From Candidatus Halobonum tyrrellensis G22 (lineage in GTDB: Archaea; Halobacteriota; Halobacteria; Halobacteriales; Haloferacaceae): 64,000 nucleotides of DNA. Positions within the stretch are counted from its first letter, which is position 1. The number at the start of each line of letters is the position of its first letter. A program made the translations under genes and the position numbers. Where the stretch lies: the NCBI RefSeq assembly GCF_000495475.1, contig NZ_ASGZ01000002.1, forward strand, positions 62,001 through 126,000, in the 5' to 3' direction. This document shows, one piece after another, positions 1-64,000 of this stretch. The notes beneath the pieces were generated by a model that saw only the letters and a program-made list of their open reading frames with translations, had not been told where the DNA came from and searched no databases.

Positions 1-233
1 TGTGCGAGGTCGGAGACGTCCGTCTCGACGTACTCGGCGGTGCCGCCGTCGTCGGAGATCCGGTCGTGCGTCGGTGTCTCCTCCCCGTCGAGTTTCGGCT
101 CCTCCCGCACGTCGGCGTTGATCACCGTCGCGCCCGCCTCGCCGAACCGGAGCGCGATGGCGCGGCCGATGCCCGCACTGCCGCCCGTGACGATCACCGT
201 CTCGCCGTCGAAATCGAAGCTCGTCGATCCCAC
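1..233 (-). CDS. SDR-family NAD(P)-dependent oxidoreductase (N-terminal part, cut by window edge)
   Basis: Reading leftwards from a GTG at 233, the frame gives a classical short-chain dehydrogenase N-terminus. It has a beta-strand, then the dinucleotide-binding motif TGGSAGIG at about residues 16-23, an arginine-alanine helix, and a second strand ending in NADV that would contact the cofactor ribose. The rest of the protein, including the YxxxK active site, lies outside the window. A sugar-dehydrogenase role is possible, because sugar-acid catabolic genes follow at 7-13 kb, but that is inference. The GTG start is preferred because the upstream sequence has an AT-rich TTAACA stretch and the motif sits at the usual distance. 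Confidence 0.8.
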   Translation of the reverse strand, partial: MGSTSFDFDGETVIVTGGSAGIGRAIALRFGEAGATVINADVREEPKLDGEETPTHDRISDDGGTAEYVETDVSDLA

Positions 234-423
234 GTCCGAGCGTCCTCGCGTCGGGGTGTTAAGTGTGCTCGCCGGTAGCGCGTGACTCGGGGAACGGTCG
301 AGACGGGGAGAAGCGTCGACGCGGGAGTCGCGCCCGCCGAGGGGACCGCGTCACGCAGTCGTGGTCGGTCGGTCCCCGCCGAAAGGCACGTTAAACGACC
401 CCCCCAATAGCCGGTAGACACAC

Positions 424-2526
424 ATGGACGGCCAGCACCTTCCGAGCGACAAGGACGCGCTGATCAGTTCCCCCCGCGAGGAGAGCGGGTACGTGCTGTC
501 GACGGTGAACCAGTACCCGTCGCCCGCCGCCGACGGCGACTGGCACGGCGCGCTCATCGAGGAGACGTCGGCGTTCCGCGCCGACGTCGAGCAGTTCGGC
601 GACTTCCACACGCTCCTGTGGGACGCCGACCGCGAGCAGACGCTCGACGTGCGCAACGACGCGTACGACAGTGCCGTCTCGACGGAGTCGGCGCGCGTCC
701 CCGAGACGCACATCGAGAACCGGTTCGCGTTCGACGACGGGACCGATGCGTCGCTCGAACAGGACGTCGTCACCTGCGTGGACCGGCCGGCGCTCGCGGT
801 TCACAATCGCGCGTCGTTCGAGGCGTCCGAGGCGTCCGAGGAATCCGAGGCGTCCGGGGAGTCGACCGATCGGACCGTCTTCTCGGTCGTCAACTCCTCG
901 ATCCACGCCGGCGAGGACGAGGAGGGCGGCGACCGCGCGCACGTCGTCACCGCCGAAGACGGGGCGGGCGACGAGTACGAGTGTCTGGTCTCGACCGACG
1001 GCGAGCGGCACTTCGCGGTCGCGCTCCACCGCCCGGAGACGGGCCAGCGCTCGTTCGACGGCCGGCGGGTCGGGGTCCTCGGCGAGACGGAGGGCGACGA
1101 CAAGAGCGCCTGGCACGACATCTACGGCGAGAACGACGGCTACATCGACTCGAACGAGGCGGGCGAGGGGTCGATCGACCTCGGGTTCGGTCTCCACGTC
1201 GGCGACGACCGCGAGGTGGAGTGGACCACCGCGGTCGGCTTCGGCCGCACCGAGGAGGAGGCGGTCGATGCCGCGACGACGACGCTCGCGGCGGGCTACG
1301 ACGCCGAACGCGAGGCGTTCGCCGACGCCTGGGAGACGTGGCACGAGGGCGTCGCCGACGGACCGACCGACGACGACGCCGCGAACGACATGTACGAGCG
1401 GTCGCTGACGAGCATCAAGTGCGCGCAGGACCCCACCGGCGCGACGGTCGCGGGCGTGTTCGAACCGAACGAGCAGGGCTACCGGTTCGTCTGGCCGCGC
1501 GACCAGGTGTTCATCGTCGCCGCCCTCCTCGCGGCCGACGCCGAGACGGAGGCGCGCGAGGCGCTCGCGTGGCTCGACGACAAACAGATCGACGACGACA
1601 CCACCGACGACCGCGACATCCCCCGCGGGGGGACGTGGTGGCAGAACTACCGCTCGGACGGCGAACCCCACTGGCGCGCGCTCCAACTCGACCAGGTGGG
1701 CGGCCCCGTCTACGCCCACTGGCTGGTGTGGCAGGAGACCGGCGACGACGCCGTCCTCGACGACTACTACGCGATGAGCCGGCGCGCCGCCGAGTTCCTC
1801 CTCGGCTACGACGACGACGGCTTCCCCGGGAAGTCCCAAGACCCCTGGGAGGAGGTGTGGGGTCACTCCACCGAGGGGAGCGCCGCCGCCATCGCGGGGT
1901 TACGCGCGATGGCCGAGATGGCCGACGAGCGCGGCGACGACGCGTTCGCCGACGACTGTCGGGCGACCGCCGACGAGTGGGCGGGTACCTTCGACGACTA
2001 CTGCTTCCGCGAGGACGGCTACCTCGGCGACCACTACGTCACCGCCGCCGCACCCGAGAGCGGCGGCGGCGGCGTCGCGCCCGACGAGCGACCCGACGCG
2101 GCGGCGTTCATGGCGTGTTGGCCGTGGAACGTCGTCGCCGCCGACGGCGAGACGATGCGCTCGACGGTCGAACTCGCCGACGACCCGGCGTGGCGCGCGG
2201 GCGACACTCCCTGCGTCGGCCGCTACCCCGAGGACGACTACACCCCGTCGAGCGAACCCGAGGACGGCGGGTGGCCCATCTGCGAGGCGTTCGCCGACGC
2301 CGTCCGGTGGCTCGACGGCGACGAGGACGCGCTCCGCGATCACCTGTTCGACGACGCCCCCACGTGGACGACGGCGACCGGACTGCTCCCCGAACAGGTC
2401 GACGGCGACGGGACGGTGCGCTGGAACGCGAACCTCCAGTGGAGTCAGGCGATGTACGTCCTGCTCGCGGAGAGCTACGTCCGCGACGAGCCGTACGGAA
2501 TGGCACCGGCACCCGACGCGGAGTAG
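424..2526 (+). CDS. glucan 1,4-alpha-glucosidase (glucoamylase, GH15)
   Basis: A 700-residue protein with the archaeal/bacterial glucoamylase layout: an N-terminal beta-sandwich of about 280 residues, then an (alpha/alpha)6 barrel. Visible GH15 landmarks are WPRDQ at about residue 357, the WEEVWGHS segment near 474 that carries the general acid glutamate, and LLPEQVDG near 654 with the general base glutamate. In this family the enzyme releases glucose from the non-reducing ends of alpha-glucans. No signal peptide is evident, so it is probably cytoplasmic and acts on storage or imported oligosaccharides. ATG 424 follows a short intergenic region. Very acidic composition is typical of halophiles. 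It stands alone on its strand. Confidence 0.9.
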   Translation: MDGQHLPSDKDALISSPREESGYVLSTVNQYPSPAADGDWHGALIEETSAFRADVEQFGDFHTLLWDADREQTLDVRNDAYDSAVSTESARVPETHIENRFAFDDGTDASLEQDVVTCVDRPALAVHNRASFEASEASEESEASGESTDRTVFSVVNSSIHAGEDEEGGDRAHVVTAEDGAGDEYECLVSTDGERHFAVALHRPETGQRSFDGRRVGVLGETEGDDKSAWHDIYGENDGYIDSNEAGEGSIDLGFGLHVGDDREVEWTTAVGFGRTEEEAVDAATTTLAAGYDAEREAFADAWETWHEGVADGPTDDDAANDMYERSLTSIKCAQDPTGATVAGVFEPNEQGYRFVWPRDQVFIVAALLAADAETEAREALAWLDDKQIDDDTTDDRDIPRGGTWWQNYRSDGEPHWRALQLDQVGGPVYAHWLVWQETGDDAVLDDYYAMSRRAAEFLLGYDDDGFPGKSQDPWEEVWGHSTEGSAAAIAGLRAMAEMADERGDDAFADDCRATADEWAGTFDDYCFREDGYLGDHYVTAAAPESGGGGVAPDERPDAAAFMACWPWNVVAADGETMRSTVELADDPAWRAGDTPCVGRYPEDDYTPSSEPEDGGWPICEAFADAVRWLDGDEDALRDHLFDDAPTWTTATGLLPEQVDGDGTVRWNANLQWSQAMYVLLAESYVRDEPYGMAPAPDAE

Positions 2527-2643
2527 CCGCGACGGCCGGCCGTCCCGGACCGACGGGCAGAACGGGGTCGGCGGGACCGGTCGACGGACGAGGGGTGCGA
2601 GGAGCGCGAGCGGCGACCGGCGCGAGAATACTAACAACTTACG

Positions 2644-2663
2644 TGACGAATGTACACCTGTAA
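2644..2663. promoter_or_regulatory. candidate regulator-binding palindrome, copy 1 (weakest)
   Basis: The 20-bp sequence TGACGAATGTACACCTGTAA shares the GTAC centre and the right half-site (CCTGTAA) with a near-perfect palindrome at 9095 and a third version at 14300. Only about six of ten positions of the left half agree with the inverted right half. It lies in the spacer between the convergent glucoamylase and DJ-1 genes, which is an odd place for an operator. Its role is unproven. Confidence 0.25.
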
Positions 2664-2782
2664 CGGTCGGATCGCCGGCCCGCGGACCGTCCCGGTCCGG
2701 CGGGGTCGGGCGGTCGCGCACGTCTCGGCGTCGCGAGTATCGAGCGACCGGAGGGACGAGGAGGCGGACGACCGCGGCCCGG

Positions 2783-3379
2783 TCAGCCCTCGACCGCCGT
2801 GACGTCCGCGCCGTGGTCGATGTCGGTCCCGAGTAGGTCGAGGAACTGCGCGATCCACTCGGCGTGGTCGGGCCACGCCCGCGCGGTCACGAGGTTGCGG
2901 TCGGTGGTCACCTCGTCGACCCACGAACAGCCCGCGGCCTCGACTTCGGGCCGCACGGCCGGGTAGGAGGTCATCTCGTAGCCGTCGAGGACGCCCGCCG
3001 CGGCGAGCACCTGCGGGCCGTGACAGAGGGTGGCCACGGGCTTGTCCGCCTCGAAGAAGTGCCGGACCGTATCGAGCACCGCGTCGTACTCGCGGAGGTA
3101 CTCGGGCGCGCGCCCGCCGGGAACGACCAGCGCGTCGTACTCGCTCGGGTCGACGTCGTCGAACGAGTGGGTGAGTTCGAAGTCGTGGCCTCGCTCCTCC
3201 AGGTAGGTCTGGTCGCCGCGGAAGTCGTGGATCGCCGTCTTGATCGACTCGCCCGCCTCCTTGTCGGGGCAGACGGCGTGTACCTCGTGGCCCACGGCTC
3301 CGAGCGCCTGAAACGGCACCATTATCTCGTAGTCCTCGCCGAAGTCTCCGACGACCATCAGGATGCGCTTTCCGGACAT
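2783..3379 (-). CDS. DJ-1/PfpI family protein
   Basis: A 198-residue single-domain protein of the DJ-1/PfpI (class I glutamine amidotransferase-like) fold. The nucleophile elbow is LCHGPQ with Cys119. An acidic residue near position 18 (in GEDYE) matches the conserved glutamate that lowers the cysteine pKa in this superfamily. The VVPGGRAPEYLR segment precedes the elbow as expected. Members are cysteine proteases, glyoxalase III-like or protein deglycases, and the sequence alone does not decide between these. The ATG is 15 nt from the divergent upstream region. It is encoded singly, convergent with the glucoamylase. Confidence 0.88.
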   Translation of the reverse strand: MSGKRILMVVGDFGEDYEIMVPFQALGAVGHEVHAVCPDKEAGESIKTAIHDFRGDQTYLEERGHDFELTHSFDDVDPSEYDALVVPGGRAPEYLREYDAVLDTVRHFFEADKPVATLCHGPQVLAAAGVLDGYEMTSYPAVRPEVEAAGCSWVDEVTTDRNLVTARAWPDHAEWIAQFLDLLGTDIDHGADVTAVEG

Positions 3380-3493
3380 GGCGAGTGTTCATAAGGAACG
3401 ATCGGGTAAAAGCACGCGCCCCGTTCCCGGTCGGCGGGAGTCGACGGACAGACCGCGATCGGCTTGATATCGGACGGGTGCGTAGCTCCGGCC

Positions 3494-3934
3494 GTGGACC
3501 AGATAGAGTACGTGTACACGGCGGGGATGACCGAGTCGGAGGTGGACGAGCGCCTCCGGGAGAGCGAGGCGGGCGTGCTGTCGCTGGCGGACGGCGGGGA
3601 CGCGTACGCCGTCCCCGTCTCGTTCCACTACGACGGCGCGTCGCTCCACTTCCGGCTTGGCGACGAGGGCGACGGCCGGAAGTTCGAGTTCGCCGACGCG
3701 ACCGACCGCGCGAGTTTCGTCCTCTTCGACGCCGACGGCGACGACTCGTGGAGCGTGGTGGCCGCGGGCCCGCTTGACCGACTCTCGGACGCCGAAGCAG
3801 ACGAGTACGACGCGGCGACGCTCGACGAACGGTTCGGCTCGCTCCGCGTGTTCGGCGAGTCCGTCGAGGAGACGGACCTCGCGCTGTACGAACTCCGGGT
3901 CGAGGAGGTGACCGGCCGGCGGACGGTCGAGTAG
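3494..3934 (+). CDS. pyridoxamine 5'-phosphate oxidase-like flavin-binding protein
   Basis: A 146-residue split-barrel protein of the PNPOx-like superfamily. Features are an opening helix-turn (EVDERLRE), the strand GVLSLADGGDAYAVPVSF, then YDGASLHFRLGDEGDGRK, a typical strand plus phosphate/flavin-contacting segment. Known haloarchaeal homologues are annotated only as PNPOx family; the physiological substrate is unknown and true vitamin B6 oxidation is unlikely. The frame is open back to 3464, but GTG 3494 gives a start at MDQIEYVYTAGM that fits the domain boundary better. It lies between a DJ-1 protein (divergent) and a small membrane protein (convergent). Confidence 0.75.
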   Translation: MDQIEYVYTAGMTESEVDERLRESEAGVLSLADGGDAYAVPVSFHYDGASLHFRLGDEGDGRKFEFADATDRASFVLFDADGDDSWSVVAAGPLDRLSDAEADEYDAATLDERFGSLRVFGESVEETDLALYELRVEEVTGRRTVE

Positions 3935-3972
3935 CCCGGCGGCCGGCCCGAACGGTGGACGCCGACGGCCGG

Positions 3973-4338
3973 TCAGTCGTCGCCGAACCGCTCCTCGCGG
4001 ACGAACAGGTAGGCGGTGAGGAGGATGAAACTCCCCCCGAGGACGCCGGTCGCTAGCCCGAGCCGGAGGTACCGCATCCCGCCGGTGAACCAGAGGACGC
4101 CGAGGAACGCGGCGTACAGCGACCCGACGAGGTAGAGCACCGGCCGGAAGTACGTCGTGAGGTAGACGCCGACGCCGGCGAGGAAGACGACGCCGAACAG
4201 GACGAACTGGACGGACGCCGCGCTCCCGAACGGTTCGACCGCGAACCCGAGGTAGAAGTGGACGACCGAGAGTGCGAACGCGAGCAGGACCGCCGCGTAG
4301 TGGAGACGGTCGGCCGAGTGCGGGCGGGTGGAAGTCAC
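3973..4338 (-). CDS. small four-helix membrane protein, haloarchaeal hypothetical
   Basis: A 121-residue hydrophobic protein with about four predicted transmembrane segments: near residues 11-32 (LHYAAVLLAFALSVVHFYLG), 40-62, 65-85 and 92-113. It has short charged loops and an acidic tail (REERFGDD). No catalytic motif is visible. Similar short four-helix proteins are common in haloarchaea and have no known function. It ends 38 nt after the PNPOx-like gene, with which it is convergent. Confidence 0.65.
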   Translation of the reverse strand: MTSTRPHSADRLHYAAVLLAFALSVVHFYLGFAVEPFGSAASVQFVLFGVVFLAGVGVYLTTYFRPVLYLVGSLYAAFLGVLWFTGGMRYLRLGLATGVLGGSFILLTAYLFVREERFGDD

Positions 4339-4412
4339 GGGCGTTCGCTCGTAGAAGGGCGGGCGGGTTCTAACGGTGACGGTCGGTCACGAGTCGGCAG
4401 GGAGTGACGACG

Positions 4413-4832
4413 CTACCGCGACCCGGGCGTGGGAACGGTGGGCACCGACTCGGACCCGAGATCCTCGTCGGGGACGATACGGAGTTCGAGGCCGCCGTCG
4501 CCGGCGACCGAGACGAGCACCTCCTCGACCCGGCGGGCGTACTCGCTGACGTGCTTGCCCGACCGGCGGACCCGGGTCCGCTCGTCGAGTAGGCCGGCGT
4601 CGGTCAGCAGGTCGAGCTTCCGGTACGCCGTCGACAGCGGCAGGTCGCACGCTTCCGACAGTTCGCCCGCCGACAGCGCCGCGTCGCCGGTCGCATCGAG
4701 GATGGCGCGGCAGTCGGCGTCGTTGAGCGCCGAGAGGACGGCCTCGGCGTCGTCGACGGGGACGCCGGCGTCGGTCGACTCGCGCGTACGGCGAACGGCC
4801 GCGGGGGTCATCTGCGTCGTGGACTGGCTCAT
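4413..4832 (-). CDS. winged-helix (ArsR-like) transcriptional regulator
   Basis: A 139-residue protein. Residues about 30-105 form a winged helix: AVLSALNDADCRAILDAT, then a recognition helix region SEACDLPLSTAYRKLDLLTDAGLL, then a basic wing (RTRVRRSGKH). This is the organisation of haloarchaeal ArsR/HTH_20-type regulators. The C-terminal part (VEEVLVSVAGDGGLELRIV) matches tails in this group whose role is unclear. The frame stays open to 4898, but the ATG at 4832 is preferred because a strong TATA box at 4888-4895 would initiate transcription inside the longer frame. The target is unknown; the neighbouring zinc-ribbon gene is on the same strand. Confidence 0.82.
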   Translation of the reverse strand: MSQSTTQMTPAAVRRTRESTDAGVPVDDAEAVLSALNDADCRAILDATGDAALSAGELSEACDLPLSTAYRKLDLLTDAGLLDERTRVRRSGKHVSEYARRVEEVLVSVAGDGGLELRIVPDEDLGSESVPTVPTPGSR

Positions 4833-4887
4833 ATCTGATCGGTGGAGCCGAGAGGAGAGGAACGTCCACCCCCAGTATCCGGGGAGG

Positions 4888-4895
4888 TTTATATA
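4888..4895 (-). promoter_or_regulatory. TATA box for the winged-helix regulator gene
   Basis: TATATAAA on the minus strand. At the usual archaeal spacing of about 27 nt transcription would start near 4865, about 33 nt before the ATG at 4832. Confidence 0.6.
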
Positions 4896-4931
4896 CACCC
4901 CGTCGGTCGCCGGTCGTCTACCGCGGCGCGG

Positions 4932-5096
4932 TCACCGGGCGCGACTCGCGGCCGGCGAGAACGCGCGCGTGCTCACGCGTGCGCCGCAGACCACACAGCC
5001 GTGTGAGACCAGCGCCTCGCGCATCGACGCGTCCACCTCGACCGCCTCGCCGCACGCCGGACAGTCGAACGCGTACACCTCGTCGTCGTGAGTCAT
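4932..5096 (-). CDS. 54-residue zinc-ribbon protein
   Basis: An ATG at 5096 opens a 54-codon frame ending in TGA at 4932. The product has two CxxC knuckles, CPAC at residues 12-15 and CVVC at 34-37, separated by an acidic helix-like stretch (GEAVEVDASMREALVSHG). This is a minimal treble-clef/zinc-ribbon arrangement, likely binding one Zn2+. Small one-domain zinc-ribbon proteins (often listed as DUF7560-type) are abundant in haloarchaea and seldom characterised. The longer frame through this region continues into the upstream tandem repeat and is not credible as coding. It is probably expressed separately from the regulator downstream. Confidence 0.7.
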   Translation of the reverse strand: MTHDDEVYAFDCPACGEAVEVDASMREALVSHGCVVCGARVSTRAFSPAASRAR

Positions 5097-5181
5097 GAGA
5101 GCACGTACGTCACCGGAGGATAAATGCCGTTCCGGGATTCCAACCGGGTGAGAACAACGAGCGGGGCAGCGAGCGGAAACC

Positions 5182-5271
5182 GCGAGAGACGCGAGAGACG
5201 CGAGAGACGCGAGAGACGCGAGAGACGCGAGAGACGCGAGAGACGCGAGAGACGCGAGAGACGCGAGAGAC
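5182..5271. repeat. tandem repeat: 10 copies of the 9-mer GCGAGAGAC
   Basis: Ten perfect head-to-tail copies of GCGAGAGAC run from 5182 to 5271, followed by a partial copy (GCGAGAC). The unit is a multiple of three, so it reads open in several frames (RER or LAS repeats), but it lies between the DoxX stop and the zinc-ribbon start and I see no reason to call it coding. Perfect identity suggests recent expansion by slippage. Confidence 0.95.
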
Positions 5272-5308
5272 GCGAGACGCGAACGGGCGGGTCGAACGCT
5301 CGCCCGCC

Positions 5309-5875
5309 TCAGCCGAGAACGTACCCGAGCGCGGGGTACTTCTCGATCAGCGGTTCGCCGTCGACCTCGTACTGTTCGACGTAGGTGTCGAGTCCGAGGA
5401 TGCGGCCCGCGCCGAACGCCGCGACCGAGAGGAACACCAGCATGTACATGAAGTCGCTGTTGATGACCCCGTGGGCGATGTCCCAGTTGCCGAAGTAGAA
5501 CAGGATCATCATGAACGCCCCGAAGAACGCCGCGAGGCGGGTCAGCAGGCCGACCATGACGCCGAGGCCGATGGCTACCTCGCCGAACGGGACGGCGACG
5601 TTGACGACGTCGACGAACCAGGGGGTCTGACCCATCCACAGGAACAGCCCCTCCAGCGGGTTGCCGTTGGTGCCGGCGGCGTTCGTGAGGTAGCCCGCGG
5701 CGCTGAAGCTTCCCGAGAGCACCTTGTCGAGCCCGGAGTAGAGGAACGCGAATCCGATGACGAGACGGAGCGCGAGGACGAACCACGCGCTGAGGCTGTG
5801 CGCACGACCGGTAACTGTGAGGTCGCCGATCCGGCTTTCGAACGTGTTGGGGGCGGTCGGAGTCATCTGTTTCAC
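5309..5875 (-). CDS. DoxX family membrane protein
   Basis: A 188-residue protein with four transmembrane helices and the DoxX signature: SAWFVLALRLVIGFAFLYSGLDKV in helix 1, then VAVPFGEVAIGLGVMVGLLTRLAAFFGAFMM across helices 2-3. DoxX proteins are associated with redox and quinone functions in the membrane; the haloarchaeal type has no defined reaction. A GTG at 5875 and an ATG at 5866 are both possible starts. A weak TATA-like GATATAG at 5900-5906 would start transcription close to 5875, so leaderless translation from either is plausible. It appears monocistronic. Confidence 0.85.
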   Translation of the reverse strand: MKQMTPTAPNTFESRIGDLTVTGRAHSLSAWFVLALRLVIGFAFLYSGLDKVLSGSFSAAGYLTNAAGTNGNPLEGLFLWMGQTPWFVDVVNVAVPFGEVAIGLGVMVGLLTRLAAFFGAFMMILFYFGNWDIAHGVINSDFMYMLVFLSVAAFGAGRILGLDTYVEQYEVDGEPLIEKYPALGYVLG

Positions 5876-6765
5876 GGTTGGACGAACGCCGGGGGAGGAG
5901 ATATAGTCGGAGGGAGCTTCTCGGACGCCGGGAAACGGCCGTCTCGGGGACGGCCGACCCCGGGGTCGGTCGACGACCCGCGGAGCGGAGACCGACGGCC
6001 GGTGACCGGAACGAACCCGTCCGGTCCGTCCGAGGGGGTCGACCTCGTCGTCACCGGGGTCGCGGCGTTCGGCGGCGTCCCCGTGTCCGACCGAGCGCCG
6101 GGCCGACAGCGACCCCGCCCCGACGAACCGCAGATACGTACGCCGAGCCGGCGACGGGCCGCACGAACCGGCCTTCGCCGCGGGGAGCGTCGGCCTTATC
6201 TCCGGCTCGGGGGGACGCGATCCCGTGCCCTGGCTCGACCTCCTGATCGGAAGCGGACTCGGTCAGCGCGGCGCCGGCGGGTGAGTCGACCGCGGCGCCG
6301 CGGCGACGCTCCGCGGGGAACACGACTCCGACCCCGTCGCGACACTGGAGGAGGCGACTTCGGCCGTCGCGTTGATCGTAACGCGGAGCCGTACACGGGC
6401 CGCCTCTGAATAGTAGTATCTTAGACTGTAATCGGTTGATATATGTATTCAGGCTGTTCTGGGTCGATCGATAGTGGTTCGTCCCCGATCCGCTCTAGAC
6501 GGTCATTAAAACGACTCCGAGCGACGGATCCCGTTTCGTCGAACGCCGAGCCAAGAGATCGGTGCTGGAAACGGTGATTCGACGGCAGTACGGCGTACGA
6601 CGCCGTCGTGGGTCTACACAGTCGCTTTTCGAATCGCTTCGGTCTCCACCGCGGACAGCTCATCCGATTTGATATATCGGATCCACTTACTGATCTGTTT
6701 TTCTATACGTCTCCGGGTCGGTGTGACCTGATGCCGAGCGGGCGGCGACGGCACCCCCCGTTCGG
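5876..6765. other. gene-poor interval
   Basis: No convincing gene in about 890 bp. Open frames here are short and arginine-rich, unlike the acidic proteins of this genome. The part from about 6410 to 6720 is AT-richer and contains an 80-codon minus-strand frame (6421-6663) without recognisable features. A perfect 7-bp inverted repeat, ATCCGAT/ATCGGAT with a 7-nt spacer, lies at 6662-6682. Confidence 0.5.
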
Positions 6766-6993
6766 CTACCGCCAGCGGATCGACCGGGTCCGCTCGCTCA
6801 GCGCCGACAGCGGCGGGAGGACGGCCAGTTCCACCCCGGGGAGGGCGGCGACGACGAGGAGGTAGCCGCCGGGCGACCACGGGCCGGCGGAGAACTCCGC
6901 CCACAACTGCCAGACGGCGGCGAGGGCGAACAGGCTCACGAACACGCGGACCGCGAGATACGTCCCGACCAGGTGGGAACGCGAGACGCTCAC
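6766..6993 (-). CDS. 75-residue two-helix membrane protein
   Basis: A GTG at 6993, preceded by GGAGG about 7 nt upstream, starts a 75-codon product: a short basic N-terminus, transmembrane helix 1 at about residues 8-31 (TYLAVRVFVSLFALAAVWQLW), a loop with W-x-P-G, then helix 2 at about 43-62 and a basic tail (ERTRSIRWR). The topology (N-in, C-in) fits the positive-inside rule. No family recognised. The longer frame continuing upstream is arginine/valine-rich antisense to the next gene and is rejected. Confidence 0.6.
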   Translation of the reverse strand: MSVSRSHLVGTYLAVRVFVSLFALAAVWQLWAEFSAGPWSPGGYLLVVAALPGVELAVLPPLSALSERTRSIRWR

Positions 6994-7161
6994 TGCCGCC
7001 CTCCGACGCCGTCGGGGTCGTCCCGGTGCATACCGGAGCGAACCGGACCGAGTACATACGTGTTCGCGCCCGACCCTCGCGCGTGATAATCCGACCCACG
7101 GGGCGAGCGTGTGGGGCCGACCACCGACAGGGCAAAGACGCCGCGTTTCGACCGGACGGAC

Positions 7162-8259
7162 GTGACTCAGCGACTCATCCAGGTCGGCACCGGTAACCAG
7201 GGCGAGACGTGGTGTCGGGAGTTCCTCCCGCCGAACGTGGCCGACGGCACCGTCGAAGTGGTCGCGGCCGTCGACGTGAACCCCGACGCCCTCGACAACG
7301 CGGTCGAACACCTCGACCTCGACGAGAGTCGGTGTTACACCGACGCCGGGACCGCGATGGCCGAACGCGACGCCGACGCGGTTGCGCTGGTGGTGCCGCC
7401 GTCGTTCCGCGAGGAACTGGTCGAGACGGCGCTGTCGCACGACCTCGATATCCTCTCGGAGAAGCCGCTGTCGGACTCGATGGCGGGCGCGCTCCGCATC
7501 GTCGACCGGGTGGAGACGGCGGGCGCGAAGATGGGCGTGACGATGAGCCACCGGTTCCGGCGGGACGTCACGTCGCTCCGCCGGCGGATCGAAGCCGGCG
7601 AGGCGGGACCGGTCGACTACCTCCACGGCCGGTACGCGGTCAACGCGCGCTCGCGGGGGAGTTGGGCCGGCGAACGGCTCTACGACCTCGACGAGCACCC
7701 GCTGTTAGTCGACGGCGCGGTCCACCACCTCGACCTGCTGGCCGACATGGCGGGCGAGCGCGCGGAGACGGTGTTCTGTCGCGCCTGGAACCCGCCGTAC
7801 TCCGAGTTCGCGGGCGACCCGAACGCGGTCGTCCAGGTCACGATGGAGAACGGGACCGCGGTGGCGTACGAGGGGCTCAACACCGCGGCGGCTACGTTCA
7901 ACGGCTGGGGGGCCGAGGGCGTCCGCGCGAACGGCCGGGACGCCACGTTCGTCCTCGACGGCGGCGACCTCCGGCGGTTCGACTACGACCCCGACGCCGA
8001 GGGCTGTCTGGGGAGCGCGCGGTTCGAGGACGGCGACCCGGTCGAACTCGACGACGGCGACAAGTGGGGCAACGCGCGGCTGATCGAGCGGTTCGCCGAC
8101 TGGTGTGCGGGCGGCGAGCCGATGGCGACGAACGCGCGAGACAACCTCCAGGCGATGGCGCTGGTGTTCGCCGCCATCGAGAGCGCCGAGACGGGCGAGT
8201 CGGTTCGGGTCCAGGAGTTCCTCGATGCCCGCCGCGAGGCGGTTTCGGCCGCCGACTGA
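7162..8259 (+). CDS. Gfo/Idh/MocA family oxidoreductase
   Basis: A 365-residue NAD(P)-dependent dehydrogenase of the glucose-fructose oxidoreductase/inositol dehydrogenase family. The N-terminal Rossmann domain opens with [10 protein letters not shown] (residues 4-13), then VVAAVDVNP for the adenosine ribose, and the family EKPLSDS motif near residue 98. The C-terminal alpha/beta domain carries the HHLDLLADM segment with the conserved histidine expected in the active site. GTG 7162 is preferred to the first in-frame codon at 7111 because it places the glycine motif at the usual distance. Probable substrate is a sugar or sugar derivative, given the adjacent fucosidase remnant, IclR regulator and sugar-acid genes. 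Confidence 0.88.
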
Positions 8260-8382
8260 GGAGTCGGGGTCGCTCACGGCGGGAGCGCTCGGGGCGGCGA
8301 GTTCGGGGGCGGCCACCGAAGCGAGGGTGGACCGACCCCGCGACGAGGTGCACCTATTACCCCGCTGGCTGTCGTGCGAGCC

Positions 8383-8823
8383 ATGGACGACGGCAGTCCG
8401 GCCGACGCGAGCGCCCGGGAGGTCCTCCGGTACGACGACCCCGCGGCGAGTGGATAGCGGCGCTCCCGGTCGGGAACGGCAGGCTGGGCGCGATGGCGTA
8501 CGGCGGTCTCGAACGAGAGCGGGTGCAGTGTAACGAGGAGACGCTGGGGGCCGGGGGCCGACCGACCGGACGGTCGAGGGCGCACACGAACACCTCGACG
8601 ACGTGCGCGAGGCGCTGTTCGACGGCCGGTACGAGGAGGCCCAGCGGCTGTGTGACGACCACCTCCGCGGCGACCCCCTCGGCACCCGGCCGTACCTCCC
8701 CTTCTGTGACCTCCCGGTCGACGAGCAGGACGGACGGGACGGTGCGGGCGCGAGCGACGGGGGACGACCGTCGCCGCGTTCGACACCGTCCCCGGCGGCC
8801 GGTACCGACTCGTCGTCGGCTGA
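8383..8823 (+). pseudogene. decayed GH95-type alpha-L-fucosidase gene
   Basis: Three short frames in order match the N-terminus of the GH95 alpha-L-fucosidase family. Frame 1 from ATG 8383 reads [10 protein letters not shown] and hits a TAG after about 24 codons. The next frame continues [31 protein letters not shown] and AGG. A second shift brings in [20 protein letters not shown] and [16 protein letters not shown]. After that, instead of about 600 further residues, a fourth segment in the first frame reads [17 protein letters not shown] and stops at 8823, which looks like a C-terminal beta-sandwich end. So the gene has two frameshifts and one large internal deletion. An intact ancestor would have cleaved alpha-L-fucosides, consistent with the neighbouring deoxysugar-type genes. 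Confidence 0.75.
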
Positions 8824-9379
8824 CTGCGGCGCGGCGGCCGCGGTGCGTTCTGTTTGACCGAACGGCGTTCCGTGTAGCTGGGTTAGGCGGACGGCTCCAC
8901 TCGGCCGAGGTCACACCGATGGTCCGGCCCGCGTGTCGGTGCGGGCGTCGTTCGTCACGGCGTCGCTCGCCCACACGACGACCGCCGCGCGCCGGGAACC
9001 GTCGACTCGGTGCCCCACTCCGTGCGTTCGGCTACCGGCCCGGGAAACCGCCGGGCGGGACCGCCGCTCCGCCCGTCCCGGCCCCCAGCCGGCGTTACAG
9101 ACGTACGCCTGTAATCGAGCGGTCGCGGCGGACGGGCGGTCCATCGTTCGCCGTGCCCGTCTCGGGCGGACGGTCCGAGCGTGTGGGTAGTGCCGTTCTG
9201 TGGTAGTGGACCGGAGTCGGTTCGTCGAGAACGGGCCGCCGCTCGACGTGTCGAGAGCCGGGTCGAGGGGGCGCCCGGCGACTCGGCCACGCCGGGCGGA
9301 GCACGTGAGTAAGGGACCGTTCACCGACACTGGAACGGGGTTCGCCTCTGGGGGCGACATCGTGCCAGCGCAGAACAAG
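8824..9379. other. upstream region of the IclR gene
   Basis: No coding sequence is supported in about 550 bp between the fucosidase remnant and the IclR promoter. It contains the best palindrome of the window (9095-9114). Long frames on both strands here are basic shadows. Confidence 0.5.
9095..9114. promoter_or_regulatory. candidate operator palindrome, copy 2 (best)
   Basis: TTACAGACGTACGCCTGTAA is a 20-bp palindrome with only one mismatched pair (A at position 7 against C at 14), centred on CGTACG. It lies about 285 bp upstream of the IclR-family gene's TATA box and downstream of the fucosidase remnant. Related sites are at 2644 and 14300. IclR proteins bind palindromes of about this size, so binding by the product of 9410-10171 is a reasonable guess. 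Confidence 0.4.
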
Positions 9380-9386
9380 CTATATG
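9380..9386 (+). promoter_or_regulatory. TATA box of the IclR-family gene
   Basis: CTATATG centred 27 nt before ATG 9410, so the transcript should be leaderless or nearly so. This spacing also argues against the longer upstream-extended frame. Confidence 0.6.
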
Positions 9387-9409
9387 TAACAGTAGTTCGT
9401 GTCGGACCC

Positions 9410-10171
9410 ATGGCCGAACCGAAACACCCGGTCCGCACCGTCGACCGCACCTTGGAGATCCTCGAGATCATCCGTGACCTCGACGGGACGGGCGTCTCCG
9501 AGATCGCCGACCGCGTCGACATCGGCAAGAGCGCCGTCCACAACCACCTGAGCACGCTGGCCAACCGGGAGTACGTCGTCAAGGAGGGCGACGAGTACCA
9601 CATCGGCCTCTCGTTTCTGGGTCTGGGCGCGTACGCGCGCAATCGGACGGAGATATACGAGACCGCCCGACCCGAGGTGGACGAACTCGCCGACGACACC
9701 GGCGAGTTAGCCAACCTGATGGTCGAGAAGAGCGGCAGCGGCATCTACCTCTACCAGGCGGAGGGCGACAACGCGGTCCAACTCGACACCTACGAGGGGA
9801 AGCGGACCTACCTCCACTGTACGGCGCTCGGGAAGGCGATCCTCGCGTTCCGCCCCCGCGAGGAGGTGGAGGCGATCCTCGACGAACGGGGGATGCCCTC
9901 GGTGAGCGAACACACCATCACCGACCGCGAGGCGTTCTTCGAGGAGTTGGCGGAGACGCGCGAGCGCAACTACGCCGTCGACCGCGAGGAGCGGATCGAC
10001 GGCCTGCGGTGTGTCGCCGCGCCCATCACCGACGACGACGACCGCAGCATCGCGGCCATCAGCGTCGCCTCGCCCACCCACCGCGTCAGCGACGAGCGGT
10101 TCGAGCAAGAACTACCCGACCGGGTACTCGGGACGGCGAACATCATCGAACTCCACCACAACTACTCCTGA
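9410..10171 (+). CDS. IclR family transcriptional regulator
   Basis: A 253-residue two-domain regulator. Residues about 8-65 are the IclR winged helix (VRTVDRTLEILEIIRDL, then SEIADRVDIGKSAVHNHLSTLANREYV). Residues about 75-250 are the GAF-like effector domain, with the family hallmarks LHCTALGKAILAF and GLRCVAAPI. In haloarchaea IclR regulators often control sugar and sugar-acid catabolic operons, for example pentose oxidation in Haloferax. The gene sits amid two Gfo/Idh/MocA dehydrogenases, an amidohydrolase and a FAH-fold enzyme, so it is the likely local regulator. Effector unknown. Confidence 0.9.
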   Translation: MAEPKHPVRTVDRTLEILEIIRDLDGTGVSEIADRVDIGKSAVHNHLSTLANREYVVKEGDEYHIGLSFLGLGAYARNRTEIYETARPEVDELADDTGELANLMVEKSGSGIYLYQAEGDNAVQLDTYEGKRTYLHCTALGKAILAFRPREEVEAILDERGMPSVSEHTITDREAFFEELAETRERNYAVDREERIDGLRCVAAPITDDDDRSIAAISVASPTHRVSDERFEQELPDRVLGTANIIELHHNYS

Positions 10172-10248
10172 CCCCGGCTCCCGCCGAGTCGGCGGATCGT
10201 CCGCGCGTCGGCGACCCGACGGCGGATGCGTCCGCGAGCGGTCTCAAC

Positions 10249-11118
10249 TCACCCGAACAGTTCGTCGAACGTCCGGTAGCGGAGGTACGCCCGGTCGCGC
10301 GCGGAGAGGAACTCGACGGTGTCGAGCCAGTTCAGGCAGTCGGGGTACGCCGCCCAGTCGTCCATCCAGGGGTAGTCCGACCCGACCAGCAGGCGGTCGG
10401 GACCGAACCACTCGACCAGCCGGCGGACGTAGCCGTGGAGATCCGCGTACGGCCACCCCTCGTCGGACGACCGCGGGAGCGAACTCAGCTTGACGTACGC
10501 GTTGTCGCGGGCGGCGAGGTCCTCGAAGTCGGTCCACGGCGCCTCGTCGGGGGCGGTCCGGTCGTCGACCCACCCCATGTGGTCGACGACGAACGTCACA
10601 TCGGGGTGGGCGTCGGCGACCGCCGCCAGCGTCGCCAACTGGTCGGCCTTCGGGAGGACGAACACGGCCGCGTCGAGGCGGGCGGCCTCGTCGTAGAGGG
10701 GGTCGAGCGCGTCGTCGGCGACCCAGTCAGCGGTGCGGTCGACGGTCGTCGGTACCGTCTCGTACGCCATCGCGGCGTGAAAGCGGACGCCCAACATCCG
10801 TTCGTGGCCGACCGCCCGCCGCAGGTTGGCGCGGACCGCCTCGGGGTCGCCCGGGAAGGGGTCGACGATGCCGACGCCGTACAGGCGGTCGGGGTACACC
10901 TCGATGGCGCGCATCGTGTACTCGTTGGTTCGGCGCCCGCGCCCGTACAGCGGCGTCGAGACGACGACGGCCTCGTCGACGCCCGCGCGGTCCATGTCGG
11001 CGACGAGGTCGCGGTGCGGGTAGCTCCCCTCCCACCCCGGCGGGAGGGCGTCCGCCTTCCACGGGAGTTCGTCGGTGTCGGCGCCCCACGCGTGTGTGTG
11101 CGTGTCGACCAGTCGCAT
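10249..11118 (-). CDS. amidohydrolase family 2 protein (sugar-lactonase-like)
   Basis: A 289-residue TIM-barrel metal hydrolase of the amidohydrolase-2 family. The start is at MRLVDTHTHAWG, with the N-terminal metal ligands His7 and His9. FVVDHMGW near residue 170 and LLVGSDYPWMDDW near 250 provide the further histidine and the C-terminal aspartate of the family. Relatives include 2-pyrone-4,6-dicarboxylate hydrolase and fungal/bacterial L-rhamnono- and L-fucono-lactonases. Given the neighbours, hydrolysis of a sugar lactone produced by one of the dehydrogenases is the best guess. The in-frame extension to 11277 lacks family similarity. It is convergent with the IclR gene. Confidence 0.85.
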   Translation of the reverse strand: MRLVDTHTHAWGADTDELPWKADALPPGWEGSYPHRDLVADMDRAGVDEAVVVSTPLYGRGRRTNEYTMRAIEVYPDRLYGVGIVDPFPGDPEAVRANLRRAVGHERMLGVRFHAAMAYETVPTTVDRTADWVADDALDPLYDEAARLDAAVFVLPKADQLATLAAVADAHPDVTFVVDHMGWVDDRTAPDEAPWTDFEDLAARDNAYVKLSSLPRSSDEGWPYADLHGYVRRLVEWFGPDRLLVGSDYPWMDDWAAYPDCLNWLDTVEFLSARDRAYLRYRTFDELFG

Positions 11119-11442
11119 GGGTAGCCGTCGACGGCCGCCCGCTTCAACGTTCGCCTCGCGGACGCGAGGGGGGACAGTCCGCGGTCGGTCGTCGCCGCGG
11201 ACCACGTCGACCGGAGCGGTGCAGATCGGTCCCGCCGCCGGCGCCGGTCGCCAGTCGGGCGGTCTGTGCGTCCGCATGAATTATACGCCCTGGCGGCGTG
11301 GGAGCATAGGGGACCGTGAATCACACGCGTCGCGGACGCCGGGTTCTCACCGCCGCATCGGTCGCCGGGTCGACCCAGGGAGAGGCGGGCGGCGACTCCG
11401 GGCGACCCCGACCGCGCGTGACCGCGCCCGCCGAACACACTC
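11119..11442. other. divergent intergenic region
   Basis: Spacer of 324 bp between the divergently transcribed amidohydrolase and Gfo/Idh/MocA genes. The only AT-rich element is GAATTATACG near 11279-11288, which could act as a TATA element for either strand. No coding sequence seen. Confidence 0.5.
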
Positions 11443-12540
11443 ATGACATACCACGCAGGCATCATCGGCACCGGCGGCATCGCGGGGATGGGGATCCTCG
11501 GGATGCACGACGAGGACCGGATCGGCACGGAGAGGATCGAGGCGAGTCACGCGGGCGGCTACGACGCGGCCGAGGGGGTCGAACTGGTCGCGGTCGCCGA
11601 CGTCGACCGGGAGCAACTCGATCGCTTCGGCGAGGCGTGGGGGATACCCGACGACCGGCGCTACGACGGCCACGAGGCGATGCTCGCCGCGGAGGACCTC
11701 GACGTGGTCTCGGTGTGTACGCCGTCGTTCCTCCACGACAGCCACGTGGTCGACGCCGCGCGGTCGGCCGCCGACCCGTCGCTCGTCTGGTGTGAGAAAC
11801 CGGTCGCGTCGAGCGTCGCCGCCGCCGAGAGGATGGTGGCCGCCTGCGAGGAGACGGGGACGGAACTGCTGGTCAACCACTCGTTCCGGTTCACCGAGAA
11901 GCTCCAGACGCTCCGCCGGCTGATGGACGAGGAGGGCGTCCTCGGCGAGGTCCACTCGGTGTCGACGCAGTTCCGGATGGAACTGCTGCGGAACTCGACG
12001 CACCTGCTCGACACGCTGGTCTACCTGCTCGACGCGCGCGCGGAGACCGTCTCGGGGTACATCACCGGCGAGAACGAGGCGATCGACTCGCTCGACGCCG
12101 CCCGGGACGTCGACGACGCCGGCGGCGGCGGGCACGTCGTCATGGACGACGGAACGTTCGTCACCGTCGACTGTACGATCCCGCGGGCCGACTCGTCGAT
12201 GACGCTCCAGTTCGTCGGGAGCGAGGGGAAACTGTACATGAACAACGACGACGGCGAGTGGCGCTACTGGGAACTCGTCGACGGCGACCACGTCGAGACG
12301 CCGCTCCCGGGCATCGACGGCGCGTGGACCTGGGACGACGACTACCGGCGCGCGTTCGCGAACGCCGCCGACCACGTCGTGGACCTCCTCGACGGGACCG
12401 CCGAGAACCGGTCGACGGGCCGCGAGGCCGCCCGGTCGCTGGAGATCATCGTCGGCTTCTACCTCTCACACTACACCGGCGGGCGGATCTCGATGCCGCT
12501 CGAACCCGCGCTCCGGGACGTGGAGATCACTTCCTGGTGA
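11443..12540 (+). CDS. Gfo/Idh/MocA family oxidoreductase
   Basis: A 365-residue NAD(P)-dependent dehydrogenase. The Rossmann motif IIGTGGIAGMGI is at residues 7-18 and VAVADVD follows. The family motif WCEKPVAS is near residue 110, and FRMELLRNSTHLLDTLVYLLD carries the catalytic-region histidine of the C-terminal domain. It is about as long as the family norm. It is only distantly similar to the paralogue at 7162-8259, so the two probably act on different sugars or steps. The FAH-fold gene follows 209 nt downstream with its own promoter. Probable role: oxidation of a sugar to its lactone. Confidence 0.87.
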   Translation: MTYHAGIIGTGGIAGMGILGMHDEDRIGTERIEASHAGGYDAAEGVELVAVADVDREQLDRFGEAWGIPDDRRYDGHEAMLAAEDLDVVSVCTPSFLHDSHVVDAARSAADPSLVWCEKPVASSVAAAERMVAACEETGTELLVNHSFRFTEKLQTLRRLMDEEGVLGEVHSVSTQFRMELLRNSTHLLDTLVYLLDARAETVSGYITGENEAIDSLDAARDVDDAGGGGHVVMDDGTFVTVDCTIPRADSSMTLQFVGSEGKLYMNNDDGEWRYWELVDGDHVETPLPGIDGAWTWDDDYRRAFANAADHVVDLLDGTAENRSTGREAARSLEIIVGFYLSHYTGGRISMPLEPALRDVEITSW

Positions 12541-12718
12541 GGGGGCGAGCGGCCACCGCGCCGCGGCCGCGGTGTACCGAGGCGGCAGGCACGGGTCGAG
12601 TCGGTGCGTGGGTTGGATTTCGCCCTCCTCGGTCGGTGCCGCGTCGTCCGTCCGGCCGGAGGGGATCGGCGACGGAACTACCCCGGAGTCGGGCAGAGCC
12701 CCCGATCCCATACAAAAA

Positions 12719-12725
12719 GTATATT
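12719..12725 (+). promoter_or_regulatory. TATA box of the FAH-fold gene
   Basis: GTATATT centred 27 nt before ATG 12749, again pointing to a leaderless mRNA and fixing the start codon. Confidence 0.6.
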
Positions 12726-12748
12726 CGGGTAGCCAAGAACGTCCGCGC

Positions 12749-13615
12749 ATGCGATACTACCAGATCGGCGGCGAAGCGGGTCCGCGCGTGGTACTCAGGA
12801 CCGCCGACGCCGTCTACGACCTGACCGCGGTCAAGCCCGGTGTCGACTCGTTCGGGTCGCTCGCCGCCGCCGCGTCGATCACCGACCAGTCGCTCGACGA
12901 GGTGGCCGACCGCCTCGCCGCCGACGCGCCGACCCGCTCCGAGTCCGACGTCGAGACCCCCGAGACACCCATCTGGGCCGAGGAGGTGTGGGCGGCGGGC
13001 GTCACCTACGAGATCAGCGGCGAGGCCCGCGAGGCCGAGAGCGGCCGGCCCGACATCTACTACGACGTGTACGACGGCGAGCGCCCGGAGGTGTTCTTCA
13101 AGGCGACCCCCAGCCGACTCGTCGGTCCGGGCGGGGCGGTCGGTATCCGCGCCGACTCCGAGTGGGACGTCCCCGAACCCGAACTCGGGGTCGTCCTCTA
13201 CGAGGGCGATATCGTCGGCTACACCGTCGGTAACGACGTCTCCAGCCGGTCGATCGAAGGCGAGAACTCCCTCTACCTGCCGCAGGCGAAGGTGTACGAC
13301 CGCTGTTGTTCGATCGGCCCCTGCGTTCGCTCGGCGGCGTCGCTCGACGACCCTCACGACCTGGAGATGTCGATGCGGATCGAACGCGACGGCGAGACCA
13401 TGTACGACGACGCCACCTCGACCGGCGAGATGGTCCGGTCGGTCGAGGAACTCGTCGACTGCTACACCGCCCACAACGCCGTCCCCGAGCGGGCGGTGTT
13501 GCTCACGGGCACCTCGCTCGTCCCCGACGACGACTTCACGCTCCGCGAGGGTGACGACGTCCGCATCGAAATCGAGGAGGTCGGCGTCCTCTCGAACACG
13601 GTCACGGAGGTGTGA
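12749..13615 (+). CDS. fumarylacetoacetase-family protein, probable 2-keto-3-deoxy-sugar-acid dehydratase
   Basis: A 288-residue FAH-fold enzyme. The metal-binding and active-site blocks are clear: PEVFFKATPSR near residue 111, EPELGVVL near 147 (metal-binding acidic pair), GYTVGNDVSSRSIEGEN near 160 and KVYDRCCSIGPC near 180. From memory the order and wording of these blocks closely resemble the haloarchaeal 2-keto-3-deoxy-pentonate dehydratase of the oxidative pentose pathway (XacE of Haloferax). That enzyme dehydrates 2-keto-3-deoxy-xylonate or -arabinonate to alpha-ketoglutarate semialdehyde. With lactonase-like and dehydrogenase genes upstream this forms part of an oxidative, non-phosphorylating sugar route. 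A sugar-acid dehydratase of the enolase family is not in the window. Confidence 0.85.
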   Translation: MRYYQIGGEAGPRVVLRTADAVYDLTAVKPGVDSFGSLAAAASITDQSLDEVADRLAADAPTRSESDVETPETPIWAEEVWAAGVTYEISGEAREAESGRPDIYYDVYDGERPEVFFKATPSRLVGPGGAVGIRADSEWDVPEPELGVVLYEGDIVGYTVGNDVSSRSIEGENSLYLPQAKVYDRCCSIGPCVRSAASLDDPHDLEMSMRIERDGETMYDDATSTGEMVRSVEELVDCYTAHNAVPERAVLLTGTSLVPDDDFTLREGDDVRIEIEEVGVLSNTVTEV

Positions 13616-15515
13616 GGCGGGCGGGGTCGCGCGACGCCGCGACGCTACCCCCTTCGTGCCTGGCTGTTCTCCGCCGTCGTCCGTCGCCCGTCCGACCGAT
13701 CGTCGGGGTCGGACGCCGCGCAGTTTACGTCGGAGGCGGCGCTCGCGGCGCTGAGCGACTCGCTGGCGGCGCTGCTCCCCGATCCCGAGCCGGAGGAGTC
13801 GGGCCGGAGGAGTTGGGTCGGACGAACGCGTCGGGACGGTCGAACGGGAAGTGAGCGACGCCGACCGGGTTCGACCCCGTGCGACGCTCGGTGACACCGA
13901 CAGGTCCCGACCGGACGACCCCTCTCTGCCGACCCGCCCGCCGAGCGCGTGGTATCGACCTGACTCGAAACGGTGACGGCCACTCGTTCTCTCCTACTGT
14001 CCGCTCGTTCGCGCCCGCACGACTCAACACCCGTCGCTCCCGAACCGAGACGGTCGGAGCGCTCCGAACGGCCCGCGACAGCCGGAAGACGAGCCGTTCT
14101 CCCCTCTTCGACGGCTGTTCTGTTTCGTTGGAGGTACCGTGTCCTTCGCTGTGCGGATACGGCTACCGAGGCGACTGGGAGCGTGCGAATCCCGCTGGAC
14201 GCGTTCGCGACCCCTCGCCGACACCGTCGTCCCTTGGTCGGCGACCGACCGACGGCGACTCCGGAACCGAGCGGTGGGTCCCGCTGGAGACGCATTCGAT
14301 CACATCCGTACACATGTAATCCGTGACGACACCTCTCGCTCGCGTACGTTTAGGATATCTAATATGTGTGACGAAGTGACCAGTGAGGTTCGAGCGGAGA
14401 GCGCGTTCGACGAACGGTCGCAGTCGGGTCCGTCACGTTCTCCACCGCTTCGGCTCCTATCGGGTGGAGAGACGTTCCGCGTCGAGGCCGGACTCGGACG
14501 AGTCGTTCCACCCCCACTGTTCGTGGGTCGAAGTAGCAAGTCACTACGCGGAGGAGACAGGCTCTGATACCGATCGGATTCGCGGAATAAAGTAACTACC
14601 GGTTCGGGCGGCGGCCGAGTCAGTTTAGCCGTCGAATATACCAACTCGTTTTGTCACGACGTTGCTACTCATAGTGAGGATAAACTTCGACCGCTGGTCA
14701 GTGATCGGCCGACGGCGGTACTCGTTTCGGGTCTCGGCGCTCCAACGGCGGCGGAGCGACGCCGGCTGTCGGATGGTCACGCCGGCTCAACGTCGGGAAG
14801 TGAGGGCGATAGTTCGCAGACGGTACCCGTCCGTAGCGGGGCTCAGTCTCGGGTTGATATCGGGCAGGCACTGCTTGAACTGCGGTATCGGCCCGTTATT
14901 CCGGTGGTAGCGTGCGTGGTTCGGAAGTCGTCACTCGCACAGTCAGAGTCCACGATGCGCGTCGATCGGAGTCGAATGCCGTGGAGCCTGTAACCGGGCG
15001 CAGACCTGGCTCCGACGAACGGACAGGCCCGTCGAGTCCCAGTGGGTCGTCGCCGACCGGATAACCTTCGAGCGTGCGGTAGGTCGCACCGACTCGCGTC
15101 GGTGTGCGGCTCTATTCTCTCACCCGTTCCTCCGTTCGTCGCCTTTTTGCCATATTTTCCCCATCGTAAAGTCCCAAGTCGTACACGGTTACAGTTCCGA
15201 TAGTTACTAGTTAGAGCGTTTCTAACCGCTTTTCTAGTTCTACATACCATATAAATAAGATACGATTCTCCCTATTCACTAGTTCGGGTGGGAGAACTGA
15301 CAGGGAGAGGGGGCGAGCCGGACCAACAGTATCGCCCGTCTAGCCCGTCGATACGGCAGATCTCGCTTTTTCGATGGTGATCGTTCGGGATATACATCAG
15401 CGGGCAGGTACTGATAGAACGACAACCTATTAGTAGGTGTAATCCTGTGTGAATACCAACAAGGCGCGACCGCCGTAGGGACCGAACGGGACGCGTCCAG
15501 AGATAAAATGCAACC
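13616..15515. other. 1.9-kb gene-poor interval
   Basis: I find no supportable gene here. Open frames on both strands are short, basic and low in aspartate/glutamate, unlike true proteins of this genome. GC content drops in two patches: around 14330-14370 and especially 15110-15480. The second patch includes ACCATATAAATAAGATA at about 15247-15263, which could be a TATA region. The candidate palindrome at 14300 lies inside. The interval may be eroded accessory DNA. Confidence 0.5.
14300..14319. promoter_or_regulatory. candidate regulator-binding palindrome, copy 3
   Basis: TCACATCCGTACACATGTAA agrees with the palindrome at 9095 at 14 of 20 positions and its own two halves agree at about 7 of 10. 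It is followed within 60 bp by an AT-rich stretch (AGGATATCTAATATG), so it may mark a former promoter. Confidence 0.3.
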
Positions 15516-16805
15516 ATGACCACCAGTACGACCACGGACGGGGCGTTCACCGACCAGCCGGAGGGGGCGTTCGACGACCGTTCCGAGCGGTCGAACGGGG
15601 AGGGGACGGTCGAACAAGCCCGATCGGAGTACCCGGGCGAGGAACTCCTGTTGGACGCCGACAGCGCCCGCGATCCGGAGCTGTCGGTCGTGATGCCGAC
15701 GCTCAACGAGGAGGAGGGGATCGCGGAGTGTATCGAACAGGTGAAGAAGGGGCTCGAAGCTCTCCAGATCCACGGCGAGATCGTCGTCTCCGACGACTCG
15801 ACCGACCGAACCCCCGAGATCGCAGAGGAGATGGGCGCGATCGTTGTCACTCCCGACGGGAAGGGGTACGGCTACGCCTACCAGTACGCGTTCGAACGGG
15901 TACGCGGCGACGTCGTGGCGATGGGCGACGCCGACACCACCTACGACTTCGAGGAACTGCCCAAACTGTACGACATGGTGGCGTCGGGAGAGGCCGACAT
16001 GGCGATGGGGTCGCGGCTCAACGGCCAGATCAAACAGGGTGCGATGCCGAAGCTCCACCAGTACGTCGGCAACCCCCTCCTGACGCGGTTCCTCAACGCC
16101 TTCTACGGCGCCGGCGTGTCGGACGCGCACTCGGGACTCCGCGTGTTCACGAAGGACGCCTACGAGGAGATGAACCTCCAGACGACGGGGATGGAGTTCG
16201 CCAGCGAGATGATCATGCGCGCCGGTGCGGCCGATCTCACCATCGAGGAGCTCCCGATCACGTACCACGAGCGGGAGGGGGAGGCCACGCTCGAATCGTT
16301 CCGCGACGGCTGGCGGCACGTCCGGTTCATGCTGGTCAACGCGCCGGGCTACCTCTTCTCCGGCCCGGGGATCAGCCTCGCGCTCGCGGGCCTGTTGATG
16401 ATGAGCGTCGTGCTCTCGGGGGTCGAATTCGCCGGGACCACGCTCGGGGTCAACTCGATGATCGCGGGCAGCCTGTTCACCATCGTCGGCGTGCAGGTGG
16501 CGTCGTTCGGCGCGTTCGCCACCATCGCGGGCGAACCCATCCGCCGGGCCACCGACCCCGTGACCGAGGTGCTCGTCGAGCAGATCAACCTCGAACACGG
16601 CGCGAGCGCGGGGCTGGCGCTGTTCGCCGCCGGCGCGGCCTACTCGCTGTACGTCGTCTACGAGTGGGCGACCGCCGGGTTCGCGGCGGTGCCCGTCGCG
16701 GGGGTCAACATCGCATCGTTCACCGCCTGCGTCACCGGTCTCCAACTCGTGTTCACGTCGTTCCTGTTGAGCATCCTCGCGGACGCGACGGCCGAGACCG
16801 ACTGA
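15516..16805 (+). CDS. family 2 glycosyltransferase with C-terminal membrane domain
   Basis: A 429-residue protein. Residues about 55-280 are a GT2 (GT-A fold) domain: LSVVMPTLNEEEGIAECI, then DDSTDRT, the metal-binding DADTTYD near 140, and AHSGLRVF. Residues about 285-425 contain four hydrophobic helices, as in dolichyl-phosphate sugar synthases with membrane anchors. Archaeal members such as AglJ and AglD load a hexose onto dolichol phosphate for N-glycosylation; that role is inferred here. The N-terminal 50 residues are low-complexity and acidic. It is encoded alone and is convergent with a GT4 gene. Confidence 0.86.
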   Translation: MTTSTTTDGAFTDQPEGAFDDRSERSNGEGTVEQARSEYPGEELLLDADSARDPELSVVMPTLNEEEGIAECIEQVKKGLEALQIHGEIVVSDDSTDRTPEIAEEMGAIVVTPDGKGYGYAYQYAFERVRGDVVAMGDADTTYDFEELPKLYDMVASGEADMAMGSRLNGQIKQGAMPKLHQYVGNPLLTRFLNAFYGAGVSDAHSGLRVFTKDAYEEMNLQTTGMEFASEMIMRAGAADLTIEELPITYHEREGEATLESFRDGWRHVRFMLVNAPGYLFSGPGISLALAGLLMMSVVLSGVEFAGTTLGVNSMIAGSLFTIVGVQVASFGAFATIAGEPIRRATDPVTEVLVEQINLEHGASAGLALFAAGAAYSLYVVYEWATAGFAAVPVAGVNIASFTACVTGLQLVFTSFLLSILADATAETD

Positions 16806-16838
16806 ACGGGTCGCGGTCGGCCTCTTCGTCCTCGGTTC

Positions 16839-18041
16839 TCAGTTCGTCGCGCCCGTCTCTACGTCGGGGTCGTCCACCTCTCCGTCGACCGCGCGCCGGT
16901 AGCGCTCCTCCGCCCGCGTCGCCACCGCGTCCCAGTCGAACCGCTCGGCGCGGGTGGTCGGCGGCGTCGGCGGGCGCGCGCCCGACAGTGCGTCGTCGAG
17001 CGCTCGCGCGAACGCCTCCACCGTCGGGTCGACCAGGAACCCGCCGTCGCCGACCACCTCGCTCGCCGCCGAGTCGGGGTGGTCGGCCGCGACGACCGTG
17101 CAGTCGGCCGCCATCGCCTCCGCACACGAGATGCCGAACCCCTCGCGGGTCGACGCCGAGGCGAACACGCGCGCGGCGCGCATCTGCCCGAGGACGTCCT
17201 CGTACTCGTCGAGGAAGCCGAGGAGCGTGACCCGGTCGGCGTTCGACAGCCCCGCCGCCCGCTCGCGGAGGTGGTCGAGTTCCGGACCCTCGCCGACGAT
17301 CCCGAGAGTGGCGTCGTGCGCCTCGGCGACCCGGTCGAACGCGTCGAGGAGCACGTCGACCCGCTTGTCGGCGATCAGCCGCCCCGCGAACAGCACGTCG
17401 AACCCGGGTTCGCCGTCGCGCCGGTGGGACGTGTCGGGGAGCGGGGCCGACCGGATCTGGTCGACGTCGATGCCGTTGGGCACCACCTCGATGTCGGCGC
17501 GCCTCGGCCCCATGCCCATCCGCGCGAGTTTGTCCGCGGTGACCCCCGAGACGGCGATCGGGTGCTGGGGGACGGCGGCGGTGAGCCGTTCGACCACTTT
17601 CCCCCCGAGCGCCAGCCGACCGAGATAGTCGTCCCAGTAGTCCGCGCCCCAGACTTCGTGCCAGACCGTCACGAGCGGGACGTCCCGGAGGAGGGTCGCG
17701 AGCCGCGACGAGAGCACGGGGAAGTAGGGGAACACCGACGCGACGACGACGTCGTGGTCGTCGACCTGGCGGGCGAACGGCGGGAGCAGGCGGACGGAGA
17801 AGTCGATCGCTTCGGTGATCGACCGGCGTCCCTCCTCCTCGTAGAGGTCGGCCGCGTCGGCGACCGCGCGGAGCGTCATCCCCTCGTGGGCCATCTCCGC
17901 GGGCCCGTCCCAGTAGTGGCGGCCGTATATCGTCACGTCGTGGCCGCGGTCGGCGAGGCGGGTTCCGATCTCGTGGACGCGCTTCTGTGCGCCGCCGGTG
18001 ACGAACGGGTAGACCACGTTCGTGACGAAGGCGACATCCAT
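16839..18041 (-). CDS. family 4 glycosyltransferase
   Basis: A 400-residue GT-B-fold enzyme. The acceptor domain starts MDVAFVTNVVYPFVTGGAQKRVHEI, typical of GT4. The donor domain has VLFAGRLIADKRVDVLLDAF near residue 230, LGIVGEGPE, and the ExFGxxxxE motif STREGFGISCAEAMA near 305-318 that binds the nucleotide-sugar phosphate. No membrane segments, so cytoplasmic. It presumably adds a sugar to a lipid-linked glycan, perhaps in the same pathway as the GT2 gene that ends 33 nt away in convergent orientation. Confidence 0.88.
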   Translation of the reverse strand: MDVAFVTNVVYPFVTGGAQKRVHEIGTRLADRGHDVTIYGRHYWDGPAEMAHEGMTLRAVADAADLYEEEGRRSITEAIDFSVRLLPPFARQVDDHDVVVASVFPYFPVLSSRLATLLRDVPLVTVWHEVWGADYWDDYLGRLALGGKVVERLTAAVPQHPIAVSGVTADKLARMGMGPRRADIEVVPNGIDVDQIRSAPLPDTSHRRDGEPGFDVLFAGRLIADKRVDVLLDAFDRVAEAHDATLGIVGEGPELDHLRERAAGLSNADRVTLLGFLDEYEDVLGQMRAARVFASASTREGFGISCAEAMAADCTVVAADHPDSAASEVVGDGGFLVDPTVEAFARALDDALSGARPPTPPTTRAERFDWDAVATRAEERYRRAVDGEVDDPDVETGATN

Positions 18042-18229
18042 CTACCCGTACCTCTCCGAACGCCCACTTGTAGCTTCGTGCTCGGCGACCGACCACCGGG
18101 TCACCGACCCCGAGTCGCGGAGCGACGGGTCGCCGTCGGCTCGGTACCCGTCGCCCGTCGGTCACCGTCGCCTACCCCGGATCGCCGATACCGACACACT
18201 GACCCGAACCACCCCCGTCGTCGGTCGGT

Positions 18230-19615
18230 GTGACCGAGGAGGGGCTCGGGGGTCGACTGCTCGCCGCGTGGCGACGCACCGTCTCGCTGTCGGCGCCGAT
18301 CGCCGTCCAGCAGACGTTCAACACGCTGATGCGGACGGTCGACATCGTCGTCACCGGACTCTTCTCGCCGGCGGCCGTCGCCGCGGTCGGTCTCGCGGAC
18401 CTGTACGCGCAGGTGCCGCTCCGACTCGGGCTGGCGCTCGGCACCGGCGCCATCGCCCTCTCCAGTCAGGACACCGGCCGCGGCGACGCCGTCGCCCGCG
18501 ACCGGGCGATAACGCAGGCGCTCCTGATGGGACTCCTCGTCGGCCTGCCGCTCGTTCTGGTGGCGGTCACCGTCTCGCCGCAACTCGTCGGCGTCCTCGG
18601 CGCCGAACCCGCCGTCGTCGAGGCGGGGTCGGCGTACCTCGCACTCGTGCTCGCCGTCGCGCCGATGCGCATCGTCGGACTCGTCGGCGCGCGGTCGCTC
18701 CAGGGGACGGGCGACACCGTGACGCCGATGGCGGTCAACATCGTCGCGAACCTGCTCAACATCGCGATCACGGTGGGAACCGGCCTCGGTCTCGGACCGC
18801 TCCCGCGGCTGGGCATGGTCGGCGTCGGTCTCGGAACCGCCGTCAGCCGGACGCTCGAAGCCGTCCTGATCACGGCCGCGATCCGGAGCCCGTTGACCGA
18901 CCTCTCGTTCGCCCGGCCGCGGAGTCTCACGATCACCCGTCAACTCGTCGCGGTGAGCCTCCCCAACTTCGCCGAGGGGATGAGCACGTCGGTGGCGAAC
19001 TTCCCGTTCAACTCGCTGTTGCTGCTGTTCGGGACGGAGGTCACCGCCGCCTACCACATCGGCCGCCGCGTCTACCAGCAGTTCACCGGGCCGCTCTACC
19101 GCTCGTACAGCACCGCCGCGAGCATCGTCGTCGGACAGGCGCTCGGCGAGGGCGACCCGACGGAAGCGCGCTTCTCCGGGGTCGCCATCACGGCGCTGAG
19201 CGTGCTCACGCTCGGGGTCGCCGGCGTCGTCCTCTTCGCCGGCGCCGAACCGATCGCGGACCTGTTCACGAACGACCCCCCGACGCTGGCGTACGCCGTC
19301 GCGTTCACCCGCGTCTTCGCCGTCTCGATGGTGTTCTTCGGGCTGTTCTTCCCGCTCGCGGGGGGCCTCCGCGGTGCGGGCGACACGCGGACCCCCTTCT
19401 ACGCGCGGTTCACCGGAACCTTCGGGTTCATGCTCGGGTTCGGGTACGTCGTCGGGGTGCGACTCGACTACGGTCTCCCTGGCGTCTACGCGGGGATCGT
19501 GCTCAGCTACGCGTGGTGGGCGCTCGTGGTGGTCGTCGGCTTCCGCTGGGGCGACTGGGCGGACACGGCCGCGGAGATGGTGGCCGAACGGGCGGACGCC
19601 GCCGACTCTAACTGA
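18230..19615 (+). CDS. MATE family efflux transporter
   Basis: A 461-residue polytopic protein with about twelve transmembrane helices in two related halves. The N-terminal half begins LSAPIAVQQTFNTLMRTVDIVVTGLFSPAAVAAVGLADLY, the usual MATE helix 1-2 layout. GARSLQGTGDTVTPM is the conserved inter-helix motif, and its second-half counterpart LRGAGDTRTPFYARF is near residue 383. The family exports cationic drugs or metabolites by Na+ or H+ antiport. The substrate is unknown. GTG 18230 is the only start close to the first helix. Confidence 0.9.
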   Translation: MTEEGLGGRLLAAWRRTVSLSAPIAVQQTFNTLMRTVDIVVTGLFSPAAVAAVGLADLYAQVPLRLGLALGTGAIALSSQDTGRGDAVARDRAITQALLMGLLVGLPLVLVAVTVSPQLVGVLGAEPAVVEAGSAYLALVLAVAPMRIVGLVGARSLQGTGDTVTPMAVNIVANLLNIAITVGTGLGLGPLPRLGMVGVGLGTAVSRTLEAVLITAAIRSPLTDLSFARPRSLTITRQLVAVSLPNFAEGMSTSVANFPFNSLLLLFGTEVTAAYHIGRRVYQQFTGPLYRSYSTAASIVVGQALGEGDPTEARFSGVAITALSVLTLGVAGVVLFAGAEPIADLFTNDPPTLAYAVAFTRVFAVSMVFFGLFFPLAGGLRGAGDTRTPFYARFTGTFGFMLGFGYVVGVRLDYGLPGVYAGIVLSYAWWALVVVVGFRWGDWADTAAEMVAERADAADSN

Positions 19616-19646
19616 GTCTGTCGCTCGTCGCGCCGCCCGTTCCGCG

Positions 19647-20246
19647 CTACTCCGAGCGGCGGTCGGCGGTCCGCCGCCGAGTCGCCAGTCGCCAGAGCGT
19701 GCCGACGCCGGGGAAGCCGTCGAGCGCCCAGACGCCGAACAGGACCGCCGCGAGAACGAGTTGGAAGCCGAACCCGCTCGTCAGGAGGTCGGTCGGCGAG
19801 AGCGACGAGAGGTATCGAAACTGCCCCTCCCACCGCTCGAGGTGATAGAGGAGGCTGTCGGCGGGGTACGTCGGGGCCGGGAGGAACGGCCACAGGAGGA
19901 ACCCGACGCGGCCGAACTCCCCCGAGAGGAGCGATCCGTACGAGTCGCCGAGGAGGTGGGTGAGGGCGCCGACGGAGAAGGCGCCCGCGAGTTCCGACCG
20001 GCCGTAGCGGCGGGCCGCGAGGGCGACGACCACGCAGAGCGGGACGACCGTCACCAGCGAGTGGCCGACCGCGCGGCCGTCGTAGACGCCGAACCACCAG
20101 TTGAGCGGCTTGTCGACGAGGTCTGGAAACTGCGTCCCGAACGCGACGACGAGAGTCCCCACCCCGCTCGGCGTCCGCCGGTACCACACCCGGCTGCCGA
20201 CCGTGTAGACGAGGTAGCCGACGGCGAGGTGTCCCCACGGCATCAT
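19647..20246 (-). CDS. YdjM-like membrane-bound metal-dependent hydrolase
   Basis: A 199-residue membrane protein of the YdjM/DUF457 family (putative metal-dependent hydrolases). It has MPWGHLAVGYL at the N-terminus, FGTQFPDLVDKP near residue 36, AVGHSLV near 60 and LTHLLGDSYGS near 93: four short motifs with the His and Asp residues thought to bind metal in this family. Hydrophobic helices lie between them. Function in archaea is unknown. It is convergent with the MATE gene and divergent from the ABC transporter. Confidence 0.82.
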   Translation of the reverse strand: MMPWGHLAVGYLVYTVGSRVWYRRTPSGVGTLVVAFGTQFPDLVDKPLNWWFGVYDGRAVGHSLVTVVPLCVVVALAARRYGRSELAGAFSVGALTHLLGDSYGSLLSGEFGRVGFLLWPFLPAPTYPADSLLYHLERWEGQFRYLSSLSPTDLLTSGFGFQLVLAAVLFGVWALDGFPGVGTLWRLATRRRTADRRSE

Positions 20247-20435
20247 GAGAGTAGGTTTCGATACTCACGCTCGGTAGTAAACGTCCCGGATCCAGCGAGC
20301 GACCCCCGGGTTCACCCGGAGCGGAGGCCCCGCCGCACGCCGGAACCCGTGGGCGCCCGCCGCTCATCCGAAAGCATTTACCTATCAGCGGAGAGATCGG
20401 TTCGACAAGCGTCGAGCGGCCTCCCGTCTCCATCC

Positions 20436-22217
20436 ATGTCGATCCTCTCTCGCGAGAAACTGTCCGCGCTCTCGGAAGCGGTCCGGTTCAGGCCGGGCCT
20501 CGGTATCGCCATCGTCGTCCTCAGCTTCGGGACGGCGTTGCTCGAAGGGATCGGGCTCGGGTTCCTCCTCCCCATCCTCGAACTCACCCGGTCGTCGACG
20601 ACGCCGACGGACGCCGAGGGAGTGCTCGGCGTGTTCGTTCGGGTCTACTCGTTTCTCGGAGTACCGCTCACCCTCGAGTACCTGATCCTCGGCATCGCCA
20701 GTGTGATGACCGTCCGGTTCGGTCTGAGCTTCGTCACCGGGTGGCTGCAGGCGATTTTGAGCCTGAGCTACCAGCGTCACCTCCGTCAACGACTCTTCGA
20801 GTCGCTGGTGTACGGGCCCATCGACTACATCGACCGGACGGGATCGGACGAACTCCTCAACAGCGTGATCACGGAGACCAACCGGGCGGGCGGTATCGTG
20901 ATGGCGGCGTTCAAGATAGCGGAGGTCCTCCTCCGCGGCGCCGTCTACCTCGCCATCGCCGCGGTACTCGCGCCGACGCTGACGCTCGTCGCGCTCGTCG
21001 GACTCGGGGTGAGCACGCTCTCGGTCCGGTACGTCCTCGAACCCGCCTACACCGTCGGTGACGACGTGGCGGACGCGAACGACCGGATCCAGACCATCTC
21101 CCAGACGGGCATCCAGGGGATGCGCGACGTCCGTCTGTTCAACCTGCGGTCGGAGTTGGTCGACCAGATGCGGAGCGTGCTCGGCAGCTACGTCTCGGAC
21201 AGCGTCGAACTCAGGCGGAACCAGGCCGCGCTGAACAGCCTCAACCAGCTCACGAACGCGCTCGTCGTCTTCGGGCTGGTGTACGCCGGCTTCCGGTTCA
21301 CCGGTCTCTCGCTCGCGCGGCTCGGCGTGTTCCTCTTCGCCGTCTTCCGGCTCTCGCCGGTCGTGAACCAGGTCAACAACGCGCTGTACCACCTCGACGG
21401 ACAGCTTCCCCACCTCCTCCGCGTCGACGCTCGACTCGACGAACTCGCCGAGCGCACCTCGCCGGACGCCGCCGGCGAGCGGCCGGTCGACTCCGTCGAC
21501 CGCGTCGAGTTCGACGGCGTGTCGTTCTCCTACGGAGACGGCGAGGAGGTGCTCCGGGACGTGTCGTTTGCGGTCGAGCGCGGCGAGAAGGTCGCGCTCG
21601 TCGGTCCCTCGGGCGCGGGCAAGTCGACGGTCGTCTCGCTCCTCGGCCGCCTCCAGACGACCGACGCCGGTCGCGTCCTCGCGGACGGCGTCCCCGTCGA
21701 CGAGTTCGACGTCGAGCAGTGGCGCTCGCGACTCGCCGTCGTGCGTCAGAACCCGTTCATCTTCGACGACACCCTGTGGGAGAACGTGACGATCGGGAAC
21801 CGCGACGCCTCCCGGGAGGCGGTCGAGCGCGTCTGTGAGGTCGCACGCGTCACCGAGTTCCTCCCCGAGTTGCCCGACGGGTACGAGACGGAACTCGGCG
21901 AGGGGGGGATCCGGCTGTCGGGCGGCCAACAGCAGCGCGTCGCCATCGCGCGCGCACTGCTCAAGGACGCCGACGTGTTGGTCCTCGACGAGGCGACGAG
22001 CGAACTCGACTCGAACATCGAGCGGGAGGTGTACGAGGGTATCCGGTCGCTCGAAGACCGGTACGCGACGATCAGTATCGCACACCGCCTCTCGACCATC
22101 GACGACGCCGACCGCATCTACACGCTCGTCGACGGCTCCGTGACGGAGGTCGGAACCCACGACCAACTTCTCGACTCCGACGGGACGTACGCCGACCTGT
22201 ACGCCACCCAGTCGTAG
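20436..22217 (+). CDS. ABC transporter, fused permease-ATPase (putative lasso-peptide exporter)
   Basis: A 593-residue half-transporter. Residues about 15-320 form a six-helix exporter-type membrane domain. Residues about 345-590 are the ATPase, with Walker A GPSGAGKST at 390-398, Q-loop VVRQNPFIFDD, signature LSGGQQQR at about 494, Walker B VLVLDEATSELD and H-loop SIAHRLST. It should act as a homodimer. ATG 20436 is chosen because earlier in-frame sequence is antisense to the neighbouring gene. Its position beside kinase, precursor and lasso-processing genes makes it the likely D-type exporter and immunity protein, although lipid-linked glycan export cannot be excluded. Confidence 0.88.
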   Translation: MSILSREKLSALSEAVRFRPGLGIAIVVLSFGTALLEGIGLGFLLPILELTRSSTTPTDAEGVLGVFVRVYSFLGVPLTLEYLILGIASVMTVRFGLSFVTGWLQAILSLSYQRHLRQRLFESLVYGPIDYIDRTGSDELLNSVITETNRAGGIVMAAFKIAEVLLRGAVYLAIAAVLAPTLTLVALVGLGVSTLSVRYVLEPAYTVGDDVADANDRIQTISQTGIQGMRDVRLFNLRSELVDQMRSVLGSYVSDSVELRRNQAALNSLNQLTNALVVFGLVYAGFRFTGLSLARLGVFLFAVFRLSPVVNQVNNALYHLDGQLPHLLRVDARLDELAERTSPDAAGERPVDSVDRVEFDGVSFSYGDGEEVLRDVSFAVERGEKVALVGPSGAGKSTVVSLLGRLQTTDAGRVLADGVPVDEFDVEQWRSRLAVVRQNPFIFDDTLWENVTIGNRDASREAVERVCEVARVTEFLPELPDGYETELGEGGIRLSGGQQQRVAIARALLKDADVLVLDEATSELDSNIEREVYEGIRSLEDRYATISIAHRLSTIDDADRIYTLVDGSVTEVGTHDQLLDSDGTYADLYATQS

Positions 22218-22286
22218 TCGTCTCCGCCTGGCTCGGTACGTCCACTCGGCCGGGCGTCGTGCGGGCAGTCCCCGCGGGATGCGTGA

Positions 22287-22294
22287 GTATAAAT
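22287..22294 (+). promoter_or_regulatory. TATA box of the HPr-kinase-like gene
   Basis: GTATAAAT lies about 28 nt before ATG 22319. It rules out the longer frame from GTG 22259 and favours ATG 22319 over ATG 22307, as a leaderless start. Confidence 0.55.
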
Positions 22295-22318
22295 GACGGG
22301 AGCGTAATGGTCTACGAG

Positions 22319-23230
22319 ATGAATGGAAGCGGGCCGTATTACTACTCCGCGTACGACCTGACGATCCGGTCCACGTTCGATCTTCCGGAGCTACCGTCGG
22401 TCGAGCGAGACGAGTCGGATATCGACGTCGAGTTCGTTCACGGAGCAGTCGAGCCCGTCCCCGAATCGGTCGAAGGGGTCGGGGGTCGTCGTATCGAGGC
22501 GACGGCGGGTGCGTGCCGACTCACGTACGAGTCGGTCGGGTCGTTCCTAGTCGAGGGAGGTCGACGCATCGTCTGCGACCCGCTCTCGGGGGACGTTCCG
22601 GAACGGGACGTCTTTCGTCGATTGCTGGAAAACGAGATGCTCGGCTTGATACTGTACCAACGCGACCACCTCGTCTTACATGCCAGTGCCGTTTCGGTCG
22701 ACGGCCGAGCCGCGGTATTTCTCGGTCCGAGGGGTGCGGGGAAGTCGACGACCGCCGCGGCGTTCCAGACGAACGGCTATCCCATGCTCGAAGACGACGT
22801 AGTCGGGATCCGGTTCGACGACGACGGGCCGACGGTGGTCCCGGGTGTCCCGCAGTTGCGGCTGAAACCCGACGCGGCGGCGGCGCTCGGGGTCACCGAG
22901 GCCTCCACTCCCGCTCCCGACTCCTGGTACGAGAAGCGGTACCTGCAGGTCGACGAGGTTCCCGATCCCGCCCCGCTCGCTTGGTGTTATCTCCTCCGGG
23001 ACGGTGACCAAGTCGGGTTGGAGGAGGTGTCCGGATCGGATCGATTGTTGGAACTCATCTCGCGCACACATGCACGTGGACTGCTCTCCGATACGGAGCA
23101 GTCACCGGACCACTTCGAACAGTGTTCGCGCGTCGCCCAGATGATCCGGTTCGGGGAGTTAAAACGACCACGAGATCACGCTGTGCTCGGGTCGATCGTC
23201 GACACCGTATCCGAGAGTATGAGGTCGTGA
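22319..23230 (+). CDS. HPr-kinase-like P-loop protein of a lasso-peptide cluster
   Basis: A 303-residue protein. After an N-terminal beta-rich region (about 1-110), it has LVLHASAVSVDGRAAVFLG leading into a P-loop GPRGAGKST at 136-144, then LEDDVVGI, the acidic segment following the P-loop in HprK/P-type kinases. This arrangement is found in the HPr-kinase-related proteins of lasso-peptide clusters; in Paenibacillus such a kinase phosphorylates the C-terminal serine of the peptide. Here it is convergent with the precursor gene and ends 41 nt from it. Peptide phosphorylation is a plausible but unproven role: the predicted precursor has Ser49 and Thr50 near, not at, its C-terminus. Confidence 0.78.
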   Translation: MNGSGPYYYSAYDLTIRSTFDLPELPSVERDESDIDVEFVHGAVEPVPESVEGVGGRRIEATAGACRLTYESVGSFLVEGGRRIVCDPLSGDVPERDVFRRLLENEMLGLILYQRDHLVLHASAVSVDGRAAVFLGPRGAGKSTTAAAFQTNGYPMLEDDVVGIRFDDDGPTVVPGVPQLRLKPDAAAALGVTEASTPAPDSWYEKRYLQVDEVPDPAPLAWCYLLRDGDQVGLEEVSGSDRLLELISRTHARGLLSDTEQSPDHFEQCSRVAQMIRFGELKRPRDHAVLGSIVDTVSESMRS

Positions 23231-23271
23231 CGTCTGATAAGTCAATAAATAGGGATACCGCCGTCTGCCCG

Positions 23272-23436
23272 TTACTTCGCCGGCTGGGTCGAACCGACGA
23301 CGACGCCGTTAGTCGCCTCCGTGTACTGGTCAGGCTTCAGTCCTTGCTTGTTTAGCTTTTCAGTGATCTGTTCAACCGAGCCGAATTCGGTAACTTCGGG
23401 AGACGTGTACTCCCGGTTTGATTGGCTGCCTTTCAT
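23272..23436 (-). CDS. putative lasso-peptide precursor (54 residues)
   Basis: An ATG at 23436 starts a 54-codon frame ending TAA at 23274-23272. The leader contains Y10-x2-P13-x-V15-x3-G19-x5-T25, matching the lasso leader consensus YxxPxLxxxGxxxxxT that the B1 (PqqD-like) protein recognises. The segment after Thr25 is the presumed core. If cleaved at the usual spot two residues after Thr25, it begins Lys27 and the first acidic residue (Asp36) is at position 10, unusual for a lasso ring. Starting at Leu28, Asp36 is position 9. Starting at Gly32, Glu40 is position 9, a classical Gly1-Glu9 ring, with a tail ending VVVGSTQPAK. Codon use is AT-richer than in neighbours. Directly upstream, on the same strand, lie the cyclase, B2 and B1 genes. 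Confidence 0.75.
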   Translation of the reverse strand: MKGSQSNREYTSPEVTEFGSVEQITEKLNKQGLKPDQYTEATNGVVVGSTQPAK

Positions 23437-23465
23437 TTCGCGATCGTTCCTATATCCTCACCTGA

Positions 23466-23473
23466 CTTAAACC
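23466..23473 (-). promoter_or_regulatory. probable TATA element of the precursor gene
   Basis: On the minus strand GTTTAAGT, centred about 33 nt before the ATG at 23436, so transcription would start a few bases before the start codon. A second AT-rich run, GGATATAGG (about 23449-23457), is too close to act as TATA box. The precursor may therefore be transcribed separately and more strongly than the enzyme genes. Confidence 0.4.
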
Positions 23474-23567
23474 CACTGGGTAATTCAACCGTAATCTAAC
23501 AAATTTGCAAGTTCTAATCGGACGGATTTTACGAGCGAATGATCGGCCACGGGGGTCCGACGAGTCC

Positions 23568-25454
23568 TCACCGTGCCGAATCACGTTTCTCAGGCTCGTA
23601 CGCGTCGACCCAAACGGACAGCGAGAGAGCACGCCACAGCGAGCGCGCATCCCGTGTGTCGTTCGACCCGACGAAGCGATCGTACGCCTCCTGTAGCGCG
23701 GTCGGGTCGATGTACGCCTCCACCGGTCCCGGGTCAGCGACGAGGCGTCGAAGCCGTTCGTCCTCGCGGGAGAGTGAGTTCCAGAATCCCTGGCTCATGT
23801 CCGTCTTCCAGGGCCGTCTCCGAATCTTCTCCGGGAGCCGGCCCCTGAGCGACCGCCGAATGATCGACCGGGTCCACCCATCGGAGAGCTGCTGCGACGG
23901 GGGAATCGCGAGGGAGAACTCGACCAGCCGCTTGTCGGTGAACGGGTACCACGGTTCGACATCGAACGCTGCAGTCGCGAGGTCGGTCGTTTCGAGGCTC
24001 GCGGTTATCATCCCCGACAGGAGCGAGCGATACTGACGCCGACGGCCGGTTTCGGTGAGGAAGGCGGTGTTCGACTCCCGACCCTTCAGCCGTTCTCGGA
24101 TGCCCGACCGTTCGGCGAACTCCGGGTTCAGAGTCGGGTTCTCCCGGTCGTTCAAGACCGGTTCCCCCCGTAGTCGGCGACGAACTCTCCTCACCGGAGG
24201 TGGGAGGAGTGGTTCCACGGCGTTACTGAGGAACAGACGGTGTCGTCGCGCACCCCCGACCTCTGACATCGCCTGGATCTGGGTAAACAGCTGCCACCAG
24301 CGGCCCGTCCGCAGTAACTCGCCCAACAGCCCGAGCCCGTATCCGGTGGCGCTGTCACCGAGCGCACCCTCCAGGAGGACATCCACTCCGGTTTCGTCCG
24401 CACGTTTCGCCCGTTCCCAGATAGCGTGGTGCATCGTGTCGTGCGGCGGCACGTCGTAGTGTTGCATCATCCGCTCTCGGTCCCCGAACGACCCGACATC
24501 GTCTAGGAACACGTAGTGGGGCACGATCCCCTCCCGTTGGGTCACCGTCTCGATGAAGTCACGTTCGTCCGCGGCGGGGGCGTCGTCGTACACGTTCGAG
24601 AACGCGTGGAGCGGTTGGTCCGTCCGCAGGAACTCGCGAGCCGTGACAGTGATCGACGACGAGTCCAGACCGCCGCTGAGCGCGGTACCGACGGTACCGC
24701 TCGCCCGGAGCCGACAGTCGACCGCCTGGTCGAACAGTTCGCGGAACCGACGCTCGTAGGCCGCGTCCGACCCGAGCGTGACCGTCCGGGTCGGGTCGAG
24801 GTCCCAGTACTGCCACCGGTCGGACCCGTCGAGCCGAACGCGGGCCGCGTGTGCCGGGGGGAGCCGACTCAGGTCCCGGTAGTACGTCCGCTCCTTGTCG
24901 TCGAACAGGCCGACGAGGAAGTCCCCGACCTTCGTTTCGTCGACGGTCCTCGAGACGAACGGGAGCGTCAACAGCGCCTTCAGTTCGGTCGCGACCGCGA
25001 ACGCGTCGGCACCCTCGTAGTAGTACAGCGGCTTCACGCCGAACCGGTCACGGCCGCAGAACACGGAGCCGTCGTCGGCGTCCCAGATCGCGAACGCGAA
25101 CGCGCCGATCAGGTGGTCGACGCACGCGTCACCCCACTCCCGGTAGGCCGCGAGCAGGAGACGACTATCCGGGATCGGATGGCCGGGGTCGGGAACGTCG
25201 AGCGTCTCGAGCAGTTCGCCTCGGTTGTCGAGACGCGCGTCCGAGACGACGACGAGTCCGTCCTCGCGGTACGGCTGGTCGTCGAACGCGGACTCCGGCG
25301 TCGTCCGTAACTGCTGGTGTCCGAGCGCGACGGCGTCGTCACACCACGCTCCCCGGCCGTCGGGACCGCGGTGGTCGATGGCGTCGAGCATCCCATCCGC
25401 GTGGTCGACGGCTCCCACCCCACCTCGATCGAAGATGGCGACGATCCCGCTCAC
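23568..25454 (-). CDS. asparagine-synthase-like lasso cyclase (C protein)
   Basis: A 628-residue protein. Residues 1-200 resemble the glutaminase half of asparagine synthetase B, but the protein starts MSGIVAIFD, so the catalytic Cys2 is replaced by Ser and glutamine hydrolysis should be lost, as in McjC-type cyclases. The synthetase half has the ATP-binding SGGLDSS motif at 260-266. In lasso pathways this enzyme adenylates the ring Asp/Glu side chain and couples it to the core N-terminus. GTG 25454 overlaps the B2 stop codon by 4 nt, showing translational coupling. An exopolysaccharide AsnB-like role is the alternative, but B1/B2 neighbours argue for lasso. Confidence 0.86.
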   Translation of the reverse strand: MSGIVAIFDRGGVGAVDHADGMLDAIDHRGPDGRGAWCDDAVALGHQQLRTTPESAFDDQPYREDGLVVVSDARLDNRGELLETLDVPDPGHPIPDSRLLLAAYREWGDACVDHLIGAFAFAIWDADDGSVFCGRDRFGVKPLYYYEGADAFAVATELKALLTLPFVSRTVDETKVGDFLVGLFDDKERTYYRDLSRLPPAHAARVRLDGSDRWQYWDLDPTRTVTLGSDAAYERRFRELFDQAVDCRLRASGTVGTALSGGLDSSSITVTAREFLRTDQPLHAFSNVYDDAPAADERDFIETVTQREGIVPHYVFLDDVGSFGDRERMMQHYDVPPHDTMHHAIWERAKRADETGVDVLLEGALGDSATGYGLGLLGELLRTGRWWQLFTQIQAMSEVGGARRHRLFLSNAVEPLLPPPVRRVRRRLRGEPVLNDRENPTLNPEFAERSGIRERLKGRESNTAFLTETGRRRQYRSLLSGMITASLETTDLATAAFDVEPWYPFTDKRLVEFSLAIPPSQQLSDGWTRSIIRRSLRGRLPEKIRRRPWKTDMSQGFWNSLSREDERLRRLVADPGPVEAYIDPTALQEAYDRFVGSNDTRDARSLWRALSLSVWVDAYEPEKRDSAR

Positions 25455-25897
25455 GATTCGCCGTCCTCGTCGAGCGGGGGCAGGGGCGTGAACCGCGAGA
25501 GGTCCTCCACCTCCCCGATCAGGATGTCGTCCCCGTACTCGAGCCAGCTGTGCGCCTTCATCCCGCTCTCGACGGCGGTGTCGACGCCGATCCGATGGAC
25601 CGGGGTGTACCCGTACAGCCTGAGGAGCGTCTCGGCCGTCAGCGACCGGACCAGACAGGTTCGGTCCCCGGGAAGCCCGCGGTCGGCCACGTCGACCGCG
25701 CCCGCGACCCGAGCGGGCGTCGGGTCGCCGGGGACGACCGGCGCTGCGGCGTCGCCAGCCCACAACAGCAGGTCACGAAGCCGGGCGAACGACCCGACGA
25801 CGACGCCGACCGAGACCGTCACCAACAGCGCCGCCGCGGTCAGCAGCCGCGCCTGATCGCCGAACCCGAGCGACAGAGCCGTCGAGAGCGTCCTCAT
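25451..25897 (-). CDS. lasso peptide biosynthesis B2 protein (leader peptidase)
   Basis: A 148-residue protein with a hydrophobic N-terminal segment (about 18-36) and a transglutaminase-like cysteine protease core: Cys81 in RTCLVRSLTAETLLRLYG and His116 in KAHSWLEY, with an acidic third residue likely just after. This Cys-His layout and spacing match the B2 (McjB C-terminal) peptidase that removes the leader peptide using ATP-dependent activation in the lasso complex. ATG 25897 follows the B1 stop by 13 nt; an overlapping ATG at 25921 is a weaker alternative. It is in an operon with B1 and the cyclase. Confidence 0.85.
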   Translation of the reverse strand: MRTLSTALSLGFGDQARLLTAAALLVTVSVGVVVGSFARLRDLLLWAGDAAAPVVPGDPTPARVAGAVDVADRGLPGDRTCLVRSLTAETLLRLYGYTPVHRIGVDTAVESGMKAHSWLEYGDDILIGEVEDLSRFTPLPPLDEDGES

Positions 25898-25910
25898 CCG
25901 TGCCCGACCC

Positions 25911-26198
25911 TCACTCCGCATCGACCGTGACGAGGTCCTTGTCGGCCAGTTCCGCGAGGAGTTCGTCGACGTCCTCACGACACCGGTCGTACCCCACGTC
26001 GTACTCGTCGGTTACCGCCTCGTACACCTCCTCGACCGTGTGCGGCTCTTGAAGCGACTCCCAGACGAACGTGCCCACCTCGTTGAACCCGTAGTACTTC
26101 CCCGCGTCGGTGTGGAGGACGACCGTCTCACCGTCGATGGTCGTCGAGAGGCAGTTCTCGGCCGCCACTATCTCGTGTGAATTATCGAACGTGTTCAC
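25911..26198 (-). CDS. PqqD-like lasso leader-recognition protein (B1)
   Basis: A 95-residue PqqD/RRE-fold protein: short strands (CLSTTIDGETVVLHTDAGKY), the conserved YYGFNEVGTFVWESL, then a winged-helix-like HTVEEVYEAVTDEYDV and a C-terminal helix (CREDVDELLAELADKDLV). RRE proteins bind the leader of RiPP precursors and deliver it to the peptidase; here the leader motif of the 23272-23436 peptide is the expected ligand. The start is GTG 26198 with an AGAGGGG ribosome-binding site about 8 nt upstream. It is first gene of the B1-B2-C operon. Confidence 0.87.
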   Translation of the reverse strand: MNTFDNSHEIVAAENCLSTTIDGETVVLHTDAGKYYGFNEVGTFVWESLQEPHTVEEVYEAVTDEYDVGYDRCREDVDELLAELADKDLVTVDAE

Positions 26199-26236
26199 TT
26201 ATACCCCTCTGTAATAGAAGGTACTTTTCGCTCACC

Positions 26237-26245
26237 ATACATAAA
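26237..26245 (-). promoter_or_regulatory. TATA box of the B1-B2-cyclase operon
   Basis: Minus-strand TTTATGTAT; initiation about 27 nt on would give a leader of about 16 nt containing AGAGGGG before GTG 26198. A second TATA-like GTATAAG at 26199-26205 is too close to the start to serve. Confidence 0.45.
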
Positions 26246-26378
26246 CCTCATTGTCGCGTCGTGCCCGGACCGAGGACGGCCGCCCCAGACGCGACGTCGT
26301 GGCTGGGGACGCCCGTCGGCGATCGAGATCGCATCCACCTCACAGTTCCTCCCCCGCTGTGGTGGGTCGGAGCCGGGA

Positions 26379-27557
26379 TCAGCCCCGGTCGAACAGCCGT
26401 CCGACGAGGTCACGCCCGATCCGATACGGTCGGACGAGGTAGTAGAGCGGGTAGAGACTCGGATTGAGCGACATCGACTCGAAGTCGACCTTGCGCGGGG
26501 AGAAGACCACGTCGACGAGTTCGAGAGCGGACCCGACGAGACCGTCGTTCGAGAACAGGACGGTCGCTATCGGCTCCAAACGGAGCGACGTACACAGCGG
26601 GTCCCGTCGAAGGAACGAAGCGAGGAGCGAAGCGCTCAGGCCGTACTGGGGGTGTTCCTCGAGTTCGCGTTCTACAGCCGTCGGTAACCGTACCTCGGCC
26701 AGTCTCGCTACGACAGCAAGCCCGAAGAGCACGGCACTCCGCCAGTCGTACCGGTCGGCGCGCGCCAACACCGTCTCCCAGGCCACGTCCCGCTGGAGGA
26801 GCAAAGCGACGTCGCACACCCACGACAACCGGCGCCAGCCGTGTTTCGTCCCGTGGACGAGGAGGAGCATCGCCCTGTCCTCCGGGGAGAGCACCGGTAC
26901 GGTGCGCCCGGTGAGCGAGAGCGGCGTACGCCGGGCCCACAGCTCGTCGAATATCGTCGCGTCCGGACGACTGCCGCCGATGAACTCGAAGCGCAACTCG
27001 ATCGGGATCTGGTCGTCGTGGTTCAGGAATCGGAACTCCTTCCCCCACCGGAACACCGTGCCGTCGACCAGCGTCTCGGGTCGGACGTCGGAGTAGTTCG
27101 TCTGTTCGTACCCCAGTTCCAAGAGGAGTCGACGTGCGTCTAGGACGTCCTCCTTCGCGACGAGAAAGTCGAGGTCCCCGTACCACCGGAGACCGGGGTC
27201 GTCGTACGCGAACTCGGCGACCACGGGCCCCTTGTACGGTATCGCTCGGATACCCTCGTCGTCGAACTCGCCGTGAAGGGTGTGGAGACGGTGAACGCAC
27301 CGCAGGTTTCGCATGGCGTTTTGTCGGTGAAGCGAGTTGACTCGGCGCCGCACCTCGACGGGAGCGAGATCTGAGGCTCGAACCGTGGTGAACGCGGTGT
27401 GGAGTTGCGAGATCAACGAGTGGTGCCGTGCCAGGTCGACTACCCGCGTCCAGTCCGTGACTTCCAGTGCCGCCTTCACCAAGCATCGAGGGTCGTCGGG
27501 GGACGAGGCGAACGAGAGTAGCCTGAACAGGAAGTCCGTCTCGGGGTCCGTCCTCAT
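26379..27557 (-). CDS. nucleotidyltransferase family protein associated with lasso clusters
   Basis: A 392-residue protein of the uncharacterised nucleotidyltransferase group (PF14907-like). Helical N-terminus, then YKGPVV near 108, and the nucleotidyltransferase signature WYGDLDFLV with Asp128 and Asp130 as metal ligands. Further on, a helical region includes LLLVHGTKHGWRRLSWVCDVALLL, characteristic of the family. Such genes recur in lasso-peptide and capsule loci; whether they nucleotidylate the peptide or a sugar is unknown. ATG 27557 is preferred to the in-frame ATG at 27596. It ends 181 nt before the B1 start and is on the same strand as the B genes. Confidence 0.8.
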   Translation of the reverse strand: MRTDPETDFLFRLLSFASSPDDPRCLVKAALEVTDWTRVVDLARHHSLISQLHTAFTTVRASDLAPVEVRRRVNSLHRQNAMRNLRCVHRLHTLHGEFDDEGIRAIPYKGPVVAEFAYDDPGLRWYGDLDFLVAKEDVLDARRLLLELGYEQTNYSDVRPETLVDGTVFRWGKEFRFLNHDDQIPIELRFEFIGGSRPDATIFDELWARRTPLSLTGRTVPVLSPEDRAMLLLVHGTKHGWRRLSWVCDVALLLQRDVAWETVLARADRYDWRSAVLFGLAVVARLAEVRLPTAVERELEEHPQYGLSASLLASFLRRDPLCTSLRLEPIATVLFSNDGLVGSALELVDVVFSPRKVDFESMSLNPSLYPLYYLVRPYRIGRDLVGRLFDRG

Positions 27558-27931
27558 CGGGGGTTGTCTTCGGCCTCGAATCCCGGGTCGATACACACGG
27601 GGTGGCCCCGATTACGTCGGCGTCTCATCGGGTTGTCCGCTCCTTCGGGGGACTGTCGACTCCGATATCGGGCGACCCGACTGTCCACACACCGCCGTCG
27701 TCCGCCGACCCGAACGAGAGCGCACATCGTGGTAATTCCCTCAGACCGAACTGATCGGCTCACTGGTCATAACCCTATCGTGATGTGAATGGAGGGTCGA
27801 ACGAGGGAGCGACCGGGACGACTCGTCAGTGAACGGATCGACGGTGCCGGGAGATCAGCGGTCGTGAATCGAAAGAGGGAGATTTGGTTCAAGGTAAAGC
27901 TATATGCGCCCAACCAGATTCTGTACCCGTA
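27558..27931. other. divergent intergenic region with TATA box at 27899-27906
   Basis: About 370 bp without a supported gene between the nucleotidyltransferase and the sulfatase-like gene. GCTATATG at 27899-27906 lies 29 nt before ATG 27932 and is the likely promoter for the glycan operon that follows. Confidence 0.55.
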
Positions 27932-29194
27932 ATGACCTGTGCAGGGGATCGCGTGATCCTGTTGTCGGCCGACGCTCTCCGCGCGGACCACCTCTCGTGT
28001 TACGGCTACCACCGTGACACCTCTCCCGTTCTCGACGAGTTCGCGGAGGAGAGCGTCCGGTTTACGAACGCGTACAGCGCGAGTTCGCACACGCGCGAGG
28101 CGGTACCGGCGCTGCTCACCGGGGAGTTCCCCGACGTGGCGGTCGGAGCCGACTACCGGCTCGCGACCGAGACGGTGGCGTCGACGTTCGCCGAGGCGGG
28201 GTACGCGACGGGGGGGTTCCACTCGAACCCGTACGTCTCCCGGGCGTACGGGTTCGACCGGGGGTTCGACGAGTTCGACGACGACCTCCACCTCGGGAGG
28301 CACAAGCTCGTCGCGCTCGCACAGCGGGCGCTCGACAAACTGCGGAACCGCCACTACGCGCGTGCGGCGGAGATCAACGACCGGGCGCTCTCGTGGCTCG
28401 ACTCGCTCGGCGACGAGCCGTTCTTCCTGTGGAACCACTACATGGACACCCACGGGCCGTACGAACCGCCCGGCGAGTACGCGACGCTCTACCGCGAGTC
28501 GGAGGTCTCCGACCGCGACGCTCAGTCGCTCTACCGACGGGCGATCAGGGAGCCGGAGTCGATCACGCCCGACGAGCGCGACCTCCTGGTCAACCTGTAC
28601 GACGCCGAGATCCGGTACAACGACGAGAAGATCGGCGAGTTCCTCGACGCGCTCCGCGAGCGCGGCCTACTGGAGCGGTCGCTGGTGGTGGTGACCGCCG
28701 ACCACGGCGACGCGTTCGGCGAGCACGGCTACTACGAGCACCCCCGGTACCTCCACGACGAGACGACGCACGTGCCGCTGTTCGTCCGGCCGCCGGGCGG
28801 CGCCGACGGGGAGACGGTGTCGACGCCGGCGAGCACGCTCGACGTCGCGGCGACGTTCGAGCAGTTGCTCGGCCGGGACGTCGGCGCCGGGCGCGCGTCG
28901 CTGCTCGACCGGAACGAGACCGACCGGACCGTCTTCCTGCAAGCCCGCGGCGAAGACGACCACGCCGACGTCCGCCGGTACGCGGCGAAGACGCGCGAGG
29001 GGTCGTGTTACTGCGAGCGCGACCGGGAGTCGGGCGCGGTCGAGTTCGGCGACTCCGGCCGCGACCTGCGGAGCGACCTGGAGGCACACGTCGACCGGCG
29101 GGTCCGAGCCGAGAACGGCGAGGGCGGACCCGAGGGGGAGGCGGAAACCGAGGAGATCGAACGGCGGTTGAGCGCGCTGGGGTACAAGGAGTAG
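27932..29194 (+). CDS. sulfatase-like hydrolase (alkaline phosphatase superfamily)
   Basis: A 420-residue protein of the sulfatase/phosphoglycerol transferase superfamily. Metal-binding SADALRADHLSCYG is near residue 11. The nucleophile region is SASSHTREAVPALLTG, with Ser/Thr rather than the Cys of Cys-type sulfatases. HYMDTHGPYEPP is near 170, and TADHGDAFGEHG near 256 gives the second metal site. No signal peptide or membrane helix. It probably cleaves or transfers sulfate, phosphate or a phospho-group on glycans. The C-terminus ends RLSALGYKE, a tail shared by four other such proteins in the window. ATG 27932 is set by the TATA box. First gene of an operon with the GT4 gene one base downstream. 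Confidence 0.86.
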   Translation: MTCAGDRVILLSADALRADHLSCYGYHRDTSPVLDEFAEESVRFTNAYSASSHTREAVPALLTGEFPDVAVGADYRLATETVASTFAEAGYATGGFHSNPYVSRAYGFDRGFDEFDDDLHLGRHKLVALAQRALDKLRNRHYARAAEINDRALSWLDSLGDEPFFLWNHYMDTHGPYEPPGEYATLYRESEVSDRDAQSLYRRAIREPESITPDERDLLVNLYDAEIRYNDEKIGEFLDALRERGLLERSLVVVTADHGDAFGEHGYYEHPRYLHDETTHVPLFVRPPGGADGETVSTPASTLDVAATFEQLLGRDVGAGRASLLDRNETDRTVFLQARGEDDHADVRRYAAKTREGSCYCERDRESGAVEFGDSGRDLRSDLEAHVDRRVRAENGEGGPEGEAETEEIERRLSALGYKE

Positions 29195-29195
29195 G

Positions 29196-30353
29196 ATGGA
29201 CGACTCGCTACGCGTCTGTCTCGTCTCCAAGCAGTTCCCCCCCGGCGTCGGCGGCGGGGAGACGTACGCACACGAACTCGCGAACGGGCTCGGGGAGCGA
29301 GGACACGACGTCGACGTCTACACCCAGTGGGTCGACAGCCCCGACGAGAGCGTCGACACCCACGAGAACGTCACCGTCCACCGGGTCTGTAAGGCGCGCC
29401 GGAAGTTGGTCACGTTCGAGACGCTGTACTTCAGCTACCGCGTCCGGCGAACCGTCGACCTCGAACGGTACGACGTGGTCCACGGGACGCTCATGCCCGC
29501 GTCGACGGTCGCGGTGACGCCGTTCACCGACGTCGACGTCCCCGTAGTGCTGACGAGCCACGGAACCTCGGTCGGGGAGGCGAAGGCGGTGGCGCTGGAG
29601 ACGCCCGCGGACTACCTGCTGAAGTTCTTCTTCCACCCGACGAACGTGGTGATGGACTACGTCGCCAGCCGGGACGCGGACGCGGTGATCGCGATCAGCG
29701 ACCACGCCCGCGAGCAGTTGACGACGGTCTACGGCCTCGACGAGAGCGACGTGGAGACGATTCCACACGGGGTGGATACGGACCGGTTCTACCCGCGGGA
29801 GGAACGGCATCCGGCGGTCGACCCGGAGCGGTTCACCGTGCTATACGTCGGCCGGCTCGGAGCGAGGAAGGGGCTGGGGCTCGCGCTGCGGGCTGTCGCG
29901 GAAGTCGACGACCCGAACGTCGAGTTCCTGATCGCCGGCACAGGACGACACGAGGCCCGACTGCGCGAGCTAGCCGAGGAGCTGGGCGTGAGCGAGCAGG
30001 TCCGGTTCCTCGGGTTCGTCCCCGACGAGCAGCTCCCGACGCTGTACTCGTCGGCGGACGTGTTTCTGTTACCCTCGCGGTACGAGGGGTTCGGACTCGT
30101 GTTGCTGGAGGCGATGGCGTGCGGGACGCCGGCGATCGGGGTGGACGCGGGAGGGATTCCGACGGCTGTCGAGAGCGCCTCGAGCGGTATCGTCGCCGAC
30201 CGAACTCCGGAGGCGGTCTCGAACGCGATCGGTCGGATCCTCGATCGGTCGCGCGAAGGTGACGCGAGAGTGTCGTCGACCGACGACCGACGGATGTCGT
30301 GGGAGGCGACGATACGACAGGTCGACGACGCGTACGCGAAGCTCCGCGCATGA
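29196..30353 (+). CDS. family 4 glycosyltransferase
   Basis: A 385-residue GT-B enzyme: SKQFPPGVGGGETYAHELANGL at the N-terminus, VLYVGRLGARKGLGLALRAV near residue 213, then SRYEGFGLVLLEAMACGTP near 290, carrying the donor-phosphate glutamates. The start is immediately after the sulfatase-like stop (1-nt spacer), and the stop overlaps the next gene's ATG (ATGA). The three genes are thus one translationally coupled unit, pointing to synthesis of a modified surface glycan. Sugar specificity cannot be read. Confidence 0.9.
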   Translation: MDDSLRVCLVSKQFPPGVGGGETYAHELANGLGERGHDVDVYTQWVDSPDESVDTHENVTVHRVCKARRKLVTFETLYFSYRVRRTVDLERYDVVHGTLMPASTVAVTPFTDVDVPVVLTSHGTSVGEAKAVALETPADYLLKFFFHPTNVVMDYVASRDADAVIAISDHAREQLTTVYGLDESDVETIPHGVDTDRFYPREERHPAVDPERFTVLYVGRLGARKGLGLALRAVAEVDDPNVEFLIAGTGRHEARLRELAEELGVSEQVRFLGFVPDEQLPTLYSSADVFLLPSRYEGFGLVLLEAMACGTPAIGVDAGGIPTAVESASSGIVADRTPEAVSNAIGRILDRSREGDARVSSTDDRRMSWEATIRQVDDAYAKLRA

Positions 30354-32203
30354 ACTGGAAGTACACGTCGGTACGGGTGGTCCGAAAGTACGCGGCGATT
30401 CCGGTCGCCCTCTTCTGTCTCCTCGCGTTGTACGTCTTCGTCTCGATCGGATACCGTGCGGTCCTCGGTCCCGTCCTCGGTGGCGTCGTCGGCGGCCTCG
30501 TGGCCGTCGTCGCGCTCGTTCTCTTCGACGCCTCGACCGAGCTCCGTTCCACGACCGACGGGGATCAGTCGCCGGCCGACTATCGGATATCGATAGCTCT
30601 CGCCGGCCTGTACGTGACCTCGATACTCGTCCTCTACCGACTGGTGTCCTACCAGCGGCCGTGGGTCCACTACGCCATCTTCGGCGGGTACGCGGGGTAC
30701 GTCGCCTACGATATCGCGACCGGCGCGAGCCGGAGACGGGTGGTCGCACAGCTGCTCGTCCTCACGTTCGTAACCTACTGGAGTACGCAGTTCGCGTTCC
30801 CCGCCGGGATGTACGGCCCGGACACCAAGTACCGCTACCTCCCCGCGGTCCGGACCGCTCTCACCACCGGCTACGTCTCGCTATCGCAACTCATCTACCT
30901 CGGGCACCTCACCTACGTGACCGCGACGACGGTGCTGATGGGGGTCTCCGCCCAGTTGGGCTACTACCTCCTGTCGGTCGTGGTCCTCACCGGGACGCTC
31001 CTCGTCATCTCGGTGATGGACGTCACGCTCCCGGCGATTCCGGACCGGGTCGCGCTGTACGCCGCTCTGATATTCGGCTGTATGAGCTGGACGCTCGGTC
31101 GTGGGTTCCAGCCGAACAAGCTCAACTTCTTCTACCCGCTCATCATCCTCGTCGGGATAGCTACGTTCGGGATCTTCATCCACAGGAGGACGCATCGTCG
31201 CTGGCTGGCGATCGCCGTCGTCGTCTCGCCCGCGATCATCTTCGGCCACCAGTTCAGCGCCGGAGCCGCGCTCGTGTTCCTCCTCACCATCGGGCTGTTC
31301 ACCTCGGTCGTCGTCTCCACTCTCCGAGAGGAGTACAGAGTCGTCTCGTACGGGTCGACGCTCGCGTTCGTCGCCGCCTACGGGCTCGGCATCTTCGGCA
31401 ACCCGATCCACTCGGGGGCGCTCCTCGGTCGGATCGTCGGGCTGTTCAACTCCATCTTCGCGCCCGCGGGCGGTGTGAGCGTCGGCGGGACCGCGGCGGG
31501 CGGTCCCGGCCGCTACTCGCAGCTCCCGCTCGACCTCCTGTTGGTTAACACCGCCGCGCAGGCGCTGCTGTTCGCGCTCGCCGTGTTCGGGGCCGCCGTC
31601 GCGCTCCGTCGCTCCAGGTGGGAGTTCGACTTCGGCATCGCCTGGATGGGGGTGCTCGCGGTCCTGCTGTTGGTCGGGCTGGTGTTCAACTCCGCGGACA
31701 CCCAGCCCCAGCGCTTCTACTCGCTGCTCGGACTGTTCGGGCTGAACGTCTTCGCCGGGGTGACGCTCGTCTGGCTCTGCGAGAACGGCCTCCCGGTCGG
31801 GCGGAAGACGGTCGCCGGGGTCGTCGCCGTGTTCTGCGTGCTGAGTTTAGTGTCCCCTGTGGCTGGTATGCACCTCTCGCCGTCCGGCGACCGGATCCCG
31901 CACTTCCAGCGGTTCGACCGGTCCGAGTCGATAGCCGGTGAGGAGTGGAGGGCGGAGTACGTTTCCGGAGAACCGACGAAAGAGTACAGGAGGATCGACG
32001 GATCGAGTGTTACGATCGATACTTCAGGGATGGTGGAGGGGTCCGTGTACACGTACGACCTCACCTCGCGTACGAGTGGGGTGGTCACCGACGTGGGGCT
32101 GAGTCTCGGCGGTCGACAGTTCGCGTTCGTACTGTTCGATCAAGACCCGAAGGAGGGCCGAATCTACACGAACGGGCGGTACGATGCGTATCGCCACGGG
32201 TGA
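30350..32203 (+). CDS. polytopic membrane protein of a glycan operon
   Basis: A 617-residue protein with about thirteen hydrophobic helices up to roughly residue 510, followed by an extracytoplasmic-looking tail of about 100 residues rich in Ser/Thr/Tyr. SGDRIPHFQRFDRSE begins that tail. The general layout resembles polysaccharide polymerases or GT-C glycosyltransferases, but I see no clear catalytic DxD or family motif, so no reaction is assigned. ATG 30350 overlaps the GT4 stop by 4 nt. Its position after sulfatase-like and GT4 genes suggests a role in glycan assembly or polymerisation. Confidence 0.7.
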   Translation: MNWKYTSVRVVRKYAAIPVALFCLLALYVFVSIGYRAVLGPVLGGVVGGLVAVVALVLFDASTELRSTTDGDQSPADYRISIALAGLYVTSILVLYRLVSYQRPWVHYAIFGGYAGYVAYDIATGASRRRVVAQLLVLTFVTYWSTQFAFPAGMYGPDTKYRYLPAVRTALTTGYVSLSQLIYLGHLTYVTATTVLMGVSAQLGYYLLSVVVLTGTLLVISVMDVTLPAIPDRVALYAALIFGCMSWTLGRGFQPNKLNFFYPLIILVGIATFGIFIHRRTHRRWLAIAVVVSPAIIFGHQFSAGAALVFLLTIGLFTSVVVSTLREEYRVVSYGSTLAFVAAYGLGIFGNPIHSGALLGRIVGLFNSIFAPAGGVSVGGTAAGGPGRYSQLPLDLLLVNTAAQALLFALAVFGAAVALRRSRWEFDFGIAWMGVLAVLLLVGLVFNSADTQPQRFYSLLGLFGLNVFAGVTLVWLCENGLPVGRKTVAGVVAVFCVLSLVSPVAGMHLSPSGDRIPHFQRFDRSESIAGEEWRAEYVSGEPTKEYRRIDGSSVTIDTSGMVEGSVYTYDLTSRTSGVVTDVGLSLGGRQFAFVLFDQDPKEGRIYTNGRYDAYRHG

Positions 32204-32214
32204 GCGACCTACGC

Positions 32215-33237
32215 TCAATGCCCGATTTCGGAGAGTAGTTCATGGAACTGCCTTCGAAATATCTCCTTTTGCGTCTTACCGTCGTACCTCCGTCCCCGGC
32301 GTTCAGCGGTCGCGGACATAGTCTCCCGTTCCGAGACGTCCCTACCAAAGTAGCCGGCCACACCGTCAGCGATACGTTCCGCCGAGGGTTCTACCACCAA
32401 CTCGCTGCTCACGCGTTCCGCCTCGGTCTTGTTACCGGTCGTCGTCGTCACGAGCGTCGGGAGACCCGCTCGAAGCGCTTCGAGAACGCTGACGGGGTAA
32501 CTGTCCGCGCGCGAGGGCTGGACATACAGCGACGCCCGTTCGAACTCGGCGCACAAGTCGTCAACGTATCCGCGGACGGTCACTCCCGGCTCTTGGTCCA
32601 ACTCGGGAGGGTAGCCACTGCCGACCAGTCTGAGACGCGCACCGGGGAACCGGTCTCTAACCAGTCGCCAGGCGTCGACGAGGATATCCTGCCCTTTGTA
32701 CTGCGCGAATCCGCCGACGGTGACCGCGGTGTTGGAAGCCAAGTCCGGGGTGACCGTTCCTAACTCGTCGTACAGATCCGGCTGGATGTAGGGGTGGGCA
32801 ATCCGGGTCGGGGCGTGGACTATCTCGTTGGTGTACTCGGCGGTGAACTCCGACACCGCGATCACCCCGTCGATGTACCGGTTGAAGGCCGTCTCCATCG
32901 CACTCATCCCGTATCGTCCAATCAAGCGGTTCAGAAACGGTTGGTCGTCCTCGTGACGACGGACTTGGTACAGCGACTGGTCGGCAGCGATGTAGATAAG
33001 CGTCGAATCGGAGAACAGTTGATGAGAGAGACTGCCGTACAAAGAGCGCGTTCCTTCGGCGATACAGACGTCGTACTCCCCCATCAGGAGACCATTGAGT
33101 ACCTCGACCGGTATCGTCCCCGCGACTCTGTCTACGGAGCACGTGTTGAGACCGTACAGGTCCGCGTCGATGGCGTCGGCGAAACCCTGGTGAGACGGGT
33201 GGGGACTCTCCCCGCAGTGGATCATCACTACCTGCAT
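32215..33237 (-). CDS. family 4 glycosyltransferase
   Basis: A 340-residue GT-B protein. The acceptor half is short (MQVVMIHCGESPHPSHQGFADAI). The donor half has AVTVGGFAQYKGQDILVDAW near 168, LRLVGSGYP, and SRADSYPVSVLEALRAGLP near 248-266, the equivalent of the ExFGxxxxE loop with Asp in place of the first Glu. It starts 7 nt after the stop of the sulfatase-like gene to its right and is transcribed with it. It is convergent with the membrane protein gene. Confidence 0.85.
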   Translation of the reverse strand: MQVVMIHCGESPHPSHQGFADAIDADLYGLNTCSVDRVAGTIPVEVLNGLLMGEYDVCIAEGTRSLYGSLSHQLFSDSTLIYIAADQSLYQVRRHEDDQPFLNRLIGRYGMSAMETAFNRYIDGVIAVSEFTAEYTNEIVHAPTRIAHPYIQPDLYDELGTVTPDLASNTAVTVGGFAQYKGQDILVDAWRLVRDRFPGARLRLVGSGYPPELDQEPGVTVRGYVDDLCAEFERASLYVQPSRADSYPVSVLEALRAGLPTLVTTTTGNKTEAERVSSELVVEPSAERIADGVAGYFGRDVSERETMSATAERRGRRYDGKTQKEIFRRQFHELLSEIGH

Positions 33238-33243
33238 GTCGGC

Positions 33244-34167
33244 TCAGACATAGCCCAAACTCTCCAGACGGTCCTGCACCGACTCGTCGTCCTCGGAGGA
33301 TAGCTCGTCCGGGGGCTCGGAGACGACCGCCCTCCGGTCGCCGTTCGTCAGCTCCAGCCAGGGTACCTCGACCAGTTCGTCCGTCCAGATCCCCGGTGGG
33401 TGGCCCCACTCGCGGATCGGGAGCGGCGACGCGCGTTCGCCGAACATGTTTCCGTGGTCGGAGGTTACCACCGTCTTCCCGGTCAGGTACTCGGTGAGTT
33501 CCTTCACGTGTGGGAGTGCTCGGCGGAGGTTGTCCGCGTACGCGTTCCAGAGCGTCTCCTCGTCGATATCGATCTCGCCGGTCAGGACTTGCATCCACGT
33601 CGTCAGGCCGTCGGGCGAGTCGTCGCCGATGTGGCCCTTGTCGAAGGTCGTCTCCGCCTCGATAAACGGGTAGTGCGGCTGCATGTAGTGGACGACGAGC
33701 CGTTTGTCCGGGTAGTCGTCGGCGACCCGCTTGGCTTCGGCAGTGACCACCTCCGGGAGCACCGTCTCGTGTTCGTCGTCCCACGTCTCGCCCCTCCAGA
33801 GGTCGACGACCGCGTGAAACTCGACGTCGAGAGCGTCGCGGTGCCGATAGAGCATCGGGTTGGTGGTCACGTACACCGTGTCGAGTAGTTGCTTCCCGTC
33901 GAAGTTCCCACGGAGGAACTCCGGCGTCGCGGAGCCGCGGGACTCGACGCGTCGGAGGTCACCCGGGATGTCGTTGAGCTCCTCGAACAGGTCGTACCGG
34001 CAGGCGTCGAGGATCAGGAGGTTGTCCCAGTCTTGCTCTAGAAAGTCGATCCCGTTCGGGTTGTACCCGCCCTGGGACCGGAGGCGGTTGTACGTCTGCG
34101 AGAGTTTCCGTGCTAGGAGGTTCGGGTTGGAGAGGCCGAGGCGGAGTCGTTCTTCGTTTATTTCCAT
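33244..34167 (-). CDS. sulfatase-fold protein with LDACRYD motif
   Basis: A 307-residue protein of the alkaline phosphatase superfamily. DNLLILDACRYDLFEEL near residue 48 supplies the first metal aspartate. VHYMQPHYPF near 167 and VVTSDHGNMFGE near 235 provide the second metal cluster. The usual sulfatase nucleophile motif (C/S-x-P-S-R) is not recognisable, so activity is uncertain. The gene at 62299-63231 has the same LDACRYD and HYMQPH blocks. The C-terminus ends RLESLGYV, the LGY tail common to five proteins here. It is likely cotranscribed with the downstream GT4 gene. Confidence 0.78.
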   Translation of the reverse strand: MEINEERLRLGLSNPNLLARKLSQTYNRLRSQGGYNPNGIDFLEQDWDNLLILDACRYDLFEELNDIPGDLRRVESRGSATPEFLRGNFDGKQLLDTVYVTTNPMLYRHRDALDVEFHAVVDLWRGETWDDEHETVLPEVVTAEAKRVADDYPDKRLVVHYMQPHYPFIEAETTFDKGHIGDDSPDGLTTWMQVLTGEIDIDEETLWNAYADNLRRALPHVKELTEYLTGKTVVTSDHGNMFGERASPLPIREWGHPPGIWTDELVEVPWLELTNGDRRAVVSEPPDELSSEDDESVQDRLESLGYV

Positions 34168-34321
34168 GGATTAAATACGCTGAAACGACGGGCGATTCGT
34201 TGACGGGTTCGTTCGACAAGCAATAGCTTTTACGTTACTATTCACCCAATTTTGCTCCAGAACCTCCGGTTCCTTGCGTACGTCCGCCACCAGTGGACCG
34301 ACGCGTCACGCCGGACAAACA

Positions 34322-35134
34322 TCAGAGGATACGCTCCTTGAGATACTCGGGGGCTTCGAGCAGCGTCTGTTTCAGTCCGCGCTCGAATACCGACTTTTCG
34401 AGGTGATATCGGGGGCTCGCGTCCTCGACCACTTTGAACGCACCGGACCGAGAGAGGTACGAGTTGCGGTAGAACGCCCTGAACCGCGAACTCTCGTTGA
34501 TGAGTCGCGCCGCGTTCTCGATGCCTGTCTCCGGGCGGCCGTGGAGGATCTTCGCGTCGCCGTGGAGAGCCCCGGGCGAGAACAGGCGCGTGTTGTAGTT
34601 GAGCGACAGCGTGAACAGGTCCACATCCGTCTCGTAAACTGCCTTCAAGAACGAGGGTTGGTTCTGAACGACGTCCCGTTCCTCCCGCCACTCCCGGTAG
34701 ATGTCGTTCCAGAGGGTGAACAGTTCTCGTACGGGGTCGTTGGACCGGTAGGACACGACGCCCGTGTTGTACTGTGTCCGGGGCGCGGGAACTCCGGATA
34801 CGGAACCTTGACTCAGTGACGGGGCGATAGCCAAGTCGTACTCGTCGAGTACGTCGAACAACTCGTGTACGCTATCCGTGAGGTACGTATCGGTGTCCAA
34901 GAACAGCGTCCGGTCGAACGGACTCATACCCGGCTCCAGATTCGAGGAACTGAAATCCGCGTCGAGTTCGTCCGTGTCTCGGACGATATCGAACAGGTTC
35001 GACTCCACCTCGTCGTCCGTTATCAACGCGATGTCCGTATCGGGCATGTGGTCACGGACGCTCTTAGCCGAGGTTTTGGCTTCGCGGATGTATTGATCCC
35101 CGGTAGCGACGTATAAGACCCCACTTGACATCAT
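34322..35134 (-). CDS. glycosyltransferase-like protein (GT-A fold, GT8-like)
   Basis: A 270-residue protein: GVLYVATGDQYIREAKTSAKSV at the N-terminus and, near residue 78, RTLFLDTDTYL with the metal-binding DxD, followed by QYNTGVVSYRSND and NQPSFLKAVYE. These features, in order, resemble nucleotide-diphospho-sugar transferases of the GT8/GT32-like group. No membrane segments. The second ATG (34th-residue alternative is not needed) leaves MM at the start; either methionine could initiate. It has a 154-nt spacer before the sulfatase-fold gene, same strand. Confidence 0.72.
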   Translation of the reverse strand: MMSSGVLYVATGDQYIREAKTSAKSVRDHMPDTDIALITDDEVESNLFDIVRDTDELDADFSSSNLEPGMSPFDRTLFLDTDTYLTDSVHELFDVLDEYDLAIAPSLSQGSVSGVPAPRTQYNTGVVSYRSNDPVRELFTLWNDIYREWREERDVVQNQPSFLKAVYETDVDLFTLSLNYNTRLFSPGALHGDAKILHGRPETGIENAARLINESSRFRAFYRNSYLSRSGAFKVVEDASPRYHLEKSVFERGLKQTLLEAPEYLKERIL

Positions 35135-35254
35135 CCACTCATAAGTTTAATCGGTGATATATTTGTTGGTGCCATAAGGCCGTCCTCCTACCCTGAGAGT
35201 TCTTCTAGATCTGCCCGCATTTATTTTGTAATAATGTAAATAATAAAATCAGTA

Positions 35255-36751
35255 TTATATTGATTGGGCAAGTCTTCGATAGACTTGGGAGAATTCATAC
35301 TGTGTATACTGTTCCAGTATCAACATATACACGATATATACTACTATTCCAGATAAGATCAGAATAAAAAGACTAAGAATACTATACCCAGTCAATATAT
35401 AATTGTTAATGCTATACACTGAGATGGCCATAAAGGTACTTGCGAAAGCAGGGTATATAATTAATCTTAAATATTCGATGGGTTTCCCCTCTATGATTTG
35501 GAGAGTAAGATAGGAACCGATCGGGAGTGAAATAATATTCTGCCCAACGATCACGTAAGCAACACCAACAACACCGAATATCTCGGCAGCGGGATAAATA
35601 CTGATGATGACACAACCGATCTGTAACAATAATAGATATGAGATGTATTCAGGGCTACCTACCGCCTTGAATACTGCTCTGAAGTTGTCAAATAACGATC
35701 TAACGGCTCCCCAGAGAGCAAGCATCTGCATCAAGGGAACCATCGGTTTCCACTGGTTACCAAACACCACATGAACGAATTGCGGAGCAACTACAAAAAT
35801 ACCGGCAGCAATTGGAAATGAGACTATAGTAGAAAAGTGAATAAGGCGAAAGAATCCCGAACGCAACTTACCGACGTCGTTCTGTACCTTTGAAAACGCC
35901 GGAAAGGCGACTTGACGAATGACCTGCGTGATCTCTGTAGCCGGGGCGTTGGAATATCGGTAGGCGATCTGGTAGAATCCTAACGCAGAGGCAGTAAAGA
36001 ACCATCCTACGAACGCATCATCTCCATCAATGAAGAAGAATCCGAGTACCGCTTGAGCAAACATCCACTTCCCAAATCCGAACATCTCTCTCGCGTATTC
36101 GAACTTAAATTCGAGATTTGGCCGATAGTCAAGAATAAAGTACGACAGTGTGAGCTGCACGAAATTCATCGTAGTGATACCCAGTGCCAACGCCCAGACA
36201 CTCCCGTAGGCCAGAGCGAACCCAACGGCGACCCCTAAGTCGGCTAGACGGGCACTCATCTTGTACCCGAACTCCTTGTGGAAATTCAAACCCTTCCGGA
36301 AGTATACGATGGCAGGATTCTGAAGGGCCAAGAACAGATTAGCGGCTCCGATAACTTGGATAAGTAGCGCTGCCTGCGGTTCGTTGAAAAATCTCGCGAG
36401 GTAAGGAGCGCCGACGAACGAAATGGCCGCGATCAGGACTCCGCGCCCGATATTTACCATCCAGGCCGTATTCAAGTATGCGTCGACGTTTTCGTCTTGA
36501 TGTTGGATGAGTGCTTGGTTAAACCCGAGGTTCGAGAACCGTCGGAGGCCCGAGAGAACCAACAGCGCAATCCCGAGGAGACCGAACGCTTCCGGGGAGA
36601 GCAACCGAGCCAAGATGACGACCTTGAGGAGTTGTAGAACCCTGTCGCCGACGTTGATCCCCGCCGCCCAAACCCCGCTTCGGACGGCCTGCTCCTCGGT
36701 GGAACCGTCGGCCGTTAGACGTTTATATATTGTACGGAGGATCTCGAACAC
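35255..36751 (-). CDS. Wzx-type lipopolysaccharide/polysaccharide flippase
   Basis: A 498-residue polytopic protein of the MOP superfamily (WzxC-like). N-terminal cytoplasmic ~30 residues, then helix pairs with RVLQLLKVVILARLLSPEAFGLLGIALLVLS near residue 36 and LGFNQALIQ, typical of family members that flip lipid-linked oligosaccharides. About fourteen helices. The C-terminal third is markedly AT-rich with codons (ATA, TAT, AAT) uncommon in the rest of the window, suggesting transfer from a lower-GC source or a recombinant gene. Acts in the membrane to export units built by the neighbouring glycosyltransferases. Confidence 0.85.
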   Translation of the reverse strand: MFEILRTIYKRLTADGSTEEQAVRSGVWAAGINVGDRVLQLLKVVILARLLSPEAFGLLGIALLVLSGLRRFSNLGFNQALIQHQDENVDAYLNTAWMVNIGRGVLIAAISFVGAPYLARFFNEPQAALLIQVIGAANLFLALQNPAIVYFRKGLNFHKEFGYKMSARLADLGVAVGFALAYGSVWALALGITTMNFVQLTLSYFILDYRPNLEFKFEYAREMFGFGKWMFAQAVLGFFFIDGDDAFVGWFFTASALGFYQIAYRYSNAPATEITQVIRQVAFPAFSKVQNDVGKLRSGFFRLIHFSTIVSFPIAAGIFVVAPQFVHVVFGNQWKPMVPLMQMLALWGAVRSLFDNFRAVFKAVGSPEYISYLLLLQIGCVIISIYPAAEIFGVVGVAYVIVGQNIISLPIGSYLTLQIIEGKPIEYLRLIIYPAFASTFMAISVYSINNYILTGYSILSLFILILSGIVVYIVYMLILEQYTQYEFSQVYRRLAQSI

Positions 36752-36932
36752 GTGTTTCGAACTTCAATTCCTCTCTATTGAATGGTTCTGTTTTCCGAAC
36801 ATCTGCACTACTACCGGAACGATCATCTACAATATTCGTTACTGGAAGTACAGACGAAAGAAGCGGAACTACCGATTCAAGGCGTGTTCTGGAGTGTCGA
36901 TCGATGTGAGACCGGAGAGATGAAGACGTGGA

Positions 36933-38531
36933 CTAGCCCAGTTGGACGGGACCACTACTCGTCTGCCCGTAGAACCCCTCCGAAGACGTTCCGGTGCCGT
37001 CACAGTACCACGTGTCACCATTACCCGCGTTCGGGTGACTGGCGAACGTCCCGAGGTGCGACCGATCCCCGGTGTTACCGTGGGACGTATGTGAGTGGGC
37101 CTGTACCGGCATCCACCCCTCTTCGTTGTCACGGATCCGCAACCCTCCCTCCGAAATGTGGAAGGTGAGATGGTTCCGCTCCGGCGAGACCGACGCATAC
37201 GCGTCGCCGTCGTCGTCACACAGGTAGAGCCACCTGTGGTCCCACGAGAAGTCCGTGTTGTCCGGGACATGGATCCGCGTCGTCCCGTGCGATATCTCGC
37301 CGTGCTTCCCCCACGAGAGGTAGTCGTTGCCCCCGTTCCACGTTCGTCCACCGGGTTTCGAGATACCGTTGTTGGTGTACGCGACGGGCCACCCGGCGCC
37401 CGAGTAGTCGAAGTCGGTTCCCCCCTCCTTGGAGACCACAACGCGCGGGTTGACGAACGTAGGCGGTTGGTGGGTGTTGACCCGGACCGCGGTCGAGTGT
37501 TCGTCGCCCCCCTCGCTCTCGACGTGGGCGGTCGTCCCGTAGCTCCCGCCGTCGACACGGTAGAGCGATCCCCCATCGGGACAGAACCCGCGAACTTCGA
37601 CGCGACCGCCGTGGAAGCTGGCGTTGTCCTGCCAGAAGGTGATTCCCCCGTTCGCGCCCGTTCCGTCCCCGTCACGGCCGGACGCCCACGGAATCTTCAC
37701 GTCGGCGTCGCGGAAGGAGTTCGTCCCGTCGGCGTCGGGGAACGAAGAGCCGCCGCCGGCCGCCCGGACGTAGTACATGGGGACCCGCAGACGCGGCGTG
37801 TCGTCACCTTCGTATCCCCCCTCCCTGTGTCGGCCGAGGAGCACCGCTTCACACCACTCCTCGTTGTTCACGGCCAGCACCCCGTTCTCCGCCCCGCGGA
37901 CGGACGTGGGCATGACGTGAGCGCCGAACGCGTCGTCGACGCGGATGACCGCGGTGTCGCCGTCCCTGTTCGGGCCGTAGTACCACGAGCCGTGCTCGAT
38001 CCGGACCCGCCCCTTGAAACTCCGCGCGCCCAATTGACCCTGCCGGATCTGGACGGCCGCGTCCTCGTCACCCGTGTAGTGGACTCCGGCCCCGTACGCG
38101 TCGATCCGGATGCTCCGCCCCCGTCCGTCCGGACCCTCGCTGTCCAAGAACAGTTGGGTGTCCCCCTCGTACAGCACTCCCGGCTTGAGTTTGATGTCGA
38201 CGGTGCGGCGGTCGGTGTCGTCGACCAGTGCCTGGATCGCTTCGAGCGTGTTCTCCTGCGGCGTCAGCGTGTGGTTCACGTCCTCCGCGTGGAGTGTCCC
38301 GACCTGCCGGTCGGTGAGCACCCAACTACTCCCGTCGCCGTAGTACACCGCACCGGAGTCGGTCGCTTCGAACTTCGCGCCCTCCTTGGGTTCGTAGTCA
38401 CCCTTGTCCGCCTCCGCGCCGCGGATCTCGATATCCGCGTCGAGTTCCGCGAAGTTCTCGTTCAACTGGAGGTGCCAGTCTTTCGTCCCTTTCGCGGGCG
38501 CGTTGTACTCGTGATTCGGCGTCTCGGTCAT
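36933..38531 (-). CDS. tail-spike-like (probable beta-helix) surface protein
   Basis: A 532-residue glycine-, aspartate- and histidine-rich protein without signal peptide or membrane helix. The N-terminal ~75 residues (LQLNENFAELDADIEIRGAE, then AVYYGDGSSWVLTD) resemble the particle-attachment parts of viral tail proteins. The middle (about 90-450) is a succession of short strands and turns compatible with a right-handed beta-helix. Near the end is HSHTSHGNTGD. No catalytic motif recognised. A ribosome-binding site AGGAGG precedes ATG 38531, which overlaps the stop of a 41-codon frame. A truncated copy of its 5' end is at 41184-41255. Viral depolymerase-like or S-layer-associated roles are both possible. 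Confidence 0.65.
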   Translation of the reverse strand: MTETPNHEYNAPAKGTKDWHLQLNENFAELDADIEIRGAEADKGDYEPKEGAKFEATDSGAVYYGDGSSWVLTDRQVGTLHAEDVNHTLTPQENTLEAIQALVDDTDRRTVDIKLKPGVLYEGDTQLFLDSEGPDGRGRSIRIDAYGAGVHYTGDEDAAVQIRQGQLGARSFKGRVRIEHGSWYYGPNRDGDTAVIRVDDAFGAHVMPTSVRGAENGVLAVNNEEWCEAVLLGRHREGGYEGDDTPRLRVPMYYVRAAGGGSSFPDADGTNSFRDADVKIPWASGRDGDGTGANGGITFWQDNASFHGGRVEVRGFCPDGGSLYRVDGGSYGTTAHVESEGGDEHSTAVRVNTHQPPTFVNPRVVVSKEGGTDFDYSGAGWPVAYTNNGISKPGGRTWNGGNDYLSWGKHGEISHGTTRIHVPDNTDFSWDHRWLYLCDDDGDAYASVSPERNHLTFHISEGGLRIRDNEEGWMPVQAHSHTSHGNTGDRSHLGTFASHPNAGNGDTWYCDGTGTSSEGFYGQTSSGPVQLG

Positions 38532-38653
38532 TCTATCCGCCTCCTGCCTCTGCTCAACTCGGGCTCAAGAAATGTATTCCCCGGAGTTAGATCTAGAGCC
38601 GACTGGCTCCCAAATGTTGACCAACCTGTGCTGCCAATACGAGTCTCGTTCAT
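38528..38653 (-). CDS. 41-residue ORF coupled to the tail-spike-like gene
   Basis: ATG 38653 opens 41 codons (start MNETRIGSTGWSTFG, end ELSRGRRRIE) and its TGA overlaps the ATG of the tail-spike-like gene (ATGA). Such an overlap is common between cotranscribed archaeal genes and would couple translation. The AGGAGG for the next gene lies inside its last codons. No family recognised; it could be a leader peptide or chance. Confidence 0.4.
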   Translation of the reverse strand: MNETRIGSTGWSTFGSQSALDLTPGNTFLEPELSRGRRRIE

Positions 38654-38870
38654 GTAAGGAAGATAGAGCAGGTTGAAATAAAGGCACGGAAGAAATTATA
38701 CGATCGGATAATTAGAAGCGTTGCGCGAGATCTATCGGTTTATTATCGTTTCATTCCTCCTCCACTACGATATCCTTATTAGAGTCGTCGTTCACGCACT
38801 ACGAGTACGAAAATGTACCCCAACTGAAAAACATAAGTTGCTTGCTTCTCTAAATTGGATAGATTCACAG

Positions 38871-40256
38871 ATGAGAAATGTAGTCTTGATATGCCTAGAT
38901 ACGGTTAGGAAGGACTTCTTTGATTCGAATGCAAAGCGGATCAAAGATAGTGCCGATGTAGACGTTCGGCAGTGCCGCGCCACGAGCGCTTGGAGTGCGC
39001 CGAGCCATGCCGGAATGTTCACCGGGGAGCTTCCTCACCAACATGGTGTCCACACCTATCAACGCTCATTCAACGGTATACCTGAAGAAGGAACATTCTT
39101 GTCTAAACTTCCCGAACATACATTATTGGGAGCGTCGGCAAATACCTTCGCGGGTCCGCCGTTCAATTTTAACCAGCGATTCGATAAGTTTCGATACTTC
39201 ACTTCACCCTCTCATCGGTACACGGCTGGATTGAATCCCGTTTCTTACAATAATGGGACACTAAAAGAGAGATACGGTCGGTTCCTGCGAGATGCTCTCC
39301 GGTCAGATCACCCTATAGCGTCGTTACTAAACGGGGCAATCGGTGTCACAAGACAGGTTAACAGACATACACCCTTCAAGGATATATTTGACGACGGTGC
39401 GAAGCCATTGTTGAACGAAGCTCGGGGGATGGTTAATTCAGTTGAGGAGCCATATTTTCTGTTCTTGAATTTAATGGATGCTCACCTCCCGCTCACACCT
39501 CATCGAAACCTACGAGACCACGAGGTCCCTAGTTCTTGGTCTACGCACTCGTATGATCAGTGGGAGTATTTCGGGCGGCGAGACGAGTTTGAGGAGTATT
39601 GGCGGTATCGCGAATCTCTCTATGCAGCCGTGATTGAGTACCTTGATCGAGTCGTATCGGAGTTTGTCAAGTACGTCACTAGTCGTTCTGCTGTTCCCAC
39701 TTCGGTGATCGTCACAGCCGATCACGGAGAGAACTTGGGACGTTCTGAAGAGGGGGGGTTAGTCAACCACACGAGTAGCCTATCGGAGGGTCTGCTTCAC
39801 GTTCCATTTTCGATCATAAATCCAGGTGATATCATCCCGTCTCCGGAGAACCGAGTGGTCTCTCATCTTGATATGCCCGATGTAGTATCAGCGCTCGCGA
39901 AGGGCCAAGAAACGTTCGAGTGGGACGCGATACCTCGGGCCGAGGTTATGGGAATGGGACCGAACCCCGATCCTCCATCAAAAAAGGAGTTCTGGGACCG
40001 AACTATCAGGTGTGTATATGAGGATATGACCAAGTACGTCTGGGACACCCAAGGGACCGAAGCTGTTTACAAACTCAAGCACGGCAAACCGAGCTGGCAG
40101 CGTGAGGTGGATGGGCCGTTCGAACTCCCTCCTGAACTTGAGTCGCTGTTCAAGTGTGATATTGCAGCAGCCCGAGACCAGGCATTTGAGGAGGAAAATT
40201 CGGCCACCGTCTCCAAGTCGACAGAGAGCCGACTAGAGGAACTCGGTTATCTATAG
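38871..40256 (+). CDS. sulfatase-like hydrolase (alkaline phosphatase superfamily)
   Basis: A 461-residue protein. Metal site 1 is VVLICLDTVRKDFF at the N-terminus (Asp at about residue 10). The nucleophile segment is TSAWSAPSHAGMFTGELP near 42, an S-x-P-S-H variant with Ser. FLNLMDAHLPLTP near 200 and VTADHGENLGRSEEG near 285 complete the second metal site. The C-terminus is RLEELGYL. ATG 38871 is preferred to the in-frame ATG at 38721 because it puts the first strand at the N-terminus, as in its paralogues. The gene is distinctly AT-rich compared with the paralogues at 27932 and 59250, consistent with separate acquisition. Confidence 0.85.
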   Translation: MRNVVLICLDTVRKDFFDSNAKRIKDSADVDVRQCRATSAWSAPSHAGMFTGELPHQHGVHTYQRSFNGIPEEGTFLSKLPEHTLLGASANTFAGPPFNFNQRFDKFRYFTSPSHRYTAGLNPVSYNNGTLKERYGRFLRDALRSDHPIASLLNGAIGVTRQVNRHTPFKDIFDDGAKPLLNEARGMVNSVEEPYFLFLNLMDAHLPLTPHRNLRDHEVPSSWSTHSYDQWEYFGRRDEFEEYWRYRESLYAAVIEYLDRVVSEFVKYVTSRSAVPTSVIVTADHGENLGRSEEGGLVNHTSSLSEGLLHVPFSIINPGDIIPSPENRVVSHLDMPDVVSALAKGQETFEWDAIPRAEVMGMGPNPDPPSKKEFWDRTIRCVYEDMTKYVWDTQGTEAVYKLKHGKPSWQREVDGPFELPPELESLFKCDIAAARDQAFEEENSATVSKSTESRLEELGYL

Positions 40257-40471
40257 CTACAATTCGTCCGCAAGCCCTCCCTCTCGTTTCGCACTCGTCC
40301 CGAATCCTTTCAGGACTGCCTAAAATACGATCGGAAGTGGTCCTTCGCGTGTTCATCGCCGTTTGTTAGATTGTAGCGCCACCATTGAACCCAAGTAGCC
40401 CCCATCCGATGTCGGATTTACTAGTCCTTGTAGGATTCGGGTTGCCCACCGATGGGTAGTCCCTAGTAGGG

Positions 40472-41183
40472 CCACTGTCTAGACAAGCCAGTTTGAGGAG
40501 CGCGCATCATTGAGTTTGTTTGTGACAATGATCGTAGATCTTCTCATCGAATGCTTGTAGCGAATTTAGAAGAGACTTAGAGGCGTTGCCATCTACCTCC
40601 ACACAATAGGTTGGTCGCTCAGGGAGATAACTTTAATTCTTGCTGAAATATATGTCGAACACTCACAGGGAACTGGTTGGAAGTGGGTACATTTGGTTTC
40701 TGATAGCGTTCCAGATCCACTGACTGCGCAGCCGTCGCGGGTCACGGCCGACGAGACCGCTGTCGAAGTCAATTGCGAGTAATCTTGATCGTACACTGCA
40801 ATAGACCTCAACACAAAGGTGATTCTAGACGTAGCGTTGTTCGGTCCGCACGGCACCGATCCAGCAGCTGCGTTCCTGTCCGATCTTGCCGAGAAACACC
40901 ATCTTGCGGACACCGTGTTTCTGGCCGATCAGTTCGGGTATCGGATTGGCCTTGCTCAACTTGAGCTGAGCGGTCAGATCAACTACACCGACCGAAACCT
41001 CACCGAAAGGTTGTTTTATACGCCCAAACTGCGCGTTGACCGCTTCTACAACTCCTGGATGAGCAGTCGGCGGAACGTCCGCTAATGGCTTGCGCTATCC
41101 GAACATTCCTACAACCACCTCAGTCTCCATCAATTGTTCGGCGGACGAACGCTAGTTGAGCAGATACTAAAATAGACAGTGCT
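40472..41183 (+). mobile_element. remnant of an IS6-like insertion sequence with terminal inverted repeats
   Basis: An approximately 710-bp element. Its left end carries CACTGTCTA at 40473-40481 and its right end the inverted copy TAGACAGTG at 41173-41181, giving short terminal inverted repeats. Between them is a single open transposase frame broken only by stop codons. Its right end adjoins a truncated copy of the tail-spike-like gene. No clear target-site duplication seen. Confidence 0.7.
40570..41175 (+). pseudogene. IS6-like (ISH-type) transposase pseudogene
   Basis: One frame of 202 codons reads through the element with three in-frame stops (TAA 40780, TGA 40786, TAA 41083) and no frameshift. 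Recognisable blocks: AIYLHTIGWSLREITLILAE (helix-turn-helix region), then TADETAVEV with the first catalytic Asp, TVFLADQFGYR with the second Asp, and TDRNLTERLF with the catalytic Glu. RVDRFYNSWMSSRRNVR follows and, past the stop, WLALSEHSYNHLSLHQ ends the DDE domain. The pattern matches IS6-family haloarchaeal transposases. It is inactive as it stands. The start codon is not identifiable. Confidence 0.8.
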
Positions 41184-41255
41184 GTTCAACTGGATGTCCC
41201 TTCTTTCTCTCCCTTTCGCAGGCGCGTTGTAGCCGTGATTTGGGGTCTCAGTCAT
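41184..41255 (-). pseudogene. 5' fragment of a second tail-spike-like gene
   Basis: Read on the minus strand from ATG 41255, the first 24 codons give MTETPNHGYNAPAKG followed by RERRDIQLN. The intact gene at 36933-38531 begins MTETPNHEYNAPAKG and has TKDWHLQLN at the same spacing. Similarity stops exactly at the IS remnant boundary near 41183, so the copy was cut there and the rest is gone. Confidence 0.75.
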
Positions 41256-41502
41256 TGATCTATCCTCTTTGACCGAGCCGTCTCCTCACAAGGCGTTCAG
41301 CGCAGTCGAGTCACTCTCAACGTAGTCGGCTTTCGGAGTCGAATCCGGTCGTTCGGGGTGACCTCTGTCCATATCAGAGTTAGTGAGCAGAGGCGTATAC
41401 TTCTTTCAAACACTATAACAAACATCTAGCTAAATCGTGATCAAAAGCGGCCAACGCCGACCCCTTCACCAGTCACCGGGGACGAGTCCGTCCGAGCACA
41501 GG

Positions 41503-41510
41503 ACTTTATG
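41503..41510 (+). promoter_or_regulatory. TATA box of the DUF58 operon
   Basis: CTTTATGT centred about 30 nt before ATG 41537; the mRNA is predicted to be leaderless. The 280 bp before it hold no supported gene; a 28-codon minus-strand frame at 41286-41372 is noted without support. Confidence 0.5.
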
Positions 41511-41536
41511 TCGGTAGAAGCGAGCGATACCACACC

Positions 41537-43087
41537 ATGCGAGCCAACCGCCGGTTCTGGGCTACGGCTACCCTCGCCGCCCTTCTCGTCGCTCTCGGCG
41601 TCGTCGTGGCCGACGTCACACTCCTCCTCGGAGGCGTCGCGCTCGGCCTGTGGCTCCTCGCCGCCCAGACGGCGTTCGTCTCCCGGTCGGGGTCGGTGAC
41701 CGACGCCGAATTCACCCTTGACGGCGAATACGGCCAAGTCACCGTGGACGAGCCCACGCCCGTCCGTCTCCGAGCCGACCTCGCCTCGGCGCTCCCGTTT
41801 GACCTCACTGCCACGCCGGACCTCCCCGCGAACGTCACCCGGTCGCGCGCACCCGCCGTCACCCTCCCGTCGGGCGACCGAGCAGCCGAGACCGTGTTCG
41901 AACTGACCACCCCCGTCGTCGGACCGAAACAGATCGGCCCGGTGGAAGTCGAGTTCCGCGACCGCGGCGGCTTCTTTACTGGCACCACCACCGACTCGAC
42001 CACCCTCACCGTCGACGTCCAGCCCCGCACCCCCGAGCGCGTCCACGTCGGCGAGGGCGGCCGCCCGCTCGCCACGCTGTACGGCGACCACCGGACCGAC
42101 AGGGCCGGCGCCGGTCTCGAACCGTACGAGGTTCGCGAGTACGCCCCCGGCGACCAGCTCTCGCGGATCGACTGGAAGGCGACCGCCCGCCTCGACCACC
42201 CCCACATCCGGGAGTACGAACTCACCCGGAGCCACGAGACGGCGCTCGTCGTCGACCACCGAGCCTCGATGGGCGACGGTCCCCCCGGGGAGACCAAACT
42301 CGACCACCTCCGGGAGGTGGCGCTCGGGTTCGGCGCCGCGGCGGCCGACTTCGACGACCCGCTGGGTCTCTACGCCGTCGGCGACGACGGCGCGACGGCG
42401 AGCCGCGACCCCGCCGCGGGCGCCGAGGGGTACGCGACGATTCGGCGACTCGTCCGGCGGCTCGAACCCACCGAGGCGTCCGACCCCGACGGCGCGGACC
42501 CCATCTCCCCCACCGAGGCGCGGAGCACGGCCGAGCGTCTCGGCGGCGACGACAGCCGGTTCGGGTCGACGCTCGGGCCCTACTTCGAGGCGGGCGAGAC
42601 GTACGTGCGCCGGCTCCGCGACCGTCCGCTGTTCCGGACGGTCCAGCTCGCCCACTCGCGGCTCCGCGGCGGCTCCTGGCTGGTGCTCCTGACGGACGAC
42701 TCGAACCCGACCGAGCTCCGCGAGGCGGTCAAGCTCGCCCGCCGAAACGAGCAGAACGTCGTCGTCTTTCTCGCGCCGTCGGTGCTCTACGAGTCCGAAG
42801 TGGGCGACCCCGACGACGCGTACGACCGCTACCGCGAGTTCGAGGCGCTCCGGCGGTCGCTCGCCCGGATGGACCGGGTCTCCGCGTTCGAGGTCGGCCC
42901 GAGCGACCGGCTGGAGACGGTCGTCGGCCGGGTCGCGTCGGGCGGCGGCCGGCGTCGGAGCGGCGGTGCCCCGCCCGCTCGGTCGGCCCCGGACTCCCGG
43001 GCGGCTCCCCGCTCCACCGCGGCGGCCGGGTCGGACCCCGAGGGGACGGGAGCGGGAACGGGAGCGGGGGCGCGGGCCGATGAGTGA
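41537..43087 (+). CDS. DUF58 domain-containing protein
   Basis: A 516-residue protein. Two N-terminal transmembrane helices (about 8-48), a beta-rich extracytoplasmic or cytoplasmic domain, then the DUF58 core near residue 190: YEVREYAPGDQLSRIDWKATARL, the family hallmark, followed by a von Willebrand A-like region (ALVVDHRASM). Acidic and basic tail of low complexity. DUF58 proteins accompany MoxR ATPases and transglutaminase-type membrane proteins in many prokaryotes; a MoxR ATPase is encoded at 48207-49247 here. The stop overlaps the next gene's start. Function: unknown, presumably part of a MoxR-dependent assembly at the membrane. Confidence 0.85.
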   Translation: MRANRRFWATATLAALLVALGVVVADVTLLLGGVALGLWLLAAQTAFVSRSGSVTDAEFTLDGEYGQVTVDEPTPVRLRADLASALPFDLTATPDLPANVTRSRAPAVTLPSGDRAAETVFELTTPVVGPKQIGPVEVEFRDRGGFFTGTTTDSTTLTVDVQPRTPERVHVGEGGRPLATLYGDHRTDRAGAGLEPYEVREYAPGDQLSRIDWKATARLDHPHIREYELTRSHETALVVDHRASMGDGPPGETKLDHLREVALGFGAAAADFDDPLGLYAVGDDGATASRDPAAGAEGYATIRRLVRRLEPTEASDPDGADPISPTEARSTAERLGGDDSRFGSTLGPYFEAGETYVRRLRDRPLFRTVQLAHSRLRGGSWLVLLTDDSNPTELREAVKLARRNEQNVVVFLAPSVLYESEVGDPDDAYDRYREFEALRRSLARMDRVSAFEVGPSDRLETVVGRVASGGGRRRSGGAPPARSAPDSRAAPRSTAAAGSDPEGTGAGTGAGARADE

Positions 43088-43658
43088 GCGGGCGGAGTCC
43101 GCCGGCGATATCGACGCCGACGGCGACGGGCGGTACAGCCCGTTCGACCGGCTCGAACGGCGGTCGGACCGGGTCCCCGAACTCGTCTCGGTGCTCGTCG
43201 CGGTCGGCGGGCTGTTCCTCCAGGGCGGCCGGGTCGGCGTCGCCGCCGGGGTCCTCCTGGTCGCGCTCTGGCTGTTCCTCCGCGTCGAGTTCGTGTTCGC
43301 CGCGGGCGCGGTGCTCGTCGCGGGCGTCGGCGGGGACCCGACCTCGCTCGGGGGCGTCCTCGTGGTGGCCGGTCTCGCCGGCCTGCTCGCGGTCGACCTG
43401 TGGCGGACCTGGGCGTCGGCGCGTCCGGTCGCGCTGTTCGCGGCGCTGTTCACGCTCGTCGGTGCGGGTATCGTCGCCGCGCGCGAGCGGGTCGTACTCC
43501 ACTGGCTGGGGCTGGGTGTCGTCGCGGCGGTCGCGCTCGCGTCGTACCTCCTCCACCGCTACGAGGTGTTTCGTCTCGACGCGTCGAGCGGGACCGGTCC
43601 GGAGTCCGGCCCACCGGAGCACGACGACGGGAGCGACCGAAGGAGTGAGGTCCCGTGA
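43080..43658 (+). CDS. membrane protein of the DUF58 operon
   Basis: A 192-residue protein whose ATG 43080 overlaps the DUF58 stop by 8 nt. After a charged N-terminus (1-35) there are about five hydrophobic segments (VSVLVAVGGLFLQGG, VLLVALWLFLRVEFVFAAGAVLVAG, GVLVVAGLAGLLAVDLW, ALFAALFTLVGAGIVAA, GLGVVAAVALASYLL) and an acidic/polar tail. No known motif. Tight coupling implies it works with the DUF58 protein. Confidence 0.75.
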   Translation: MSERAESAGDIDADGDGRYSPFDRLERRSDRVPELVSVLVAVGGLFLQGGRVGVAAGVLLVALWLFLRVEFVFAAGAVLVAGVGGDPTSLGGVLVVAGLAGLLAVDLWRTWASARPVALFAALFTLVGAGIVAARERVVLHWLGLGVVAAVALASYLLHRYEVFRLDASSGTGPESGPPEHDDGSDRRSEVP

Positions 43659-43680
43659 TCGGGATACGCCGAGGTGAGCG

Positions 43681-44625
43681 ATGAGCGAGTCAGACGGGGC
43701 CGTCGGCGACGACCGGGAGCGGACGGGCGACGACGACCCACCGGCGAGTCGGGACGGAGAGCCGGACCCAGCCGGAGCCGCCGGGACGGCGCCGGCGGAC
43801 CCGTCGCTGGCGGACCTCGACCGCGACCGTCTCACGGCGGTCGTCGCGGAACTCCGCGCGGAGAACCGCAGACTGCGGACGGAGTACGCGGAGGCGCGGC
43901 GCGGCGAGTACCGCCGCTCGGCCGCGGCGCTGCTCGCGCTCGGTCTCGCGGCCGTCATCGGCGGGCTACTCTTCCCCATCGCGCGGGAGGTCCTGTTCGT
44001 CCTCGGCGGAATCGGCCTGTTCGGCGGCGCGCTGACGTGGTTTCTCACGCCCGAACGGCTCGTCACCGCGGCCGTCGGCCGGTCGGTGTACGAGTCGGTC
44101 GCGGACACGGGCGGGAGCCTGCGTGACGAACTCGGTCTCGAAGCGACGAACGTCTACGTGCCCGTCGACGGGACGGACGCGACCGGCGCGTCGGTCAGGC
44201 TGTTCGTCCCGCAGTCGTCCGCCTACGAGGTTCCCGACGACGACGCGCTCGACTCGCTGTTCGTCGTCCCGGAGTCGCCCGACGAGCGCGGGGTGGCCGT
44301 CCGGCCGACGGGGTCGAGGCTGGTCCACGAGTTCGCGGAGTCGGCCACGGGGTCGGTCGCGGACGACCCGGAGGCGCTCGCGGCCCAACTGGCGGACGCG
44401 CTCGTCGAGGGGTTCGAACTCGTCGACGGGGCCGACCCGGAGGTGGACGCCGACTCGCGGCGGCTCACGGTGGGCGTCGACGGCGGCGTCTACGACGACG
44501 CGACGGGGTTCGACCACCCGGTGCCGTCGTTCGTCGGGACGGGTCTCGCCGCGGGACTCGACCGCGCGGTCACCGTCGAGACGACCGAGACCGACGGTCG
44601 AACCCTCGTGACGTGTCGGTGGTGA
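43681..44625 (+). CDS. haloarchaeal membrane protein of the DUF58 operon
   Basis: A 314-residue protein. Acidic low-complexity N-terminus (1-45), a probable coiled coil (LTAVVAELRAENRRLRTEYAEARRGEY, about 55-80), two transmembrane helices (about 82-128) and a soluble C-terminal domain of about 180 residues with no catalytic motif. This coiled-coil/two-helix/domain plan is that of a haloarchaeal family of unknown function (DUF7982-like). It begins 22 nt after the previous gene, so belongs to the same operon. Confidence 0.75.
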   Translation: MSESDGAVGDDRERTGDDDPPASRDGEPDPAGAAGTAPADPSLADLDRDRLTAVVAELRAENRRLRTEYAEARRGEYRRSAAALLALGLAAVIGGLLFPIAREVLFVLGGIGLFGGALTWFLTPERLVTAAVGRSVYESVADTGGSLRDELGLEATNVYVPVDGTDATGASVRLFVPQSSAYEVPDDDALDSLFVVPESPDERGVAVRPTGSRLVHEFAESATGSVADDPEALAAQLADALVEGFELVDGADPEVDADSRRLTVGVDGGVYDDATGFDHPVPSFVGTGLAAGLDRAVTVETTETDGRTLVTCRW

Positions 44626-44725
44626 GGGCGGCGACGGGCGCTCGGAGTCGCGGTTCGACCGGAGAGCGAACCCGACGCGAGCACCCCGGACGGGACCGTC
44701 CGGAACCCGACCGCCACGGCCGGGC

Positions 44726-45808
44726 TCAGCCGGCGCCGACCGCCCCGGCGGCCGGCGTGACCGCCTCGGTCGTCGCGCTCTCGGCGGGCGCGGTCACGTT
44801 CACCCACAGCCGGAGGCTCCGGTAGGCGTTGTCGGTCGTCGGGGTCGCCGGCGGCTCCCCGCGGTAGAGGAGGTACGTCAACCGGAGGTCGTCGCCGGTC
44901 ATCGTCGGCGCCACCCGGTGGCGCCGGTGCCAGGTCTCGTTCGCGTCGACCGTCGAGGAGAACCGCCCCAACGGCTCGGCGTCGAGCACGGTCGTCGAGT
45001 TGTTCTCGACCCTGACGCGCTGGAGCTCGCTCACCACCGTGTACGACACCCGCTCGTGTTCGTGGTTGCCGACCCCGACGACCACCTGCTGGGGGTTGCC
45101 GGCGACGAACTCGGTCGGGTAGTCGTCCGCGACGAGCGTCCCGTCGTCCCGTTCGGTCAGCAGGTAGAACTCGGAGAACGCCTCCCCCTGTTTGGGGAAC
45201 GCCGCCACGAAGCCGACGCTGCCGACCGCGAGGAGGAGACTCGCGACCATGACCACGTTGAGCGCGGCGTCGGTCCGCGTCTCGGGGTCGAACAGTTCGG
45301 CGCGGGCGTCGGCGACCCACCGCTCGTACGGGACGCGGAACCGGTCGTCTGGGTCGAGCGCCGCCCGTCGCTGCGCCCCGACGTACGCGAACAGTAGCGT
45401 GAGCCCGCTCAGCGAGACCAAGATCGGTCCCAGCCGGAGCCCCCACGGCGTGAAGTTCAACACGAGACCGACCAGCGGAACGATGGCGATGCTCGTCCCG
45501 AACGAGAGCGCGACCCGCTCCATCCCGTCGATGCCGCTCGCGTCGCCCGGGTCGGCCGCGTCCGAACCGTCCGCCGACTCGCCGCGCTCGGGGAACAGCG
45601 CCGCGACGAACGCGTAGCCGGGGACGAACACCGAAAACAGCAGCGCGAACAGCGGCCGAGCGAGCGTCTCGCGGACGACGGGCAGCAGCGCCGCACAGCC
45701 CGCAAGCGCGACGAACACGACGACAGCGACGAGGTCGGCGGGGAACGTCCGGAGCGACGGCGGGAAGAACGCGCGCCAGTCGCCGTCGGGGTCGTTGTCG
45801 GTCCCCAT
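44726..45808 (-). CDS. DUF1616 domain-containing membrane protein
   Basis: A 360-residue protein. Four transmembrane helices (about 23-45, 48-70, 98-120, 125-145) contain PGYAFVAALFPER, the DUF1616 hallmark. A fifth helix (about 183-205) follows, then a C-terminal beta-rich domain of about 150 residues with several N-x-S/T sequons and a final hydrophobic stretch. DUF1616 proteins are archaeal, often near surface-protein or glycosylation genes; function unknown. It is last in a leftward gene series starting at 50564. Confidence 0.82.
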   Translation of the reverse strand: MGTDNDPDGDWRAFFPPSLRTFPADLVAVVVFVALAGCAALLPVVRETLARPLFALLFSVFVPGYAFVAALFPERGESADGSDAADPGDASGIDGMERVALSFGTSIAIVPLVGLVLNFTPWGLRLGPILVSLSGLTLLFAYVGAQRRAALDPDDRFRVPYERWVADARAELFDPETRTDAALNVVMVASLLLAVGSVGFVAAFPKQGEAFSEFYLLTERDDGTLVADDYPTEFVAGNPQQVVVGVGNHEHERVSYTVVSELQRVRVENNSTTVLDAEPLGRFSSTVDANETWHRRHRVAPTMTGDDLRLTYLLYRGEPPATPTTDNAYRSLRLWVNVTAPAESATTEAVTPAAGAVGAG

Positions 45809-45899
45809 TACGCGCCCCCTGCCGACGGGCCGGCAAAAGTCGGTCGGTCCCGCCCCTGTGGGGCCGACTGCCGGTCGGTGGGGCGGCTACGCGAGCACA

Positions 45900-48122
45900 T
45901 CAGTCGTCCCCTCCGTCGCCCCGTGCCGACGCCGACACGTCGGTTCCGACGACGACGCCCGCCTGTTTGAGCGCCTCGTCGGCCGTCTCGGTCGTGCTCT
46001 CGGCGGACGAGAACGCCGCGCGCTCGTACGCGGCGGTGAGCCGTTCGAGCGCCTCGCCGCTCTCCCGGTCGAGCGCGTCACGGTAGGCGGTGAGTAGCTC
46101 CCAGTGGGTGAGCGTCGGGTCGATACCGAACCGGGCGTCGAGGCTCCGCCTGGCCGCGGCGTACGCGCGGACGACCGCCGCGTCGGACCCCTCCTCGCGC
46201 AACTGCATCTCCGCCGCGTCGAGTAGGAGGTCGCCCGCGTCGCTCCGCACGCTCTCCGGCGGCTCGTCGATGCGTGCGCGCTCCGAGCGGCTGGTTGCGC
46301 TCCCGTCCCGCTGCGCGTCGTCGCCGCCGAGCGTCGCCGTCCATCCGCCGACCGAACGGAGCCCCCCCTCGACCCACGACTCGTAGGCGAGTCCGGAGAC
46401 GGCGAGGAGGACGACGAGGACGACCAGCGCGCCGAGCGCGAGCAGCGTCGGGTCGAGGTCGTCTAGCGGCCCGAGCGAAAACCCGGTGTCGACGTCGGGG
46501 ACGAGACCGTCCGACCGTGGTGCGGTGCCGACGTCGAGGGTCACGTCGGCCGGCGCGAGGTTCCCACCCGGCGGGTCGTACGCGACGGTCACCGCGACCG
46601 ACTCGTTCGCGGGCACGTCCGGGACCGAGACGTTGGTCGCGAACGACCCCGCCTCACCGGAGCGGACGGTGGCGAGCGTCTCGGTCCCCCGCCGAATCTC
46701 GAGTCTCGCGCCGGTGACCGGCGTGTCGCCGACGGTCATGCGTCCGGAGAGGCGAACCGTCTCGGCGCCGAGGCGGGCGGCGCGAACGGCGAGGGCGGGC
46801 GTGGTCGTGTCGACCGGGACCGTCGTCGACGCCGGGGCGGCGGTCACGGCGCGGTTCTCCCGTACGACCCGGACGGCGAGCGTTGGCGACCCGTTGGCGA
46901 CGGCCGCCGGGAGCGGCTCCGAGAGCGCGAACCCTCCCGACTCGTTCGTCCGCGTCGCGTTGAACGGAATCCCGTCGAGCACCACGGTGACCGGAACTCC
47001 GGCGACGGGGCGCCCGTCGACCCGGAGGGATCCAACGACCGACACGTCGTCGCCGAACCCGAGAGCCGACGCGCCGGCGTCGGCCCCGAGTCGGAGCGTC
47101 CCCTCGACCGACTCGACCGAGACGTTCGTCCGCGCGACGGTGGCGGTGTACTGCGAGCCGTTCCCCGGGACGTACCGCGCGACGACCTCGACCGGTCCGG
47201 TCGGCGCCGTCGTCGGGCGGTAGACGACTTCGAACGTGCCGTCCGGGTCGGTTTGCGTCTCGAACGTCGCGTTCGCCGCGCTGACGACCACCGTCCGGTT
47301 GGCGAGCGGCGTCCCGTCGTCCGCTCGCAGTTCCCCGCTGATGGCCACCGGGTCGACGAACGAGGCGGTCGAGGAGTTCGCCGAGACGGTCAGGGTTGGC
47401 GGGTCGAACTCCGCGGTCCGGATCTCCTCGGTCGTCTCGGAGACGTTCGCCGTCACCTCCTCGGTTATCTCCCCCGCCGGCGCGACGTCCAGCGTGCCGT
47501 TCGCGAGGATGGTCTCGTAGTCGGCCGACAACCGACTGCCCAGCGTCACGACCCTCTCGCCCTGTCGGGAGAGCTCCTGTGCGAGTTCGCGCGCCCGCTG
47601 GACGTCGTTCCCCCTGCGCGCCTCGCGGTAGGCGGCGAGCGTCTCGCGGTACTCCCGCACCGCCCGCACGTACGCCAGTTGCCGCTCGGCCGTCCGGTTG
47701 AGCACCCGGCTCACGTTGTCGTCGCCGGTCTCCTCGGTCGCCTCCGCCACCGCGGCGTACCGCGAGGCGAGCGAGGGGAACTCCGACTCGATCGCCTCGC
47801 ACGTCTCGTTCGTCCCGGCGTCGACCCCTTCGGCGCACGCGACGAGCGCGTCGTCGATCCGGACGGCCAGCCACCGTCGGAGCGCGGTGAGGTTCCCCTC
47901 GCCCGCGGCCGAGTCCGACCGCTCGTGGCGGACGGTGGAGTCGGTCGAGTTGTTCACCGGTGTCGCCTGCTGTTGGTGTACGACGGGCTGAGACGCAGGT
48001 ACGGCGGGGCGGTCCCGGTTGGCGTCCGGGTGGTCCGCGGCCACCGCCGGGCCGACCGCGACGGTGATCAGGAGGAACGCGACGGCGAGCGGCCAGAGGC
48101 GACGGTCGGCGGGGAGGCTCAC
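45900..48122 (-). CDS. exported multi-domain protein with Ig-like repeats and C-terminal DUF4129
   Basis: A 740-residue protein. Signal peptide at 1-28 (LWPLAVAFLLITVAVGPAVA), an alpha-helical region about 70-240, then four beta-sandwich repeats with the carboxypeptidase-regulatory pattern, from about 245 to 550 (for example GRPVAGVPVTVVLDGIPF and DTPVTGARLEIRRGTETL). A transmembrane helix follows (LALGALVVLVVLLAVSGLAYE, about 565-590), then a cytoplasmic DUF4129-like domain near 640-700 (VRAYAAARRSLDARFGI, LTAYRDAL). In MoxR loci DUF4129 normally ends transglutaminase-type proteins. The large extracellular part suggests contact with the cell envelope. Confidence 0.8.
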   Translation of the reverse strand: MSLPADRRLWPLAVAFLLITVAVGPAVAADHPDANRDRPAVPASQPVVHQQQATPVNNSTDSTVRHERSDSAAGEGNLTALRRWLAVRIDDALVACAEGVDAGTNETCEAIESEFPSLASRYAAVAEATEETGDDNVSRVLNRTAERQLAYVRAVREYRETLAAYREARRGNDVQRARELAQELSRQGERVVTLGSRLSADYETILANGTLDVAPAGEITEEVTANVSETTEEIRTAEFDPPTLTVSANSSTASFVDPVAISGELRADDGTPLANRTVVVSAANATFETQTDPDGTFEVVYRPTTAPTGPVEVVARYVPGNGSQYTATVARTNVSVESVEGTLRLGADAGASALGFGDDVSVVGSLRVDGRPVAGVPVTVVLDGIPFNATRTNESGGFALSEPLPAAVANGSPTLAVRVVRENRAVTAAPASTTVPVDTTTPALAVRAARLGAETVRLSGRMTVGDTPVTGARLEIRRGTETLATVRSGEAGSFATNVSVPDVPANESVAVTVAYDPPGGNLAPADVTLDVGTAPRSDGLVPDVDTGFSLGPLDDLDPTLLALGALVVLVVLLAVSGLAYESWVEGGLRSVGGWTATLGGDDAQRDGSATSRSERARIDEPPESVRSDAGDLLLDAAEMQLREEGSDAAVVRAYAAARRSLDARFGIDPTLTHWELLTAYRDALDRESGEALERLTAAYERAAFSSAESTTETADEALKQAGVVVGTDVSASARGDGGDD

Positions 48123-48206
48123 TCGCCGGTCACGCCTCCCGCCGACCGGTCGGTGTTCGCGGGGGCGGGCCGGTGCCGTGCCGGTGGCGACATCGCGTAC
48201 ACGCTC

Positions 48207-49247
48207 TCAGTCGGACTCCTCCGACGGTGCGTCGGCGGCGTCGGCGGGTCCGTCGCCGGGGTCGCCGCCGTCGCCGACCGCCGTGGCGTTCCCGTCGCCC
48301 TCGCCCGCGTCGGGCGTGGTCACGGAGTCGAGCACCTCCCGGACCACCACCTCCGGCGAGACGTCGCTGAGTTCCGCGTCCGTCGAGAGCACCAGCCGGT
48401 GGGCCAACACCCGTTCGGCGAGCGTCTTCGTGTCGTCGGGGATGACGTAATCGCGCCCACGGATCGCCGCCCGCGCCTTCGACGCCTGGAGCAGTCCGAT
48501 GGCCGCCCGCGGGGAGGCGCCGTACGCGACGTCGGAACTCGTCCGCGTCCCCTCGACGACGTCGAGGACGTAGTCGCGGACCGCCTCGGAGACGTACACC
48601 TCCTCGACCGCCTCGCGCGCGGCGACGATATCGGCGCGCCCGACGACGCTGTCGACGCCGGCCGACCCCGCGTCGGGGTCGGCGTCGAACACGTCGAGTA
48701 GTCGGGCTTCGAGCGCCCGGGGCGGGATCTCGACCCGGAGTTTGAGCAGGAAGCGGTCGCGTTGCGCCTCCGGCAGGCCGAACGTGCCCTCCATCTCGAT
48801 GGGGTTCTGCGTCGCCACGATCATGAACGGCGACGGCAGCGGGTGGGTCTCGCCCTCGATGGTCACCTGCCGCTCTTGCATCGCCTCCAACAGCGCGCTC
48901 TGGGTCTTCGGCGTCGCGCGGTTGATCTCGTCGGCGACGACGACGTTCGAGAACACCGGTCCCTTCTGGAGGTCGAACTCACCGGTCCCCGACCGGTAGA
49001 TCCGCGTCCCGGTGACGTCGGCGGGCAACAGGTCCGGCGTCATCTGGAGCCGACGGTAGTCGAGTCCGAGCGTCTGTGCGAACAGGTTGGCGATCGTCGT
49101 CTTGGCGACGCCCGGAACGCCCTCCAACAGGACGTGCCCCCGGGTGAACAGCGCGACCGTCAGACCCTCGAGAATATCCTCGTTTCCAACGAGCACCCGA
49201 CCGGCTTCGTCCCGAATAGTTTCGAACAACTCGTCGGGGTCAGTCAT
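48207..49247 (-). CDS. MoxR family AAA ATPase
   Basis: A 346-residue MoxR-type AAA+ protein. Walker A is GVPGVAKTT near residue 43, Walker B VVADEINRATPKTQSALLEAMQE near 102, sensor 1 VATQNPIEMEGT near 145, and sensor 2 region YGASPRAAIGLLQASKA near 245. The C-terminal 40 residues are low-complexity acidic. MoxR ATPases act as chaperone-like remodelling factors for membrane-associated partners, usually DUF58 proteins. The DUF58 partner lies in the divergent operon at 41537. The start codon overlaps the DUF4350 stop by 8 nt. Confidence 0.92.
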   Translation of the reverse strand: MTDPDELFETIRDEAGRVLVGNEDILEGLTVALFTRGHVLLEGVPGVAKTTIANLFAQTLGLDYRRLQMTPDLLPADVTGTRIYRSGTGEFDLQKGPVFSNVVVADEINRATPKTQSALLEAMQERQVTIEGETHPLPSPFMIVATQNPIEMEGTFGLPEAQRDRFLLKLRVEIPPRALEARLLDVFDADPDAGSAGVDSVVGRADIVAAREAVEEVYVSEAVRDYVLDVVEGTRTSSDVAYGASPRAAIGLLQASKARAAIRGRDYVIPDDTKTLAERVLAHRLVLSTDAELSDVSPEVVVREVLDSVTTPDAGEGDGNATAVGDGGDPGDGPADAADAPSEESD

Positions 49248-50289
49248 CTTCCCACCCTTGTTTTCCCTCGTTGATAGTTCCTGCTATCAACCCGTCTACT
49301 CGTTCGGGGTCCCAGTCCGGGTGCCGGCGCCGGAGCCCCCGTCGGAGGCGTTCACGCGACGCGCGTGGGAGGTCGTTCGCGCGTCCGCGCGACCGGACGG
49401 CCGGGAGTCGGGCGCTCGCGAGGAGGACCGCACCCACGAGCGCGAAGCCGGTGGCGACTAGCGCGAGCGGGTTCCGCTGGAGGGTGAGCGTCGCCCGGAC
49501 CAGCGGCGGCGTCGGTCCGGCGTGCGAGAAGTCGAACAGTGCGGTCGCGTGACCCGAGAGGAGCGCGCGGGCGAACCCGCGGTTCCCGTCGAGTTCGAGC
49601 ATCTCGTTGATGAACAGGCTCGGGTCGCTCACGACGACGACGCGTCCGTCGCCCACCGTCTCGGCCGTGACGACGGGGGAGCGCCCGAGCGACTCGGCGT
49701 CGTCGAGCGCCGCGTTGCCGTTCTCGTCGGCGTACGCGAACGGCGACGTCTCGACGAGGACGCGCGCGCCGCCGGGGTCGAGGACGGTGCCGTGGTTCAG
49801 CGTGAGCCGGTCGACCCCCTCGGTCAGGTTCGACTCGGCGACGCCGGGGGCGACCGGGAGGTCGGGCGAGCCGTAGTAGTTGCGCTCGTCCCTGACGGGG
49901 GCGCCGTCGACACGGGTCGAGGCGCCGACGCGTTCGAGCAGCGGGTTCGAGTGGGTGCCGTAGTCCTCGGCGATGACCAACGTCCCGCCCGAGCGGACGA
50001 ACTCCCGGAGCCGGACCGCCTCGGCGTCGGTGTACCGCTCGTCGGGCGAGAGGACGAACGCCACCGTCTCGCCCGGTGTCACGTCGGCATACTCCGCCAC
50101 GTCGGTCGCGACGAACGGCGACGCGCCGGCGGCCTCGGCCTCGTCGCGGAGCTCCGACGTCCCCTCCCAGCCGCGGTTGTACGCGTCGAACGCCCCGGCG
50201 GACGTCGACGCCGCCCACACGCCCGTGACGACGAGCGCGAGCGCCAGTCCCGCGACCAGGAGTTTCGGCGCGGGCCGCGGGAGGTCCAT
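49240..50289 (-). CDS. DUF4350 domain-containing membrane protein
   Basis: A 349-residue protein. An N-terminal membrane anchor (about 7-27), a DUF4350 domain (about 60-220) in which VAFVLSPDERYTDAEAVRLREFVRSGGTLVIAEDYG resembles a GATase-like (ThuA) fold, a second membrane helix (LALVATGFALVGAVLLASARL, about 283-303) and a basic tail. DUF4350 proteins form part of MoxR-DUF58-DUF4129 loci; function unknown. ATG 50289 overlaps the stop of the next gene upstream (ATGA), which fixes the start against a longer frame to 50520. Confidence 0.82.
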   Translation of the reverse strand: MDLPRPAPKLLVAGLALALVVTGVWAASTSAGAFDAYNRGWEGTSELRDEAEAAGASPFVATDVAEYADVTPGETVAFVLSPDERYTDAEAVRLREFVRSGGTLVIAEDYGTHSNPLLERVGASTRVDGAPVRDERNYYGSPDLPVAPGVAESNLTEGVDRLTLNHGTVLDPGGARVLVETSPFAYADENGNAALDDAESLGRSPVVTAETVGDGRVVVVSDPSLFINEMLELDGNRGFARALLSGHATALFDFSHAGPTPPLVRATLTLQRNPLALVATGFALVGAVLLASARLPAVRSRGRANDLPRASRERLRRGLRRRHPDWDPERVDGLIAGTINEGKQGWEDD

Positions 50290-50564
50290 CAGAGCACCCC
50301 CGGGGGAAGGAGAGCGAGGATCCGCCGTACGACGATGTACGCGAACCCGGCGAGTCCGAGGAGGACCACCCACTTCAGCCGGCGGCGCCACCGGGGGGTG
50401 ACCCGGAACGGCGCCGTCAGTTCGACGACGACGAGAAAGCCGATGAGCGAGACGACGAAGAACAGTTCGTACGTCAGCGAGTCGAGGAGGACGAGCACGA
50501 GCGCCGACGCCAGCATCCACGCGACGTGCGCGTGGACGAACCGCCGGCGCCTCGTGATTGCCAT
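50289..50564 (-). CDS. 91-residue membrane protein, first gene of the MoxR operon
   Basis: ATG 50564 gives a 91-residue protein with a basic start (MAITRRRRFVHAHV), two close transmembrane helices (about 16-48), a basic loop with RVTPRWRRRLK and a third helix (about 67-85). The stop overlaps the DUF4350 start, so it is translationally coupled. It belongs with small membrane proteins of haloarchaeal MoxR loci; no function known. Confidence 0.72.
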   Translation of the reverse strand: MAITRRRRFVHAHVAWMLASALVLVLLDSLTYELFFVVSLIGFLVVVELTAPFRVTPRWRRRLKWVVLLGLAGFAYIVVRRILALLPPGVL

Positions 50565-50682
50565 ACGCGGTCGTTGCGGCGGATCCGTTTGAAGGTGACG
50601 ACGTCGGGAACTCCCGACCCCGCGTCGGGTCCGTCCGCGCTCGGGCCGACGCGCGAGTGCCCGCCGGTGACGACGCCAGCGG

Positions 50683-51558
50683 TCACAGCGTACCGCCGTA
50701 CCCTCCCTCGCCGTAGCCGAACGACTCCTCGGGGCTCGCGGTGCGTCCGTCGGTCGTCGAGGAACCGCTCGTCCCCGTGTAGTCGGCGGGGTCGACTCGC
50801 TCGCCGTCGACGAACACCTCCGCGTCGCCGTCGAGCGAGAGAGTCGTCGGCTCACCGCGGAACGAGTACTCGTCTCGCCCCGCCCAGACGGCCCCGCGCG
50901 CGTTCCGTTCCGAGAAGCCGTCCCAGTGCGAGAGGCCCGCACCCGAGACGACTTCCTCGCTCGCCGTGAACTCGTACGTCGCCTTCGTCCCGGTACCGGC
51001 GACCACGAGCGTGTGAAGGCCGCCTCCGTAGTCGCCGGGGTCGACCCGTGTCCCGTCGATGAACACCTCCGCGTCGCCGTCCACGGACAGGTCGGTTACG
51101 TCGCCGTCGAAGGAGTACTCGTCTCCCCCCTCCCAGACGACCCCGCGCGCGCTCCCTCCCGAGAAGCCGTCCCACCCCGAGAGGCGGGCGGCCGAGACGA
51201 CCTCGCCGCTCACCGAGAACTCGTACGTGCTCCGCTCCCCCGTCCCGGAGACGACGAGCGAGTGGGTTTCGCCGCCCGCGCCGTCCGCGTCCGCCGCGGC
51301 GGAGTCGAACTCGCGCTCCTCGCCGGCGTCGCCGTCGGTCAGCGGGACGCCGCCGTAGCCGAACCCGACGACGGTCGGCCCCGCGTCGGTGTCGGTCCCG
51401 CTCTCGGTCGCACGCGCGCGCGACGAACCCAAGTTGACCCCGACGGCACCGGCGACGAGTCCCAGAACCGAGCGGCGAGTCGCCGTCGGTCCCCCGTCCG
51501 CGTCGTCGGTCGGTCGCTCCCCGCTTCCCCCCGTCGTCTCCGCCGTCTCGTCCCCCAT
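50683..51558 (-). CDS. Tat-exported protein with two long internal repeats
   Basis: A 291-residue protein. After an acidic N-terminus, ATRRSVLGLVAGAVGVN (about 26-42) is a twin-arginine signal. The mature part has two roughly 80-residue repeats, one beginning HSLVVSGTGERSTYEFSVSG and the other HTLVVAGTGTKATYEFTASE, about 60% identical by eye, each ending VDPGDYG or VDPADYT. Each repeat reads like a beta-sandwich carrying W-D-G-F and DEYSF motifs. The tail is glycine-rich. ATG 51558 places the signal at the normal distance; an in-frame ATG at 51591 is the alternative. No catalytic motif; a secreted surface or binding protein is likely. Confidence 0.75.
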   Translation of the reverse strand: MGDETAETTGGSGERPTDDADGGPTATRRSVLGLVAGAVGVNLGSSRARATESGTDTDAGPTVVGFGYGGVPLTDGDAGEEREFDSAAADADGAGGETHSLVVSGTGERSTYEFSVSGEVVSAARLSGWDGFSGGSARGVVWEGGDEYSFDGDVTDLSVDGDAEVFIDGTRVDPGDYGGGLHTLVVAGTGTKATYEFTASEEVVSGAGLSHWDGFSERNARGAVWAGRDEYSFRGEPTTLSLDGDAEVFVDGERVDPADYTGTSGSSTTDGRTASPEESFGYGEGGYGGTL

Positions 51559-51906
51559 GTTCCGTATCGAACCGGGTCCGCTGTCGAACATAAGCCCGGC
51601 GCGCGAATTATCAGAGCCGCGAATCCAGGGGTGGGACGCGCCCCGCAGAGCGACGGCAGTCCGTGAGGACGACCGGCGAACACGCTCACGAGCGAACGCG
51701 TCTCCCGCTCTCGGATCCGAAATCGCCAGGTTCGACCGGACGTACGCGTGACGCGCGAGGAACCGCGGCCGATTCTACGAGAGGGTACTGTAGCCGGTCG
51801 AATGCGAGTCACCGGCCGCGGGGTCGCTCGTCCGTTCGGAACCGAGCGGTCGAACGGGGTCCGAGCGAAAAGCGACCCCGGGTCGGCGGCTACGCGGCCC
51901 GTCGAG
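51559..51906. other. intergenic interval
   Basis: About 350 bp between the Tat-protein start and the GntP stop codon. I see no gene; frames here are short and basic. Confidence 0.5.
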
Positions 51907-53301
51907 TTACGTCAGCGGCACCACCGTCGAGAAGGCGAGCACCGTGACGATACCGGTGACCGAGAGGATCGTCGTCATGACGGTCCACGTCTTGAGCGTC
52001 TCCGTCTGTGTGAGCCCCCCGATCTCGTTCATCAACCAGAAGCCCGAGTCGTTGTACCACGAGCAGATGATGCCGCCCGACCCGATCGCCATCACGAGGT
52101 AGGCGGGGTGGACCGCGAGTTGGCCCGTCTGGGGAGCCATGATCCCTGCGGTGGTGAGCATCGCGGCGGTTGCGGACCCCTGTGCGACCCGGACGATAGC
52201 CGCGATCAGCCACGCGGTCAACAGCAGGTTGATCCCGAGCCCCGAGAGCACGCCGGAGATGTACGAGCCGACGCCCGACGCGGCCAAGAGCGCGCCGAAC
52301 GCACCGCCCATCGCGGTGATCGCGGCGATGTTCCCGCCGCTCCGGAGTGCCTCGGTGAGTTCGTCCTCCCACAGCGACCGCGAGAGATCCGACCACCGGA
52401 GATACGTCAGCGCGGCGACGAGCGCCGCGACCGTGAGCGCGATGTTCGAGTTACCGACGAACGACACGTACGGCTTGACCGTCGTGAAGACGGGGTAGAT
52501 CTCTTCGAGCGTGTCGACGACCGTGAGCGAACTCACGAACGCGATCGCGATCACGATCGGAAGCGCCGACTCGAACACGCCCGGCAGCGAGTCGGTGCTA
52601 CGCTGTGCGCGCTCTTCGAGTTCCTCGGTGGTCGTCCCCATCGAGTCGCGGAGCGGGATCTGCATCCGCGCGTTGATCCAGTGTCCGTACGCGAGTCCCG
52701 CGACGGCCGCAGAGGGGATGGCCACGACGACACCGACCAGGATGGTGACCCCGAGGGTGACGCCGATCTCGTCGGCGACGGCGAGCGGACCCGGCGTCGG
52801 CGGGATGAACACGTGCGCCGCGGTGCCGCCGGCTCCGACCGCCATGAGGTACAGCGCGTAGTTCTTCCCCTGTCGGGCGCGCATCGACCGCGCGAGCGGT
52901 GCGAGCAAGAAGAGCACGCTGTCGAAGAACACCGGGATGGAGAGGACGGTACTGCTCCCCCACAGCGCGAACTCCGAGTTGTCGCTTCCGACGAGCGACT
53001 GAAAGCCGCGGACGATCCGCTGTGCGGAGCCGCTCTCGAGCATCGACTTGCCGATGATCGCAGCCATCAAGATCGGGATCCCGATCCCCTCCATCCCCGC
53101 GCCGAACTCCGCCGCGGTTCTCGTCGCGGCGTCGGCGAGCGAGAAGTCCTGGACGAACACGGAGTTGATCAGCCCGACGGAGAACGCGGCGAGCGTCAAC
53201 CCGACGAACGCCGGGAGGTCCCAGACCACGAGTAACAGTACTACCAAGACGAGCCCAACCGCGAAGGTCAAAAGCGGACTATGGGCGAACTGGACTGCCA
53301 T
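51907..53301 (-). CDS. GntP family gluconate/sugar-acid permease
   Basis: A 464-residue permease of the gluconate:H+ symporter (GntP/GNT) family with about twelve helices. Family blocks: IPILMAAIIGKSMLESGSAQRIVRGF near residue 73, GSSTVLSIPVFFDSVLFLLAPLARSM near 113, HVFIPPTPGPLAVADEIGV near 160, and the C-terminal GSGGIICSWYNDSGFWLMNE near 410, a highly conserved segment with D. It imports gluconate or a related hydroxy acid, which could feed the oxidative sugar-acid enzymes at 7-13 kb. A 13-bp hairpin (CCGCT-GAA-AGCGG, 53328-53340) and a TATA-like ATATAG lie upstream of the start. Confidence 0.9.
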   Translation of the reverse strand: MAVQFAHSPLLTFAVGLVLVVLLLVVWDLPAFVGLTLAAFSVGLINSVFVQDFSLADAATRTAAEFGAGMEGIGIPILMAAIIGKSMLESGSAQRIVRGFQSLVGSDNSEFALWGSSTVLSIPVFFDSVLFLLAPLARSMRARQGKNYALYLMAVGAGGTAAHVFIPPTPGPLAVADEIGVTLGVTILVGVVVAIPSAAVAGLAYGHWINARMQIPLRDSMGTTTEELEERAQRSTDSLPGVFESALPIVIAIAFVSSLTVVDTLEEIYPVFTTVKPYVSFVGNSNIALTVAALVAALTYLRWSDLSRSLWEDELTEALRSGGNIAAITAMGGAFGALLAASGVGSYISGVLSGLGINLLLTAWLIAAIVRVAQGSATAAMLTTAGIMAPQTGQLAVHPAYLVMAIGSGGIICSWYNDSGFWLMNEIGGLTQTETLKTWTVMTTILSVTGIVTVLAFSTVVPLT

Positions 53302-53478
53302 ACAGATCGGACTATCGTGATCCTCGTCCGCTGAAAGCGGTTTCTATATCTACTCTGTATAATTATTATAAATTATTGTTTCTTGAAAACAATACGGTCG
53401 TTTCACATGGAGAGCGGCCGGTCGTTCCCGGGAGGGGAGCGACGCGGAGGAGCGTACCGATGTCTTATTCCGTCGACG

Positions 53479-53940
53479 GTGTCCGCCTCGGATGTGGAAC
53501 GAGTACTCGCGGTCGTCGACACCACCGACGTGGCCAAGGAACTCGTACGCGAGGCCGGGTCGCTCGCCGAGGGGATGGACGCCAAACTGGTCCTGGTGCA
53601 CGTCACGACCGAGGAGGCGTACACCGCCCGTCGCGGCGCGATGGAGTCGCTCCCGAACTCCGCGGCGAGTTACACCCACGACGACGCCCGCCGAGGAGCG
53701 ACGGAGTTCGCCCGCGACATCGGCGACGAGGTGTTCGCCGGGACCGAGGTGGAGTACGACGCCGTCGGCGCACTGGGCGACGAGGCGACGGAGGTGCTGG
53801 GGGTCGCCGAGGAGTACGACTGCGACTACGTCTTCCTCACGGGACGCCAGCGTTCGCCCGCCGGGAAGGCGCTGTTCGGCGATACGACCCAGCGGGTCGT
53901 CCTTGACTTCGACGGGTACGTGACCGTGAAGACGGAGTGA
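53479..53940 (+). CDS. universal stress protein (UspA family)
   Basis: A 153-residue UspA-fold protein: strand 1 VERVLAVVDTTDVAKELVREA, an acidic helical middle, DCDYVFLTGRQRSPAGKALFGDTTQ near 120 as the ATP-phosphate loop (G-x2-R-x-G-x8-10-G-S/T variant) and a final strand VVLDFDGYVTV. GTG 53479 is preferred because it starts right before strand 1; the frame is open to 53383. The adjacent AT-rich TATAATTATTATAAATTA stretch (about 53359-53376) provides a promoter. It is divergent from gntP. Confidence 0.83.
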   Translation: MSASDVERVLAVVDTTDVAKELVREAGSLAEGMDAKLVLVHVTTEEAYTARRGAMESLPNSAASYTHDDARRGATEFARDIGDEVFAGTEVEYDAVGALGDEATEVLGVAEEYDCDYVFLTGRQRSPAGKALFGDTTQRVVLDFDGYVTVKTE

Positions 53941-54164
53941 GGGGTGGCGAATCCGCGGACACGTCGTTCCGGCGGGTCCGCCCGCTCCTCCGCGAACGCG
54001 TCGAGTACTCCGTCGACCCGTTCGTGTGAGAGACGGACGGGAGAGGGACGACGTGAACCGCGGTGGGCTCCTCGTTCGCCGTCGATCGTAGCCCGCCGGC
54101 TACGACGGAGCGGGATGCGCCGAAGGAGTGGTGCCGTGCCGAAACGGTAATGAGGTGTTGATAT

Positions 54165-55310
54165 GTGTTGTCTATCGTGGGTGAACGCATTTATAGTATC
54201 GACGCGCTGCGTGCGGTCGCGATCGCGTTCGTGATCGTCGCACACGCGAAGCCGTTCGCCGGGATGGGCGCGCGGGGCAACCTGCTGTACTTCGTACTCG
54301 ATACGATCGGGCAGTTCGACGTGCAGTTCTTCTTCGTGACCTCGGGGTACTTCCTGGCGACCAAGCTCTCGCCTTCGGTGTCCGGCCGGTACGTCGTCGG
54401 CACTATCCGGAAACTCGGCTCGCTCTACCTCTTCGGTATCCTGTTCGCGCTCGCCGTCCACATCCCGATCAGAGCCGTCGGGGGGATGCTCGACGGCCGG
54501 TCGCTCGCCTTCGGTGCAGTCAGGGCCGTCTCCGAACTCGCGCGACGAAGCCCGCTGGACTTCGTCTACTACGGCGACGCCGTCGCCGTCCACCTGTGGT
54601 ACCTCACGGCGTTGGCGTTCGCCATCTGCTTCGTCGCGGGCTTCGTCGCCATCGGCGGGGAACGGTACCTGTTCCCGACGGCGGCCGCCCTCCACGTTGT
54701 GGGAGTGCTCACGCAGAACTACGAGACGGTGTTCTCGGTCCCCGTCCCGACCCGTGATGCGCTCTTCTTCGGGTTCTTCTACGTGGCGCTGGGCTACACG
54801 ATCCGGTCGGTCGACTGGTCGCCGTCCGCGGACCGGAGCCGAGCGTATCTCGGTGCGTTCGGTGTCCTCCTCGCCGCGCAACTCGCCGAACAGTACTTCG
54901 TCGCCGCCGTCGTCCACGACGTTCCGTTCTCGGCGGGGTTCTACACGACGGAGTACACGTTCGTGACCCCGTTTCTGGTGGCCGCGCTGTTCGGTTGGGC
55001 GCTGGCGACCCCCGAGTGGGGGAAGGGGACGCCCCTCCCCACGCTCGGGACGTACGCCGTCGGCGTCTACTTGCTCCACTACCCGCTCAAGAACCTCCTC
55101 GTGGAGAGCGTGGAGTTGCTCCAGTCGGCGACCGGAGTCGCCATCCTGGACTCGCTCCTCTGGAACGTGAGCGTCGTTCCGCTGCTGTACGTCCTCTCGC
55201 TCGGACTGTACCTACTGGCCGCTCGACTCGGCGTGATCGACCCCGACGGAAGCCACCTTCCGCGGGTGAGCCGGATGCGGGAGAAACTGTTCGGCTCGCC
55301 GTCGAACTGA
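54165..55310 (+). CDS. membrane acyltransferase family 3 protein
   Basis: A 381-residue protein with about ten transmembrane helices, beginning RIYSIDALRAVAIAFVIVAHAKPF: the acyltransferase-3 signature with the catalytic His (about residue 26) close to the end of helix 1. FDVQFFFVTSGYFLATKL follows, and the C-terminal YLLHYPL is typical too. These enzymes O-acylate sugars of surface polysaccharides. The start is a GTG at 54165 or 54177, since no ATG lies at the right place. It stands before a glycosyltransferase operon, consistent with glycan decoration. Confidence 0.85.
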   Translation: MLSIVGERIYSIDALRAVAIAFVIVAHAKPFAGMGARGNLLYFVLDTIGQFDVQFFFVTSGYFLATKLSPSVSGRYVVGTIRKLGSLYLFGILFALAVHIPIRAVGGMLDGRSLAFGAVRAVSELARRSPLDFVYYGDAVAVHLWYLTALAFAICFVAGFVAIGGERYLFPTAAALHVVGVLTQNYETVFSVPVPTRDALFFGFFYVALGYTIRSVDWSPSADRSRAYLGAFGVLLAAQLAEQYFVAAVVHDVPFSAGFYTTEYTFVTPFLVAALFGWALATPEWGKGTPLPTLGTYAVGVYLLHYPLKNLLVESVELLQSATGVAILDSLLWNVSVVPLLYVLSLGLYLLAARLGVIDPDGSHLPRVSRMREKLFGSPSN

Positions 55311-55356
55311 GGGTGAACGGGTTAATCACCGCCTAATCACCCAGTAACCAGTGATG

Positions 55357-55364
55357 TATTAAAT
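55357..55364 (+). promoter_or_regulatory. TATA box of the GT2-GtrA-glycosyltransferase operon
   Basis: TATTAAAT centred about 31 nt before ATG 55392, predicting a very short leader. Confidence 0.45.
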
Positions 55365-55391
55365 GGGTGTAGGGAGAGATGCCAGTAATAA

Positions 55392-56198
55392 ATGGCTTCT
55401 GAGAGCAAGGCGTCCGACGCCCCCTCGGTCGGGGTCGTGGTCCCCGCGTACGCTCCCGACGTTCTCACCCTAGAGCAGTACGTCGGCGAGATACGTGCGA
55501 CGTTCGACTCCGTGACGGTCCGCGTCGAACTCGACGCGCCGCGGCAAGCGCACGTCGACCGCCTCTCGGAGAGCGTCGACGAGTTGAACGTATCGACCAC
55601 CCGGCGAGGGAAGGGCGGCGCGATCATGGACGGGTTCGACGCGCTCGCGGACACACACGACCTGCTCGCGTTCGCCGACGCCGACGGGTCGGTCCCGGCC
55701 GCCTCGCTCCACGACGTCGTCCGGCAGGTCGCCGAGGGGACGGCCGACGTCAGTATCGCGTCGCGGCGCCACCCCGCCTCGCACATCGTCGACCACCAGA
55801 CGGTCGTCCGGCGCTTCCTCGGCGACGCGTTCGCCCGCGCCGCCCGCTGGATGCTCCCGACCCAGTGTCGCGACTACCAGTGTGGCGCCAAGGCGGTCAG
55901 TTCGGCCGCTTGGAGCGCTATCGGGCACCACTGCTACGAGCCCGGGTTCGCGTGGGACCTGGAGTTCGTCTCCGTCGCCGGCTCGCTCGGCTACGAGATC
56001 GCCGAGGTGCCGGTCGACTGGGAGGACCACCCCGACTCGACGGTCGACCCGCTCACGACGTCGGTGGAGTTGGCGACCGCACTCGTCGACGTCAAGCGTC
56101 GGACGGACGCGATCGCAGAGAGTCCGCGCTATCACGACGTGCAGGCGACGACCGACTCGACGCTCATGAAGCTCGGAGCGGACGACGATGGCGACTGA
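55392..56198 (+). CDS. family 2 glycosyltransferase (polyprenyl-phosphate sugar synthase-like)
   Basis: A 268-residue GT2 protein without membrane helices: SVGVVVPAYAPDVLTLEQYV at the N-terminus, TTRRGKGGAIMDGFDAL near residue 67, FADADGSVP near 92 as the metal-binding site, and RDYQCGAKAVSS near 160. The layout is that of polyprenyl-phosphate hexose synthases. Its stop overlaps the GtrA start by 11 nt. With GtrA and a GT-C protein next to it, it likely makes the dolichyl-phosphate sugar that is flipped and then transferred outside. Confidence 0.87.
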   Translation: MASESKASDAPSVGVVVPAYAPDVLTLEQYVGEIRATFDSVTVRVELDAPRQAHVDRLSESVDELNVSTTRRGKGGAIMDGFDALADTHDLLAFADADGSVPAASLHDVVRQVAEGTADVSIASRRHPASHIVDHQTVVRRFLGDAFARAARWMLPTQCRDYQCGAKAVSSAAWSAIGHHCYEPGFAWDLEFVSVAGSLGYEIAEVPVDWEDHPDSTVDPLTTSVELATALVDVKRRTDAIAESPRYHDVQATTDSTLMKLGADDDGD

Positions 56199-56652
56199 CT
56201 CGCGGCTTCACGCGCTCGCTCACCGGGCGCGGATCGGGCAGTTCGTCTCCGTCGGCGTCGTCGGCGCGGCGATCGAGACGGCCATCGTCGCGCTGTTGAC
56301 GACGCTGTTCGGCGTCGGCGCACTCGCCGCGAAGGCGGTGGGCGCCGAGTGTTCCATCTCGACGATGTTCGTCGTCAACGACCGCTGGACGTTCGCCGCC
56401 GAGGGCGAGGGCGGGGTGGTGGCGTTCGTCCGCCGGTGGACGAAGTCGCACGCCGTCCGTCTCGGGGGGCTGGCGGTCGCCTTCACCGTGCTGTTCGTGT
56501 TGACGTCAGTCGTCTCGGTCACGCTTCCGGTGTGGGGCGTCGACCTGTGGCCGACGGTCGCCAACGTGGTCGGGATCGGCGTCGGGATGGTGCTCAACTA
56601 CGTCGCCGAGAGTCTCTTCACGTGGGGCGTCGGCGGGGAGGCGCCCCCGTGA
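56188..56652 (+). CDS. GtrA family membrane protein
   Basis: A 154-residue GtrA-like protein with four transmembrane helices. FVSVGVVGAAIETAIVALLTTL opens it and NDRWTFAAEG follows, the conserved asparagine/tryptophan region of the family. GtrA proteins are believed to translocate polyprenyl-phosphate-linked sugars across the membrane. Overlaps at both ends (GT2 upstream by 11 nt, next gene by 4 nt) show a tight operon. Confidence 0.87.
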   Translation: MATDSRLHALAHRARIGQFVSVGVVGAAIETAIVALLTTLFGVGALAAKAVGAECSISTMFVVNDRWTFAAEGEGGVVAFVRRWTKSHAVRLGGLAVAFTVLFVLTSVVSVTLPVWGVDLWPTVANVVGIGVGMVLNYVAESLFTWGVGGEAPP

Positions 56653-58025
56653 GTTCGCCGTCGTACGGGGAACGCCTCCGGGAGTCACGGCTCGTCGGCC
56701 GGCTCACGACGTCGGTCTTCGGCGGCGACGACTGGTGGCGACGGGTCGTCGCCGCGGTCGTCCTGATCCCCAACCTCGTCGTGTTCGCCGCGGTCGCGCT
56801 CCAACCCGGCCGGCTCCCGCTCCGGGCCGACAGCGGGATCTTCGAGTACGCCGGCTGGTTTCTGGCACACGGCGCCACCCTCTATACGGAACTCTGGGAG
56901 ATCAAGCTCCCGCTCGCGTACCAGACTCCGGCGGCGCTCGCGCTACTGGCCGGCGGGGACCCGCTCGTCACTCACCTGCTGAACGTCGGACTGACCGTCG
57001 CGGTCAGCGTCGGCGCCGCGGTACTCGTCGGGGCGCTGGTGGACGACGTCACCGCGAACGGGCGGGCGGCCGCGCTCGCGGGGGTGAGCGTGCTCCTGCT
57101 CCCGGGCTACTTCTACCTCCCCGCGTACGGGTTCAAGTCGAAGTTCTACGTCGTCTTCACCGGTCTGCTCGCGGTCTGGCTCGCACGACGGGAGCGCTAC
57201 GCGCTGAGCGGAGCGGCCGCCGCCGCGTGCGTCGGCTACTACCAAGCGGCCGCCGTGTTCCCCGTCCTCGCGGTCGGCCTGGCGCTGCAGTACGGCTCGG
57301 TACGGGGAGCGGCCGAGGCGGTCGCCGGTGGTGTCGGAATGACCGCGCTCACGGTCGCACCCGTCGTCTGGGCGGGCGCGGGGGAGGCGCTCGTGACCGA
57401 GGCGGTCCTCGTCCCCCTCGTCGTCGACTCGGGCGAACAGGCGTTTCTCCGACTCGTGGTCGAAGGCGTCGGCGACTTCGGCGTCGCCGCACCCGTCGTC
57501 GCGGCCGGGGCAGTCGGCGTGGCTCTGGCCGTCACGGCGTACGGCTGGCGCGAGACGTGGTGGGTCGTCGCCGGGGCGGCGTGGTTCGCGTTCGTCGTGT
57601 TCGCGTTCGACTACGACAACTACCCCGACCTCATCCCGGGGCTGATGTTCGTCGCGGTGGGCGTGGGCGTCGTCTACGACAGGCTCCCCTCGCGGTCGTA
57701 CCGAACCGTGCTGACGGTCGTCGTCACCGCGTGCATCGTGGCGAACCTCGTGCTCGTCGTCGGGATGGGCGGCCTGTTCGGCGGGTACGGGATCGCTCCC
57801 GCCGACCCCCTCTCGGAACTCGAATCGACCACGCACGAGACCGGTCTCGGCGACGGGTACGCGGTCGAGCGTCCGGACGTCCGCTACCTGTTCTGGAACG
57901 GCATCGAATCGGAGACGTGTCACGTTCGGCTGTCGACGACCGAACTCCGGTGGATACAGTTGACCGACAGCCCCCTCATCGACACGCAGTGTGGGGATCT
58001 GGGCGTCGCTCTCTCGCACCTGTGA
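56649..58025 (+). CDS. membrane (GT-C type) glycosyltransferase, DolP-mannose mannosyltransferase-like
   Basis: A 458-residue polytopic protein starting at GTG 56649, overlapping the GtrA stop. After the first helix comes LPLRADSGIFEYAGWFLAHG, an extracytoplasmic loop with the Asp-Ser pair that carries catalytic Asp in GT39/GT83-like enzymes, then LYTELWEIKLPLAY, another conserved loop. About ten helices and a short extracytoplasmic C-terminal domain with three cysteines. By analogy with haloarchaeal AglS, it would transfer a sugar from dolichyl phosphate to a protein- or lipid-bound glycan outside the cell. The substrate is inferred only. Confidence 0.8.
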   Translation: MSSPSYGERLRESRLVGRLTTSVFGGDDWWRRVVAAVVLIPNLVVFAAVALQPGRLPLRADSGIFEYAGWFLAHGATLYTELWEIKLPLAYQTPAALALLAGGDPLVTHLLNVGLTVAVSVGAAVLVGALVDDVTANGRAAALAGVSVLLLPGYFYLPAYGFKSKFYVVFTGLLAVWLARRERYALSGAAAAACVGYYQAAAVFPVLAVGLALQYGSVRGAAEAVAGGVGMTALTVAPVVWAGAGEALVTEAVLVPLVVDSGEQAFLRLVVEGVGDFGVAAPVVAAGAVGVALAVTAYGWRETWWVVAGAAWFAFVVFAFDYDNYPDLIPGLMFVAVGVGVVYDRLPSRSYRTVLTVVVTACIVANLVLVVGMGGLFGGYGIAPADPLSELESTTHETGLGDGYAVERPDVRYLFWNGIESETCHVRLSTTELRWIQLTDSPLIDTQCGDLGVALSHL

Positions 58026-58154
58026 GGGTCGCTCGCTCGCGCTCGCGAGCGAACAGCCCCGGGAGAACACCGCGAGCCACGTCCGACCGCGGAGCCGACG
58101 AGACGTGGCTCGAACGACGGGAGGCGCGACTCGAACGACGGGAGACTCCGGCCT

Positions 58155-59024
58155 CTACCCGTTCGGCTTCCGCTCCTGGTCGGGGTGGTCGGCGACGAAC
58201 ACGCTCGTGTCGTCGGGCACGTCGTCGGTCACCCACGACTGCGCGCCGATGTTCACCCGGTCGCCGATGGACACCGGGCCGAGCACGTTGCTCCCGGCGC
58301 CGATGACGACGTGGTCGCCGATGTCGGGGTGACGCTTGTACCCCTTCGCGAGCATGTGGTCCTCGTCCTCCTCCTCTTCGAAGTGGAGGGCGCCCAGCGT
58401 GACGTTCTGGTAGACCCGGACCCAGTCGCCGACAGTCGTCGTCTCGCCGACGACGACCCCGGTGCCGTGGTCGACGAAGAAGTACTCGCCGATCTCCGCA
58501 CCGGGGTGGATGTCGATCCCCGTCTCGACTTTCGAGTACTCGGCGAGTTCGCGGGCGTACTCGAAGCTCCCCGCCTCGTAGAGGTGGTGTGCGACCCGGT
58601 GGGTCAAGACGGCGTGAAAGCCGGGGTACGACCGGATGATCTCGCAGTAGCTCTTCGCCGCGGGGTCGCCCTTGTACGCGGCCTCGACGTCCTTCTTGAG
58701 CGCGCTCCGGACCCCGGGCAACCGGTCGAGCGTCGCGTCGACGGTCCCGGTCACGTCGGTCCCGTCGTCCGCGTAGGCCGTGACGCCCTTCCGCATGCAG
58801 ACGCCGAGTTCGGTCAGGCGCGCGCGGGTCTCGCCGGGGTCGTCCAGCAGTTCCGTCGCGTTCCAACACTGCGGGAACAGGAGCTGTTTGAGCAGCGGCG
58901 GCTCGTCGCGCAGCGAGTCGCGGCGGGGGTAGGTCGGCGAGGCGTCCGTGGGGAAGGGCGGTCCGTCCGCTCGGTATGATTCGACGAGTTCCGCGTGGGC
59001 GTCGCCGGTGTACTCGTACCGCAT
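58155..59024 (-). CDS. cysE: serine O-acetyltransferase
   Basis: A 289-residue serine acetyltransferase of the EpsC/CysE type. The N-terminal 120 residues are helical. DPAAKSYCEIIRSYPGFHAVLTHRVAHHLY near residue 125 precedes a left-handed beta-helix of hexapeptide repeats: GIDIHPGAEIGEYFFVDHGTGVVVGET with the catalytic Asp-His pair, then RHPDIGDHVVIGAGSNVLGPVSIGD. It acetylates serine to O-acetylserine for cysteine synthesis. ATG 59024 is consistent with the family length. The adjacent genes are glycan genes, so co-regulation is doubtful. The long acidic C-terminal end is short here. Confidence 0.9.
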   Translation of the reverse strand: MRYEYTGDAHAELVESYRADGPPFPTDASPTYPRRDSLRDEPPLLKQLLFPQCWNATELLDDPGETRARLTELGVCMRKGVTAYADDGTDVTGTVDATLDRLPGVRSALKKDVEAAYKGDPAAKSYCEIIRSYPGFHAVLTHRVAHHLYEAGSFEYARELAEYSKVETGIDIHPGAEIGEYFFVDHGTGVVVGETTTVGDWVRVYQNVTLGALHFEEEEDEDHMLAKGYKRHPDIGDHVVIGAGSNVLGPVSIGDRVNIGAQSWVTDDVPDDTSVFVADHPDQERKPNG

Positions 59025-59218
59025 TCGTGTGGAGTGTGACCGCCGAGTGACGTTAGTCCTTCCACACTCGCCCGTCGGCGGTACCGTCCCGGGCGGACGG
59101 TGACGCGCGTCGCGCCCGTAGCGCCGGCGAACCCATCCCGCGAACCAGTGCCGGACGGGTACCCGCCGCCGAAGCGTCGGTACTCGATCGGAAACCGGTG
59201 AGTTCCGTGTGTGAAACC

Positions 59219-59226
59219 GTATATAG
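59219..59226 (+). promoter_or_regulatory. TATA box of the sulfatase-like gene at 59250
   Basis: GTATATAG centred 27 nt before ATG 59250; implies a leaderless mRNA and discards the longer frame from 59211. Confidence 0.6.
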
Positions 59227-59249
59227 CCAACCCCGGAAGGGAGAGTCGA

Positions 59250-60584
59250 ATGGACAGCCCGAGCGTCGCCGTAGTGGTCCTCGACACGTTGCGGAAGGAC
59301 GCGTTCGACCGGTACTTCGAGTGGGTCCCCGGGGTCGCGTTCGAGAACGCCTACTCCACCGCCCACTGGACCGTCCCGGCTCACGCCTCCCTGCTCACCG
59401 GGAAGTACCCGAGCGAGGTGGGCGTCCACGGGAAGTCGCGGTCGTTCGACTGTCCCGACCCGAGCATCGTCGAGGTACTCCACGAGCGAGGGTACACGAC
59501 CCGGCTGTGGACGGCGAACCCGCTGATGTCAAAGTGGGAGGACTGGGAACGCGGCTTCGACCACGTTCGCGGCTCCGAGCGGCTCCACCCGTACACGGAC
59601 GAGTCGCTCGACTGGGCGGCGTTCCACCGGTCGAGCGAGGGCGGACGGCTGGGGACGTACCTGCGGGCGCTCCCGCACGCGCTCCGGTCGCCCGAGAGCA
59701 CGGTCGGCTCGCTGCGGGAGGCCGCCCGTCAACTGCGGCTCGAAGACGGCGAGCGGGGGGCGGAGGCGGTCGTCGAGCGGCTAGACCGGACCCGGTTCGA
59801 CGACCGGGAGTTTCTCCTCGTCAATCTGATGGAGGCGCACACGCCGCACTTCCCCCCGAAGCCGTACCGCAGCGTCGACGAGAGGGTCAACTTCAAGATC
59901 GGCGACGCGTTCGCCGGGCTGGTGACCGATCCGGACCGCAACCGCGCGGTGTACGACGACTCCGCGATGTACCTCTCGGCGGTGTACCGCGGCCTGTTCC
60001 GCCGCCTCCGCTCGGAGTTCGACGTCGTGGTCACCCTCTCCGACCACGGGGAACTGCTCGGCGAGTACGACCTCTGGAACCACGGGTACGGACTCTACCC
60101 CGAACTGGTCCGCGTCCCGCTCGCGGTCTGGCTAGACGACCGGGTCGAGGCGGACGGGGCCGACGCGGACCCCGAGGAGGCGGTCAGTCTGCTGGACGTA
60201 CCGGAGACGCTCGCCGACCTGACCGGCGTCGAACTCGACACGCGCGGGCGGAACCTCCTCGGCGACTCCGACCCCGTCGCCCGACTGACGGAGTACCAGG
60301 GGTTCCTCCCCTGGCACCGCGAGCAGTTCGAGTCGAAGGGCGTCGCGGAGGTGTACGAGCGGTTCGACACGCCGCTCCGAGGGCTGGTCACCGCCGACGG
60401 GAGGTACGTCTACGAGACCCACGAGGACGGCTACCGCTCCCCCGACGGACCGGTGTCGCCCGACGACGAGGAGCGGCTGGAGTCGCTCGTCTCGTCGGTC
60501 CCCGAGCGGGCGGTGGACGACGAGGGGTCGGACGACGTCTCGTCGGACGTGATGGGCCAGCTAGAGGACCTCGGGTACGCGTAG
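59250..60584 (+). CDS. sulfatase-like hydrolase (alkaline phosphatase superfamily)
   Basis: A 444-residue protein. VAVVVLDTLRKDAFDRYF gives the N-terminal metal Asp. YSTAHWTVPAHASLLTGKYP near 37-56 is the nucleophile segment (Thr/Ser-type, no Cys). LLVNLMEAHTPHFPPKPY near 190 and VTLSDHGELLGEYDLWNHG near 260 complete the metal centre. The C-terminus ends QLEDLGYA. No signal peptide or membrane helix, so it is probably cytoplasmic. It has its own strong promoter. Located between serine acetyltransferase (divergent) and a flippase (convergent); role in modifying surface glycans is likely. Confidence 0.85.
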   Translation: MDSPSVAVVVLDTLRKDAFDRYFEWVPGVAFENAYSTAHWTVPAHASLLTGKYPSEVGVHGKSRSFDCPDPSIVEVLHERGYTTRLWTANPLMSKWEDWERGFDHVRGSERLHPYTDESLDWAAFHRSSEGGRLGTYLRALPHALRSPESTVGSLREAARQLRLEDGERGAEAVVERLDRTRFDDREFLLVNLMEAHTPHFPPKPYRSVDERVNFKIGDAFAGLVTDPDRNRAVYDDSAMYLSAVYRGLFRRLRSEFDVVVTLSDHGELLGEYDLWNHGYGLYPELVRVPLAVWLDDRVEADGADADPEEAVSLLDVPETLADLTGVELDTRGRNLLGDSDPVARLTEYQGFLPWHREQFESKGVAEVYERFDTPLRGLVTADGRYVYETHEDGYRSPDGPVSPDDEERLESLVSSVPERAVDDEGSDDVSSDVMGQLEDLGYA

Positions 60585-60670
60585 GGAGCGTTCGATACGT
60601 GTGGGGGAGGCGTGCGCGTAGGGAGCGACGGATAGGAGGGGGAGGCTACGCGCGCGACTGGAGTTCGAGG

Positions 60671-62200
60671 TCAACTCCGGTCGGTCAGTAGCCGACTCAG
60701 GCGCTCGGATGGGACGACCCCGGCCAGGAGGTCGAGTTCCTCCTGTTCGAACCCGAGCAGGTAGAGCACCGCGGCGTACGCCACCGCGCCCGCGGCGCCG
60801 CCGACGACGAGGAGGGCGTACTGGTCGAGGAGGAGCGAGACGGCGTACATCACGCCCGCCGCCACCGCGCCCGCCGCGACCGGTTTGAGGAACGTCCGGT
60901 CGTACGGGAGCAGCCCCTCCAGGTACCAGACCTCGACGATCCGGAGGACGTTGATCCCCGCGAGGACCGCCGAGGTGGCGATGGCGGCCCCGATGAGACC
61001 GAACTCGAGGATCAACACGTAGTTCAACACCGCGTTGAGCACCCCCGAGGCGAGTTGGTTGACGAGCGTCAGGTACTGGTGGTCGCTCATCATGAGGAGG
61101 TAGCCCGACGGACCGACGAAGCAGTTCGTCACCTGCGAGAAGACGAACAGGCTGAGCACCACGCTCCCGCGGGTGAACCCCTCGCCGAACACGGCGAGCA
61201 CGTCACCCGAGTACAGCAGCGCCGCGATGGCGGGGCACAGCGAGAGGGTGAATATCCACCGCGTCACCGTCCCGTAGAGGTCCTCCAGTTCGTCCAGTTC
61301 GTCGTTGTGGTACAGCCGCGACGCGATCGGGGGGAACAGCTGGTTGAACGCCACCAGCGGGAGCGAGAGGATGGTCGCCACCGTCACCGAGACGTTGTAG
61401 ATACCGACGGCCGAACTCGACAGGAAGAAACCGACCATGAGGATGTCGGTGCGGTTGTAGAGGAACCCGCCGAGTTGGTTGAACGTGAGCGGGAGCGAGT
61501 AGTTGTAGTACTCCTTGAGTTCGGGGGTCGACGGCCGGCGAACGGTGCCGACGCCGAACGGCGACCGCCGGATCAAGATCGCGAGCCCGACCCCGAACGT
61601 CAGCGCGCCCATGACGACGAACCCCGCGGCCGCCCCGACGACGGAGTAGCCGAGGAGGACGGCCCCGCCGACGAACACCAGCCGGAGGATGGGTCTCGCG
61701 ACGGAGGAGACGACGACGTCGTACTCCATCTTCTCCATCGACTTGAAGACGGACGTGGTGACGTTCGCGAGCGTGTTGAACGGCAACACGAACGACGCCA
61801 CCCGGAGCACGTCCACGAACAGCGGGTCGTCGAGGGTGACCGAGGAGATGAACGGCGCCAGATAGAACACCACCGCCGTGACGAGGACGCTCGCGACGAT
61901 CGAGGTGCCGTACGCCAGCCCGAGCATCACCGACTGGGTCCGCGTGTCGTCCTCGTATTCGGGGAGGAAGCGGAGCATCGACTTGTTCCCGCCCAGCCGC
62001 GTGAACACCATGAACAGCGAGAACAGCGTCGTGGTGTACGAGAAGATGCCGTAGAGGCTGGTGCCGAGCGTCCGCGTCAAGATCAGGTTGGTCACGAGCC
62101 CGACGGCCCGAGAGAAGCCGTCACCGCCGAGGAACAGCCCCGCACCCTTCGAGACCGACCCCAGTGAACTCTCCGAGTCCGCGTCCTCTTCGTCACTCAT
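60671..62200 (-). CDS. polysaccharide flippase (MOP superfamily)
   Basis: A 509-residue membrane protein with about fourteen helices. The N-terminus is acidic, then LGSVSKGAGLFLGGDGFSRAVGLVTNLILTRTLGTSLYGIFSYTTTLFSL, typical of archaeal Wzx/RfbX flippases such as AglR. The last 30 residues are amphipathic and basic (PSERLSRLLTD). It would flip lipid-linked glycans across the membrane. It lies upstream-to-downstream with the sulfatase-fold gene at 62299-63231 on the same strand, spacer 98 nt, and probably shares its transcript. Confidence 0.87.
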   Translation of the reverse strand: MSDEEDADSESSLGSVSKGAGLFLGGDGFSRAVGLVTNLILTRTLGTSLYGIFSYTTTLFSLFMVFTRLGGNKSMLRFLPEYEDDTRTQSVMLGLAYGTSIVASVLVTAVVFYLAPFISSVTLDDPLFVDVLRVASFVLPFNTLANVTTSVFKSMEKMEYDVVVSSVARPILRLVFVGGAVLLGYSVVGAAAGFVVMGALTFGVGLAILIRRSPFGVGTVRRPSTPELKEYYNYSLPLTFNQLGGFLYNRTDILMVGFFLSSSAVGIYNVSVTVATILSLPLVAFNQLFPPIASRLYHNDELDELEDLYGTVTRWIFTLSLCPAIAALLYSGDVLAVFGEGFTRGSVVLSLFVFSQVTNCFVGPSGYLLMMSDHQYLTLVNQLASGVLNAVLNYVLILEFGLIGAAIATSAVLAGINVLRIVEVWYLEGLLPYDRTFLKPVAAGAVAAGVMYAVSLLLDQYALLVVGGAAGAVAYAAVLYLLGFEQEELDLLAGVVPSERLSRLLTDRS

Positions 62201-62298
62201 TCATCGGGAGGGGCCGTCGGTGTCGTACTGTCGTCCGTACCGTGCGTCGTCCGGACGCCGGGCCTGTTCGGGTCGTCGAGTGGGTGACGGCGGTCGGC

Positions 62299-63231
62299 TC
62301 ACTCCGCATAACCCAACTGCTGAAGCCGGTCTTCCACGGACGACGAGACGTCGGCCCGTTCGTGGTCGGCCGGGTCGTGGTCGCCGGTGTCGGTCGCCGA
62401 CGCCTCGACCCACGGGACGCGCCGCACCGCCGGCAGCGCGGAGCCGTCGTGGCCGAACACCCCGTGTTCGCCGAACGCCTCGCCGTGGTCGGCGGAGATC
62501 GCGACCGTGTCGGCGTCGACGTTCGACAGGAGCAGTTCCACGTCGTCGAGCACGTAGTCGAGGTTCGCGCGGTAGGCGTCGCGCGCCTCGTCGACGGTGA
62601 TGCGTCCCTCGGCGATGTCGTCCCAGACGGACATCGAGTCGTCGCCGAACCCGTCGACGGAGAGCCCGCTCGTGATCGGGGTGGGCACGCTGGGGAAGTG
62701 CGGCTGCATGTAGTGGACGATCAGTCGGTCGGCGTCGCGGGTCCGGGCGGCCTCGATGGCGCGGTCGGTGACCGGGCGCGCCCGTATCGTCCCCGTCTCG
62801 TCGTCCCACGCGTCGCGCCACACCTCGTCGACGAACGCGAACGCCGACTCGTCGACGTGGGTCTCGGAGTACGGGTTCCCGGTGACGTAGCCGACGTCCG
62901 AGAGGTCGACGGACGGGTCGTCGAACGTGCGGTCCATCCACTGCGTGGACGTCCCCCCCACGGACCACCGGCTCTCGACGCCCGAGAGCCACCGGTGTCG
63001 GTTCTGCGCACGCCGAGCGGCGTCGTACCGGCAGGCGTCGAGGAGGACGAGTACGTCCCACTCCTCGTCGAACACCGGGTCGGCGGTGACGGAGTCGACG
63101 CCGAGCAGTTTGTACGGTATCGAGTAGCCGAAGTGCCACACTGCCCACCGGAGGGCGAACGGGAGACCGAACGACCGCGTCCGCGTGCGGAAGTGCTCCC
63201 ACCACCTCCCCGCGGCGCCAACGAGTCCCAT
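62299..63231 (-). CDS. sulfatase-fold protein with LDACRYD motif (second copy)
   Basis: A 310-residue alkaline-phosphatase-superfamily protein. LVLLDACRYDAARRAQNRH near residue 61 holds the first metal Asp. IVHYMQPHFPSVPTP near 172 and VAISADHGEAFGEHGVFGH near 245 form the second metal site. As in the gene at 33244-34167, no sulfatase nucleophile motif is recognisable. The N-terminal 50 residues include an amphipathic region (FALRWAVWHFGYSIPYKL) that may attach to the membrane. The C-terminus ends RLQQLGYAE. Probably cotranscribed with the flippase downstream. Confidence 0.77.
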   Translation of the reverse strand: MGLVGAAGRWWEHFRTRTRSFGLPFALRWAVWHFGYSIPYKLLGVDSVTADPVFDEEWDVLVLLDACRYDAARRAQNRHRWLSGVESRWSVGGTSTQWMDRTFDDPSVDLSDVGYVTGNPYSETHVDESAFAFVDEVWRDAWDDETGTIRARPVTDRAIEAARTRDADRLIVHYMQPHFPSVPTPITSGLSVDGFGDDSMSVWDDIAEGRITVDEARDAYRANLDYVLDDVELLLSNVDADTVAISADHGEAFGEHGVFGHDGSALPAVRRVPWVEASATDTGDHDPADHERADVSSSVEDRLQQLGYAE

Positions 63232-63447
63232 GTGCGGCTGTTTCGGTGGGAGTGATTAATAGTATCCATAGCCGACGCGAGCGGTAGTCGTCCACACACC
63301 CGGCGACGACGGCCCGCGAACCCGCCCGCGGGGACGGCGCCGGCGACCGGACCGATACCTCGCGGACGAACCCGACGGGCCACCCCCGACCGGGACGAGT
63401 CAGAGGCTATAATCGGCGCCGGCCCAGTTGTCCCAGTGAGACCGTAG

Positions 63448-64000
63448 ATGGGCACGACATCCGACGCCGGCGACGACCCGACGGTGAGCGTGGTCCTCCC
63501 CGTGTACGACGCCGAGTCGTACGTCGAGGAGGCGGTGGAGTCGGTGCTGGGGCAGACGTACGACGACTTCGAACTGCTCGTCGTCCACCGCCCCCACGCC
63601 GCGGACGACCGGACCGAGGAGCTTCTCGAGCCGTATCTCCGCGACGAACGGGTCGTCTACCGGCGACAGGTCGACGCCGGGTACGCCGAGGGGATCAACC
63701 AGGGGATCGAGGCGGCGACCGGCCGGTACGTCTGCTTTCAGGACGCCGACGACGTCTCGCTGCCGACCCGCCTGGAGAAGGAGGTGGCGGTGCTGGACGC
63801 CCACCCGAACGTCCACTTGGTGTTCTCGCAGGCGTGGTTCCTCGACGACGACGGGGAGCGGGACGACCGGTGGAGCGAGGTGCCCGCCGGCGTCCTCCCC
63901 GCCGAGGAGGCGTTCTACCGGCTCTACCTCCACGGGAACTTCGTCCCGAACCCGTCGGTGATGTTCCGGAACGACGGCGCCCGCCGCTTCAACGAGGACC
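63448..64000 (+). CDS. family 2 glycosyltransferase (5' part, cut by window edge)
   Basis: From ATG 63448 an open frame runs off the right edge (at least 184 residues). It is a GT2 domain: VSVVLPVYDAESYVEEAVESVLGQTYDDFELLVV near residue 12, then VDAGYAEGINQGIEAATGRYVCFQDADDVSLPTRLEK, with DADD as the metal-binding motif near 100. The segment FVPNPSVMFR follows. Haloarchaeal enzymes of this type add sugars to lipid-linked glycans. It is divergent from the sulfatase-fold gene; the remainder and any membrane helices lie beyond the window. Confidence 0.88.
   Translation, partial: MGTTSDAGDDPTVSVVLPVYDAESYVEEAVESVLGQTYDDFELLVVHRPHAADDRTEELLEPYLRDERVVYRRQVDAGYAEGINQGIEAATGRYVCFQDADDVSLPTRLEKEVAVLDAHPNVHLVFSQAWFLDDDGERDDRWSEVPAGVLPAEEAFYRLYLHGNFVPNPSVMFRNDGARRFNED

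Follow-up and report, generated by a model that had tools for sequence, protein, structure and literature searches.

Lasso peptides are short peptides tied into a ring and are found mainly in bacteria. The stretch of DNA analysed here, 64 kb in length and hereafter called the window, comes from the haloarchaeon Candidatus Halobonum tyrrellensis G22, whose genome of 3.68 Mb is distributed over 72 contigs. Between positions 20436 and 27557 it carries the seven genes named in the preliminary description of this DNA, all of which are present, organized in two convergent units. The plus strand encodes an MsbA/HepA-like ABC protein with fused permease and ATPase, the presumed exporter D (20436-22217; PF00005, 111.7 bits; PF00664, 43.9 bits), and an HprK-like peptide kinase, K (22259-23230), which starts at a GTG at 22259 or, more probably, at an ATG at 22307. 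The minus strand unit consists, in order, of a PF14907 nucleotidyltransferase of the PsmN/BsfN type with a GDLD motif, N (26379-27557), a PqqD-like RiPP recognition element (RRE) protein, B1 (25911-26198), a transglutaminase-like leader peptidase, B2 (25451-25921), an asparagine-synthetase-like lasso cyclase with a GTG start, C (23568-25454), and, last, a lasso precursor of 54 residues, A (23272-23436; MKGSQSNREYTSPEVTEFGSVEQITEKLNKQGLKPDQYTEATNGVVVGSTQPAK). The gene of B2 shares 4 bases with that of C and 11 with that of B1. The precursor gene lies 131 bases past the stop of C, and a TATA-like TTTAAGT can be read about 35 nucleotides upstream of its ATG (23465-23471, minus strand). Given this element and this distance, the precursor may have a promoter of its own.

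The assignment of the biosynthetic proteins was evaluated with NCBIfam and Pfam profiles. With the lasso cyclase model NF033535, whose cut-off is 525, C reaches 599 bits, well above the 257 bits obtained with the asparagine synthase model and the 209 bits obtained with that of the XrtA/PEP-CTERM amidotransferase (eps_aminotran_1). Its N-terminus, MSGIV, has a serine in place of Cys2 of AsnB, as anticipated in the preliminary description, and Cys2 is likewise replaced in the haloarchaeal relatives. In an alignment with 14 relatives the ATP-site residues SGG.DSS are invariant, with a mean column identity of 60%. B2 scores 92.5 bits on the lasso B2 model NF033537 (cut-off 33) and 69.4 bits on PF13471; the cysteine and histidine of its proposed core are conserved in the alignment, and, after the histidine, a glutamate is found here at the place of an aspartate in most relatives. 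The search of B1, B2, and C against lasso profiles, proposed in the preliminary description, thus recognizes the last two, but not B1, which scores 68.7 bits on the lasso model NF033536 and stays below its cut-off of 80. B1 is nonetheless PqqD-like, as had been proposed, with 73 bits on PF05402 (cut-off 23.4) and with TbiB1 (5v1u), its best solved match, and the lasso PqqD-family chaperone 9x90 as best matches in the PDB. None of the cluster genes matches the signal peptidase models among these profiles.

The kinase is only weakly matched at the sequence level (TIGR04352, HprK_rel_A, E 6e-9, below cut-off). Its motif HASAV..GPRGAGKS..EDD corresponds to a His-Lys-Asp-Asp site and to the H...GxxGxGKS...DD signature described for BsfK (PMC10368454), and its AlphaFold model (pLDDT 88.7) resembles the folds of PEP carboxykinase (PEPCK) and HPr kinase in the PDB, which bears out the earlier designation as an HPr-kinase-like protein. 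The nucleotidyltransferase had been assigned to PF14907, and it scores 189 bits on this family (cut-off 31.2), with D128 and D130 invariant among 10 relatives. Relatives of the ABC exporter adjoin the B2 clusters in most haloarchaeal loci.

The leader pattern YxxP-x5-G-x5-T occurs in a single short open reading frame of the window, the 54-residue gene at 23436-23272, while shuffled sequences contain a mean of 0.22. The chance rate was estimated from these shuffles and from a search of 392 genomes of the class, translated in six frames, with a profile of the precursor. Of the 31 genomes with a B2 over cut-off this profile matches 30, and of the 361 others it matches 2 (Fisher p about 2e-41). 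Strong matches (E below 1e-8) are found in 14 genomes, namely that of the window and 13 of the 14 others with a cyclase in the locus, and at least 15 further haloarchaeal genomes have a homologous cluster with a homologue of the precursor next to it. None of the findings that the preliminary description had named as refuting its reading was obtained. The window precursor itself stays below the NCBIfam cut-offs (19.1 versus 33 and 12.8 versus 19). Residues Y10, P13, G19, T25, K30, G32, D36, and G48 are invariant in 18 aligned precursors. Among 29 distinct precursors gathered from related loci, the spacing between the tyrosine and the threonine was measured in 24 and is 15 in all of them, which is the classical Y(-17)/T(-2) geometry; a block K-x-G-x3-D, K30-x-G32-x3-D36 in the window precursor, is present in 27 of the 29. 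The lasso leader pattern first noticed in this short gene is that of a family that co-occurs with B2.

The cluster is flanked at 15516-19612 and 27884-33237 by genes for glycosyltransferases, a MatE transporter, and a sulfatase, and is probably part of a surface-glycan locus. These surroundings are what would be expected of a polysaccharide or HPr-rel-A type system, in which the amidotransferase, the HprK-related kinase, the PqqD-like protein, and the PF14907 protein would serve the glycan and the small open reading frame would be incidental, and the HprK_rel_A and eps_aminotran_1 models do match. Nonetheless, C scores 599 bits as a lasso cyclase against 209 bits on eps_aminotran_1, B2 is lasso-specific, and the small open reading frame accompanies B2 in 30 of 31 genomes. 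The position beside glycan genes is no argument against a RiPP, given that paeninodin and LPP clusters of Bacillota are also situated in capsule loci (PMC13381572). Such a system is considered highly improbable, and its HPr-rel-A/PEP-CTERM form is rejected on the profile scores. Several cyclase-bearing haloarchaeal clusters lie near glycosyltransferases and sulfatases that resemble those flanking the cluster of the window. This association with glycan genes is seen in 6 of 14 cyclase-bearing and 1 of 17 cyclase-less clusters (p 0.03), a weak difference given that 11 of these 17 are close relatives from one genus. A gene for a YdjM-like membrane protein adjoins that of the exporter (19647-20246, minus strand; PF04307, 43.4 bits). 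Among the related loci with at least one flanking gene in common, 7 contain it; it lies near the relatives in Halopiger, Natronoglomus, Halosimplex, Halorientalis, Halapricum, and Haloplanus, and is a possible accessory of the cluster.

A search of genome contigs with a single B2 protein as query returned no related loci, while the same search with an alignment of cyclases returned 18. In the cyclase tree, 16 haloarchaeal cyclases, including C of the window, form one clade (support 100/99) apart from the sampled cyclases of bacteria and of methanogen lineages. The members of this clade are encoded close to precursors with a YxxP leader. C is about 66-68% identical to the cyclase of Halosimplex carlsbadense, and the next grouping is that of the cyclase from plasmid pHALXA01 of Halopiger xanaduensis. 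An asparagine-synthase-like gene from the same genome as the window (contig C57) was left out, being too divergent to be placed (branch 8.6). Members of the Natrialbaceae, Haloarculaceae, and Haloferacaceae are mixed within the clade, which suggests transfer of the cluster among haloarchaea. Phage records contained no relative of B2, and a viral origin is unsupported. Outside the haloarchaea, four genomes of the phylum likewise have a lasso cyclase over cut-off; lasso cyclases of non-haloarchaeal archaea occur in locus L078 and in genomes G392, G410, G433, and G536, and among these cases a Methanomicrobia metagenome-assembled genome has a precursor with a WSTP leader and an acid at position 9 in the Thr(-2) register. 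Three loci have, adjoining the main cluster, a second precursor of canonical appearance, T-x|GxHFSxVDGNSGTTGNRG with Gly1-Asp8 (L068, 14878-15051; L071, 14687-14839; L073, 13088-13291), accompanied by a cyclase from a second clade of its own (100/100) and by a second kinase.

Not all haloarchaeal clusters of this kind have a cyclase. In 17 loci a B2 gene has none nearby, and none of their 16 host genomes has a cyclase over cut-off anywhere; one further genome that was tested (G086) does have one and belongs with the cyclase-bearing clusters. Genome G002 has a cyclase-like gene below cut-off about 20 kb from B2, and this may be a split cluster. The 16 cyclase-less genomes keep B1 and B2, and most of them also the kinase, the nucleotidyltransferase, and the exporter. 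It follows that the combination of genes, which had been called diagnostic of lasso loci, is diagnostic on account of the cyclase, given that B1, B2, kinase, nucleotidyltransferase, and exporter also occur together without it in Haloarcula and others. In Haloarcula, loci L044, L045, L047-L049, L051-L053, and L055-L057 hold B1, B2, K, N, and the ABC exporter without a cyclase, next to a strongly conserved precursor of 32 residues that ends in WWDHDDGYGKWS (WD in two species); 9 of the 11 species of this genus (g29) have exactly the sequence MKEYETPSVETYGTVEEKTNWWDHDDGYGKWS, and the remaining two have a similar one. Haloarcula hispanica, a cultured species, is probably among the carriers; an RRE cluster that comprises B1, B2, and a kinase has been described for it, and the published nearest match of that cluster is the one on the Halopiger plasmid (PMC10093198). 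In Salinigranum rubrum, several short precursors beginning MTYE(K/Q)PTLETYGRVESLTQ lie near one cyclase-less cluster (L036, 14114-17853), and a second cluster is found elsewhere (L039).

These cyclase-less clusters of haloarchaea are alike to the LPP systems, but have B2 instead of the signal peptidase of the latter, and those of Haloarcula are possibly linear phosphopeptide RiPPs that use B2. The same could be supposed for the window, with B1, B2, K, N, and the exporter at work and C silent or otherwise employed, since all genes other than C are common to LPP systems (PMC13381572) and to the cyclase-less clusters, and since the precursor has no acid at positions 7-9 in the Thr(-2) register. 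This is nevertheless improbable, because C is intact and conserved, as seen from its invariant ATP site and its 60% mean column identity over 14 relatives, and because precursors with the D36 motif occur together with C, while the cyclase-less clusters have shorter and different cores.

The reading that we favor, and consider very probable from the sequence comparisons, is that of a complete lasso-peptide cluster that belongs to the phosphorylated (bsf/paeninodin) type and, within it, to a subfamily of haloarchaea. B1 would bind the leader motif YTSPEV, and K, probably with the help of B1, would phosphorylate a serine of the core, after which N would decorate the phosphate with another group. 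B2 would cleave off the leader, C would activate the side chain of Asp36 with ATP and join it to the new N-terminus, and the ABC protein would export the product.

The position of the ring is where this precursor departs from the canonical pattern, a threonine at -2 followed by a ring of 7-9 residues. With Thr25 as -2, D36 is at position 10 of the core and is the sole acid within its first 13 residues. In the 29 precursors an aspartate or glutamate is found at positions 7-9, counted from Thr(-2), in 16 and is absent in 13, that of the window included; the cyclases that accompany these 13 are spread over several branches of their tree. The distance from the threonine to the lysine of K-x-G-x3-D is 4 in 14 precursors, 5 in five, 6 in three, 7 in three, and 8 in two. 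Given that no acid is available at positions 7-9, a macrolactam needs here either a displaced cleavage of the leader or a ring that exceeds nine residues. Asp36 is favored as the ring acceptor from the precursor alignment, being the most constant acid among the precursors. A cut by B2 one to three residues further on would give a core that starts at L28, N29, or K30 and a ring of 9, 8, or 7 residues, respectively; alternatively, a core that starts at K27 would be closed by D36 into a ring of 10. Residue 1 of the core would then be any one of these four. There are precedents for asparagine as residue 1, in metanodin (PMC12670498), and for a residue other than threonine at -2, in BsfA, which has isoleucine (PMC10368454). 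A register with Gly32 as residue 1 and Glu40 as acceptor (ring of 9) fits the window precursor and gives an acid at 7-9 in 20 precursors, but it fails in 7 relatives and was rejected. Overall, it appears reasonably probable that the lasso peptides of haloarchaea have a register unlike that of the characterized ones, in which the K-x-G-x3-D block, itself fixed, lies at a variable distance from Thr(-2) and either the core sets the cut of B2 or rings of 9-13 residues are formed. A relative's precursor in the cyanobacterium Fortiea (L079, 11956-12147) also lacks an acid at 7-9 from Thr(-2) and has an aspartate at 11, so that the shifted register may extend beyond archaea.

A ring of 10 or more residues would constrain threading less, and threading cannot be read from a sequence, so that the product could be a ring-closed, branched-cyclic macrolactam that is unthreaded and not a true lasso. 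To our knowledge, the characterized lasso cyclases make threaded products, which makes this outcome unlikely.

The target of the kinase also departs from what is known. Kinases of the paeninodin type modify a C-terminal serine and BsfK modifies Ser3 (PMC9266682, PMC10368454). The precursor of the window ends in lysine (GSTQPAK), and the target of K cannot be the C-terminal serine known from paeninodin. Only 3 of the 29 precursors end in serine, but 27 have a GS within 12 residues of the end, and Ser49, in this conserved motif, is therefore the best guess from the alignment.

The closest characterized counterpart is the bsf cluster of Bradymonas sediminis, which has the same A, B1, B2, C, ABC transporter, K with an H-G-G-G-K-S-D-D motif, and N (PMC10368454). 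BsfA differs in having Ile(-2), a Gly1-Asp8 ring, and phosphorylation at Ser3, whereas the precursors described here have a threonine at the -2 spacing, no acid at 7-9 in the case of the window, and a conserved serine near the C-terminus. The paeninodin and pseudomycoidin clusters of Bacillota share the HprK-type kinase, and that of pseudomycoidin also a PsmN-type nucleotidyltransferase (PMC9266682); they are often found in capsule loci (PMC13381572), as this cluster is in a glycan locus, and differ in the phosphorylation of the C-terminal serine and, for paeninodins, in a leader motif WxxP instead of YxxP. The LPP systems share the RRE, HprK-like kinase, NTP transferase, MsbA-like transporter, and position in capsule loci, but their leader peptidase is signal-peptidase-like and they lack a cyclase, where the cluster of the window has B2 and C (PMC13381572). 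A close archaeal counterpart is on pHALXA01 of Halopiger xanaduensis (NC_015658), with the same gene set, a cyclase 67% identical, and a precursor of the same family, but another gene order and a core that begins QVNKEGVASD. Its B2 is named 'lasso peptide biosynthesis B2 protein' in RefSeq. No gene is listed for its precursor (L041, 11422-11586) in PLSDB, whose table is incomplete, and small precursors may escape annotation.

The preliminary description had considered a kinase-containing cluster in a haloarchaeon to be notable. This cannot be maintained, given that the gene set equals that of bsf and that phosphorylated lasso clusters of bacteria contain a kinase and a nucleotidyltransferase as a rule (PMC10368454, PMC9266682). 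It was right that archaeal lasso clusters had already been predicted, since they count as one of the abundant classes of RiPP predicted for archaea (PMC12144867) and a relative is present on pHALXA01, and that few if any of the products are understood experimentally: no characterized archaeal lasso peptide was found in the papers searched, a set mostly outside the subscription journals.

The cluster of the window is thus one of a known kind, with a class of precursor that departs from two textbook features. The family offers a clear test of a supposedly general rule of lasso peptides, namely cleavage of the leader after Thr(-2) and a ring of 7-9 residues. Its cyclase-less sisters could reveal which functions the kinase, nucleotidyltransferase, and exporter common to both kinds of cluster have when no ring is made, and the recurrent position beside glycan genes, in Bacillota as in haloarchaea, hints at a role related to the cell surface.

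What the first reader, a model, noticed from the sequence alone, without database searches (positions are those of the whole stretch)
23272..23436. Unannotated lasso precursor with an atypical core
The 54-codon ORF has leader residues Y10, P13, V15, G19 and T25 at exact lasso spacing. Unusually, cleavage two residues after Thr25 would leave Lys1 and the first acidic residue at position 10. Cleavage before Leu28 gives Leu1/Asp9, and before Gly32 gives Gly1/Glu9 with a leader seven residues longer than normal past the Thr. Either the ring chemistry or the cleavage site departs from the usual rule. The VVVGSTQPAK tail has small residues and Lys at the C-terminus.
Basis: seen in the sequence. Interest (0 to 1): 0.88.

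Follow-up and report, generated by a model that had tools for sequence, protein, structure and literature searches.

The report
Archaeal lasso-like precursor, unusual ring block
A salt-loving archaeon carries a small gene for a knotted-peptide-like natural product whose ring-forming segment sits at a variable distance from the usual cutting mark, which suggests that these peptides may be cut or closed in a way not yet described.

Summary
The ORF is real and is the precursor of a lasso-type cluster (RRE, B2 peptidase, cyclase, HprK-like kinase, nucleotidyltransferase, ABC exporter). All 17 haloarchaeal genomes whose cyclase falls in the window's clade carry a homologous precursor. The leader is rigid (Tyr to Thr always 15), but the distance from Thr25 to the acidic residue varies, giving Asp9 to Asp13 by the Thr(-2) rule (window Asp10). 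What stays fixed is a block from Lys30 to Asp36: K-x-G-x-x-x-D in Haloarchaea, K-x-x-G-x-x-D in scattered bacteria. Lys and Asp are invariant in 26 of 26 aligned haloarchaeal precursors; the rows were picked by similarity. Extra residues always lie before the Lys. Asp36 is almost certainly the ring acid. I commit, at moderate confidence, to Lys30 as the amine donor, most likely through its side chain: a 26-atom ring, the size of a Gly1-Glu8 lasso ring. Rivals are a moved or trimmed N-terminus with a normal ring, or unusually large rings. No cyclase signature for a switch was found, and the kinship-corrected test is underpowered. New variant of a known kind.

The parts
23272..23436 (-). precursor peptide gene (A), 54 aa
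23359..23436 (-). leader, M1-E26, with YxxPxV...G.....T; Thr25 at 23362-23364
   Evidence: Tyr-to-Thr distance 15 in 25 of 25 non-redundant homologues
23350..23358 (-). variable spacer K27-L28-N29 between the Thr(-2) cut site and the conserved block
   Evidence: Thr-to-Lys distance 4 to 8 in homologues, up to 9 in a cyanobacterium
23329..23349 (-). conserved ring block K30-x-G32-x-x-x-D36; K30 at 23347-23349, D36 at 23329-23331
   Evidence: K30 and D36 invariant in 26 of 26 aligned rows; entropy 0
23290..23295 (-). G48-S49, conserved GS of the tail, candidate phosphorylation site
   Evidence: GS in 24 of 26; phosphorylation inferred from the adjacent kinase
23568..25454 (-). macrolactam (lasso) cyclase C
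   Evidence: NF033535 E 9.8e-180 over cut-off, Asn_synthase; Ser instead of Cys at position 2
25451..25897 (-). leader peptidase B2
   Evidence: NF033537 E 2.2e-26 over cut-off
25911..26198 (-). RRE protein B1 (PqqD-like); Tyr35 invariant
   Evidence: PF05402; NF033536 below its cut-off; aligned to TfuB1 and TbiB1; Tyr35 invariant in 18 of 18
22319..23230 (+). HprK-like kinase K with His121-Lys142-Asp159-Asp160
   Evidence: TIGR04352 E 6e-9, below its cut-off; motif
26379..27596 (-). nucleotidyltransferase-family protein (PF14907), as in paeninodin-like clusters; true start perhaps 27557
20436..22217 (+). MsbA-type ABC exporter
19647..20246 (-). YdjM-family membrane protein; a 'metal-dependent hydrolase' stands next to the exporter in Halopiger too; role unknown

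Best explanation
This is the precursor of a lasso-type macrolactam peptide of a distinct 'K-block' subfamily. The RRE protein B1 grips the leader, and B2 most likely cuts where it always does, two residues after Thr25, leaving the short variable spacer K27-L28-N29. The cyclase C activates the side chain of Asp36. The amine that closes the ring is most likely supplied by Lys30: by its side chain (epsilon-amine, a 26-atom ring with a short free N-terminal tail), or less likely by its alpha-amine after a cut just before it (Lys1-Asp7, a 22-atom ring). The kinase probably phosphorylates the tail, plausibly Ser49 of the conserved GS, the nucleotidyltransferase may decorate it, and the ABC protein exports it. 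SHOWN: the gene, the cluster, the rigid leader, the variable spacer, and invariant Lys and Asp in the aligned set. INFERRED: Asp36 as ring acid (about 0.85), the cut site, Lys30 as amine donor (about 0.45, of which side chain 0.33), phosphorylation and its site. Threading is unknown.
For: Lys30 and Asp36 are invariant in 26 of 26 aligned precursors. Columns counted from Thr are all variable, while columns counted from Lys show K, D and nearly all G fixed. Spacer length changes while Lys-to-Asp stays i,i+6; one cluster holds two spacer lengths (L043: D10 and D11; L034: D10 and D11). Bacterial relatives repeat it as K-x-x-G-x-x-D. Of 16 unique bacterial K-block precursors, 12 lack an acid at 7-9; of 56 others, 5 lack it (not corrected for kinship). 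The cut seems to stay at Thr(-2): Tyr-to-Thr is always 15, B1 Tyr35, which aligns with a Tyr of TfuB1, is invariant in 18 of 18, and that Tyr is probably the Tyr33 of FusE named in PMC10368454. The residue after the cut is Q/N in 27 of 43 K-block precursors but in 3 of 61 others, whereas G/A/S/C stands there in 5 of 43 against 43 of 61: the usual ring-starting residue has been lost. Nothing upstream of the Lys is conserved in the bacterial members; Pro occurs at either of the two positions before it, which speaks against a fixed ring start there. Lys(i)-Asp(i+6) gives 26 ring atoms, equal to Gly1-Glu8.
Against: No lasso cyclase using Lys is known to me, and one paper search found none. No cyclase position separates K-block from other cyclases. 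On the cyclase tree the trait is clustered and independent pairs are too few (5 pairs; median sign-test p 0.5). Of 43 K-block rows, 17 (13 haloarchaeal, 4 bacterial) fit an ordinary 9-residue ring by Thr(-2), and the spacer is never shorter than that apart from the odd case L146, as expected if these simply descend from 9-residue rings. Three precursors without the K-block also have a first acid at 10 or 11 (L106, L196b, L198). A2 rows were chosen by similarity, and four bacterial members were found with a profile that already contained the Lys.
Confidence: 0.45

Rival explanations
1. Ordinary alpha-amine ring of fixed size ending at Asp36, but with a moved or trimmed N-terminus: B2 cuts at a variable distance from Thr25, or an aminopeptidase trims after the Thr(-2) cut, leaving Asn29-Asp36 (8 residues) or Leu28-Asp36 (9 residues).
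For: N or D stands at the position before Lys in 24 of 25 non-redundant haloarchaeal precursors, and Asn1 is now proven in the lasso peptide metanodin (PMC12670498). 8- and 9-residue rings are the norm, and one enzyme set makes both in the caulosegnins (passage in PMC13352647).
Against: Leader-to-Thr geometry and the B1 Tyr are fixed, as if the cut were still at Thr(-2). In bacterial members the residue before Lys is T, N, R, P, G, D, Q, L or A and the one before that includes Pro in three rows, so no ring start there is conserved. No peptidase other than B2 was recognised among the window genes compared here.
Confidence: 0.25
2. Thr(-2) cut with an enlarged alpha-amine ring: Lys27-Asp36 (10 residues) here, and 9 to 14 residues across the family.
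For: Keeps the usual cut and the usual amine. The shortest members are exactly 9-residue rings. Cyanobacterial relatives without the K-block include paralogues that differ by one residue inside the ring (L196: D9 and D10).
Against: Reviews give 7-9 residues (passage in PMC9266682) and say that changing ring size by one residue cuts yield (passage in PMC13352647); a search for 10-residue lasso rings found nothing. Rings would run from 28 to 40 atoms and more. It does not explain why insertions fall only before the Lys or why Lys is invariant.
Confidence: 0.17
3. The product stays linear (a phosphorylated peptide like the LPPs) and the cyclase serves another precursor.
For: Cyclase-less clusters with the same B1, B2, kinase, nucleotidyltransferase and exporter exist in Haloarchaea, and linear polyphosphorylated relatives are described in Bacillota (PMC13381572).
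Against: All 17 genomes with a cyclase of this clade carry a K-block precursor beside the cluster, and Asp36 is invariant. No other leader-bearing ORF of the searched pattern was found near the window's cyclase.
Confidence: 0.08
4. Gly1-Glu9 ring after a cut before Gly32 (one of the first reader's options).
For: Gly is the commonest lasso residue 1, and Gly32 is conserved in 24 of 25.
Against: An acid at Gly+8 is present in 15 of 25 only; it is K, G, S, N, P or T in the others.
Confidence: 0.03

Closest known systems
Cyanobacterial-type lasso peptides (NCBIfam lasso_cyano precursor, lass_lactam_cya cyclase)
   Same: closest family models for cyclase and leader; split B1/B2; YxxPxL...G.....T leader
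   Different: those sampled here mostly keep Thr(-2) and an acid at 8 or 9 and lack the K-block; a cyanobacterial minority has it (L082, L085, L112, L194, L195)
Paeninodin / pseudomycoidin-type phosphorylated lasso peptides (Bacillota)
   Same: kinase, nucleotidyltransferase, ABC exporter, B1, B2, C (PMC9266682 passages)
   Different: no C-terminal Ser; a conserved GS lies inside the tail; Tyr not Trp in the leader; variable spacer before the ring
BsfA (Bradymonas), phosphorylated at Ser3, Ile(-2)
   Same: kinase-bearing lasso cluster with a non-standard leader position (PMC10368454 passages)
   Different: its ring is an ordinary Gly1-Asp8
Metanodin (Asn1 lasso peptide)
   Same: shows that residue 1 need not be Gly, Ala, Ser or Cys (PMC12670498)
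   Different: obeys Thr(-2); no K-block reported in the sections read
Linear polyphosphorylated peptides (LPP)
   Same: RRE, HprK-like kinase, nucleotidyltransferase, MsbA-like exporter; glycan-locus setting (PMC13381572)
   Different: LPPs have no cyclase and use a signal-peptidase-like leader peptidase

Membership tests
lasso peptides | cluster with RRE/B1, B2 peptidase and C cyclase | tested here: met
   cyclase and B2 over the NCBIfam cut-offs, PqqD over the Pfam cut-off
lasso peptides | leader with YxxPx[LV] and a Thr at fixed distance | tested here: met
lasso peptides | Asp/Glu at core position 7-9 counted from the Thr(-2) cut | tested here: not met
   first acid is position 10 in the window, 10-13 in the long-spacer relatives; the true cut site is unknown
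lasso peptides | small residue (G, A, S, C) at position 1 | tested here: not met
   Lys27 in the window; G/A/S/C in 5 of 43 K-block precursors against 43 of 61 others; not strictly required, see metanodin
lasso peptides | N-terminal amine to side-chain isopeptide bond and threaded tail | not testable with these tools
   needs MS/MS, ion mobility or NMR
paeninodin-type phosphorylated lasso peptides | HprK-like kinase with His-Lys-Asp-Asp | tested here: met
paeninodin-type phosphorylated lasso peptides | C-terminal Ser as phosphate acceptor | tested here: not met
   C-terminal Lys; GS inside the tail in 24 of 26
linear polyphosphorylated peptides (LPP) | no cyclase, signal-peptidase-like leader peptidase | tested here: not met
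   cyclase present, B2 present
asparagine synthetase (rival for C) | Cys2 glutaminase nucleophile | tested here: not met
   Ser2 invariant in the 15 haloarchaeal cyclases of A1; the Cys2 rule is recalled

The most novel reading that the evidence does not exclude
A lasso-type (asparagine-synthetase-like) cyclase joins a lysine side chain, not the peptide's N-terminus, to an aspartate six residues on. The peptide keeps a free N-terminal tail, the leader cut no longer sets the ring, and the spacer is free to vary, in Haloarchaea and in scattered bacteria.
Probability: 0.33. Interest if true: 0.86.

Novelty: new variant of a known kind. Interest (0 to 1): 0.68.

Why it matters
Genome-mining rules for lasso peptides use the Thr(-2) mark and an acid at 7-9, so they would miss or mis-cut this family. 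If Lys is the amine donor, a cyclase class would be shown to make side-chain-to-side-chain lactams with a free N-terminus, useful for peptide engineering. Even on the rival readings, the family gives natural paired substrates (two spacer lengths, one enzyme set) for testing how B2 and C choose their sites. No archaeal lasso peptide turned up as isolated in the paper searches made here (search listings, with outlines, sections or passages read from four of the listed papers).

Tried and rejected
Gly1/Glu9 ring: rejected on conservation. A better precursor elsewhere: no other leader-bearing short ORF of the searched pattern lies near the window's cyclase. A cyclase signature for the K-block: sought over the cyclase alignment, none found. 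Independent contrasts on the cyclase tree: too few (its loose label also counted L079 and L146 as K-block, so the '7 changes' there is rough). Solved-structure help for B2 and C: no solved B2 relative and only amidotransferase-type relatives of C. Acidobacteria search for more K-block precursors: only the two already known, 2 of 247 genomes; cyanobacteria: 8 of 339 genomes hit, of which four (G453, already known, and those of L194, L195 and L199) hold K-block precursors. Structure prediction was not run: one chain at a time cannot show the cut site or the amine. Rows dropped before counts: three chance ORFs (L105:8320, L139:5435, L142:392) out of 106. 20 of 98 cyclase loci gave no ORF of the leader pattern. 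Of 34 haloarchaeal leader-bearing ORFs near a cyclase, 26 went into A2; of the 8 left out two are duplicates (in L064) and six have other cores (L035:13192, L040:4712, L148:3028, L039:4301, L055, L146).

Full report
What is there. The minus-strand ORF at 23272-23436 encodes MKGSQSNREYTSPEVTEFGSVEQITEKLNKQGLKPDQYTEATNGVVVGSTQPAK. Upstream on the same strand lie the cyclase C (23568-25454), B2 (25451-25897), B1 (25911-26198) and a nucleotidyltransferase-family gene (26379-27596). Convergent with it lie an HprK-like kinase (22319-23230) and, beyond it, an MsbA-type exporter (20436-22217). C passes the lasso cyclase cut-off (NF033535, E 9.8e-180) and B2 its own (NF033537). C has Ser2 where glutamine-dependent asparagine synthetases have Cys (the Cys rule is recalled). 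The kinase keeps His-Lys-Asp-Asp, the motif named for lasso kinases in PMC9266682 (passages).

Is it more than chance. The leader pattern occurs once in the window and never in 60 Markov shuffles. In 391 Halobacteria genomes a precursor profile matches 31 and the B2 family is over cut-off in 31; 30 genomes are in both lists (the overlap is my comparison of the two lists). Seventeen genomes with a cyclase of the window's clade (14 of the 391, plus G397, G445 and Halosimplex salinum) all carry at least one homologous precursor. Most of these precursors have a TTTATA-like box about 25-35 bases before their ATG (by eye).

The anomaly runs through the family. In 25 non-redundant haloarchaeal precursors the Tyr-to-Thr distance is always 15, but the Thr-to-Lys distance is 4 (12), 5 (7), 6 (2), 7 (2) or 8 (2), so the Asp falls at 9, 10, 11, 12 or 13 by the Thr(-2) rule. 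Lys and Asp themselves are invariant in 26 of 26 aligned rows, Gly32 is present in 24 of 25, and N or D precedes Lys in 24 of 25. The 26 rows were chosen by similarity from 34 leader-bearing ORFs near cyclases; two of the rest are duplicates and six have other cores. Two clusters hold precursors of two spacer lengths served by one enzyme set (L043: 10 and 11; L034: 10 and 11).

Bacterial relatives. The 80 nearest cyclase loci gave precursors that mostly obey the rule: of 69 bacterial precursors, 58 have an acid at 7-9, 9 have it first at 10-13, and 2 have none in reach. Of those 9, 8 have Lys six before the acid (exception L106); of the 58, 4 do. They come from Rokubacteria, Acidobacteria, Dehalococcoidia and cyanobacteria and share K-x-x-G-x-x-D. 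A profile search of 339 cyanobacterial genomes added four such precursors in three genomes, one with Asp14 (L195). Pooled and made unique: 12 of 16 bacterial K-block precursors and 5 of 56 others lack an acid at 7-9 (Fisher p 5e-7, not corrected for kinship). On the cyclase tree the trait is clustered and only 5 independent pairs exist (median sign-test p 0.5), so the link is not shown to be independent of descent.

Where is the cut, and which amine. B1 Tyr35 is invariant in 18 of 18 and aligns with a Tyr of TfuB1. PMC10368454 (passages) names Tyr33 of FusE as part of the pocket for Thr(-2); that the two are the same residue is my inference. The residue after the Thr(-2) site is Q or N in 27 of 43 K-block precursors and in 3 of 61 others, while the usual G/A/S/C is there in 5 of 43 against 43 of 61. 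I read this as: the cut stays, and the residue it frees no longer starts the ring. With a fixed cut and a variable spacer, the one amine at constant distance from the Asp is on Lys30. Its side chain gives a 26-atom ring, as in Gly1-Glu8 (25 for Asp8, 28 for Asp9, 31 to 40 for Asp10 to Asp13). In bacterial members nothing before the Lys is conserved, and Pro stands at either of the two preceding positions in some, which disfavours a ring start there.

Against this reading. No cyclase position separates the groups. 17 of 43 K-block rows are also ordinary 9-residue rings by the rule, and only L146 (Lys at 1, Asp at 7, a low-complexity core outside the clade) has a shorter spacer. Three precursors without the block have a first acid at 10 or 11 (L106, L196b, L198). 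Metanodin shows that Asn can start a ring (PMC12670498, sections 7, 9, 10 read), which keeps Asn29-Asp36 alive if the cut moves or is trimmed.

Tailoring and setting. The conserved GS (24 of 26; GD in the two L034 rows) is the natural candidate for the kinase, but the paeninodin rule of a C-terminal Ser is not met; BsfK phosphorylates Ser3 instead, so the site is open. The cluster lies beside glycosyltransferase and sulfatase-like genes here and beside flippase and sulfatase-like genes in Halopiger (the sulfatase reading in the window is mine, from the translation, the Halopiger names are the record's), reminiscent of the capsule-locus setting of paeninodins and LPPs (PMC13381572, sections 6 and 12 read).

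Novelty. antiSMASH-level mentions of haloarchaeal lasso clusters exist (PMC10093198, one passage). I recall that a 2012 mining paper counted an archaeal phylum among lasso producers; that is not from a call. I found no description of the K-block or the variable spacer in searches (listings, with outlines, sections or passages from six papers). I rate it a new variant of a known kind, with a bolder reading that is testable by one MS/MS experiment.

Noticed in passing
L041, L042, L044-L046, L048-L050, L052-L054: Haloarchaeal clusters with no cyclase in the fetched stretch (B1, B2 by the family search, kinase, nucleotidyltransferase, exporter) and 30-32-aa precursors such as MKEYETPSVETYGTVEEKTNWWDHDDGYGKWS; like LPPs but with B2. 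In 6 of 16 genomes of this kind searched whole, no cyclase relative was found at E 1e-10.
   Followed up: partly
L035:13192-15424, L040:2787-4846, L148:1096-3159: A second, about 38% identical cyclase beside a canonical precursor (G1-D8, e.g. GRHFSRVDGNSGTTG) in genomes that also hold the K-block system; a natural control pair.
   Followed up: partly
L033:12726-14874: Five tandem tiny precursors, most with SEP- or GSEP-type cores, in a cluster without a cyclase.
   Followed up: no
L047:9535-9678 and 8233-8657: Leader-bearing ORFs with glycine-rich cores, one nearly all Gly, beside B1, B2 and kinase without a cyclase.
   Followed up: no
L034:7427-7576 and 3118-3279: The conserved GS of the tail is GD in both precursors, as if the phosphorylated Ser were replaced by Asp.
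   Followed up: no
L146:5579-5740: Precursor whose Thr(-2) core begins KRGRGQD, i.e. Lys1 and Asp7, with an R/G/Q-rich rest; would place both amines of the Lys at the ring start.
   Followed up: no
L196: Cyanobacterial paralogous precursors AFGNPAIND and AFGQQPNVAD differ by one residue inside the ring (D9 and D10), hinting at a natural 10-residue ring.
   Followed up: no
L039:4301-4435: Second leader-bearing ORF beside a second kinase, core SGGTNDNAQCFSRAGKSDDYNPNC, with no acid at 7-9 and two Cys.
   Followed up: no
window 27900-33240: Sulfatase-like and glycosyltransferase genes next to the cluster; a glycan locus like those around Bacillota paeninodin and LPP clusters.
   Followed up: no
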